This document shows positions 1 to 37,842 of a stretch of 37,842 nucleotides of DNA, one piece after another. The translations under genes were made by a program, and so were the position numbers. Under the pieces are notes generated by a model that was not told the origin of the DNA, did not search any database, and saw only the letters and a list, made by a program, of their open reading frames with translations. The DNA is from Actinomycetes bacterium (GTDB taxonomy: Bacteria; Actinomycetota; Actinomycetes; Streptosporangiales; Streptosporangiaceae): contig JAJYUU010000033.1 of the NCBI GenBank assembly GCA_021792405.1, positions 1 through 37,842 of the forward strand, given 5' to 3'. Numbering within the stretch: position 1 is the stretch's first letter; each line of letters opens with the position of its first letter.

Positions 1-249
1 ATGGCGGGCGACATGACGGGCGACATGACGCCGTCTCGTATGCAGACCCGGCTAGCGCCGGCACTGTCCGGCCGCTGGCGACGCCATCACCGGAGCGGGC
101 GAGACCACGGCTCCGGCCGCAACCAGCCGAGGTTCTGCTCATTCGTCCGGGACACGCCGGCCTTCAGCCTGGTTACCGGCCATGCGGCCCCGCGCCGAGT
201 CATCCGGGCTGGCTATTGTGGGCCTTGATTCGTGGGAGGGGTTCGCAGG
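1..249. other. Upstream region, no convincing gene
   Basis: An open frame runs from base 1 to a TGA at 226-228 on the + strand, but its Arg/Pro-rich translation resembles no family I know and it has no ribosome binding site. A short direct repeat (GGGCGACATGAC twice) lies in the first 30 bases. The stretch most likely holds the 5' flank and promoter of the NYN-domain gene. The end of a gene cut by the window edge cannot be excluded. Confidence 0.3.
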
Positions 250-1029
250 GTGAGTGAGAACACGGCACGGCTGGCGGTGCTGATTGATGCGGACAACGCC
301 CAGCCCAGCATCACTGACGGGCTGCTTGCCGAGGTCGCCAAGTACGGCACCGCGCACGTCAAGCGTGCCTACGGGGACTGGACGGGGACCAGCCTGAAGG
401 GCTGGAAGGACCAGTTGCTGGCCCAATCCATCCAGCCGGTCCAGCAGTTCGCCTACACAACCGGCAAGAACGCGACCGACTCGGCGATGGTGATCGATGC
501 CATGGACCTGCTGTACTCGGGCCGGTTCGACGGGTTCTGCCTGGTGTCCAGTGACAGCGACTTCACCAGGCTCGCGGCCCGACTCCGGGAGTCCGGGCTC
601 ACCGTTTACGGCTTCGGCGAGCGCAAGACGCCCAAGGCCTTCGTCGCGGCGTGCGACAAGTTCATCTACATCGAGAACCTTCGCCGCGAGGCCGTCCCGG
701 CGGCGGGGGCGGCCGATGCGGCACCGGGGGCTGCGCCGCGTGCGTCGGCCGCGCAGCTCAGGGGCGACGCGAGCCTGGTCGGCCAGTTGCGCGGCGCGGT
801 GGAGGCCGCGTCGGACGATGATGGCTGGGCCCAGCTCGGCTACGTCGGCACACTGATCACCAAGCAGCAGCCCGACTTCGACTCGCGCAGCTACGGGTAC
901 GCCAAGCTGAGCGACCTGATGACCGCGACCACGCTTTTCGAGTTGGAGCGCCGCAGCGCCGGGGACGGCAGGCAGGGCGTCATCTTCGTCCGCGACAAGC
1001 GACGCCGCCAGCCCGGCAAGAAGGCGTAA
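250..1029 (+). CDS. NYN-domain (LabA/DUF88-like) protein with C-terminal OST-HTH/LOTUS domain
   Basis: A 259-aa protein. Residues 8-145 read as a NYN domain, a PIN-like nuclease fold. The acidic residues expected for metal binding are visible: D13 and D15 in LIDADN, D77 in the ATDSAMVIDAMD helix, and D102/D104 in SSDSDF. An Ala/Pro-rich linker (about 147-172) leads to an OST-HTH (LOTUS) module with the GYAKLSDLM signature, a fold linked to RNA binding. The tail is basic (RDKRRRQPGKKA). GTG at 250 is chosen over GTG at 232 because the GGGAGGGG run at 235-242 is then a well-spaced ribosome binding site. Proteins of this NYN plus OST-HTH layout are widespread in bacteria and are inferred to process or bind RNA; the substrate is unknown. 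The next gene is convergent, so this is a single-gene unit. The family call is firm, the activity is inferred. Confidence 0.9.
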   Translation: MSENTARLAVLIDADNAQPSITDGLLAEVAKYGTAHVKRAYGDWTGTSLKGWKDQLLAQSIQPVQQFAYTTGKNATDSAMVIDAMDLLYSGRFDGFCLVSSDSDFTRLAARLRESGLTVYGFGERKTPKAFVAACDKFIYIENLRREAVPAAGAADAAPGAAPRASAAQLRGDASLVGQLRGAVEAASDDDGWAQLGYVGTLITKQQPDFDSRSYGYAKLSDLMTATTLFELERRSAGDGRQGVIFVRDKRRRQPGKKA

Positions 1030-1168
1030 CCGGTCCCCCGGGCAGATCCATGCTTACTCGCGTGGTCGTGCCGGCGCCGGGCCCGGAGGGGGCGCGCGCC
1101 ATCATGGCCGCCAGGCCGGCAGACCCGCAGAACGCCAGCGACGTGCATATCTAGCAGGCCGGATGGCG

Positions 1169-2335
1169 CTAGGGCTGAGTCTTGGCCAGGGCCTGGTCGA
1201 AGTCGGCGATGATGTCCTGTGCTGCCTCGATGCCGCAGCTGATCCGGATCAGGTCGGCGGTGATGCCGAGTCGATCGCGGTCCTCGGCGCTCAAGCCGGC
1301 GTGCGAGCTGGTGGCCGGCCGGGTGATCAGCGTTTCCACACCACCGAGGCTCGGCGCGACGGACGGCAGGCGCAGTGCGTCGAGGAGGGCCTTCGCGGCC
1401 TGCTCGCCGCCGCGCAGCCGCAGGCTGAGCATGCCGCCGAACCCGGACAGCAGTTCGGCCGCGTGCTCGTGGTCCGGGTGAGAGGTAAGGCCGGGGTAGT
1501 TGACCGCGGCGACCTGCGGATGCCCGGCGAGGAAGCCGGCCAGTGCCGCGGCGTTGTCGTTCTGGGCGCGAACCCGCAGGGCGAGCGTCTTGATGCCGCG
1601 CGCGAGCAGGAACCCGGTGTGCGGGTCCAGGCTGCCGCCGTAGAGGTTGAGCGCCGTGCGCACCCGGCCGATCAGCTCGTCGCTGCCCATGACGGCCCCT
1701 GCTACCAGGTCGGAATGCCCGCCCAGGTACTTGGTGGCGCTGTGGAGGCACAGGTCGAACCCGGCCCGCAACGGCCGGAAGTTCACCGGCGAGGCGAAGG
1801 TGTTGTCGATCACCGACAGCAGGCCCTCCCGGCGGGCAAAGCCGGCGATCTCGCGCAGCAGACCGACCCGCATCAGCGGATTAGTGATCGTCTCGACCAG
1901 GAACAGCCTGGTCTGCGGCGTGCGCGCGGCCGTCCAGGTCTCCGGCCTGTGCACGTCGACGAAGCTGTACCGCCAGCCCAGGCCCTCGGCATGGCGGGTG
2001 AGGAAGTCATGGGTGCCGCCGTAGAGGCAGTCACTGGCCAGCAGGTGATCTCCGGCGCGCAGGACGCTCAGCAGCGTGGTCGTCACCGCCGCCATGCCCG
2101 ACGCGGTCGCGACCGCTGCCGCGGCGCCTTCCAGCGCCGCCAGCTTGTCGTGCAGGTAACGCTGAGACGGCGTCGAGCTCAGCCGGATGTAAGGGAGGTC
2201 GTGATACCCGGTTCCCGGCTCGATCGAGTACACCGTTCCCTGGTAGATCGGATAGACGACCGAGCCGTCAGGCCCCGGACGTCGTTCCCCGCCATGGACT
2301 GCCAGCGTTTCCATCGACTCGCTCTCAGCGTGCAT
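1169..2335 (-). CDS. PLP-dependent Cys/Met metabolism enzyme (cystathionine gamma-synthase/lyase family)
   Basis: A 388-aa fold-type I PLP enzyme. Visible landmarks are the Y105-containing LYGGTH segment, D177 in VIDNTFASP (pyridine-nitrogen contact), and the Schiff-base lysine K202 in LHSATKYLGGHSDLVAG. The SSLGGVETL-type C-terminal motif appears as APSLGGVETLITRPATSSH. Members catalyse gamma- or beta-elimination/replacement in transsulfuration; the sequence does not tell synthase from lyase or methionine gamma-lyase. The ATG at 2335-2333 is chosen because AGGGGAGCT (in reverse complement) lies 6 nt upstream; the frame is open further 5' but has no such site. It is transcribed divergently from the desaturase-like gene and converges on the NYN gene. 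No transsulfuration partner is in the window, so the exact step stays open. Confidence 0.9.
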   Translation of the reverse strand: MHAESESMETLAVHGGERRPGPDGSVVYPIYQGTVYSIEPGTGYHDLPYIRLSSTPSQRYLHDKLAALEGAAAAVATASGMAAVTTTLLSVLRAGDHLLASDCLYGGTHDFLTRHAEGLGWRYSFVDVHRPETWTAARTPQTRLFLVETITNPLMRVGLLREIAGFARREGLLSVIDNTFASPVNFRPLRAGFDLCLHSATKYLGGHSDLVAGAVMGSDELIGRVRTALNLYGGSLDPHTGFLLARGIKTLALRVRAQNDNAAALAGFLAGHPQVAAVNYPGLTSHPDHEHAAELLSGFGGMLSLRLRGGEQAAKALLDALRLPSVAPSLGGVETLITRPATSSHAGLSAEDRDRLGITADLIRISCGIEAAQDIIADFDQALAKTQP

Positions 2336-2589
2336 GAACAAGCTCCCCTCACGTGCCAGCCGGTGAACCCAACGCCGCGTCGCATGCAACTCGCGTTACC
2401 GAACCATGTTCCCCGCGCAAGGACGGCAATCCTAGAGCCAGCGGGCGGACGCCTGGCGGCCCGGACGCGACAGCGCGGATGGTACCTGCGCCGAGGATCT
2501 GGCGGATGTGCCGATCGTGCCACAGGCCGTAGTCTTCAATGAGGGACGCGGGCCGGCGGGCCAGCGTCCGGCCGTAGCAGGGAGGTCTG

Positions 2590-3642
2590 GTGTCTGGTGC
2601 GCAAGTCCAGGTGCAGACGGCAGCGGCCGGTTTTCACGCCGGACTGGTGGCGCCGGGCCAGCAGCGGGCCGCTGCCGGCGGCACCGGCGGCCAGGCAGGA
2701 GTCCGGCGGCCGTGGTGGCGGCGGCCGTGGTGGCGGCGGCTGTCCCTCTCCGCGTTCGCGCTGGCCGGGCTGACCGTCATCGTGGTCTGGGCGGGAGCCG
2801 CCGAACTGCTCCGGGCCGGCCGCCTGGAAAACGTGCTCGCATCAGGCTGGGCGCAATTGGCGGCGCCCGGTTTGATAGCGCTGGTTGTCGCGGCCGGAAT
2901 GGCTGAGCGGATATGGCCGGCCGAGCCCCGCCCCGTCCTGGCCCGCGGTCACGTCCAGGATGCGTGCTACCTGGCGTTGCACGCGATCGTGGTGATCCCG
3001 CTGATGACCTTGCTCAGCGTCGGGGCTGCGGCACTGCTCAGTGATCACGCCGGCTGGATCGAGCTGCACCGAACGCAAACCTGGCCTGCGTGGCTGCTGG
3101 TTCCGCTCACCATCGTGGCCATGGACGGCGCCAACTGGCTGGCTCATTATGCCGACCACCGGCTTGGCTTGCTGTGGCGCTTCCATGCCCTGCATCACAG
3201 CCAGGAAGAACTAAGCGTGCTCACCTCGTTCCGCGCCCACCCGCTGATGCACACGACAGGGTTCGTGCTCGCGACGATCCCGGTCGTAGCGCTGATGCCA
3301 GGCCGTGCCATCGCCCCGGTGCTGATCACTGTGTACGTCTGCATCGGCACCTTGCAGCACGCCAACGTTCGCTGGACCTTCGGCCCGGTCGGCCGGCTCA
3401 TCGTGAGCCCGGCCTACCACCGGCTGCACCACGCGCGCGAGGACCAGAGCATCAACCTCGGCGTGGTGCTGACGATCTGGGATGTGCTGGTCGGCCGAGC
3501 CAGATTCCCATCGCGCGCTGAGGCAGCGGGGCGTACCGGGCTGGCTGGCCGTCCGGTCCCGGTCGAGCAGGACGCTGCGCTCCCGCTGGGCCCGCTGCTG
3601 CTGGCGGGGCAACTCATCGAGCCATTCCAGGCACAACGCTGA
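2590..3642 (+). CDS. Sterol desaturase / fatty acid hydroxylase superfamily membrane protein
   Basis: A 350-aa integral membrane di-iron oxygenase-type protein. After a Gln/Gly/Arg-rich N-terminus, hydrophobic segments lie near residues 52-75, 90-106, 124-150, 166-180 and 223-255. The histidine clusters of the family are present: H186xxxH190 (HYADH), H199xxH202-H203 (HALHH), H217/H221, H257, H277 and H280-H281 (HRLHHA). These ligate the two irons in known members, which hydroxylate or desaturate lipids. GTG at 2590 follows GGAGG at 2581-2585 with a short spacer. Residues 41-50 contain PWWRR twice, from a perfect 15-bp tandem repeat. The substrate cannot be inferred. The 254-bp gap to the divergent PLP-enzyme gene should hold both promoters. 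Confidence 0.9.
   Translation: MSGAQVQVQTAAAGFHAGLVAPGQQRAAAGGTGGQAGVRRPWWRRPWWRRLSLSAFALAGLTVIVVWAGAAELLRAGRLENVLASGWAQLAAPGLIALVVAAGMAERIWPAEPRPVLARGHVQDACYLALHAIVVIPLMTLLSVGAAALLSDHAGWIELHRTQTWPAWLLVPLTIVAMDGANWLAHYADHRLGLLWRFHALHHSQEELSVLTSFRAHPLMHTTGFVLATIPVVALMPGRAIAPVLITVYVCIGTLQHANVRWTFGPVGRLIVSPAYHRLHHAREDQSINLGVVLTIWDVLVGRARFPSRAEAAGRTGLAGRPVPVEQDAALPLGPLLLAGQLIEPFQAQR
2707..2736 (+). repeat. 15-bp tandem repeat inside the desaturase-like gene
   Basis: Two perfect copies of CGGCCGTGGTGGCGG, in frame. They encode a duplicated basic-aromatic PWWRR block just before the first membrane helix. Copy number could vary by slippage without shifting frame. Confidence 0.85.
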
Positions 3643-3726
3643 TCACCTGGCCACGCCGAACCCGCGTCCTCCTGCCGGGCCGGGATTTCGCGGTGCCATG
3701 CTGGCGTCCTGCCGTAGGCTGCTTTG

Positions 3727-4791
3727 GTGCGTGACAGTCAGGCCGGGCCTGCCAATGCGGTCGCGGCGGAGTGCCTGGGCATTCTGGCGGAGCAGGCAGC
3801 CGCCTATGTCGAGGTGGCGGTCGCCAACATCGGCAGGGAGTTCCCGTCGCTCCTGCTGCACATGATGCGAGAACCTGACGACTTCCCCGCCCGCCCCGCC
3901 GAGCGGACGCCAGTGTTCTACGGCAGCCTGGACTGGCACTCCTGCGTGGAGATGCACTGGCTGCTGGTCCGGCTGCTGCGACTCACCGGGGACTGTGTGC
4001 CGGGCACCAAGATCAGGAATCTGCTGGACGCCCAGTTCACTGCGGACAAGCTCGCCGCGGAGGCGAACTTCGTCAGCAGCGCCTACGGCCGGCACGAGCT
4101 GCCGTATGGCTGGGCCTGGGCGCTCGCCCTGGTGCACGAGATAGCAAGCCTGGACGACGTCCAGGCGCGCCAGTGGCTCACCGCGATCGCGCCGCTTGCC
4201 GACGCGCTGACGAAGGGCTTCCTGGACTGGCTGCCCAAGGCCACCTATCCGATCCGGTACGGCATGCACGCCAACAGCGCGTTCAGCCTGTCGCTCGCGC
4301 TGCCGTTCGCGGCCAGGCAGGCACAGGCGGGCCGACCAGAACTGGCAACGGCGATCGGGGACAAGGCGCTCGGCTGGTTCGCCGACGACACCGACTATCC
4401 TGGCCGGTACGAGCCGTCCGGCTATGACTTCCTGTCTCCCGCGCTGACCGAGGCAGAGCTGATGAGCAGGCTGCTCGCTCAGCCGGAATTCGCCGACTGG
4501 CTGGCCGCGTTCCTGCCGGGGATCGCCGACGGCGAGCCAGCCGCGCTGTTCATCCCCGCGGTAGTTTCCGATGCCAGCGACGGCCTCATCGCGCATCTGC
4601 ACGGCCTGAACGCCAGCCGCGCCTACTGCTGGCGGCGGATCGCGGAGAGCCTGCCGGACGGTGACGCCCGGATCGGGCCGGCCCTCGCAGCCGCGCGCAC
4701 TCACCTGGACGCCGCGCTCCCCCACGTCACCGGCAGCGACTACATGGTGGAACACTGGCTTGCTGCCTACGCGGTGCTGGCCCTGACCTAG
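3727..4791 (+). CDS. DUF2891 family protein
   Basis: A 354-aa protein matching the DUF2891 family: the FYGSLDWHSCVEMHWLLVRL block (about residues 60-80), GWAWALAL, HANSAFSLSLALPFAARQ, and SGYDFLSPALTEAELMSRLL are conserved in order. The helical, Trp/His-rich pattern suggests an alpha/alpha-barrel-like protein, but no biochemical role is known to me. GTG at 3727 is preferred over TTG at 3724. TAGGCT at 3715-3720 ends exactly 6 nt before it, so the mRNA may be leaderless; AGG in the same hexamer could instead act as a weak ribosome binding site. The stop overlaps that of the convergent uxuB by 4 bp. No signal peptide. Confidence 0.85.
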   Translation: MRDSQAGPANAVAAECLGILAEQAAAYVEVAVANIGREFPSLLLHMMREPDDFPARPAERTPVFYGSLDWHSCVEMHWLLVRLLRLTGDCVPGTKIRNLLDAQFTADKLAAEANFVSSAYGRHELPYGWAWALALVHEIASLDDVQARQWLTAIAPLADALTKGFLDWLPKATYPIRYGMHANSAFSLSLALPFAARQAQAGRPELATAIGDKALGWFADDTDYPGRYEPSGYDFLSPALTEAELMSRLLAQPEFADWLAAFLPGIADGEPAALFIPAVVSDASDGLIAHLHGLNASRAYCWRRIAESLPDGDARIGPALAAARTHLDAALPHVTGSDYMVEHWLAAYAVLALT

Positions 4792-6182
4792 TTCCCAAGG
4801 CGATCAGGGCAGCGGCTAACGGCAGTGCGGGGACCAGCCCACTGGGACAGGTAATCGGCGACCGCGGCGACGAAGGCATCGCGGGCCGCGAGATACGGCG
4901 AGACCGAGCCGATGGCAGCGGCTACCGACACCGGGCGGCCGGGCTCGCTGGCGATCCAGCACGCCATCGCGCACGCCGCGGCGCGAGGCAGCCGACCCGC
5001 CGCGAGTTCCGCTTCAGCGACCGGCACGATCCGCAGCGCCAGCTTCCGCGTCCCGTCCTCGGCAATCTGGGCCAGCCGGTGCTCGATGCGGGAGTTAAGG
5101 AAGCGTTCGCGAAGAGCAGCGCGATAGCTCTCGACGCCAAGGCCAGCGGGCAACTGCGCGGACGCTTCGTCCCACCACATGCCGACCATGGCACTGAGCG
5201 CGGGATCACCCATCGCCTGGGCGATCGTCTCGTGACCGCGCAGCGGGCCGCCGAACGACAGCAGCGTGTGCGCCCCGTTCAGCAGCCAGAGCTTGCGGCG
5301 TTCCCACGGTTCGATGTCAGCAACGAACTGCGCGCCCGCATCTTCCCAGGCCGGCCTCCCGGCCGGGAAAGACCCCGACAGCACCCAGTCCCTGAAGGGC
5401 TCGGTGACCACGGGCGCCGCGTCGGTCCACTGCTCCGCCACGTTGAGCCGCTCCACTTCAGCGGCAGTCGTGCGCGGTGTTATCCGGTCAACCGAGGTGC
5501 TGACGAACGACACGTGCTGCGCAGTCCATTCGGCCAGCACCGGGCTGACCAGCTCAGCGGCCGCAGTCGCGCCGCGCGCCAGCAGCGAGCCGTTGGCCGG
5601 CACGTTGTCGCACGGCACGACCGCAAGAGCGGGCCCCGAAGCGCGGCGCCTCGCGTCCAGCCCGGCGAGCAGCCGTCCGAGCATCGTGGTGAGGCTGAGC
5701 GCTCCCGGCGGCACCCGCGCAGCCGCAGCCCTCCGCAGCGTGGCGAGGTCGCTGGCGAGGGCGGCATCGCCGGTATCGGGTGAGCCGTCGGCCCGCAGCC
5801 GGTAGCCGGCCTCGGTGACGGTGATCGTCACCAGGGCGACCTCCGGGCTCGCGACCAGGCTGGCCAGGCGCTGGATGGCCGCGCCATCCCAGGCCGCTGC
5901 CAGCGAGGTGACGATTTCGCGCCGATCCCCGGCAGAACTGCGCTCGATGAGCGTGTAGAGCCCGTCCTGGGCGGACAGCACCCCGGCCAGCCCAGGGCTG
6001 CGCCCGGTGAAAGCGGCTATGCCCCACTGCGCGGCGTTCCCGGCATGGGCGGTGTACCAGGCCTGGTGCGCACGGAGAAAGGCACCGAGCCCGAGATGCA
6101 CGATGCGCACCGGCGGCCGCGGGGCGGCGATCCCGCGCGCCGCCAGCAGGGCGCGGGTCAGGGCGGGCCGGGTCGCGCTCAT
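4788..6182 (-). CDS. uxuB: Fructuronate reductase / mannitol dehydrogenase family oxidoreductase
   Basis: A 464-aa polyol-specific long-chain dehydrogenase. The N-terminal nucleotide-binding segment reads RIVHLGLGAFLRAHQAWYT, and the family's catalytic K-x4-N-x2-H signature is present in KLWLLNGAH. Predicted reaction: NADH-dependent interconversion of D-fructuronate and D-mannonate, the second step of glucuronate catabolism. Mannitol, arabinitol or tagaturonate activity is possible from sequence alone, but the partner genes point to fructuronate. The ATG at 6182-6180 overlaps the uxaC stop as ATGA, which implies translational coupling; the frame is open further upstream inside uxaC, but that is a shadow. 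The stop overlaps the DUF2891 stop. Confidence 0.92.
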   Translation of the reverse strand: MSATRPALTRALLAARGIAAPRPPVRIVHLGLGAFLRAHQAWYTAHAGNAAQWGIAAFTGRSPGLAGVLSAQDGLYTLIERSSAGDRREIVTSLAAAWDGAAIQRLASLVASPEVALVTITVTEAGYRLRADGSPDTGDAALASDLATLRRAAAARVPPGALSLTTMLGRLLAGLDARRRASGPALAVVPCDNVPANGSLLARGATAAAELVSPVLAEWTAQHVSFVSTSVDRITPRTTAAEVERLNVAEQWTDAAPVVTEPFRDWVLSGSFPAGRPAWEDAGAQFVADIEPWERRKLWLLNGAHTLLSFGGPLRGHETIAQAMGDPALSAMVGMWWDEASAQLPAGLGVESYRAALRERFLNSRIEHRLAQIAEDGTRKLALRIVPVAEAELAAGRLPRAAACAMACWIASEPGRPVSVAAAIGSVSPYLAARDAFVAAVADYLSQWAGPRTAVSRCPDRLGN

Positions 6183-7576
6183 AGCTTGAAGGCCGCCGCG
6201 GGGATGGCGTCCACCAGATCGCTGATGATGCGCTCGGCCATCGCCAGCGGCATGCGTCCGGCCGCTACGTAGCGCGCCAGGAAGGCAGCGTCGGTGCGCC
6301 GCGACACGTCGTGCCGGGCGGGAATGGACAACAAGGCCCGGGTGTCGTCGATGAACCCGGAGGTGCGGTAGAAGCCGGCGGTCTCGGTGATAGCCGAGCG
6401 CCAGCGCAGGATTGCGTCCGGGGCGTCGAGGAACCACCACGGAGCCCCGATGTAGACGGTCGGGTAGAAGCCCGCGAGCGGGGCGAGTTCGCGTGAGTAA
6501 GCCGTCTCGTCCACCGTGAAAAGGATGAGGTGGAGATTCGGCTCGAGGCCGAACCGGTCAAGCAGCGGCTTCAGCTCCCTGGTAAATCCCGTGGAAACGG
6601 GGATGTCATGGCCGGTGTCTGGGCCGAACTGGTCAAGTGTCGAGGCACTGTGGTTGCGGTACACGCCGGCGTGAATAGTCAGCACCAGGCCGTCCTCGAC
6701 GGACATGGCCGCCAGTTGCAGGAGCATGTGCGCGCGGAACAAGCGCTGCTGCGCCGGGCTGAGCGTGCCCGCCAGCGCGTGCTGGAACAGGCTCTCGGCC
6801 TCCGCCGCGGTCAGCTCGGCGGTTGCCGGGTCGGTGACGCCGACATCGACGGAGAAGGCACCGCGCTCGATGAAGTAGGCTCGCCGGTCCTTCAGGGCGC
6901 CCAGGTAGCCGCCGAAGGTGGCGGCGGCGCCGACAGCGGACAGCAGTTTCTCGGCGTTAAGCGGGAAGTTAGCGGCGGCCGGATCGATGTAGGCATCGGC
7001 CCGCAGCGTGGGCAGCACCCGCTCGGTAAGCGTTGTGCTGTCGGCCAGGACGCGGTGCGCGGCCAGCGGGTCGAGCGGGTCGTCGGTTGTCGCGAGTACG
7101 CGGATGCCGAAGCGGCGCAGCAGCGAGCGCGGCCGGTAGTCCGGCTGGCGCAGCAGCGCGGAGATGCGGTCGAACACCTCGTCGGCGTTGCCGGGCGTCA
7201 GCTCGTCCTCGATCCCGAACACCGATGCGAGCTCGTCACGCAGCCAGAACGCCGACGCCGTCCCGGCGAGAACGTGCGCGTGCCCGGCGAGCGTGCGCCA
7301 GACCTCTCGGGGATCTGCGCCGTGCGCCACGCTCAGCGCATCGAGGCGCACGCCGCTGGCGTGAAGCTGGCGCGTCACGTAGTGGTCGGCGCTGACGAAC
7401 AGCGAGGCCGGGTCGGTGAACGGCTCATCATCGGCCAGCAGCCGGGCCGGCACGTGCCCGTGCGGCGAGATGATCGGGGCGCCTGCCACCCGCTCGTACA
7501 GCTGCCTGGCAATGTCGCGCGTCACCGGATGCCGCGGCAGCAGGCGGTCACCCCAGGGCGTCGGGCTCGCGGGCAC
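6179..7576 (-). CDS. uxaC: Glucuronate isomerase
   Basis: A 465-aa amidohydrolase-superfamily isomerase of normal length for UxaC. It starts with the typical GDRLLPRHPVTRDIARQLY..SPHGHV, where the two His of SPHGHV are metal-site residues. It also has IHAGVYRNH and the C-terminal GAPWWFLDAPDAILRW, FYRTSGFIDDTRALLSIPARHDV and RRTDAAFLARYVAAGRM blocks. Reaction: D-glucuronate to D-fructuronate (or galacturonate to tagaturonate). The GTG at 7576-7574 is chosen: the first residues then match the family N-terminus, and the next upstream option (TTG 7615) lies within the operator and -35 box. No ribosome binding site is seen; the start sits 7 nt after a -10-like TAGACT, so translation may be leaderless. 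It is followed directly by uxuB and controlled by the operator at 7608-7627. Confidence 0.93.
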   Translation of the reverse strand: MPASPTPWGDRLLPRHPVTRDIARQLYERVAGAPIISPHGHVPARLLADDEPFTDPASLFVSADHYVTRQLHASGVRLDALSVAHGADPREVWRTLAGHAHVLAGTASAFWLRDELASVFGIEDELTPGNADEVFDRISALLRQPDYRPRSLLRRFGIRVLATTDDPLDPLAAHRVLADSTTLTERVLPTLRADAYIDPAAANFPLNAEKLLSAVGAAATFGGYLGALKDRRAYFIERGAFSVDVGVTDPATAELTAAEAESLFQHALAGTLSPAQQRLFRAHMLLQLAAMSVEDGLVLTIHAGVYRNHSASTLDQFGPDTGHDIPVSTGFTRELKPLLDRFGLEPNLHLILFTVDETAYSRELAPLAGFYPTVYIGAPWWFLDAPDAILRWRSAITETAGFYRTSGFIDDTRALLSIPARHDVSRRTDAAFLARYVAAGRMPLAMAERIISDLVDAIPAAAFKL

Positions 7577-7583
7577 TCGACAG

Positions 7584-7615
7584 AGTCTAGAGCAAGCACC
7601 CGGCCACGTTGTCAA
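7584..7615 (-). promoter_or_regulatory. Predicted uxaC-uxuB promoter
   Basis: On the minus strand TTGACA (7615-7610) is a perfect -35 match. It is followed 18 nt later by TCTAGA (7591-7586), or 20 nt later by TAGACT (7589-7584). The end of TAGACT is 7 nt from the GTG of uxaC, so transcription would begin at or next to the start codon. The -35 box lies inside the LacI-type operator, which fits repression by promoter occlusion. Confidence 0.6.
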
Positions 7616-7627
7616 CCGGTTGCCACC
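7608..7627. promoter_or_regulatory. LacI-type operator O1 (uxaC side)
   Basis: GTTGTCAACCGGTTGCCACC contains a perfect 10-bp palindrome, CAACCGGTTG, with the central CG typical of LacI/GalR operators and partly symmetric flanks. Two closely related copies flank the other end of the regulator gene (8725-8739 and 8792-8811), and this recurrence supports a real site. Confidence 0.75.
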
Positions 7628-7661
7628 GGGCTAAACGGTTAACGCGTAAATTCTTTAGCCC
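7628..7661. repeat. Inverted repeat downstream of the LacI-type gene
   Basis: GGGCTAAA (7628-7635) and TTTAGCCC (7654-7661) form a perfect 8-bp inverted repeat with an 18-nt AT-richer loop, in the short gap between the regulator stop and the uxaC operator. It could be a weak terminator for the regulator gene or a second protein-binding site; I cannot tell which. Confidence 0.5.
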
Positions 7662-7672
7662 GAAACGGTGCA

Positions 7673-8704
7673 TTATCCTTCGCCTTGGCCGACAGCAGGC
7701 GGTCCGGTGGAGTCCCGGACAACGAGCCGCAGCTCGAATGGCGATACCTCCGGCAGCCTCGCTGGGCTGCCTTCGATCAGCGCGACAAGCGACTCGACCG
7801 CCCTCGCGCCGGCGTCTTCGAGCGGCGCGGCAACGGTCGTCAGCGCCGGAGTCGTCAGCTCGGCGCCGAAGATGTTGTCGAAGCCAGCGATGCTCAGCCG
7901 GCCAGGAACGGCGATGTCCTCCTGCCGCGCTTGCCGCAGCAAGCCGATGGCCATCAGGTCGTTGAAGGCAATCACCGCAGTCGCCGGCAAGAGCATGACT
8001 CGCTCCAGAGCTTCCGCGCCGCCGGCCATCGTGGGCGCCCGGCCGGGAATCTGGAAGACGTGCATCGCCCGGGGCGGCGCTAGCCGGACCAGCGCGGCCC
8101 AGCGCTCGCCGTTCACCCAGGAGGCGGCTGGCCCGGAGAGGTAGGCGACGTTCGCGTGCCCGCAGGCCCGGAGATGATCCAGCAGCTGGGCAACGCCGCC
8201 GGGTACGTCCGGGATGATCGAGGCCACGCCTGGCTCTGCCCGGTTGACGAGCACGATCGGCTTTGCGTGCGCGAACTGCCTGATCGGCTCGGCCGGCCCG
8301 CGCGTCGTCGCCAGCACTATCCCGTCCACGCTGGCCTGGATCTTGCGGAGCATCCTCAGCTCGGCCTCGCCGGACTCCTGCGATTCGGTGATGATCAGCG
8401 TGTAGCCCGCCGCGGCCGCGCCCCGTTCCGCCCCCCGGATGAGGCCGAAGACGACCGGGTTGGTGATGTCGGCCAGCATCAGTGCCAGGGTCATTCGCCG
8501 CCCGGTCGGCAGGGCCCGCGCCATCGGATTGATCTCGAACTCCAGGCGCTCGGCGGCCGCACGGATCTTCCGCTCGGTCTGCGCGCTGATCCGACCCGGC
8601 TTGTTCAGCGCGCGCGAGACCGTGGACGGGCTGACCTGCGCCAGCCGCGCTACGTCGTAGATCGTGGCCGGAGGCCGTGGTTCGTCGCTGACGGGGCCTG
8701 TCAT
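7673..8704 (-). CDS. LacI-family transcriptional regulator of hexuronate genes
   Basis: A 343-aa regulator. Residues about 13-65 form the LacI helix-turn-helix and hinge (TIYDVARLAQVSPSTVSRALNKPGRIS.. then NPMARAL). The rest is a periplasmic-binding-protein-like sugar domain, with the IAGFDN and LTTVAAPLEDAGARAVESLV segments of the family. It lies between uxaC-uxuB (same strand) and the divergent manD, and three near-identical operators lie at its borders, so it very likely represses both units and itself. The inducer should be a hexuronate or pathway intermediate (inference). The ATG at 8704-8702 is selected because GGGAG sits just upstream. The frame is open for 28 more codons, but that segment carries operators and is unlike the family N-terminus. 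Confidence 0.92.
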   Translation of the reverse strand: MTGPVSDEPRPPATIYDVARLAQVSPSTVSRALNKPGRISAQTERKIRAAAERLEFEINPMARALPTGRRMTLALMLADITNPVVFGLIRGAERGAAAAGYTLIITESQESGEAELRMLRKIQASVDGIVLATTRGPAEPIRQFAHAKPIVLVNRAEPGVASIIPDVPGGVAQLLDHLRACGHANVAYLSGPAASWVNGERWAALVRLAPPRAMHVFQIPGRAPTMAGGAEALERVMLLPATAVIAFNDLMAIGLLRQARQEDIAVPGRLSIAGFDNIFGAELTTPALTTVAAPLEDAGARAVESLVALIEGSPARLPEVSPFELRLVVRDSTGPPAVGQGEG

Positions 8705-8724
8705 GAGCTCCCTGCCCGCTTCGC

Positions 8725-8739
8725 GCAATCGGTTGACAA
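8725..8739. promoter_or_regulatory. LacI-type operator O3 (regulator side)
   Basis: In reverse complement this reads TTGTCAACCGATTGC and matches the core of the uxaC operator at all but one of 15 positions. It lies about 20 nt before the regulator's start codon, a position suited to autoregulation. Confidence 0.65.
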
Positions 8740-8791
8740 GTAACCTCTCCGCCGCCTGCCGCTGCCGCTTTGGCGCAGACGTTAGCATGCA

Positions 8792-8811
8792 ATTGTCAAT
8801 CGGTTGCCACT
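8792..8811. promoter_or_regulatory. LacI-type operator O2 (manD side)
   Basis: ATTGTCAATCGGTTGCCACT matches the uxaC operator at 17 of 20 positions, in the same orientation. It lies in the manD/regulator divergent region, 63 nt before the manD start. With the site at 8725-8739 the centre-to-centre distance is roughly 70 bp, so looping or cooperative binding is possible. Confidence 0.72.
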
Positions 8812-8874
8812 CGCAGGCGCCGAGCGGCGTGCAGCCCGTTTCCTGACGCGCGGGATCCCTGGAAGGGGCCAGTT

Positions 8875-10125
8875 TTGAAGATCGAGAAAGCGGACGTCAT
8901 CGTCACCAGCCCCGACCGGAACTTCGTGACGCTACGGCTGCAGACCGATGACGGACTCACCGGGCTCGGTGATGGCACCCTCAACGGGCGCGAGCTGGCC
9001 GTGGTCAGCTATCTGCGCGACCACGTTGTCCCGCTGCTGATCGGCCGCGACGCGTCCCGCATCGAGGACACCTGGCAATTCCTGTACCGCGGCGGCTACT
9101 GGCGACGCGGTCCGGTGACGATGGCCGCTATCGCGGCCGTGGACGTAGCGCTGTGGGACATCAAGGGCAAGGCCGCCGGGATGCCGCTGTACCAGCTACT
9201 CGGCGGCGCGTGCCGGACGGGGCTGCTGGCCTACGGTCATGCCAGCGGCGCTGACATTGCCGAGCTCACCGAGTCGATCCGGCGCCACCTCGAGGAAGGC
9301 TACCGGGCCATCCGCGTCCAGAGCGGTGTGCCCGGCCTGCACTCGGTCTACGGCGTCGCCTCGTCGGCGAATGCCAGGACAGGATCACAGGCCGGCACGG
9401 ATACCCGGTATGACTACGAACCAGCGCGGCGCAACGACGTGCCCGTGCAGGAAACCTGGGACACCGGCGCTTACCTGCGGCACCTGCCGTCGGTGTTCGA
9501 GGCCGTCAGGGCGGAGTTCGGTGCTGGGCTCCCGCTGCTGCACGACGCCCATCACCGGCTCACGCCCATCCAGGCCGCCAGGCTCGGCAAGTCGCTGGAG
9601 CCCTACGACCTGTTCTGGCTCGAGGACTGCACTCCGGCCGAGAACCAGGAGGCGCTGCGCCTCGTGCGCCAGCACACCACCATCCCGCTGGCGATCGGCG
9701 AGGTCTTCAACACCATCTGGGACTACCAGGTCATCGTCCGCGAGCAGCTCATCGACTACGTGCGCAGCGCGGTGACACACGCGGGCGGCGTCACGCACCT
9801 GCGGAAGATCCTCGACTACGCCGCTCAGTATCAGATCAAGTCGGGCATGCACGGGCCTACCGACGTGTCTCCCGTCGGCATGGCCGCCGCCCTGCACCTC
9901 GGACTGGCCATTCACAACTTTGGCATCCAGGAGTACATGCCGCACAGCGAGCGGACCAGCCAGGTGTTCCGGCAGTCCTGCACCTTCGAAGGCGGCCTGC
10001 TCCATCCAGGCGAGCGGCCGGGCATCGGCGTCGACCTGGATCTCGACGAGTCCGGCAAGTATCCCTACCAGCGTGCCTACCTGCCGTACAACCGGCTGTC
10101 CGACGGCACCATCCACGACTGGTGA
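8875..10125 (+). CDS. manD: D-mannonate dehydratase, enolase superfamily (ManD)
   Basis: A 416-aa mandelate-racemase/enolase-fold enzyme. The residues that define ManD can be placed: R147 (IRVQSGVPG) and Y159 (SVYGV) on the mobile loop, metal ligands D224, E250 and E276 ([23 protein letters not shown]), H226 two after the first ligand, H326 ([11 protein letters not shown]) and E353 (IQEYMPH). R147 and Y159 fall at the same numbers as in the structurally studied Novosphingobium enzyme, from memory. Reaction: D-mannonate to 2-keto-3-deoxy-D-gluconate plus water, replacing the unrelated UxuA. Start TTG at 8875 follows GGAAGGGG (8861-8868) with a 6-nt spacer; no ATG or GTG fits. Some family members also act slowly on D-gluconate, but the uxaC-uxuB neighbours favour mannonate. 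Confidence 0.93.
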
Positions 10126-10207
10126 GGCCGTGCTGACGACGCATCGCGCCGCCTAGCGCGCGGCCGGGCGCCCATGCTGCGAGCACCGCCGTGAGTGACG
10201 CGCCCGA

Positions 10208-10849
10208 TCAGGTTTCCGCCGCCCGCTTGTGCAGGACGACCAGCAGGGCGTAGGGGTCCGCGCCCTCGGGGACCTCGCAGGACAGGTACTCGTCGACGCT
10301 CGGGAACTTCGCCAGCATCGCCCGGATCTGCGCCATGAGTTCATCCAGCTGATCGGGCCGCAGCCAGACCGGCATCCGCGTCCCCTCCAGCAGGGCGCCT
10401 GGCCCGGCCTCGTCGACCTCGGCCGCCACGGCATCAAATACGGCCCGCAGCGTCCCGCCCGCGCTGGACATGGCGCCATCCAGGCGAGCGGATTTGCCGG
10501 TCGCGCGGTAGGGCTTCTCCACGGTGCCGCGCGGGCCCGGCCGTGACGGCTCCGCCGCCAGGAATCCGGTCTGGAGCAGCGTGCGGACGTGGTAGAGCAT
10601 CGTGGCCGGCCGCTGCCCGAGCGCGGCGGCCAGCTCGGAGTTGGTGCGCGCCTGGTCCAGGCAGAGCCGCAGCGCCCGGACCCGCAACGGGTGTGCGAGC
10701 GCCCTGGCCTCCTGCAGAGTCGCCCGGCGGCGCGTGGCAGGAGCGGCCAGGCCGACCGGATCAGCAGGCGGGCCGGCCGACTCGACCGCCGGAGCGGGCA
10801 CCGCGTCCCTGCCGCTGTTGACGGGCAGTGCCGCCGCTGCACTGGGCAT
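10208..10849 (-). CDS. ArsR-like winged-helix transcriptional regulator
   Basis: A 213-aa protein. After a Pro/Ala-rich leader of about 40 residues comes an ArsR-type winged helix (ARALAHPLRVRALRLCLDQARTNSELAAALGQRPATMLYHVRTLLQTGFL) and a longer C-terminal part that may bind ligand or dimerise. No metal-binding Cys pair is seen, so a drug- or metabolite-responsive repressor is more likely than a metal sensor. It is divergent from an MFS exporter with only 30 bp between the proposed starts, the classical repressor-exporter arrangement. The ATG at 10849-10847 lies exactly 6 nt downstream of TATCGT (10861-10856 on the minus strand) and has no ribosome binding site, consistent with leaderless translation. 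Confidence 0.85.
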   Translation of the reverse strand: MPSAAAALPVNSGRDAVPAPAVESAGPPADPVGLAAPATRRRATLQEARALAHPLRVRALRLCLDQARTNSELAAALGQRPATMLYHVRTLLQTGFLAAEPSRPGPRGTVEKPYRATGKSARLDGAMSSAGGTLRAVFDAVAAEVDEAGPGALLEGTRMPVWLRPDQLDELMAQIRAMLAKFPSVDEYLSCEVPEGADPYALLVVLHKRAAET

Positions 10850-10864
10850 GCCGCAACGATACCA

Positions 10865-10879
10865 GTTGACAACTGTCAA
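10865..10879. promoter_or_regulatory. Palindromic operator between the ArsR-like and MFS genes
   Basis: TTGACA-AC-TGTCAA (10866-10879) is a perfect 6+6 inverted repeat, and AGTTG-A-CAACT is nested in its left half. It lies directly between the two start codons, next to the regulator's TATCGT -10 and ending where the MFS reading frame is proposed to begin. One bound repressor could block both genes. Confidence 0.6.
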
Positions 10880-12223
10880 TTGATTGACGAAACTCAACCA
10901 GCGACCAAGGCCGGGAGAAAAGCTCTGCGCGGCGGCCTGCGGCTCAGCCTGAGCGGCAAGCTCATCGGCCAGGCCGACTTCCGCCGCCTGTGGGCCGGGC
11001 AGAGCATCAGCGAACTCGGCAGTCAGGTGACGGTCCTTGCCTTGCCGCTCGCGGCCGTGCTGGTACTGCACGCGTCGACCTTCCAGGTCGGCCTGCTCAC
11101 GACCGCCGGGTTTGCAGCGTTCCTCCTCGTCGGCCTGCCGGCGGGCGCGTGGGTGGACAGGAGACGGCGCCGGCCGGTCATGATCGCCGCGGACGTGGCG
11201 CGCGCCATTGCGCTGGGATCCATCCCAATCGCGTACGGGCTCGGCGTCCTCACCCTCTGGCAGTTGTACGCGGTCGCCTTCGTCACCGGCATCGCTACCG
11301 TGTTCTTCGACGTCGCCTACATGTCGTTCCTGCCTGGCCTGGTCGGCCTGGACAACATCGTGGAGGCCAACGCGAAGCTCCAGGTGACGGTCTCGCTGGC
11401 GCAGGTCGGCGGACCGTCGCTGGCCGGGTTCCTGATCGGCCTGTTCAGCGCCCCGGTGGCGTTCCTGGCAGACGCCGCAAGCTTCGTCGTGTCCTTCGGG
11501 TCGCTGGCATTCGTCCGTCATCACGAGCCAGCACCGCAGCGGTCCGAGGCACGCAGCCTGCGGTCGGACATGGCCGAGGGCCTGGCCTTCGTCGCGAGGC
11601 AGCCCATCCTGCGGATGATCGCGGGCTGCACCGCGACGTGGAACCTGTTCAGCTCCGCCGTCATGGCGATCGCCGTGGTGTTCCTGGTCCGCCAGGTCCA
11701 CCTGCACGCCGCCGCGATCGGGCTGCTGACCTCGATCGGCGCCGTCGGCGGCGTGGTCGGCGGGCTCACCGCCTCGCTGCTGCGCCGCAGGCTGGGCTCG
11801 GCTCGGATCATCTGGGTCGTCGCGGTCGCGACCGCGCCGTTCGAGCTTCTCATCCCGGCCACGTCGCCAGGGCCAGGGCTGGCGTTCTTCGCAGTGGCCG
11901 CGCTCGTGTCCAGCTTCGGAGCCGTGGTCTACAACGTCAACCAGGCCTCGTTCCGCCAGATCCTCTGCCCGCCCCGGCTGCTCGGCCGGATGAACGCGAC
12001 GATCCGGTTCATCGTCTGGGGCACGCTGCCGCTTGGCGGACTCCTCGGCGGCGCGCTCGGCAGCGCACTTGGCAACCGCAACGCCATCTGGATCTGCGCG
12101 GCTGGGGTGACCCTGGCGCCGCTCTGGCTGCTGGTCTCACCGTTGCGCCGGCTGCGGGACACCCCTGAACCAGCCGAGGGCTGGGACAGCGTGGGCCCGG
12201 CAGCGCAGCCAGCCGCTCCCTGA
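10880..12223 (+). CDS. MFS transporter (MFS_3 / drug-efflux type)
   Basis: About 447 aa with twelve predicted hydrophobic segments. The opening QADFRRLWAGQSISELGSQVTVLALPLAAVLV and the D-R-R-R-R-R-P loop after helix 2 (AWVDRRRRRPVMI) are typical of the MFS_3 group of exporters. The central RHHEPAPQRSEARSLRSD segment is the cytoplasmic loop between the two six-helix halves. Likely role: proton-driven export of a small molecule, repressed by the divergent ArsR-like protein. The start is uncertain. TTG at 10880 abuts the operator and has no ribosome binding site. CTG at 10925 has GGGAG upstream but is a rare start. The first in-frame ATG falls too late, after helix 2. Substrate unknown. Confidence 0.85.
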   Translation: MIDETQPATKAGRKALRGGLRLSLSGKLIGQADFRRLWAGQSISELGSQVTVLALPLAAVLVLHASTFQVGLLTTAGFAAFLLVGLPAGAWVDRRRRRPVMIAADVARAIALGSIPIAYGLGVLTLWQLYAVAFVTGIATVFFDVAYMSFLPGLVGLDNIVEANAKLQVTVSLAQVGGPSLAGFLIGLFSAPVAFLADAASFVVSFGSLAFVRHHEPAPQRSEARSLRSDMAEGLAFVARQPILRMIAGCTATWNLFSSAVMAIAVVFLVRQVHLHAAAIGLLTSIGAVGGVVGGLTASLLRRRLGSARIIWVVAVATAPFELLIPATSPGPGLAFFAVAALVSSFGAVVYNVNQASFRQILCPPRLLGRMNATIRFIVWGTLPLGGLLGGALGSALGNRNAIWICAAGVTLAPLWLLVSPLRRLRDTPEPAEGWDSVGPAAQPAAP

Positions 12224-12334
12224 CCGGCCGCCAGAAGTCTTCGATGTGCTGGGCGATCGGACACCGCACCCCTGCGCAGCGAGCTGGCGCGGCTGCCGCC
12301 CACGCTGACATTGATCCCGCATCCCACCCGGCTC

Positions 12335-12535
12335 GTCATCCTCGACGGGCCACCGGACTGCATCGGCTCGCGCAGTTGGCAGTGCTGTTGCCCAGATCGG
12401 CCACGGCCGGGGCGCCCACGTGATCGGCATCGAACGGGCCAGCCGACGCAGTCGGCGGCGTCACGACACTGGCCGCTCTGGCCTCGTTAGCCCCTCGCGG
12501 CAGGCTCGTGGTGCAGGCGGCCAGCGTTTTCCGAG
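12335..12535 (+). pseudogene. Relic of a quinone oxidoreductase / zinc-binding dehydrogenase
   Basis: Two short + strand frames resemble consecutive parts of a medium-chain dehydrogenase: GAHVIGIERA (end of the NAD(P)-binding beta strand) and, in another frame from 12445, DAVGGVTTLAALASLAPRGRLVV, which is like the VGG..L..L.P.GRLV block of quinone reductases. A frameshift separates them and both flanks are missing. The call rests on motif memory only. Confidence 0.45.
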
Positions 12536-12555
12536 ATTTGACGCGCCCGACAGCT

Positions 12556-12626
12556 CGATGATCTTGAATGGGTGTGACCTGACTGCTGCTACAGGAACAG
12601 CCAGGTCACATCCACGAAGATCATCG
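12556..12626. repeat. Long imperfect inverted repeat (71 nt)
   Basis: CGATGATCTT (12556-12565) pairs perfectly with AAGATCATCG (12617-12626). After a small internal loop, 12570-12581 pairs with 12602-12613 (11 of 12 Watson-Crick plus one G-T), and GCTG/CAGC extends the stem towards the apex. There is no T-run after it. It may be a remnant end of a mobile element or a structured RNA/terminator. Confidence 0.6.
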
Positions 12627-12689
12627 CGAACTGGTTGCTTCTGGTCAGGACGGCCGGCCCGGACGCCGCCGGTCTCGGCCTAGCGGCGA

Positions 12690-12714
12690 GCCGCAGCCGC
12701 CCCGTGGCTGCGGC
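12690..12714. terminator. GC-rich hairpin, possible terminator
   Basis: GCCGCAGCC (12690-12698) and GGCTGCGGC (12706-12714) form a perfect 9-bp stem with a 7-nt loop. There is no U-tract, which is common for actinomycete terminators. It lies upstream of vapB and could insulate it. Confidence 0.45.
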
Positions 12715-12795
12715 CGTAAACGCGCGACTGGCGGCGGCCCGGACAACGACATTACCTTGCTGGGCGGCTCAACCTCGCGCATCTTGATGCGTGAA

Positions 12796-12804
12796 TGCTA
12801 TGAT
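12796..12804 (+). promoter_or_regulatory. Extended -10 promoter of vapBC
   Basis: TGC-TATGAT is an extended -10 element (TGN plus a near-consensus hexamer, 12799-12804). The ATG of vapB begins exactly 6 nt later, so transcription should start at the A of the start codon. No good -35 box is seen, as expected for extended -10 promoters. Confidence 0.65.
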
Positions 12805-12810
12805 GACTGT

Positions 12811-13035
12811 ATGCGCACGACCGTTGACATTCCACCCGACCTTCACGCGCAGGTAGTGGCGATCTCCAGGGATACGCATCGGACGCTCAGCGAGACCGTT
12901 TCTTTCCTCATGCGCCGCGGACTCGGCGAGGGCCGCGCGGGCGGGCTGACGCACAGTGCGGCGACCGGGCTGCCCGTCGTTCGCCTCGGCAAAGTGATCA
13001 CCACCGAGGACGTCCGCGCACTGGAAGACGAGTAA
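12811..13035 (+). CDS. vapB: VapB-type antitoxin
   Basis: A 74-aa protein. The N-terminus (MRTTVDIPPDLHAQVVAISRDTHRTLSETVSFLMRRGL, read in two parts) is a ribbon-helix-helix DNA-binding domain: a beta strand, then two helices. The C-terminal tail (LPVVRLGKVITTEDVRALEDE) is the usual flexible toxin-binding segment that fills the VapC active site. It should neutralise the adjacent toxin and autorepress the operon with it. ATG at 12811 is chosen over upstream ATGs because the RHR strand begins there and the extended -10 sits 6 nt upstream. Its TAA is followed immediately by the GTG of vapC. Confidence 0.88.
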   Translation: MRTTVDIPPDLHAQVVAISRDTHRTLSETVSFLMRRGLGEGRAGGLTHSAATGLPVVRLGKVITTEDVRALEDE

Positions 13036-13437
13036 GTGCCGGCGGTACTGCTGGACGCCAACGTCCTCATCGCCCTGGTCGTTGATGACCACGTTCACCA
13101 CGGACACGCCGAAGCATGGTTCGCAGCGTCCGAGGCCGACTTCGCCACCTGCCCAGTCACCCAGGGCAGCCTCATGCGGCTCCTGATCCGCGAAGGCCAG
13201 AGCGCCGAGACGGCCCGTTCGGTACTGCAAGAAGTTACGAGCAACCCCCGCCACGAGTTCTGGCCCGACAAGGCCTCCTACCATGACATCCCGGTAACCG
13301 GGATCATCGGCCACCGCCAGGTGACCGACGCCTACCTGGCACATCTCGCACGGTCCTATTCCGCCCGGCTCGCCACGTTCGACCAGGCCATGGCCGGGCT
13401 CCACGCCGACGTTGCGGACCTGATCCCAGCCGACTAA
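13036..13437 (+). CDS. vapC: VapC-type PIN-domain ribonuclease toxin
   Basis: A 133-aa PIN-domain protein. The active-site acids visible are D7 (VLLDANVLIAL), D98 (HRQVTDAYLAHLA) and D116 (LATFDQAMA). At the position where many VapCs have a conserved Glu, the sequence is CPVTQGSLMRLL with Q43, a variant I also recall in this subfamily. Predicted to cleave a specific RNA (tRNA or rRNA in characterised relatives) when freed from VapB. The GTG start directly abuts the vapB stop, so the genes are co-translated. The pair is a standard type II toxin-antitoxin module in an unstable stretch. Confidence 0.9.
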   Translation: MPAVLLDANVLIALVVDDHVHHGHAEAWFAASEADFATCPVTQGSLMRLLIREGQSAETARSVLQEVTSNPRHEFWPDKASYHDIPVTGIIGHRQVTDAYLAHLARSYSARLATFDQAMAGLHADVADLIPAD

Positions 13438-13813
13438 CAGTCAGTCGGACCGGACCCGCTCATCGGCGTCAAGCAGCATGAGCCGGACCCCGCCCGACAC
13501 CGCGTGTCGCCACTGGCGGCGTTAGCATCTCCCGCGGATCTGCGCCGTCGTGATGCGGCCCAGTTGGTCCGAGCGGCCTGACGAAGCCCGCCGCCGCCGT
13601 CGCCGTCACCGCCACGTCCACGGTCGCGCCCGCCCTGGTGGTGCCGGTTACCTGCACCGACGCCGCGTCCACGGTGGTGCTCGGCCGGGTGAGGTTAATC
13701 GGCACATCCCCGCTGGCAGGCATTCCTAGAGTGGAGCCGCGATGTTAGCGGAATCTCAGGACGCCCGGTGAGAGCTGCAGGCAACCCATTCCAAGACGTC
13801 GTAACGTGGCCAC
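13438..13813. other. Gene-free interval after vapC
   Basis: About 375 bp. The only recognisable content is a minus-strand relic of an Ig-like/glucodextranase-type domain (13585-13723) and, at the right end, the -10-like TAACGT (13802-13807) placed 6 nt before the nucleotidyltransferase start. Confidence 0.55.
13585..13723 (-). pseudogene. Relic of a glucodextranase-B-like / Ig-like extracellular domain
   Basis: Minus-strand translation reads GDVPINLTRPSTTVDAASVQ followed by VTGTTRAGATVDVAVTATAAAG. This is the pattern of the all-beta domain found at the C-terminus of secreted glycoside hydrolases such as glucodextranases (V.VTGTT.PGATVDV). The reading frame dissolves into non-homologous sequence on both sides, and no catalytic domain remains. 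Confidence 0.5.
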
Positions 13814-14689
13814 GTGCGGGTGAGCGATACGACCTGGATCGACCGGCTGCCTGAGGAGATGTCAGGGCAGCGGATGCTGTTGCGCGGCCTGCTGTCCTTG
13901 TGCGAGGCCGATGAGAGCATCCGCTGGTTCGTGATCGGCTGCTCGGTGGCCCGCGGCGCGGGCGACTACCTGTCAGACCTCGACGTGGCCCTTGGCGTCC
14001 GCGACGACGACTTCGCGTCCGCGGTCCCGAGAATCCGGATGGCCGTGGACGGCCTCGGCGATCTGGTGGACAGCTATCAGCACCAGATCCCGTCCGTGAC
14101 GGCCGCCCACGTCCGGATCTTCGCCCAGTACGTCGACCGGTCCCAGGTGGACCTGGTGGTCTTTCCCGCCTCGGCCGGCAGCCAGCCTTTCGCCGGCGCC
14201 GTGGCCTTGTATGACCCGGACGGGCTGGTACGGACGCGTGCGCACCGCGAGCCGCCGACTGCTGCTCAGGTCCGGGAGTGGGCTTTCCACGGCTGGTGCG
14301 CCCTTGCCGATGTCGGCAAGTACCTGCGCCGCGGCTCGGCATGGGAAGCGCTCATCCAGCTGAACAACGCGCGCGACCAGCTGTGGCGCCTGAAGGCGGT
14401 CGCCGACAGCGTCCCTGATGCGCAATTCGGCGTGACCAGCGTGCTGGACTTCGCACCGGAGAGGGTCGCGCCGGACGTGGCGGCCACAGTCGCGGACCTT
14501 GACCTGGCCCGGCTGACGGCTGCCGCGCAACAGCTGGCGAGCCTGCTCAGCCAGCTCGGCCAGCAGCTGCCCCCAGCATTCCGCGCGGCCATGCCCGAGG
14601 CTATGGCCCGTTACGTGATCAACGACCTCAGCCAGCTGACATCTGCCGCGCAGGCGACTGGCCCGGCTCCAGAAGTATCTGCCTGCTAA
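13814..14689 (+). CDS. Nucleotidyltransferase-domain protein
   Basis: A 291-aa protein of the polymerase-beta-like nucleotidyltransferase fold. The signature is at residues 42-61: G-C-S-V-A-R-G-A-G-D-Y-L-S-D55-L-D57-V-A-L, with the two metal-binding aspartates. A third acid is likely in QVDLVVFP (about residue 116). The C-terminal 150 residues are helical (WCALADVGKYLRRG..LIQLNNARDQLWRL), as in aminoglycoside-adenylyltransferase-like proteins. The substrate is unknown; antibiotic or nucleotide modification is only a guess. GTG at 13814 lies 6 nt after TAACGT with no ribosome binding site, so it is likely leaderless; GTG at 13820 is the alternative. It is followed after 9 bp by the chimeric methyltransferase gene. 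Confidence 0.82.
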   Translation: MRVSDTTWIDRLPEEMSGQRMLLRGLLSLCEADESIRWFVIGCSVARGAGDYLSDLDVALGVRDDDFASAVPRIRMAVDGLGDLVDSYQHQIPSVTAAHVRIFAQYVDRSQVDLVVFPASAGSQPFAGAVALYDPDGLVRTRAHREPPTAAQVREWAFHGWCALADVGKYLRRGSAWEALIQLNNARDQLWRLKAVADSVPDAQFGVTSVLDFAPERVAPDVAATVADLDLARLTAAAQQLASLLSQLGQQLPPAFRAAMPEAMARYVINDLSQLTSAAQATGPAPEVSAC

Positions 14690-14698
14690 GGTCCGCCG

Positions 14699-15283
14699 AT
14701 GACCGACGACCCGTATCGTGACGCGGCGCTTGTCGAGTTGTACGACCTGGACAACCCCGGCGGCGGCGACCACGCCTACTACCGTGCGCTTGCCGACGAG
14801 ATCGATGCCGGGTCGATCATCGACCTGGGCTGCGGCACCGGGTTGCTGACTCGCGCGCTAGCCGGCGAACGTCGTACCGTGATCGGGGTCGACCCGAGTC
14901 GCACCATGCTCGACTACGCCCGCCGTCAGCCCGGCAGCGGGTCCGTGATCTGGATCCACGGTGACGCGTCAGCACTCCGGCACGATGGAAATGCCGACCT
15001 CGCCATCTGCACCGACAACGCGATCATGCACGTCAGCCCGGTGCCCTGGTGGCCGCAGGAGCGCAGGAACCCGACCCTGCACGCCGTGCTCGTGCACGAG
15101 ATCCAGGAAACCGCCCGGCACGCCGGGCACGCGGACATCATCAGGGAATACATCGACGGTGCCGTCGGCCTGCGCGAGGGCGTCAGCAACCTGCCAGCCG
15201 ATGCCGACGCCGCCACCTGGGAAGAGCACTACGCCAAGCTCGACCAGATCGCACGGTCGGTGTCGTCGGGCACCGCGTCGTAG
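14699..15283 (+). CDS. Chimeric protein: SAM methyltransferase N-half fused to DinB/DUF664 C-half
   Basis: A 194-aa protein that looks like two half-genes joined. Residues 1-105 are a class I SAM methyltransferase start: motif I I41-D-L-G-C-G-T-G, acidic GVD65PS, and D-A-S near 90 for adenine contact. The sequence then switches near residue 112 to a DinB/DUF664-type ending: VPWWPQERRNPTLHAVLVHE, then ETARHAGHADIIREYIDGAVG, with the metal-type His of the HAGHAD motif. Each half is incomplete: the methyltransferase lacks its later beta strands, and DinB lacks its first helices and first His. Either a deletion fused neighbouring genes or this is a selected novelty. ATG 14699 is preceded by TAAGGT at 14687-14692, overlapping the previous stop; it can be read as a -10 (6-nt spacing) or as an AAGG ribosome binding site. 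Confidence 0.78.
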   Translation: MTDDPYRDAALVELYDLDNPGGGDHAYYRALADEIDAGSIIDLGCGTGLLTRALAGERRTVIGVDPSRTMLDYARRQPGSGSVIWIHGDASALRHDGNADLAICTDNAIMHVSPVPWWPQERRNPTLHAVLVHEIQETARHAGHADIIREYIDGAVGLREGVSNLPADADAATWEEHYAKLDQIARSVSSGTAS

Positions 15284-15301
15284 CGCACCCGCAGCATCAG
15301 G

Positions 15302-18300
15302 TCAGGCGACGGCGGGCGGAACGGCGGGCGGGCGCCGCTCCAGCGCCTCCAGCGCCAGCCGGACCGCGGTGTCGAGCTGGGGGTCGCGGCCCGCGGCCCA
15401 GTCGTGCGGGGCGATTGCCACCTCGACGTCCGGATCCACGCCGTAGTTCTCCACGGCCCAGCCAGCGTCGGCGAACCAGAACGCGTACTTCGGCTGCGTC
15501 ACCCCGGTCCCGTCGACGAGTTTGTACTTCATGTCGATGCCGATCACGCCGCCCCAGGTACGGGTGCCGACCACGGTCGCGATGCCGTAGGACTTCAGCG
15601 CCTGGGTCACGATGTCGCCGTCGGACCCGGCGTGCTCGTCCGCGATCGCCACGACCGGCCCGCGCGGCGCTTCGGCCGGATAGCTGGACGGCTCGTCGTA
15701 CCGGGACACGTCCCAGCCGATGATGCGCCGGGCGAGCTTCTCGACCACCAGCTGCGAGGTGTGACCCCCGCCGTTCTCGCGCAGGTCCACGATCAGGCCG
15801 TCGCACCGGAACTCGGTGTGCAGGTCCCGGTGAAACTCCGCCCAGCCCGGCGACATCATGTCCGGGATGTGCAGGTAGCCGAGCCGTCCGCCGGACGCCT
15901 CGCTGACTGCGGCGCGCCGCCGGGCAACCAGGTCGTGATAGCGGGCCGCGTACTCGCTGGCCAGCGGGACCACGACAACCCGCCGGTCGGATCCGTCACG
16001 CCGCAGAGTCAGCTCCACCGGCTTGTCGGCCTTGCCGGCCAGCAGCGCGTTCGGGCCGAGGTCGCCCTCCACCGGCCGCCCGTCCACCGCGACGATGAGA
16101 TCGCCCGGCACGGCGGCGACGCCCGGCGCGGCCAGCGGGGAGCGCGCGCCGATCACCGACGACTCGCCGGGCAGGATTCGCGCGATCCGCCAGGCCCCGT
16201 CCCCGGTGCGGTCAAGGTCGGCGCCGAGCAGGCCCTGAGCCAGCGCCGGGTCGCCGTTGCCATCGGGCGGGATCACGTAGGCGTGCGAGCTGCCGAGTTC
16301 GCCGTGCAGTTCCCACAGCACGTCGTGCAAATCGTCGGTGGAGCCGATGCGATCGAGCAGTGGCCGGTAGCGGTCGGCCATCGCGGCCCAGTCCACCCCG
16401 GCCATGTCGGCGCGCCAGAAGTTGTCCCGCATCAGCCGCCACGCCTCGTGGTACATCTGGCGCCACTCGGCCGCCGGTTCAACCGTCATCCGGATCCGGT
16501 CCAGGTCGACGGTGACAACCTCCCCGTCCGGCCCGCTGGCATCCTGCTTGGCGCCGGTTGGCTTGATCTGCAGCGACTCCGCGTTCCGGTAAGCCAGCCG
16601 GGCCCCGTCGGCGGAGACCGCATAGTCGTCCAGGGCTTCTACCTCGACCGAGCGCTTGCGCTTGGCCAGGTCATAGCGGACCAGCCGGGACTTCGGGTGC
16701 TCCTCGGCCGCGCCGATCACGGCCTCACCCAGCTCCCCGGCGCGCGGTAGCTCGAGCCACAGCACGCCGTCCTTCGCCGCGCGGAGCTTGTCGTAGCGGC
16801 CGGCTTCCACCGGGAACGCCACGATCCGCTGCGCCAGCCCGTCGGCATCAAGACCGGCCGCTGGGGGTTGCGGATCGTTGCTCTCCGCCGCCGGGGCCTT
16901 TCCGGTGCCATCCGATTCCACCGGGCGGCCATTCAGCTCCGGAGCGAACGGCGACGGGGTCGTGGCCAGCAGCGGCACAAGGTACGGCCGGACGCCCGGC
17001 AGGAACCCGAGATCGAAGAGATGCGCGTCATACACCGGATCGAAGGCCCGGTTCGACAGGAACGCCAGGTACTTGCCGTCCAGGGTGAACGCCGGCGAGC
17101 TGTCGTCGAACCGGGGCGGGGTCACGTCGACGACAGTCCCGTCGGCCAGCCGCGCCAGCCGGATCTGCCCGCCGCCACTCTCCGGCCGCCACGGCTGCGA
17201 CCAGGCCAGCAGCGCCGAATCGGGCGAGAACGCCAGGCCCGTTACCTCGGCGTTGGCGCTGCGCGCGATCTGCGTGATCACCGGCTCACCGTCCAGGGCC
17301 ACCGTCAGCAGCCGACCGTCGGCGCACGCCACCGCCGCCGTGCGCCCGTCCGGGGCCACCGCCAGCTCCAGGATCCGGCCGAACTCGCCGTGCCCGAGCC
17401 GCCTCGCCGCCGAGCCGTCGGCGGGGATCAGATCCAGCCCGTCCTCGCCGCCGTTGTCTGACGCGCAGGCAACCGCGTCCGCGCCGGGGACCACCACCGC
17501 TAGCCGACCGCGCACGCCCGGCTCGGCGAGCAGAGTCCGGGCCGGCCCGTCCCGGCCCGGCAGCCAGTGCACGCTGCCGCGCACCTCGGCGCCAACCACC
17601 CGGCCAGTCGAGTCCAGCGTGAACGAGCCCAGCTGCGACTTCGCCGACACCGGATACGGGGTCCGTCCGGACCGGGCTCCGCTGAGCCGGACGTCCAGGC
17701 GCACCGGCTCGGCGTCCAGCGACTCCAGCAGCCAGATCTCTCCGGCCCGCTGGTAGACCACCCGCTGGCCGTCGGTCGTCGCGTGCCGGGCGTAATACTC
17801 GCCGAGATCAGAGTGACGGCGCAGGTCGCTGCCGTCCGGGAGCGCGGAGTACAGCGCGCCGGTCCCCTCGTGGTCCGACAGGAACACCACCCGTGGCCCG
17901 ACGAACATCGGATTCACCAGGTGATTGCCCACGCCGGCGAGGATCCGCGAGTACTGCGAGCCGTCCGGCGAGTACCAGATCTTGCCGCCGGTGCCGCCCC
18001 CGTAGCGCTTCCACCGGGCCGGCTCGGCATACAGCGGGCTTCCTACCAGCACCGCGCCGTCGCGCACCGTCACATCGCCCGTCGGCCCGTACTCGAGCCG
18101 ACGAGCCGGCCCGCCCAGCGGCACGGCGAACGCCCAGGTCTTCATGCTTGCGTGCTGGCCAGTCCCGCTGAGCACCAGCACCTCGCTGGCGCTGACCCAG
18201 CCGCGGACGGCGGTGTACCGGTCGCCCCAGTAGGTGAGCCGCCTGACCGGGCCACCGTCCACGGGCACCGCATACGCCTCGCGGGAGGCACCCCGCCCGA

Positions 18301-18523
18301 GCGACCGGGTGCCGTCGCGGGTCGAGGTCCAGGCGACGTGCGTCGCGGCCGGATTCAGCCGCGGATGGAGCACCGGGACTCGGTCAGCGGTCAGCCGCCA
18401 CGCCCGGCTGCCGCGACCACTCGCCGCCTCGCTCAGCGACGCGAGCCAGACATCGTCCTCAGCCGCGAACGTGATGAGATCGCCGGCCAGGTGGGGGTAG
18501 CGCAGGTAACAGGACTCAGCCAC
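15302..18523 (-). CDS. Tricorn-type protease (S41 family)
   Basis: A 1073-aa cytosolic protease. Residues 1 to about 500 are WD/TolB-like beta-propeller repeats (blades such as ..SPDGSQYSRIL.., ..LAFSPDSALLAWSQP.., FTLDGKYLAFLSNRAFDPVYD). A C1 helical segment, a PDZ domain (about 755-860) and the C-terminal tail-specific protease domain follow. The catalytic set is complete: S746-H747 (GSSHAYV), nucleophile S967 (DEHAGSDGD) and E1025 (GWAVENYG). These lie within two residues of the Thermoplasma enzyme's S745/H746/S965/E1023. No signal peptide, as expected. It degrades oligopeptides released by upstream proteases to short peptides. GTG start at 18523-18521 sits 6 nt after TAGGGT. It lies downstream of an amidohydrolase gene on the same strand (61-bp gap) and beside an S9 peptidase. 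Confidence 0.95.
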   Translation of the reverse strand: MAESCYLRYPHLAGDLITFAAEDDVWLASLSEAASGRGSRAWRLTADRVPVLHPRLNPAATHVAWTSTRDGTRSLGRGASREAYAVPVDGGPVRRLTYWGDRYTAVRGWVSASEVLVLSGTGQHASMKTWAFAVPLGGPARRLEYGPTGDVTVRDGAVLVGSPLYAEPARWKRYGGGTGGKIWYSPDGSQYSRILAGVGNHLVNPMFVGPRVVFLSDHEGTGALYSALPDGSDLRRHSDLGEYYARHATTDGQRVVYQRAGEIWLLESLDAEPVRLDVRLSGARSGRTPYPVSAKSQLGSFTLDSTGRVVGAEVRGSVHWLPGRDGPARTLLAEPGVRGRLAVVVPGADAVACASDNGGEDGLDLIPADGSAARRLGHGEFGRILELAVAPDGRTAAVACADGRLLTVALDGEPVITQIARSANAEVTGLAFSPDSALLAWSQPWRPESGGGQIRLARLADGTVVDVTPPRFDDSSPAFTLDGKYLAFLSNRAFDPVYDAHLFDLGFLPGVRPYLVPLLATTPSPFAPELNGRPVESDGTGKAPAAESNDPQPPAAGLDADGLAQRIVAFPVEAGRYDKLRAAKDGVLWLELPRAGELGEAVIGAAEEHPKSRLVRYDLAKRKRSVEVEALDDYAVSADGARLAYRNAESLQIKPTGAKQDASGPDGEVVTVDLDRIRMTVEPAAEWRQMYHEAWRLMRDNFWRADMAGVDWAAMADRYRPLLDRIGSTDDLHDVLWELHGELGSSHAYVIPPDGNGDPALAQGLLGADLDRTGDGAWRIARILPGESSVIGARSPLAAPGVAAVPGDLIVAVDGRPVEGDLGPNALLAGKADKPVELTLRRDGSDRRVVVVPLASEYAARYHDLVARRRAAVSEASGGRLGYLHIPDMMSPGWAEFHRDLHTEFRCDGLIVDLRENGGGHTSQLVVEKLARRIIGWDVSRYDEPSSYPAEAPRGPVVAIADEHAGSDGDIVTQALKSYGIATVVGTRTWGGVIGIDMKYKLVDGTGVTQPKYAFWFADAGWAVENYGVDPDVEVAIAPHDWAAGRDPQLDTAVRLALEALERRPPAVPPAVA

Positions 18524-18584
18524 AGGCCGACCCTATCCATGCACTGGCAAACCCGTCATCCGCATATCCATGGGCGGCCGCGGC

Positions 18585-19796
18585 TCAGGTGACGAGCCAG
18601 ACCCTCCGCAGCGCCGCCGGGTCGGACAGCGGGTCGCCGTGCACGAAGACAAGATCGGCCGGGCCGCCCTCCCTGATGACGCCGGCGTCCGGCTCGCCGA
18701 GGAGCTGCCCGCCGTTGCGAGTCGCCGCGGCCAGCGCCTGCCAGGGCTCCAGGCCTGCGGTGACCAGGCATTCCACCTCCCAGGCGAGCTGCCCGGCGCG
18801 CAGCGACCCGCCGCCGAAGTCGGTACCTGCCGCGATCAGCACACCGGCCCGAGCAGCAAGCCGCACGCTCTCGTGGGCCCACTCCCGGCGGGCGGCTATC
18901 TCCGCCCTGCGGGGCGGGTCCACGAATCGCGGCAGCATCGTGGTGCGGCTGAAGGTGCGCCACGACTCGAGCACGGCCAGGGTGGACACGAGCGCGACGT
19001 TGCCCGCTGCCATGAGCGCCGCCACGTCAGCGTCGAGCTGGAAGCCGTGCTCCAGGGCGTCGACCCCTGCCTGCGCGCCGACTCCCGCACCGGGCAGCAT
19101 CCCTGAGTGCGCAGTCACCCGTGCGCCCCGGGCATGCGCCGCCGCCACGACGGCTCGCACCTCGCTCACCGTGAACGGTGAGCACTCCCGGTCCGGCCCG
19201 TCGAGGTAAAGCTTGACCAAGTCGGCGCCGTCGTCGAGCTGCCCGATCGCCGCCGCCACCAGGCCGTCCCCGTCCCCGGCCTCGACCGACAGCCCGCCGG
19301 GAAGCGATCCCGCCCGCGAGATCCAGCAGTCGGCCGCCCGCACATACGGGTACTCGCGCCGCCCGGACCAGCGGTCGCGCACTCCGAGCGCGAGCGCCCG
19401 GTGACGCCCGTCCACCGGATCGTCGCCGATGGGCGAGCCGACGTCCCGCGCCCAGCGGACACCGGCGCTTCGCAGCAGCCTGGCGTTATGCTCGGCGACC
19501 TCGACCAGGCTGTGCGGCGGATCGAAACCACGATCGATCCAGTGCGCGCCGCCAGGCAACGTCAGATGACTGTGGCTGTCCACCATCCCGGCGATGACGG
19601 TCGAGCCCGAGGCGTCGACGACGACGGCATCGTCAGCAAGTGGCGGCTCGTCGCCCGCATCGCCGACCCATTCGATCCGGTCGCCGGCCACGAGGATGCT
19701 CACGCCAGCGCGCAGCTCCGGCCCGGTCCCGTCGGCCAGGGCGGCATCGCGGTACAGAGTGCGCGCGGCGCCGTCTGCGCTGAGGGCTGCCTTCAC
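18585..19796 (-). CDS. Amidohydrolase family protein (putative dipeptidase/prolidase type)
   Basis: About 403 aa, metal-dependent amidohydrolase fold. Visible are the VDSHSHL motif (H75 and H77), a lysine in DLVKLYLDG that could be the carboxylated bridge, the later His in VTAHSG and EHGFQLD, and the catalytic Asp in GTDFGGGS. Members near this type include Xaa-Pro dipeptidases and imidazolonepropionase-like enzymes; the tricorn and S9 neighbours favour peptide hydrolysis, which is inference. Two GTG starts are possible: 19826 and 19796. I prefer 19796 because TACCGT lies 7 nt upstream, with TTCGCA 17 nt further upstream as a -35. No ribosome binding site is seen for either. Confidence 0.85.
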   Translation of the reverse strand: MKAALSADGAARTLYRDAALADGTGPELRAGVSILVAGDRIEWVGDAGDEPPLADDAVVVDASGSTVIAGMVDSHSHLTLPGGAHWIDRGFDPPHSLVEVAEHNARLLRSAGVRWARDVGSPIGDDPVDGRHRALALGVRDRWSGRREYPYVRAADCWISRAGSLPGGLSVEAGDGDGLVAAAIGQLDDGADLVKLYLDGPDRECSPFTVSEVRAVVAAAHARGARVTAHSGMLPGAGVGAQAGVDALEHGFQLDADVAALMAAGNVALVSTLAVLESWRTFSRTTMLPRFVDPPRRAEIAARREWAHESVRLAARAGVLIAAGTDFGGGSLRAGQLAWEVECLVTAGLEPWQALAAATRNGGQLLGEPDAGVIREGGPADLVFVHGDPLSDPAALRRVWLVT

Positions 19797-19911
19797 GGGG
19801 GCAACGGTATCGGTCTTCTGACTCACTGCGAAGAGGGCTATGTTCGCATGAGGGCATATCTGGGCTCATGACCTGGGTGCTCGGTGGTCCAGCAGACGCG
19901 AGAGGCGGCAG

Positions 19912-21939
19912 ATGACAACGACGACAGGCACGCCAGCATTCATGGTTCCGGACGACATCGCCAGGCTTCGCCAGGTGGCGGACCCACAGGTGTCGCCCAC
20001 GGGATCGGCTGTCGCCTTCACGGTCAGCGACCCCGACATCGAGTCGAACACCTACCGGCGCCAGATCTGGCTCGCCCCGATAGATCCGGCGGACGGTCCG
20101 CCGCACCCGTTCACCGGTCAGGGCCATGAGGTCCTGCCTCGCTGGTCCCCCGATGGCAGGCAGCTGGCCTTCGTCTCCGCCCCGCCGGGAAGCGGCCCGT
20201 CGCAGATCTGCATCCTGCCAGTCGCCAGCGGAGGCGAGCGAATCGTCGTGTGCTCCTGGCACGGCCCCGTCACCGAGCTGGCCTGGTCGCCGGACGGCAG
20301 CCGGCTTGCCTTCGTGGCGCGCGACCCCGACGTCGGGCAGTACGGCAAGCCGGGGCAGCCGCAGGAGGGCAAGGACATGCCGCCGCGCCGGGTGACGCGC
20401 CTGATCTACCGGCTGAACGCGGCTGGCTGGACGCTCGACCGCCCGAACCGCATTTTCGTGGTGCCAGCCGATGGCTCCTCCGCCGCGCGGACCATCACGC
20501 CGGGGCCATTCCAGGCAGACGGCCTGGCCTGGTCGCCCGATGGCAGCAAGATCGCTTTCACGTCCGCGCGCCACGACACCTGGGACCTCGACCTCGCCAA
20601 CGATCTGTGGGTCACAGCAGTCGATGGGCCGTCTGAGCCGGAGCGCCTGACTGACACCGGATCGGTGTACGCGCGCCCGTCGTGGTCGCCAGACGGAGGG
20701 CAGCTGGCCTACTACGTCAACGCCACGCCGCTGGAGAACCCTCGCCACCGGCAGGTCGGCGTGCTCGAGCTGAGCTCCCGGCGGCAACAGGTCCTGACCG
20801 CGAGCCTCGACCGGAACTGCCAGCTGCTCGGGCTGAGTGTCGCGCCGTCCTGGGTCGGAGATCAGCTGATCTTCTCGGCCGAGGACAGCGGCAACGTTCA
20901 CCTCTATCAGGCGAAGGCCGACGGAACCGGGAAGCCGGAGATCATCGCTGGGGGCGAGCGCTGGGTGTCTGAGTGGGACTGGGCCGCCGGAACGCTGGCG
21001 TTCGTCTCCGCCACGCCCGCCAGCACGGGCGAGGTGTTCGTCAAGAGCCTCAGCGCGGAAAACCCGCAGGACAACGGGAACGGGGAGCATGCGCTCACCA
21101 GTCTCACCCAGCCATTCGCTCAGGCGATCAGCCTGGGCACTCCGCAGCGGTTCATCGCCCGTTCCCGCGACGGAAGCGAGGTGGAGTGCTGGGCAATTCC
21201 GCCCGCCGGAGCACGTGCGGGCCAGAAATACCCGACGCTGCTGAACGTGCACGGCGGGCCGTTCACTCAGTACGGCAACCGGTTCATGGATGAGTTCCAG
21301 CTCGAGGCCGCAGCCGGCTTCGGCGTGCTGTACTCCAACCCGCGCGGAAGCTCCGGGTACAGCGAGCAGTGGGGCCGCGCGGTGCGGTGGCCCGACTGCG
21401 CGAGCGACCCTGGCAGCGGATGGGGCGGTGTCGACTTCGAGGACGTGATGGCCTGCGTCGACGCTGCCTGCGAGCGATTCGACTGGATCGACCCGGCACG
21501 GCTGGGCATCCTGGGCGGCTCCTACGGCGGGTACATGACCTCCTGGGCGGTCGGCCACACCGACCGGTTCAAGGCGGCATGCTCGGAACGGGCCTGCAAC
21601 AACCTGACCACGATGGAGCACAGCGCCGACATCGCCGGGTTCATGCGGAGCTACATCGGGCGCGATCATCTATCGGCTCCGGAGGCGTACGCCCGGCACT
21701 CGCCAGTCACCTACGTCAACGACATGACGACTCCGCTGCTGATCCTGCACTCTGAAGACGACCTGCGCTGCCCGATCGCCCAGGCAGAGGAGCTCTTCGT
21801 CGCCTTGCGGCTGCTGGGCCGCGAGCCGGTGATGGTCAGGTTCCCAGCCGAGAATCACGAGCTCAGCCGTGGCGGGTCACCCAGGCACCGGATCACGCGA
21901 GCCAGCCTGATCCTGGACTGGTTCCGCGAGCGGCTTTAA
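19912..21939 (+). CDS. S9 family peptidase (prolyl oligopeptidase / acylaminoacyl-peptidase type)
   Basis: A 675-aa serine peptidase. The N-terminal 400 residues form a TolB/DPP-IV-like beta-propeller (repeats W-S-P-D-G-x-x-L-A-F at several points). The C-terminal alpha/beta-hydrolase carries the triad S537 (GGSYGGYM), D617 (LHSEDDLRCP) and H649 (AENHELS). It should cleave short peptides or remove acylated N-terminal residues in the cytoplasm. No signal peptide. ATG 19912 has GAGAGG six nt upstream. It is divergent from the amidohydrolase/tricorn genes and points towards the peptide importer operon 280 bp downstream, so it may feed on imported peptides. Confidence 0.94.
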   Translation: MTTTTGTPAFMVPDDIARLRQVADPQVSPTGSAVAFTVSDPDIESNTYRRQIWLAPIDPADGPPHPFTGQGHEVLPRWSPDGRQLAFVSAPPGSGPSQICILPVASGGERIVVCSWHGPVTELAWSPDGSRLAFVARDPDVGQYGKPGQPQEGKDMPPRRVTRLIYRLNAAGWTLDRPNRIFVVPADGSSAARTITPGPFQADGLAWSPDGSKIAFTSARHDTWDLDLANDLWVTAVDGPSEPERLTDTGSVYARPSWSPDGGQLAYYVNATPLENPRHRQVGVLELSSRRQQVLTASLDRNCQLLGLSVAPSWVGDQLIFSAEDSGNVHLYQAKADGTGKPEIIAGGERWVSEWDWAAGTLAFVSATPASTGEVFVKSLSAENPQDNGNGEHALTSLTQPFAQAISLGTPQRFIARSRDGSEVECWAIPPAGARAGQKYPTLLNVHGGPFTQYGNRFMDEFQLEAAAGFGVLYSNPRGSSGYSEQWGRAVRWPDCASDPGSGWGGVDFEDVMACVDAACERFDWIDPARLGILGGSYGGYMTSWAVGHTDRFKAACSERACNNLTTMEHSADIAGFMRSYIGRDHLSAPEAYARHSPVTYVNDMTTPLLILHSEDDLRCPIAQAEELFVALRLLGREPVMVRFPAENHELSRGGSPRHRITRASLILDWFRERL

Positions 21940-22131
21940 GCCGTGCGAAGTAGCTCGGCTGGCCGTCGGCGGCGTCATCTGCACCGCCGTCGGCCTCCGG
22001 TCAGGCAGCGACTCGGGACCGATCGAGCTCTGATGGCTACGCAACCGATAACAAACCGTGACACCGCTTCCTCTAGGCCCTGGGGCCAGAAGAGTTCTAC
22101 GCTTCGGTCAAGTTTTCTTAACTGCGCGAGT

Positions 22132-22143
22132 GCCACGCGTGGC
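22132..22143. promoter_or_regulatory. 12-bp perfect palindrome upstream of the peptide importer
   Basis: GCCACGCGTGGC is a perfect palindrome 80 bp before the first importer gene, in a 283-bp leader with an AT-richer stretch (22035-22125). It may be an operator for the importer. No -10/-35 pair is convincing. Confidence 0.35.
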
Positions 22144-22222
22144 GCTGCCAGGCAAGCGGGGCGGAACCGCAGGCCCGACTTCGGCAGGCGCGGCACAGCG
22201 TCAGTCAGCCAGGAGGAACGGA

Positions 22223-24097
22223 ATGAGACCATTTGCCCGCACGGGCGCCAAAGCGGCGATCCTCGCCGTCGTCGGCGCCACGGCGCTGGCCGCATGCGGC
22301 AGCAGCCCCAGCGGCGGCAACAGCGTTCAGCTGACCCCGAATGGCGCGTTCGGCAAGGTGCCGGCAGCGGCGCCCTTCGGACACGCCGGCACCATCACCG
22401 TGGCCGAGCCGCCCGGCGCTACGCCGACCTGGATCTTCCCGGTCACCCCCGGCGCGAACGGATCGGTGTACACCGCCTACTCGTTCCAGGCCGAGATGTG
22501 GCGCTACCTGTACATGTTCCCGGACGGCGCGCAGATCCAGGAAAACAAGCCGATGAGCCTGGCGAGCGACCCGGTCTGGAGCAACGGCGACAAGACCGTG
22601 ACAGTCACGATGAAGAACTGGAAGTGGTCCGACGGCCAGCCCATCACGGCCGCGGACGCCGAGTTCTTCGTCGACCTGACGAAGGCCGCAGTCAAGGTCA
22701 GCCCGGCCGACTACAGCCAGTACGTGCCGGGCGTCGGCATCCCTGACCAGGTCGTCAGCATGTCCACGCCGAACAGCCGGACGCTGGTGATGAACCTGAA
22801 CAAGGCCGTCAACCCGACCTGGTTCTTCGAGAACGAGCTTGCGGGCATCACCCCGCTTCCGGCACAGGCATGGGCGAGGGCGTCGGCGAACGGCCCGATC
22901 CTGGACTTCACCAACCCGGCGAACGCCCTGAAGATCTACAACTTCCTGGCTGCCCAGTCGAAGTCGACCGGGACCTACGCCAGCAACCCGCTGTGGCAGG
23001 TGGTCGACGGGCCGTACAAGCTGACCTCGTTCAACAACACCACCGGCGCGTACACCATGGCGCCGAACACCAGCTACAGCGGCCCGCACGCGCCGACGAT
23101 GTCGACGCTGCAGGCAGTGCCGTTCACCTCCGACACGGCGGAGTTCAACGCAATCAAGTCTGGCAGCATCGACCAGGGCTACCTGCCGTTCACCGACCTG
23201 CCGCAGGTGAACTCGATCGAGAGCACGTACAACGTCTTCGGGTACCCGGGCTTCGGCTTCAGCTACGTGACCTACAACTTCAAGGACACGACCGGAGACT
23301 TCAACAACATCATCAAGCAGCTGTACTTCCGCCAGGCGTTCGCGCACCTGGAGGACGAGCAGGGCTACATCAAGGCGTTCTTCCACGGCGCAGGAGGCCA
23401 GGACTTCGGTCCGGTGCCGCAGGTCCCGCCGAGCCCGTACACCCCGGCGAACGCCAAGACGAACCCCTACCCGTTCAGCGTCTCGACCGCGGCTAGCATC
23501 CTGAAGGCGCATGGCTGGACCGTCAACCCCGGCGGTACGGACGTGTGCAGCAAGCCGGGTACGGCGAGCAACGAGTGCGGCTCGGGCATCCCGGCCGGCA
23601 CCAAGCTGGCGTTCAACCTGATCTGGAACACCAGCCCGGCCATCATCGGCCAGCAGATCACTGACCTGGTGGACCAGGCGAAGAAGGTCGGCATCAACAT
23701 CACGCTGAAGTCCGACAACTTCAACCACATGATCGCCACCTACTACGACGTGGCGCAGCCGAAGAACGACAACCTGTGGGCGATGGAGGACTTCGGCGGG
23801 TTCAGCATTGCCAGCTACCCGACGATGAACGGGATCTTCAACAGCACCGGGACGTACGACATCGGCGGGTACGCCAACCCGGAGGCCGACAAGCTGATCG
23901 CCGCTTCCACGACCAGCAGCAACCCCGCTGCGGTGAAGGCCGAGGCAGCGTACCTGACCCAGCAGCAGCCCAGTCTCTTCCAGCCGTCGGTGGACAACAT
24001 CGAAGTGTGGAAGAAGACGATCTCCGGGCCGCCGGCCTCGTTCGAGTCGCTCACCCAGTACCAGCTCAGCCCCGAGTTCTGGTACTTCACCAAGTAG
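22223..24097 (+). CDS. ABC transporter peptide-binding lipoprotein (family 5, DppA/OppA-like)
   Basis: A 624-aa extracellular solute-binding protein. The N-terminus has a basic region, a hydrophobic core (AAILAVVGATALA) and a lipobox ending LAAC at about residue 25, followed by a Gly/Ser linker, so it is a membrane-anchored lipoprotein. The body has the family 5 pattern: TVTMKNWKWSDGQPITAADAEFFVDL, the TLVMNLNKAVNPTWF segment, and VDGPYKLTSFNNTTGAYT. It captures di- or oligopeptides outside the cell and passes them to the permeases downstream. ATG 22223 has a strong AGGAGG six nt upstream. A stable hairpin follows the stop, which fits higher expression of the binding protein than of the permeases. 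Confidence 0.94.
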   Translation: MRPFARTGAKAAILAVVGATALAACGSSPSGGNSVQLTPNGAFGKVPAAAPFGHAGTITVAEPPGATPTWIFPVTPGANGSVYTAYSFQAEMWRYLYMFPDGAQIQENKPMSLASDPVWSNGDKTVTVTMKNWKWSDGQPITAADAEFFVDLTKAAVKVSPADYSQYVPGVGIPDQVVSMSTPNSRTLVMNLNKAVNPTWFFENELAGITPLPAQAWARASANGPILDFTNPANALKIYNFLAAQSKSTGTYASNPLWQVVDGPYKLTSFNNTTGAYTMAPNTSYSGPHAPTMSTLQAVPFTSDTAEFNAIKSGSIDQGYLPFTDLPQVNSIESTYNVFGYPGFGFSYVTYNFKDTTGDFNNIIKQLYFRQAFAHLEDEQGYIKAFFHGAGGQDFGPVPQVPPSPYTPANAKTNPYPFSVSTAASILKAHGWTVNPGGTDVCSKPGTASNECGSGIPAGTKLAFNLIWNTSPAIIGQQITDLVDQAKKVGINITLKSDNFNHMIATYYDVAQPKNDNLWAMEDFGGFSIASYPTMNGIFNSTGTYDIGGYANPEADKLIAASTTSSNPAAVKAEAAYLTQQQPSLFQPSVDNIEVWKKTISGPPASFESLTQYQLSPEFWYFTK

Positions 24098-24124
24098 TAA
24101 CAAGGCAGTAACCGCCGGCCCGGT

Positions 24125-24162
24125 CGCTCCTGTTCTCCTGCTGCCGCAGGAGAACAGGAGCG
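24125..24162 (+). terminator. Strong intercistronic hairpin (attenuator / mRNA stabiliser)
   Basis: CGCTCCTGTTCTCCTGC (24125-24141) pairs perfectly with GCAGGAGAACAGGAGCG (24146-24162): 17 bp around a TGCC loop. More GC pairing is possible outside, with one bulged T, and TTT follows at 24171. It lies 27 nt after the binding-protein stop and 49 nt before the first permease, so it probably gives partial termination or protects the upstream mRNA from 3' decay. Confidence 0.85.
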
Positions 24163-24211
24163 CCGGCCGGTTTACCCCGTCCGCGCGCCGCGCGCCGGGA
24201 CAGGAGGACCT

Positions 24212-25159
24212 GTGACCGCTTACCTGATCCGCCGGGTAATCACGTCGATCGTCGTGCTAATCGGCGTCTCGATCGTGATCTTCTTCCTGCTGCACACGAT
24301 CTATCCCTCGCCCGCGCAGGACGTGCTCGGCGCGAAGGCCACGAACGCTGCGGTCAACGCCTGGAACAAGGCCAACGGCTTTGACCGGCCGTGGATCCTG
24401 CAGTACCTGAGCTACATCGGTAACGCGCTGCACGGCAACCTCGGCTACTCCTACAAGCTGAATCAGAGCGTGGCGGCCTTGTTCAGGGAGCGCTGGGCCA
24501 GGAGCTTCTACCTGTCCGGGATGTCGCTGCTGCTGTCAGTGCTGCTCGCCATCCCGCTCGGGATTTACCAGGCGGTGCGCAGGAACAGCCTGAGCGACAA
24601 CGCGATGACGACGGTGGCTTTCATTCTGTACGCGATGCCGGTGTTCTTCCTGGCGCTGATCTTGATCCAGGCCTTCGCGCTCTCCCTGCACATCTTCAGC
24701 TACGAGGCCAGCCAGTCCACCTCGGTGTGGGCGGTGATGGCCGACTGGCATGCGATGACACTGCCGATCGCGACCCTGACTCTGATCAGCGTGGCGGGTT
24801 ACTCGCGCTATATGCGGTCGTCGGCCATGGACGCGCTGGCCCAGGACTACATCAAGGCTGCCAGGGCCAAGGGGCTTCCGGAGCGGCTCGTGCTGTTCCG
24901 CCACCTCGTGCGCAACGCCTGCCTGCCGATGGTGACGCTGATCGGCCTTTCGATCCCGGTGCTGCTGGCCGGCAACCTGATCACCGAGCAGGTGTTCAAC
25001 TATCAGGGTCTCGGGCTACTGTTCTACAACAGCCTGGGCAATGTGGATTACGACGTGCTGATCGCCTACACGCTGATCGGCGCGACGCTGGTGATCGTCG
25101 GCAACCTGGTCGCCGATATCGCGCTCACCGTCGCCGACCCGCGCATCAGGCTCGCCTGA
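24212..25159 (+). CDS. dppB: Peptide ABC transporter permease, DppB-like
   Basis: A 315-aa inner-membrane permease with six predicted helices. The N-terminus MTAYLIRRVITSIVVLIGVS and the cytoplasmic EAA loop (YIKAARAKGLPERLVLFRHLVRNACLPM) are diagnostic of DppB/OppB. The conserved region LLAGNLITEQVFNYQGLGLLF follows. It forms the channel with the next gene's product. GTG 24212 has AGGAGG four nt upstream. 21 bp separate it from dppC, so the two are co-transcribed. Confidence 0.94.
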   Translation: MTAYLIRRVITSIVVLIGVSIVIFFLLHTIYPSPAQDVLGAKATNAAVNAWNKANGFDRPWILQYLSYIGNALHGNLGYSYKLNQSVAALFRERWARSFYLSGMSLLLSVLLAIPLGIYQAVRRNSLSDNAMTTVAFILYAMPVFFLALILIQAFALSLHIFSYEASQSTSVWAVMADWHAMTLPIATLTLISVAGYSRYMRSSAMDALAQDYIKAARAKGLPERLVLFRHLVRNACLPMVTLIGLSIPVLLAGNLITEQVFNYQGLGLLFYNSLGNVDYDVLIAYTLIGATLVIVGNLVADIALTVADPRIRLA

Positions 25160-25180
25160 TCGCCCGGAAGGGAGGCCACC

Positions 25181-26104
25181 ATGACCAACATTGCCAGCCC
25201 GGTCCTGTCGCCGCTAGGCGGCGCGCGAGCGCCCGAAGGCGGCGAGGCCGGCCCGATCCAGAGCGGCTGGCGGCTCGCGATGCGCGAGTTCACCAGCAAC
25301 CGGCTGGCCGTGCTCGGCTCGGCCATCCTCGTGTTCTTCCTGGTGTTCTGCTTCATCGGGCCGATCTTTTATCACGGTCAGACGGTCAACACCAACCTGC
25401 AGGCCACCAACCTGCCGCCCGGGGCGGGCCACCTGCTCGGCACGACCAGCGAGGGGTTTGACGAGCTGGCGCTGCTGATGCGGGGCGGGCAGGCGTCACT
25501 GGAGGTGGCGTTCCTCGCCGCCGTGTTCGGCATCGTGCTGGGCTCGATCTGGGGCGCGGTGGCCGGCCTGGTCGGCGGCGTTGTCGACTCGGTGATGATG
25601 CGGATCGTGGACGTCTTCCTGTCCATCCCGATCTTGTTCGTGGTGCTGATCATCGCGGTCAGGTACGGCCCATCGGTGCTCAGCCTGGGCCTGATCATCG
25701 GCGGCTACTACTGGCTGGTCCCGGCCAGGCTGGTGCGGGGCGAGGTGCTGACGTTGCGGACCCGTGACTTCGTGTCTGCGGCACGGATCGCCGGAGTCAG
25801 GCCCTGGCGGCTGATCGGCAGGCACCTCATCCCCAACGCGGTTGGCGTGATGATCGTCAATGTCACGTTCAACGTGGCGGACGCGATCCTGCTCGTGGCC
25901 GCGCTCGGCTACCTGGGCTTCGGGCTGCAGTATCCCACCCAGGACTGGGGCGACATGCTGTCCAATGGCATCGGCTACATGCAGGACGGCTACTGGTGGC
26001 TGGTCTACCCGGTCGGCGCCTGCATCGTCCTGGTCGTGATGGCCTGCAACCTCATCGGTGATGCGCTGCGCGACTCGTTCGACGTCCGGCTGCGCCGGCG
26101 CTGA
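25181..26104 (+). CDS. dppC: Peptide ABC transporter permease, DppC-like
   Basis: A 307-aa permease with an N-terminal cytoplasmic extension and about six helices. Landmarks are the OppC-type opening (WRLAMREFTSNRLAVLGSAI), the HLLGTTSEGFDELALLMRGG periplasmic segment, the EAA loop (VSAARIAGVRPWRLIGRHLIPN) and the C-terminal GDALRDSFDVRLRRR typical of DppC. ATG 25181 follows AAGGGAGG with a 6-nt spacer. It pairs with DppB and is driven by the fused ATPase downstream. Confidence 0.94.
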   Translation: MTNIASPVLSPLGGARAPEGGEAGPIQSGWRLAMREFTSNRLAVLGSAILVFFLVFCFIGPIFYHGQTVNTNLQATNLPPGAGHLLGTTSEGFDELALLMRGGQASLEVAFLAAVFGIVLGSIWGAVAGLVGGVVDSVMMRIVDVFLSIPILFVVLIIAVRYGPSVLSLGLIIGGYYWLVPARLVRGEVLTLRTRDFVSAARIAGVRPWRLIGRHLIPNAVGVMIVNVTFNVADAILLVAALGYLGFGLQYPTQDWGDMLSNGIGYMQDGYWWLVYPVGACIVLVVMACNLIGDALRDSFDVRLRRR

Positions 26105-26152
26105 CCACTCAGCGCCCAGACCCCACGCACACACCCAAGGAGCACTCCCGAG

Positions 26153-28318
26153 ATGGCACCGGTACTCCAGCTCGACAATCTGTCCACCGACATCCAGCTC
26201 AGCAGGTCGGTGGTCCACCCGGTCGCTAATGTCAGCTTGCACATCGAATCCGGGGAGACGCTCGGGCTCGTCGGTGAGTCGGGGTGCGGCAAGTCGATGA
26301 CCGGGCTGTCGATCCTGGGCCTGCTGCCGCCTGGCGGCCGCATCACCGATGGCTCGGTCAAGCTGGACGGCAGGGACCTTGTCGGGCTCTCGGAGGCGGA
26401 CCTGCGGTCCGTCCGCGGGAACGAGATCGCGATGATTTTCCAGGATCCGCTGACGTCCCTGGACCCGACCAAGACCATCGGCTACCAGGTGTCCGAGCCA
26501 GTCCGGCTGCACCGGGGGCTCAGTAAGAAGGAGGCACTCGACCGTGCCGCCGAAGTGCTCGGCCTAGTCGGGCTGCCGAGGCCAGCCGAACGACTGTCCG
26601 ACTACCCGCACCAGCTCTCGGGCGGCCTGCGGCAGCGCGTGATGATCGCGATGGCGCTGTCGTGCGAGCCAAAGGTGCTGGTCGCGGACGAGCCCACGAC
26701 GGCGCTGGACGTCACTATCCAGGCGCAGATCCTGGCCCTGCTCGATGACCTCAAGTCCCGGCTGGGGATGGCAATCCTGCTGGTCACGCACGACATGGGC
26801 GTGATCGCCGGGCACACCGACCGAGTCAACGTGATGTACGCGGGCCGGATCGTGGAGGAGGCGACAACCGAGCAACTGTTCGCGCACATGCACCACCCCT
26901 ACACCCAGGCGCTGCTCGGATCCATTCCGCGGCTGAGCCAGTCGGGAACCGAGCGCCTTGCGAACATTCCCGGGGTGCCGCCGGACCTGTCCAACCCGCC
27001 GCCCGGCTGCCGGTTCGCCCCACGCTGCGCAAGGGTGACGGACAAGTGCACGACCGACGAGCCCCCGCTGCTCAGCGAGGACGTGGCGCACAGCTTCGCG
27101 TGCTGGCACCCGGTGGACGGCCCGCTCGCGCTGGCCAAGATTACCGACAGCGTTCCCGTGGAGGCCGGGGCCGGCAGCCGGGAACACCTGCCGAGCGCCG
27201 CAGCCGTGACCGTGACCGAACCTGACGCCCGCGACACGATGGAGGTGCCCGGCGGAGCGCTGCTTGAGGTGCGTGACCTTGTGAAGGAGTTTCCGGTGAC
27301 CTCCGGCATGGTGCTGCAGCGCAAGGTCGGCAGCGTCAAGGCGGTGTCCGGAGTGTCCTTCACGATCGAGGCGGGCAAGACATTCGGCCTCGTCGGCGAG
27401 TCCGGCTGCGGCAAGACCACGATCGGCAAGCTGGTCGTCGCGCTCGAGAAGGCCACCTCAGGCCAGGTGCTGCTAGGCGGCAAGGACCTCGCGTCCATGC
27501 ACGGCAAGGCGCTGCGTCACCATCGGCGCAACCTGCAGCTGATGTTCCAGGATCCGTACTCCTCCCTGGACCCGCGCATGCGGGTGGGCGCGATCATCAG
27601 GGAGCCGCTGACGGCACAGGGCATCGGCAGCCACAAAGAGCAGCAGGACCGGATCTTCGAGTTGCTGGACGAGGTCGGCCTGCCGCGTAACGCCGTCGAG
27701 CGGTACCCGCATGAGTTCTCCGGCGGCCAGCGCCAGCGGATCGGGCTAGCCAGGGCGCTGACCCTCAACCCGCAGCTGATCGTGGCAGACGAGCCGGTCA
27801 GCGCGCTGGATGTGTCAATTCAGGCGCAAGTGCTCAACTTGATGAAGCGGCTGCAGACCGACCATGGACTGACCTACCTGGTGATCTCGCACGACCTTGC
27901 AGTGGTCAAGTACATGGCCAGCACAATCGGCGTCATGTACCTCGGCAAGCTGGTGGAAGTCGGCTCCGGCGACGACATCTACCAGCGAGCGGCGCACCCG
28001 TACACCGCGGGCCTGATCAACACGATCCCGATCCCGGATCCACAGGCCGCGAAGGCACGCAGCGAGGTCGGCATCCAGGGCGAACTGCCCAGCGCGATCA
28101 ACCCGCCGTCGGGCTGCCGGTTCCGCACCAGGTGCCCGTTCGTCCAGGAGCGCTGCGTGGAGGAAGAGCCGCAGCTGCGCTCGTTTGGCCCAGGGCACAT
28201 TGCCGCTTGCCACTTCCCGCTGCAGGGCTACGAGCCGCCGGGCGCGGCCACGGCGACTGCCACGGCGACTGCCACGGCAGGCACGGGTTCGGCCGTCGGC
28301 GACGCATTCGCGAGCTGA
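26153..28318 (+). CDS. Fused double ABC ATPase of the peptide transporter (DppD-DppF in one chain)
   Basis: A 721-aa protein with two complete nucleotide-binding domains. Domain 1: Walker A GESGCGKS (41-48), signature LSGGLRQ (155-161), Walker [13 protein letters not shown]. Domain 2: Walker A GESGCGKT (415-422), signature FSGGQRQ (522-528), Walker [13 protein letters not shown]. Each ends with the oligopeptide-transporter cysteine motif (C286/C292/C299/C317 and C655/C661/C668/C686), which in some DppD-type proteins binds an iron-sulfur cluster. It replaces the separate DppD and DppF of enterobacteria and powers DppB-DppC. ATG 26153 has AAGGAG about 10 nt upstream. The C-terminal tail carries an Ala-Thr repeat. 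Confidence 0.95.
28247..28278 (+). repeat. 12-bp tandem repeat in the ATPase tail
   Basis: GCCACGGCGACT repeats 2.7 times in frame and encodes (Ala-Thr-Ala-Thr)n just before the stop. It is a slippage-prone, non-conserved tail outside both ATPase domains. Confidence 0.85.
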
Positions 28319-28377
28319 CCGGTGGAGTCCGGCATCACGGTGCCCGGGCTGCTGCGGCGCCAGGTGAACGGTTCGGG

Positions 28378-28455
28378 CACCGGAGCCTGCTGACCCGCGC
28401 ATGGGAGTTGCGCGACACCGTCCGGTCCTGGGACGCGATGTAACTGGCGCTGTCG
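28378..28455 (+). pseudogene. VapC (PIN-domain toxin) relic with a nonsense codon
   Basis: The + strand reads HRSLLTRAWELRDTVRSWDA-M-stop-LAL. This matches the PIN-toxin helix R..LL.R.WELR.N.TA.DA.YVALAE, in which the catalytic Asp is followed by Tyr-Val-Ala-Leu. The TAA at 28441-28443 stands where the conserved Tyr codon (TAC/TAT) is expected. The first half of the domain and any antitoxin are gone. Confidence 0.55.
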
Positions 28456-28519
28456 GCGGTCGTGACCTCGTCGGCGGCTGCGGCGGGAGGTCTCGGTGTC
28501 GGCGATGGCAGCGGTCAAG

Positions 28520-28557
28520 CGGGCAGCCGCGAGGAAGGCTGGCTTCGCGGCTGCCCG
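28520..28557. terminator. Hairpin terminator between peptide importer and amt
   Basis: CGGGCAGCCGCGA (28520-28532) pairs perfectly with TCGCGGCTGCCCG (28545-28557): a 13-bp stem with a 12-nt loop, followed by TTT on the + strand. It ends the importer operon (+) and, since the stem is symmetric, may also stop amt transcripts coming from the right. Confidence 0.75.
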
Positions 28558-28598
28558 TTTCCGGACACTAGGTGCGCTGCGCCCGCCGCAGCCCGGCG

Positions 28599-30011
28599 CT
28601 AGTCGCTGATCACCTCGGGCGGCGCCTGAGCGTAGGGGTGGTGCGGCAGCTGGCTGTCCGGGGTTCCGTCGCCTACCATGGCCGGGGCCAGGTCTGGCTC
28701 CTCCATCGGGTAGGCGACCTCGCCATGGACCAGGATGTCGCCGGCCACCAGCTCGGCATCCGGCATGCGCAGCGGCGTGAAGAGCTTGATGACACGCAGG
28801 ATCGCGTAGGTAACGATCGCGTCCCAGAGGATGACAGTGAGCGCGGCGCCAGCCTGGATCAGCAGCTGCCTCGGGTGACCGTAAAACAGGCCAGCCGTCG
28901 TCACGTCCGGGTTCTTGCCGAGGCCCAGGTACACGATCATCTTCGGGTCGGCCAGCAAGCCGACGAGCAGGCCACCGAACAGCCCGGCGAAGCCGTGCGT
29001 GTAGACCACGCCGAGTGCATCGTCGACCCTGTTGAACGGCCAGACCTTCCGCGGCAGGTATCCGAAGAGGACCCAGACCAAGCCGGACGTGACCACGCCA
29101 ATCACGATCGCGCCGACACCGTTGACGTAACCGGCGGCCGGCGTGATGCCGACTAGCCCACAGATCATGCCGTTGACGCCGCCAAGGAACGTGGGCTTCT
29201 TGTCCTTGCCGAAGCCCATGTCCATGATGATCCAGGTCATCATCGCGACGGCGGTCGCCAGGTTGGTGTTGAGCACTGCCGCTGTCGCGTCAGCGCTGGC
29301 GAAGTACGGGTCTCCGCCGTTGAAGCCGTTCCAGCCGAGCCACAGGATGCCGGCACCGACGGCGATGAACAGCAGGTTGTTCGGGACCGCCCTCTCCCGG
29401 TCGCGGGCGAGCCGGGGCCCTACCATGGCCGCGGCGACGAACCCGGAGACACCGGCCGCCAGGTGGATGACGTAACCACCGGAGAAGTCCAGCGCGCCCT
29501 TGCCGGCCCAGAAACCGCCGCCCCAGAGCAAGAACGCGTTCACCGCGTACGCGAAGGTGATCCAGAGCGGCACGAAGATCAGCCAGACCTTGAACTTGAT
29601 CCGGCCGATGACGCTGCCGACGAACAGGATCGGCGTGATGGCGGCGAACACGAACTGGAAGTAGACCAGTGAGCCCTCGGGGAACCTGAAGTTCGGCATC
29701 AGGCCCCTGAGCAGCGGGATGCTAGCTTGCGCTTGTTCCCCGCCGGCACCGACGACCGTCGCTGGCTTGCCGACGAACGTCGATATCCACGGCGAGCCGA
29801 AGCCCATCTTGAAGGCCCACAGCACCCACACGATCAAGGTAAGCGCGAATGCCGCGAACACCATCATCATGGTGTTCACGGCCCACTTGCGCTGGACTAT
29901 GCCGCCATACAAGACGGCCAGCGCGGGGATGCTCATCAAGCCGACGAGCGTGGCCGCTGTCATCTGCCAGGCGTTGTCGCCTGGGCTGAGCCAGCTTAGG
30001 TAGGGAGTCAC
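28599..30011 (-). CDS. amt: Ammonium transporter (Amt/MEP/Rh family)
   Basis: A 470-aa membrane protein with about eleven helices. Amt landmarks include the ALAVLYGGIVQRKWAVNTMMM start, DFSGGYVIHLAAGVSG (conserved pore Asp and the first pore His in IHLAAG), GWNGFNGG, and VVYTHGFAGLFGGLLVGL (second pore His). It conducts ammonium/ammonia across the membrane. The GTG at 30011-30009 is chosen for GGAGG six nt upstream; the frame extends further but lacks family similarity. The usual partner glnK (and glnD) is not next to it: downstream lie only a terminator and a toxin relic. A site matching GlnR boxes lies about 105-140 bp upstream, so nitrogen-limited induction is expected. The hydrophilic tail of about 45 residues is long and acidic. 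Confidence 0.94.
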   Translation of the reverse strand: MTPYLSWLSPGDNAWQMTAATLVGLMSIPALAVLYGGIVQRKWAVNTMMMVFAAFALTLIVWVLWAFKMGFGSPWISTFVGKPATVVGAGGEQAQASIPLLRGLMPNFRFPEGSLVYFQFVFAAITPILFVGSVIGRIKFKVWLIFVPLWITFAYAVNAFLLWGGGFWAGKGALDFSGGYVIHLAAGVSGFVAAAMVGPRLARDRERAVPNNLLFIAVGAGILWLGWNGFNGGDPYFASADATAAVLNTNLATAVAMMTWIIMDMGFGKDKKPTFLGGVNGMICGLVGITPAAGYVNGVGAIVIGVVTSGLVWVLFGYLPRKVWPFNRVDDALGVVYTHGFAGLFGGLLVGLLADPKMIVYLGLGKNPDVTTAGLFYGHPRQLLIQAGAALTVILWDAIVTYAILRVIKLFTPLRMPDAELVAGDILVHGEVAYPMEEPDLAPAMVGDGTPDSQLPHHPYAQAPPEVISD

Positions 30012-30115
30012 TCTCCGCCTCCAGAGGCTGAAGCGAAGGGTTGCCGGGTGCCAGGCGTCGGCGACCAGCACGGTCCCAGCCGACCGCTTCGGTTTCGTCA
30101 GGTCGGTTCATGTTT

Positions 30116-30153
30116 CCCACGCGATCGTTTCCGCCAGATTTCGCGATCGTTAC
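30116..30153 (-). promoter_or_regulatory. GlnR-type operator upstream of amt
   Basis: On the minus strand the order is GTAAC (30153-30149), 6 nt, GAAAT, 6 nt, GAAAC, 6 nt, GTGGG (30120-30116), which follows the alternating GTnAC-n6-GAAAC pattern of actinobacterial GlnR sites. The 6-nt spacing is exact across all four elements. The third and fourth elements are degenerate. amt is a classical GlnR target, which strengthens the call. Confidence 0.75.
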
Positions 30154-30190
30154 GCCGGCTGCACAAGGCACGTAAGGGGCGTCAGCCGTG

Positions 30191-30697
30191 TTAAAGCTTT
30201 GTTTCCGCACGTTCCTCCGCGCCCGGATGCCGCGTGATCCGGCACCACGTGACCCGGCTGCCGGGACCGGAAATCGTGCCCCACCTGTCGGCCAGCGCAT
30301 CGACTAACAGCAGGCCATAGCCGTGCTCGGCACCACCAGCGCCGATCTCGGCCAGGCACGGCTCGGTCAGGCACGGCTCGGACGGACCGCCGTCATCGCG
30401 AACCTGAACCAGCACCCCGGCGGGCACCGGGCACAGCGTTACCGTGACGGTGCCGCCCGCCGCGCCCGACTGGCTGTGCACGATCGCGTTGGTGACCAGT
30501 TCGCTCACGAGCAGCACCACGGTCTCTGCCGCCGGGTCCCCGTCGCCGAGCAAATGGCGCGCCATCTGCCGTGCCGTGTGCACCGAATCCGGCGTTCCCG
30601 GCAGGACTCGCAGGATCGGCTGGCGGGCGTGGCCCCAAGTCGTTCCAGGTGCGGGTGGCGGAAGAGTTGACGCCCTGTCCGAGGCCCTCGCAGTCAT
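30191..30697 (-). CDS. ATP-binding protein of the anti-sigma-factor/serine kinase type (HATPase_c_2)
   Basis: A 168-aa single-domain GHKL ATPase. N-box: SELVTNAIVHS (E66, N70); G1 box: VRDDGG (D101/D102); G2 box: GAEHGYGLLLVDALADRWG. Such RsbW/SpoIIAB-like proteins are numerous in actinomycetes; they bind sigma factors or phosphorylate anti-anti-sigma partners. No partner is adjacent, so the target is unknown. The ATG at 30697-30695 has GGAG six nt upstream. An in-frame 15-bp duplication encodes EPCL twice, between the G1 and G2 boxes in the ATP-lid region. It is transcribed away from the SARP-type gene. Confidence 0.88.
   Translation of the reverse strand: MTARASDRASTLPPPAPGTTWGHARQPILRVLPGTPDSVHTARQMARHLLGDGDPAAETVVLLVSELVTNAIVHSQSGAAGGTVTVTLCPVPAGVLVQVRDDGGPSEPCLTEPCLAEIGAGGAEHGYGLLLVDALADRWGTISGPGSRVTWCRITRHPGAEERAETKL
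30353..30382 (+). repeat. 15-bp tandem repeat in the ATPase lid
   Basis: CAGGCACGGCTCGGT followed by a copy differing only in its last base. On the coding strand this duplicates an E-P-C-L block with a variable fifth residue, inserted between two ATP-binding motifs. Confidence 0.85.
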
Positions 30698-30699
30698 GC

Positions 30700-30735
30700 C
30701 GTGCTCCGGCGGAAGGACGTGCTCCAGCGGAAGGC
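30700..30735. repeat. 18-bp direct repeat at the 5' end of the HATPase gene
   Basis: Two 18-bp units (CGTGCTCCGGCGGAAGGA and a 16/18 match) lie head to tail just upstream of the start codon. They duplicate the GGAG ribosome binding site of the minus-strand gene. Confidence 0.75.
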
Positions 30736-30947
30736 CGGCTCGGGCGGCGCAGCAAGGGTAGCAAGCGCCGGCACGCTAATGGTCATAGCTCTGCTCCGAT
30801 TACTCATTTAGCCCGGATTAATGCACTTCGGCGACTCGGCTCGACCATAACGAAGCGATCATTACCGAGCTGTTGCCTAGGTGTAACCGGGCTCGCGATT
30901 GCGTCGCACGCGCAGCCGGGTGACTGAGCGATCGGGCAGTTGCACGT

Positions 30948-30953
30948 TACAAT
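30948..30953 (+). promoter_or_regulatory. Predicted -10 element of the SARP-type gene
   Basis: TACAAT lies 30 bp before the ATG of the SARP-type regulator, in an AT-richer stretch; the intervening leader carries AGGTGA as ribosome binding site. No good -35 is seen, which would fit an activator-dependent promoter. Confidence 0.45.
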
Positions 30954-30983
30954 TACGCCAATCCCGGACAGCGTAGGTGATCA

Positions 30984-32840
30984 ATGGAATATCGGATCCT
31001 CGGTCCGCTCTATGCGGATGCGGGCACCGGCCGCGGCCCAGCGGTCATCTGCCAGCCGTTACTCCAGTCCGCTCTAGCAGTCCTGCTGCTGCGCGCCAAC
31101 AGGACCTGCCCGCGAACGATGCTGATCGACGCCCTCTGGGGCGCTGAAGCGCCGAACGCCCCCGAAGCTGCCCTGCGGGTGTGCATCAGCCGACTGCGGC
31201 GGTGCCTCGGCGATTGCGCCGGTCGGCTGGCCACTGTCGGACCGCCCGGCGGTCGTTCGCCGGCCCATCGTCAGCAGCGGGGCTACGTCATGGTGGTGCG
31301 CCCGGGTGAACTCGACGTCGACGAGTTCACCGATCTCGCAGCACAGGGACAGGCTGAGCTCGACTCAGGCAACGTCACTGCCGCGGCCGCCTCGTTCATC
31401 CAGGCACTCGCCCTATGGGGCGACCCGCCGCTGCCAGACGTGCCACGGAGCGGGGCATTAGCCGACGACGTTGCGAGGCTGACGAACCACCGCCGGGTAG
31501 TAATGGACGCGCTCATTGACGCCCGCCTCGCCGCTGGCGAGCAGGAGCAGGTACTCGGGCAACTGCGCGCCGCGGTCCTGGCCGATCCGAGCCGGGAACG
31601 GGCATGCGAACAGCTGATGCGCGCCTGCCACGCGCTAGGCCTGCGCAAGGAGGCGCTGGATGCCTATCAGCAAGCGCGTCGGGCAATGCTCGAGCAGCAG
31701 GGCGCCGAGCCAGGGCCGGCGCTGACCGTGCTCTACCGTCGGATCCTGGCTGAAGAAACAGCTACCGTGCGTTCCGCGACCAAGATCACCGAGCTGTCGG
31801 CCGGCCTGCCGAAGCCCGGCGCCTCGCAGGTTCCCGGTCCTCCGGCCGATTTCACCGGCAGGTCAGCGGAGATTGCTGCGATCATCGACCACCTGAACGG
31901 CCCCGGAGTACCGGTCACAGTCGTCAGCGGCGCACCAGGAGCGGGGAAGAGCACTGTCGCCGCCGCTGCCGCGATGCAGCTGAGGTCCCGCTTCGTCGAG
32001 CTGTACGCCGAACTCGGCGGCGTCGAGCGGCCGGCGAATCCGCAGGACGTACTGGCCGGGATGCTGCAGACGATGGGCATCCAGCCGCGGAGCATGCCGG
32101 CCCCCGGACCGGCGCGATCGGCGCTCTACCGGTCCCTGCTCGCCGGCCGCACCGTACTAGTCATCGCCGATGATGCGGCCTCCGCCGCCCAAGTACGCCC
32201 GCTGATCCCAGCCCCAGGCGGCGCGGCCGTTCTGGTGACCAGCCGGGGGCGCCTGACCGGGCTAGCCGGCGCCAGTTTCGTGGCCCTCGGCGGGCTTGCC
32301 GATAGCGAGGCACTGACGCTGCTCGGACTGGTTGCCGGCCCGGACCGCATCGCGGCCGAGCCTGCCGCTGCGAAGGCCGTCATAGCCGCCTGCGCGGGGC
32401 TGCCACTCGCGGTTCGACTCGCCGGCGCTTCTCTAGCCGCACGACCGGGCTTAAGCGTGGCCAGGCTGGCTCGTGAACTTCACGGCGGCCGGGTACTTGA
32501 TGTGCTCACTGCCGAGGACATCTCCGTCCGCGCGGCCATAAGCTCAAGCTTCCGAGCCGTGCCTCTCTCAGCCCGACGCGTCATGTCCACAGCAGCAGTC
32601 ACGATTCCGGGGGACGTCGCGGCGGCAGAGCTAGCGATGCTCGCCGGCGATGACGGCGACGTCATCCGGCAACTCGTCGCCGTCGGGCTGCTAGAGCCGG
32701 CGCACGAAGCCGCAGCTGGCGAGGAGCGATACACGGTGCACCCGCTGGTCCGGGCTTTCGCTGTTGAGCACTCGCGGGCGCCTGCGGGCCGCCGCAACAG
32801 CCCGGTACGGCGGCTACCCGGATACACACAGGTCAGCTGA
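30984..32840 (+). CDS. SARP/AfsR-type transcriptional regulator with NB-ARC ATPase domain
   Basis: A 618-aa protein. Residues 1-105 form an OmpR-type winged helix (MEYRILGPLY.. to QQRGYVM), and about 110-257 a bacterial transcriptional activation domain (LDVDEFTDLAAQGQAEL..LRKEALDAYQQARRAMLEQQG). From about 288 comes an NB-ARC/AAA-like module with P-loop GAPGAGKST (316-324), Walker B-like VLVIADD and a sensor/GLPLAVRLAGASLA segment, ending in a winged-helix subdomain (YTVHPLVRAFAVEHS). It stops there: the C-terminal TPR array of AfsR-type proteins is missing. These regulators activate secondary-metabolite or differentiation genes, but no biosynthetic genes lie in the window. ATG 30984 follows AGGTGA. 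Confidence 0.9.
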   Translation: MEYRILGPLYADAGTGRGPAVICQPLLQSALAVLLLRANRTCPRTMLIDALWGAEAPNAPEAALRVCISRLRRCLGDCAGRLATVGPPGGRSPAHRQQRGYVMVVRPGELDVDEFTDLAAQGQAELDSGNVTAAAASFIQALALWGDPPLPDVPRSGALADDVARLTNHRRVVMDALIDARLAAGEQEQVLGQLRAAVLADPSRERACEQLMRACHALGLRKEALDAYQQARRAMLEQQGAEPGPALTVLYRRILAEETATVRSATKITELSAGLPKPGASQVPGPPADFTGRSAEIAAIIDHLNGPGVPVTVVSGAPGAGKSTVAAAAAMQLRSRFVELYAELGGVERPANPQDVLAGMLQTMGIQPRSMPAPGPARSALYRSLLAGRTVLVIADDAASAAQVRPLIPAPGGAAVLVTSRGRLTGLAGASFVALGGLADSEALTLLGLVAGPDRIAAEPAAAKAVIAACAGLPLAVRLAGASLAARPGLSVARLARELHGGRVLDVLTAEDISVRAAISSSFRAVPLSARRVMSTAAVTIPGDVAAAELAMLAGDDGDVIRQLVAVGLLEPAHEAAAGEERYTVHPLVRAFAVEHSRAPAGRRNSPVRRLPGYTQVS

Positions 32841-32871
32841 CAGTGGCGGTGCGCGAGAGTCGGCTCAGCGC

Positions 32872-33837
32872 CTACTCCCATTCCCAGCAGAAACCGACGA
32901 CCGTCTTATCAACCGAGCGAAGATAGCGATGCACTGAGCACTCTCTGTCAAGCGTGACCGCCTCCCGCTGAATTACCTCGCCGTCCGCGCCATCCCAGTT
33001 GGCCCACCACACCTGGCCAGGCAGCCGCAGCGGGTGGAACTCGACCCGCATATCGATGTTCTCCGCATGCCGCATCACCGCCCGGCGGAACTCACGTTCT
33101 GAGGGATCGGACGGATCGCCAGGGAAGCGATAGGTAACCCAGTACTCGAGCGTGATGGTCTCTCCCAGATCCAAGGTCCGCGCTAGCAGAATCTCCGCGA
33201 AGAAGATGTCGTCACGCAACTGCTCGACATTGCCGCTCAGCTCCTTCCCGCCTTGCCCAACCTCGACAGTCAGCACATTCGTGTCACACAGGAACGGGAT
33301 CCGGTCGACCCCCTGCGCTATCGCCTCGATCACGTGGAGCATGCGGGCGCGATCGATCCGGGCGTCCCGGCCGACATAGACATGATCATGCAGTGAGAGT
33401 GTCTGATGTCGCGGCTGCCCGACCACTTCAGCAACCTCACGCTGGGTTTGCCCAGAGACCGCATGGCTGCCTGACATCACCCCGATACGCGCCGAGCCGT
33501 TCCACAGCCGCCAGAGGCGCCCAGCCTCATCCTGAGAGACTTCAAACGCCTCGATGAACAACTGCATCGTGTGGGCGCTGAATTGACGGCCGGACAAGGC
33601 AGCCGAAACCGTATCCCGAAGCTGGTAGGGCATGATATGGGAGTCACCCAGATGACCGGGTGCCGCTCGTAACCGCTCGGCAATAACCTCAGCGACCGCC
33701 ATCTGATTGATCACGCCATCTCGCGGCCTCGCCACATGCTGCTGCCAAGCCTCTCGGTAGCGTCCGGGTTTCAGCAGCAACTGCCGCAGGTATTCGGCAG
33801 CCGCACGGCGATTCTCTACCTGTGCGACATCGCTCAC
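32872..33837 (-). CDS. Putative DNA-binding regulator, paralogue A (uncharacterised actinobacterial family)
   Basis: A 321-aa protein I cannot name. The N-terminal part (about 45-115) looks like a helix-turn-helix region: AVAEVIAERLRA, then YQLRDTVSAALSGRQFSAHTMQLFIEAFEVSQDEAGRLWRLW. The C-terminal half from HDHVYVGRDARID is beta-rich and conserved: VDRIPFLCDTNVLTVEV, TITLEYWVTYRF, EFRRAVMRHAENIDMRVEFH, QVWWANWDG and VHRYLRSVDKTVVGFCWEWE. It recalls an actinobacterial family pairing an XRE-like HTH with a domain of unknown function. The next gene upstream on the same strand (84 bp away) is a close paralogue, with the last 160 residues about 90% identical and the first half about 60%, by eye. 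GTG start at 33837-33835 has AAAGAG upstream. No signal peptide, no membrane helix. Confidence 0.75.
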   Translation of the reverse strand: MSDVAQVENRRAAAEYLRQLLLKPGRYREAWQQHVARPRDGVINQMAVAEVIAERLRAAPGHLGDSHIMPYQLRDTVSAALSGRQFSAHTMQLFIEAFEVSQDEAGRLWRLWNGSARIGVMSGSHAVSGQTQREVAEVVGQPRHQTLSLHDHVYVGRDARIDRARMLHVIEAIAQGVDRIPFLCDTNVLTVEVGQGGKELSGNVEQLRDDIFFAEILLARTLDLGETITLEYWVTYRFPGDPSDPSEREFRRAVMRHAENIDMRVEFHPLRLPGQVWWANWDGADGEVIQREAVTLDRECSVHRYLRSVDKTVVGFCWEWE

Positions 33838-33921
33838 GGATAGCTCTTTCTAGGCAGCGATCACTCGCTCCAACCGGCTTGCACGTCTCTTCTTGCGTCT
33901 CATGACTGTCGGGCAAGCGAC

Positions 33922-34893
33922 CTAGTCCCACTGCCAGCAGAAGCCCGCAGCTGTCTTGTCGACCGAGCGGAGGTAGCGATGCGCGGCGCACTCCCTGTCG
34001 AGCGTGACCGCCTCCCGCTGAATTACCTCGCCGTCCGCGCCGTCCCAGTGGGCCCACCACACCTGGGCAGGCAGCCGCAGCGGGTGGAACTCGACCCGCA
34101 TGTCGACGTTCTCCGCATGCCGCATCACCGCGCGCCGGAACTCACGCTCTGAGGGATCGGCCGGATCGCCAGGAAAGCGATAGGTAACCCAGTACTCGAG
34201 CGTGATCGTCTCGCCTAGGTCCAGCATCCGCGCCAGCAGAATCTCCGCGAAGAACAAGTCGTCACCGATTTGCTCGACGTTGCCGTTCAGTTCCTTCCCG
34301 CCCTGCCCGACCTCCACAGTCAGTACGTTCGTGTCACACACGAACGGGATCCGGTCAACTCCCTGCGCCGTCGCCTCGATGACCTGGACCATCCGAACAC
34401 GATCGATCCGGCCATCCTCGCCGACATAGACGTGATCGTGCAGCGAGATTGTCTGGTGTCGAGGCGGCCCAAGTACATCGGCAAGCTCCCGTTGGGCATG
34501 CACCGGCACACCCTGGCTGCCCGACATTACCCCGATGCTTGCCGATCCGCTCCACAGCCGCCACAACCGACCTGCTTCATGTTCCGAGAAGCCAAACGAC
34601 TCGATGAACAGCGACAAGGCCGGCCGACTCAGCAGCCGTCCGGTGAGGGCGCGAGAGACCGTGTCCTTCAGTTGGTGAGGGGTAACCGTCACGTCCGCTG
34701 GACCTCGCGGGGTCGACCACAGGTGTCGCGCAATCACCTCCGCCACCGCGAGCTGGTTGATCGTGCCACGTCGCTCCCGTGACACATACCGTTCCCAGGA
34801 CTGCCTGTACGCGCCCGGCTTCAGCAGCAATTGCTGCAGGTACTGCGAGGCAGCGCGACGACCATCCTGACGCTTCTGTTCGGTACGGGGCAT
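33922..34893 (-). CDS. Putative DNA-binding regulator, paralogue B (uncharacterised actinobacterial family)
   Basis: A 323-aa tandem paralogue of the 32872-33837 product, same strand. The helix-turn-helix-like N-terminal half (INQLAVAEVIARHLW..HQLKDTVSRALTGRLLSRPALSLFIESFGFSEHEAGRLWRLW) has diverged. The C-terminal domain from HDHVYVGEDGRID is almost invariant (DTNVLTVEVGQGGKEL, LEYWVTYRFPGDP, HPLRLPAQVWWAHWDGADGE, FCWQWD). The ATG at 34893 is preceded by an in-frame TTG, and no clear ribosome binding site is seen. The inverted repeat CAGGCT-CGA-AGCCTG lies about 50 bp upstream and could be an autoregulatory site. The layout suggests a duplicated regulator whose effector or dimer domain is under tight constraint while DNA specificity drifts. 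The function is otherwise unknown. Confidence 0.75.
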   Translation of the reverse strand: MPRTEQKRQDGRRAASQYLQQLLLKPGAYRQSWERYVSRERRGTINQLAVAEVIARHLWSTPRGPADVTVTPHQLKDTVSRALTGRLLSRPALSLFIESFGFSEHEAGRLWRLWSGSASIGVMSGSQGVPVHAQRELADVLGPPRHQTISLHDHVYVGEDGRIDRVRMVQVIEATAQGVDRIPFVCDTNVLTVEVGQGGKELNGNVEQIGDDLFFAEILLARMLDLGETITLEYWVTYRFPGDPADPSEREFRRAVMRHAENVDMRVEFHPLRLPAQVWWAHWDGADGEVIQREAVTLDRECAAHRYLRSVDKTAAGFCWQWD

Positions 34894-34939
34894 CAATCCA
34901 GCCCGGTAGATTCACGCATTCGGCCGGCTCCTCTGCTAA

Positions 34940-34954
34940 CAGGCTCGAAGCCTG
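34940..34954. promoter_or_regulatory. Inverted repeat upstream of paralogue B
   Basis: CAGGCT-CGA-AGCCTG, perfect 6-bp arms with a 3-nt centre, lies 47 bp before the start of paralogue B and about 80 bp past the secreted-peptide gene. It is a candidate operator. No copy is seen in the A/B gap. Confidence 0.4.
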
Positions 34955-35035
34955 GATGCCAACACAGGAGTGAATTCAGTAGAAGCACCGTCTCCCGGCC
35001 GGCTTAGCGAACTCTGGCATCAGGTCATTGGTACC

Positions 35036-35221
35036 TTAACTCTGCGTACAGTAATCGATGATTACGGTGTTCGGGCACGGCTGGCTTGCGGACTGGCTAG
35101 CGGTCAGTACCGGGGCCGCCGAACTGGCCGAGCTGGCGGCGAACGCAGTCAAGCCGAAGCCGCTTGCCAGGACCGCCGAACTGGCGAGAGTGACAGCAAT
35201 GCGAGTGCGAACAACCTTCAT
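35036..35221 (-). CDS. Small secreted peptide (61 aa)
   Basis: The N-terminus is a textbook signal peptide: MKVVRTR, then the hydrophobic IAVTLASSAVLASGFGLTAFA and cleavage likely after AFA (about residue 28). The mature part of about 33 residues is Ser/Ala-rich, then ends in QPCPNTVIIDYCTQS with two cysteines that could form a disulfide loop. The ATG at 35221-35219 has GGGAAGGGC about 8 nt upstream. A well-formed promoter (TTGACG-17-TAAAAT) lies 75-105 bp upstream. I know no family. The gene is upstream of, and on the same strand as, the two paralogous putative regulators. It could be a signalling peptide, a bacteriocin-like product or a structural surface peptide. Confidence 0.7.
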   Translation of the reverse strand: MKVVRTRIAVTLASSAVLASGFGLTAFAASSASSAAPVLTASQSASQPCPNTVIIDYCTQS

Positions 35222-35582
35222 GATCTTGCCCTTCCCGGCGTGCGCACGACGCATGAGCCATTGCTCACACTACTCAGCGTGGCCGCCGTCAATAGTATTT
35301 TACGGGCATAAAAAGGACTCGTCAACGGCGAAAACAATGGGCTGCCTCACTGTATGGCGCCGACGTTGCGCGGCGCGTGACCAGAGGTACGACGGCCGGC
35401 TCAGGTGACTCATCCGGCTCCAATTCGTCAGCGGCTCCCATCAGATCTCAAATGTACATGACTCACCCGTCCTGGCTGGTCGTTAGCCGAGTCAAGATTT
35501 TCAGTCAACAACCGGTTGATCGAGACATGCGGGTCAGCCTGACGGAGCGTGACCTAAGCGGCAGGCGCACTGCAGTTGCTAG
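35222..35582. other. AT-richer intergenic region upstream of the secreted-peptide gene
   Basis: About 360 bp with the lowest GC of the window. It holds the peptide gene's leader and promoter at its left end. TGACTCAYCCG occurs twice (near 35407 and 35459), and a CAACCGGTTG palindrome occurs near 35510. No coding region is supported. Confidence 0.5.
35297..35325 (-). promoter_or_regulatory. Promoter of the small secreted peptide gene
   Basis: On the minus strand TTGACG (35325-35320), exactly 17 nt, then TAAAAT (35302-35297). This is the best vegetative-type promoter in the window. Transcription would start near 35290, giving a leader of about 70 nt before the ATG. Confidence 0.75.
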
Positions 35583-36200
35583 CTATGAGTCGTAATCGGC
35601 GACGAGTTCCACCTCGAAGCCGTCAGAGTTCTCCAGGTAGGCAGCGTAGTGCTGCGGGCCGCCTGCGTACGGGTGCAGGTCCGAGAACATCAGCTTCCAG
35701 CCGTGCAGCAGCGCTTCAGCGGTGAGCTGCTCGACATGCGGCCGGTTCGGCACGTGGAAAGCCAGATGGTTCAGGCCGGGACGGCACCGGTCGTGCCGGC
35801 TCGCGACGCGGGCCGGGGATTGTTCGACGACGATGTAAGCGTGGCCGGACTGCCAGCTTCGGCCGCCCGGCCAATCCTGGAACATCCGGTAGCCAAGCGC
35901 GGTGAGCAGCCAGCCCCAGCTGACGATGGCCCGGTCCAGGTTGGGTACCCAGAGCTCGATGTGATGGATCGCGCCGACGGGAGGCCGCTCGGCCGGAGCC
36001 GACTGCGGTCCGGCCCCGTACTGGGCACCGACCTGGCCGTCAGCCTGCCCGCCACCGGGCTCGCCTGCACTGAACTGATCAACACCGTAGTTGCCGGCAC
36101 CGTACTGGCCGACACTGGTCTCGCTGGGACTGTGCTGGTCGACACTGGGCCAGCCGGTGCTGGCTTGCTGCTGGCCAGTCTCTGCCTGAGTCTCTGCCAT
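35583..36200 (-). CDS. VOC-fold (glyoxalase/dioxygenase superfamily) protein with disordered N-terminus
   Basis: A 205-aa protein. The first 75 residues or so are low-complexity Gln/Gly/Tyr/Ser-rich (segments such as SVGQYGAGNYGVDQFSAGEP and GQVGAQYGAGPQSAP). Then comes one VOC module with the expected metal ligands: His in GAIHHIELWVP, His in GLNHLAFHVP and Glu in YLENSDGFEVELVAD. The C-terminal domain resembles bacterial single-VOC proteins of unknown substrate (ring-cleavage, glyoxalase or antibiotic-binding types). The ATG at 36200-36198 is chosen for AGGGA about 8 nt upstream. The repetitive head is unusual for this family and may mediate assembly. Confidence 0.85.
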   Translation of the reverse strand: MAETQAETGQQQASTGWPSVDQHSPSETSVGQYGAGNYGVDQFSAGEPGGGQADGQVGAQYGAGPQSAPAERPPVGAIHHIELWVPNLDRAIVSWGWLLTALGYRMFQDWPGGRSWQSGHAYIVVEQSPARVASRHDRCRPGLNHLAFHVPNRPHVEQLTAEALLHGWKLMFSDLHPYAGGPQHYAAYLENSDGFEVELVADYDS

Positions 36201-36416
36201 AGCTGCGTCCCTGCAGGTCTCCCGGTTCGCGGGGTCCGCTGCGGCCTCGCATGGCTGCAGCACCGGAGATGACCACGTTACGGCATCTAGTCGAGAGCCT
36301 CGCGGTTAACAGCCCCGAAATCGCCGAGATCCGGCTTACCGTCCCACATCGGAGCAGTCCGTGCGCGCCCGCGCGCACTCGAGCCGACTTCACAGCTGCC
36401 GGCCAGCGGCCGGCGC

Positions 36417-37616
36417 TCACTCAGGGGCTGGCAGGTTAGCCAGCACGTCCAGGGATGCCCGGTGCGCGTCCGCCGTGCCGAGGCCGATCGAGTCTGCCTT
36501 GGCTCGCTTGAGATACAGGTGTGCCGGGTGCTCCCAGGTGAAGCCGATCCCGCCATGGAGCTGGATCATCTCCTGCGCCGCCTTGAGCGCAGTGTCCGAG
36601 CAGGCTGCCTTGGCCAAGGCCACCGCTAGTGTCGTCTCCGGCCCGAATCCGGCGGCCAGCCAGTCGGCCGCGTACCGTGCCGCTGCCCTGGCCTGCGTGA
36701 CCGATACCCACAGGTCGGCCAGCCGGTGCTTGATCGCCTGGAAGCCGCCGACCGGCCGGGCGAACTGGCGCCGTTCCTTCACGTAGCCGACTGTCGTGTC
36801 CAGGCACTGCTCCGCCAGGCCGAACTGCTCGGAAGCCAGGATTCCAGCGCCGGCCAGCAGCGCGGTTGTGACCGCCTGCTCAGCCGCCGCACCGGCGGCA
36901 ATGCGGCGGGCAAGAACCTGCTCCAGCCGGACCTCGCAGAGCTGACGGGTCATGTCCAGCGAGACGAGCGGCCGCTTGCCGACGCCGGGTTCGCTGATCC
37001 GCACCACGTAGAGGCCGTACGGCACGCCGTCCACCGGGACGATCAGCAGGCCCGCAGGCAGCGCGTCGGCAAGCCCGGTGACAGTCCCGGTGAGCCGGTA
37101 ATCGCCGGGCTCATCGCCGCGCTGCGGCGCGTCCAGCCGCACGCTGGCCGTCGGCCGGGTGCGCGTCCCGGCGGCGAACGGGATCGCCAGCGACGCGGTC
37201 ACCGCACCGCTCGCCAGCTGCGGAAGGAATTCCGTGTCACCGACCGCCGACAGCGCGGTCGTCGCGATGACCGCGCTGCCCAGGAACGGAACCGGGGCGA
37301 CCGCTCGGCCCAGCTCCTCCGCAACTACTGCGGCCTCGCGGTACGAGGCGCCGGCGCCGCCGAGGGACTCCGGGATCAGCAAGCCCGCGCAGCCGACCTC
37401 GGCCGCGAGCGTGTGCCACAAGCCATCGTCGTAAGTCTGGCCGGTCTGCGTCCTGGCCAGCACGTCGCGCCAGGGTGCCCTGTCCGCCAGCAGGCCCCGG
37501 ACTGCGGCGCGCAGCTCGGTCTCGGTCTCGCCGTACAGCAGGTTCGCGGTCCGGGCCCGCTCGCCGCGCGCCGCCGGCTGGCCTGAGGCTGTCGTGTTCA
37601 TGGACGTCTCACTCAC
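36417..37616 (-). CDS. Acyl-CoA dehydrogenase family protein (FadE-type, second subunit)
   Basis: A 399-aa flavoprotein of the acyl-CoA dehydrogenase fold: N-terminal helical domain (TELRAAVRGLLADRAPW..LGGAGASYREAAVVAEELGRAVAPVPFLGSAV), middle beta domain, and C-terminal helices with IQLHGGIGFTWEHPAHLYLKRAKAD. The latter block is typical of the partner subunit in mycobacterial-type heteromeric FadE pairs that oxidise steroid or branched side chains. The GTG at 37616-37614 overlaps the stop of the upstream dehydrogenase as GTGA, so the two are translationally coupled, with GGAAGGA upstream as ribosome binding site. Substrate not inferable. Confidence 0.92.
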   Translation of the reverse strand: MSETSMNTTASGQPAARGERARTANLLYGETETELRAAVRGLLADRAPWRDVLARTQTGQTYDDGLWHTLAAEVGCAGLLIPESLGGAGASYREAAVVAEELGRAVAPVPFLGSAVIATTALSAVGDTEFLPQLASGAVTASLAIPFAAGTRTRPTASVRLDAPQRGDEPGDYRLTGTVTGLADALPAGLLIVPVDGVPYGLYVVRISEPGVGKRPLVSLDMTRQLCEVRLEQVLARRIAAGAAAEQAVTTALLAGAGILASEQFGLAEQCLDTTVGYVKERRQFARPVGGFQAIKHRLADLWVSVTQARAAARYAADWLAAGFGPETTLAVALAKAACSDTALKAAQEMIQLHGGIGFTWEHPAHLYLKRAKADSIGLGTADAHRASLDVLANLPAPE

Positions 37617-37842
37617 CGCGGCAAGTCCTTCCACGGCCCGATGTCGACCCTGGCCTCCTTCGGCAGCCCGAGCACCCGCTCGGCGATGATGTTGCGCAGG
37701 ATTTCCGACGTGCCGCCCTCGATCGAGTTGCCTTTGGCCCGCAGGAACCGGAAGCCAGGGTTACGGCCGAAGAAGTTCGCGCCCTCGGGGCGCCGCATCG
37801 TCCAGTCGTCGTACAGCAGCCCATCTCCGGAGGCCAGCTCGA
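37613..37842 (-). CDS. Acyl-CoA dehydrogenase, C-terminal part (cut by window end)
   Basis: The last 76 residues of a second acyl-CoA dehydrogenase; the gene continues beyond the right edge. The diagnostic GNSIEGGTSEILRNIIAERVLGLP is complete, followed by KEARVDIGPWKDLPR and the stop. It probably forms a heteromeric enzyme with the overlapping downstream gene. Confidence 0.9.
   Translation of the reverse strand, partial: ELASGDGLLYDDWTMRRPEGANFFGRNPGFRFLRAKGNSIEGGTSEILRNIIAERVLGLPKEARVDIGPWKDLPR

Follow-up and report, generated by a model that had tools for sequence, protein, structure and literature searches.

An in-frame chimera of methyltransferase and mycothiol-S-transferase gene parts in a Streptosporangiaceae genome, most likely a recent deletion relic

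Introduction

Mycothiol-S-transferases (MST, the current name of Pfam family PF04978, previously called DUF664) belong to the DinB / S-transferase-like superfamily. In the M. tuberculosis MST, the metal-binding residues are located on helices 2 and 8 (PMC10950700). Class I SAM-dependent methyltransferases (Methyltransf_25 / Methyltransf_11) have a seven-stranded Rossmann-like core, with motif I and an acidic loop after strand 2. The third relevant group consists of in-frame fusions by deletion, i.e., fusion relics or truncated pseudogenes, in which the DNA between co-oriented neighbours has been deleted, with almost no homology at the junction. The locus described here shares these properties and differs from such fusions in nothing except the particular genes involved. 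It was found in a contig of 37,842 nucleotides (the window, i.e., the whole stretch of DNA that was analyzed).

Results

A relative from the window's genus, G004, was used as the parental reference; its contigs C90 and C142 cover the locus. A methyltransferase gene copy in contig C26 of the window's own genome served as an additional comparison. The features of the locus are as follows:

14699..15283, + strand: chimeric open reading frame (ORF), 194 aa, frame intact from ATG to TAG
14699..15040, + strand: 5' part of a class I SAM-methyltransferase gene, codons 1-114 (Pfam Methyltransf_25; DNA identity to the C26 copy and G004:C90)
15041..15283, + strand: 3' part of a mycothiol-S-transferase (DUF664/DinB) gene, equal to codons 118-192 of the intact G004 gene (Pfam MST; identity to G004:C142)
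15040..15042, no strand: probable deletion junction, with only base 15041 common to both parents (three-way junction comparison)
13814..14689, + strand: upstream gene, family unknown, 83% identical in G004, at the same position before the methyltransferase remnant
15302..18523, - strand: tricorn-type S41 protease gene, convergent with the neighbouring ORF; its G004 counterpart is 95% identical and lies next to the intact MST gene

The translation of the ORF contains no internal stop codons. An AAGG ribosome-binding-like sequence is located 7 bases 5' of its ATG, and a gap of 9 bases separates this start from the stop of the upstream gene, which has no Pfam or NCBIfam match and is nucleotidyltransferase-like by eye only. 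When the two halves were matched to profiles separately, Methyltransf_25 was found on residues 40-114 (E = 1.3e-14, profile positions 1-79 of 97) and MST on residues 106-154 (E = 7.6e-13, profile positions 102-149 of 149), each match exceeding its own Pfam curated cutoff. The ORF is an in-frame chimera, whose residues 1-114 derive from a class I SAM methyltransferase and whose residues 115-194 form the C-terminal end of an MST protein. The preliminary description had proposed such a chimera of methyltransferase and DinB/DUF664 halves, with methyltransferase motif I, an acidic motif and a frame open through the join, and it was borne out on each of these points (DLGCGTG and GVDPS are both in the ORF). 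The boundary needed correction: the join had been placed near base 15030, about 11 bases off, and the DNA comparison starts the C-terminal part at residue 115.

This comparison, with the C26 copy and with G004:C142, puts the join at base 15041, between codons 114 and 115. The left side (14697-15039) has 77% DNA identity to the methyltransferase gene copy G000:C26:2832-3172, and the right side, from 15041, has 93% DNA identity to G004:C142 from base 1891. The C26 copy suggests an original length of roughly 246 codons for the methyltransferase gene, of which approximately half is present here. The junction letters are CACGTCAGCCCGG/AGGAG in the left parent, GGGACCG/TGCCC in the right parent and CACGTCAGCCCGGTGCCC in the window, with a junction homology of 1 bp or less. 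The parents share a single base, 15041, at the join, which makes homologous recombination unlikely. The C26 copy (L040 2834-3572) is itself split over two frames by a 2-bp frameshift and looks broken, too.

Both parent genes were found in G004, in the same orientation, ~3.5 kb apart and at the same locus as the chimera. Window positions 2436-12224 and 13781-14704 match C90 with 92% and 88% identity, respectively, and positions 14994-15041 (98%) match directly after the latter segment; positions 15041-28321 match C142 with 93% identity, and the match resumes from 28484. The final 141 bases of C90 are exactly the initial 141 bases of C142, an overlap that is expected of k-mer assembly, and the two contigs are therefore neighbours. 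The distance between the breakpoints in G004 is 3,510 bp, and this interval contains a short remaining tail of the methyltransferase, genes for a GNAT acetyltransferase and, on the opposite strand, a nitrilase-methyltransferase, and MST codons 1-117. The intact G004 MST gene has 192 codons, starts at C142 base 1540 and covers positions 2-149 of the 149 in the Pfam MST profile. The G004 methyltransferase copy is without an equivalent of window positions 14705-14993 (289 bases) and without a proper end. Because the G004 interval carries scars of its own, the ancestral length of the deletion is uncertain. The end of the G004 copy (L059 16064-16329, G004:C90) is replaced by DNA that is 89% identical over 135 bases to contig C286 of the window's genome.

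Sequence searches of the window's genome (98.4% complete) detected no full-length or close match to the intervening G004 DNA; the genome holds only more distant copies of nitrilase (69%) and MST (68%) and the 135-base piece at C286 (89%). A scan of its contigs showed two loci that match the MST part alone. In another genome, G202, a full MST gene lies beside the tricorn-type protease gene, with a nitrilase gene beyond it. Because G004 and G202 carry an intact MST gene at this place, the truncated state is derived. The left side of the locus was also sought in G202, and no methyltransferase counterpart was detected. Two more genomes (G003 and G001) have intact MST genes on contigs that share only this gene with the locus. 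Relative to G004, G202:C233 (L082 1738-3274) contains a 1.5 kb insertion between the MST and nitrilase genes. G202 is filed under a different genus, yet it is 92-96% identical to G004 at this locus, which may reflect horizontal transfer or a foreign contig in the G202 assembly.

The region upstream also differs in length between the two genomes: window positions 12225-13780 (~1.56 kb) correspond to 18 bases in G004. The region seems to acquire insertions and deletions readily, the chimera being one more scar of this kind. The window segment carries a VapC-type PIN toxin gene (13036-13437) and a small, antitoxin-like ORF upstream of it.

Sequence searches of 60 relatives, 299 genomes of the family and 347 genomes of the order (the latter largely overlapping the family set) detected no other match spanning the join; the matches fall on one side of it or the other. 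The one long match, in G303 (query 4-107), proved on inspection to be an ordinary methyltransferase. Within these genomes, the same join was thus found in no other genus, and on this basis the idea of an established two-domain family was rejected. Related methyltransferase and MST genes are divergent neighbours on opposite strands, ~1-1.2 kb apart, in G019, G008 and G006 (L044 6154-8390, L045 4589-6838, L046 169-2671), and this neighbourhood is possibly a conserved pairing. The MST gene of G004 is likewise divergent from the nitrilase-methyltransferase gene. Fusion from such a divergent pair was considered and rejected, because the matching methyltransferase remnant of G004 is on the same strand as MST.

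Both domains of the chimera are incomplete. AlphaFold2, run with a shallow alignment, predicted four strands (residues 39-43, 60-65, 83-87 and 101-104) and none past residue 104, in agreement with the preliminary suggestion that the methyltransferase fold is cut before its last strands. Confidence was ~85-93 at residues 31-90, low from residue 107 on and 31-36 at residues 111-160; the low values of the C-terminal half are partly due to alignment depth. Compared to class I methyltransferases, residues 1-114 retain DLGCGTG and the acidic residue after strand 2 (GVDPS), but the chimera stops after strand 4, and strands 5-7 and the substrate region are absent. Compared to the MST family, residues 115-194 give an ungapped alignment with the final 75 codons of intact MST genes from the same genus, but the first 117 residues are missing, and with them most of the four-helix bundle. 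Of the metal site on helices 2 and 8 (two His, one Asp), the RHAGHAD motif of the C-terminal helix is kept, and the helix 2 side was in the deleted 117 codons. A PDB sequence search with the intact G004 MST found no match. If the chimera is made at all, from the message of the upstream gene, it would be expected to have neither methyltransferase nor thiol-transferase activity. Because both domains are incomplete, the ORF is most likely a non-functional relic.

We polarised substitutions in 70 MST codons using G004 and G202. The window lineage has 4 replacement and 1 silent changes, compared to 3 and 2 in the G004 lineage and 0 and 5 in the G202 lineage. The window-lineage replacements include V134E and S151Y; E and Y are absent from these positions in all four relatives that were compared. 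The dN/dS of the MST part versus G004 is 0.5, a tiny comparison that includes time before the fusion, and that of the neighbouring protease gene is 0.16; the replacement excess in the MST part has a p value of 0.024 (Fisher test). Intact MST genes of the genus reach dN/dS of up to 0.48 in some pairs. For the methyltransferase part versus the C26 copy, dN/dS is 0.21, mostly reflecting pre-fusion history. Given these small numbers and the values of the intact genes, the substitution pattern is a suggestion rather than proof of relaxed constraint on the MST part. The share of single substitutions that would create a stop codon in the ORF is about 2.8%; therefore, an open frame is expected without selection at such an age.

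Discussion

We consider a single local deletion of ~3.5 kb, as measured in G004, to be the origin of the chimera, with a probability of about 0.9. It would have removed the methyltransferase gene's end, the genes that followed and MST codons 1-117, fusing the front half of one gene in frame to the back 40% of the other. The event likely belongs to the window's lineage and postdates its divergence from G004, with end joining or another type of illegitimate recombination as the probable mechanism, and the chimera would be a young fusion relic on its way to decay. The co-oriented parents at one locus in a relative, together with the loss of the DNA between them, are what a fusion by local deletion is expected to leave, and they uphold the earlier proposal of a recent deletion that fused two neighbouring genes.

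The open frame and the ribosome-binding-like sequence in front of it are evidence against a relic, as is the dN/dS of the MST part, which is 0.5 and not 1, tiny though this comparison is; the 0.21 of the methyltransferase part points the same way but mostly reflects pre-fusion history. Together with the intact motif I for SAM binding (DLGCGTG) and the likewise intact RHAGHAD motif of MST, the frame and the ribosome-binding-like sequence would fit a maintained new two-domain protein, e.g., a non-catalytic SAM- or metal-binding regulator, the other option raised in the preliminary description. This is very unlikely: the join did not recur in the searched genomes of the family and the order, both folds are cut through, the origin is recent, changes in the MST part lean toward replacement, and, after so short a time, the frame would be expected to be open even without selection. 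Very unlikely, too, is the version in which a fusion gene only just created by the deletion already encodes a product with a selected role. An assembly artefact, in the form of a false contig join between two loci or of an omitted segment, should be considered because the window's genome is fragmented (314 contigs). However, both sides of the join lie at one G004 locus, and this synteny, together with the contig overlap, rules out an assembler join of distant loci. In addition, the junction homology of 1 bp compares poorly with the long shared words that k-mer assemblers need to mis-join, and searches did not detect the omitted DNA in other parts of the assembly; an artefact therefore has very little probability.

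The chimera is most likely an ordinary recent genomic scar rather than a novel type of protein. It cleanly illustrates how a local deletion produces an in-frame chimera, which automated annotation would label as a methyltransferase or a DinB protein. Its chief value is caution in annotation; it is also an event that can be dated, in a genus that still preserves the arrangement of the parent genes.
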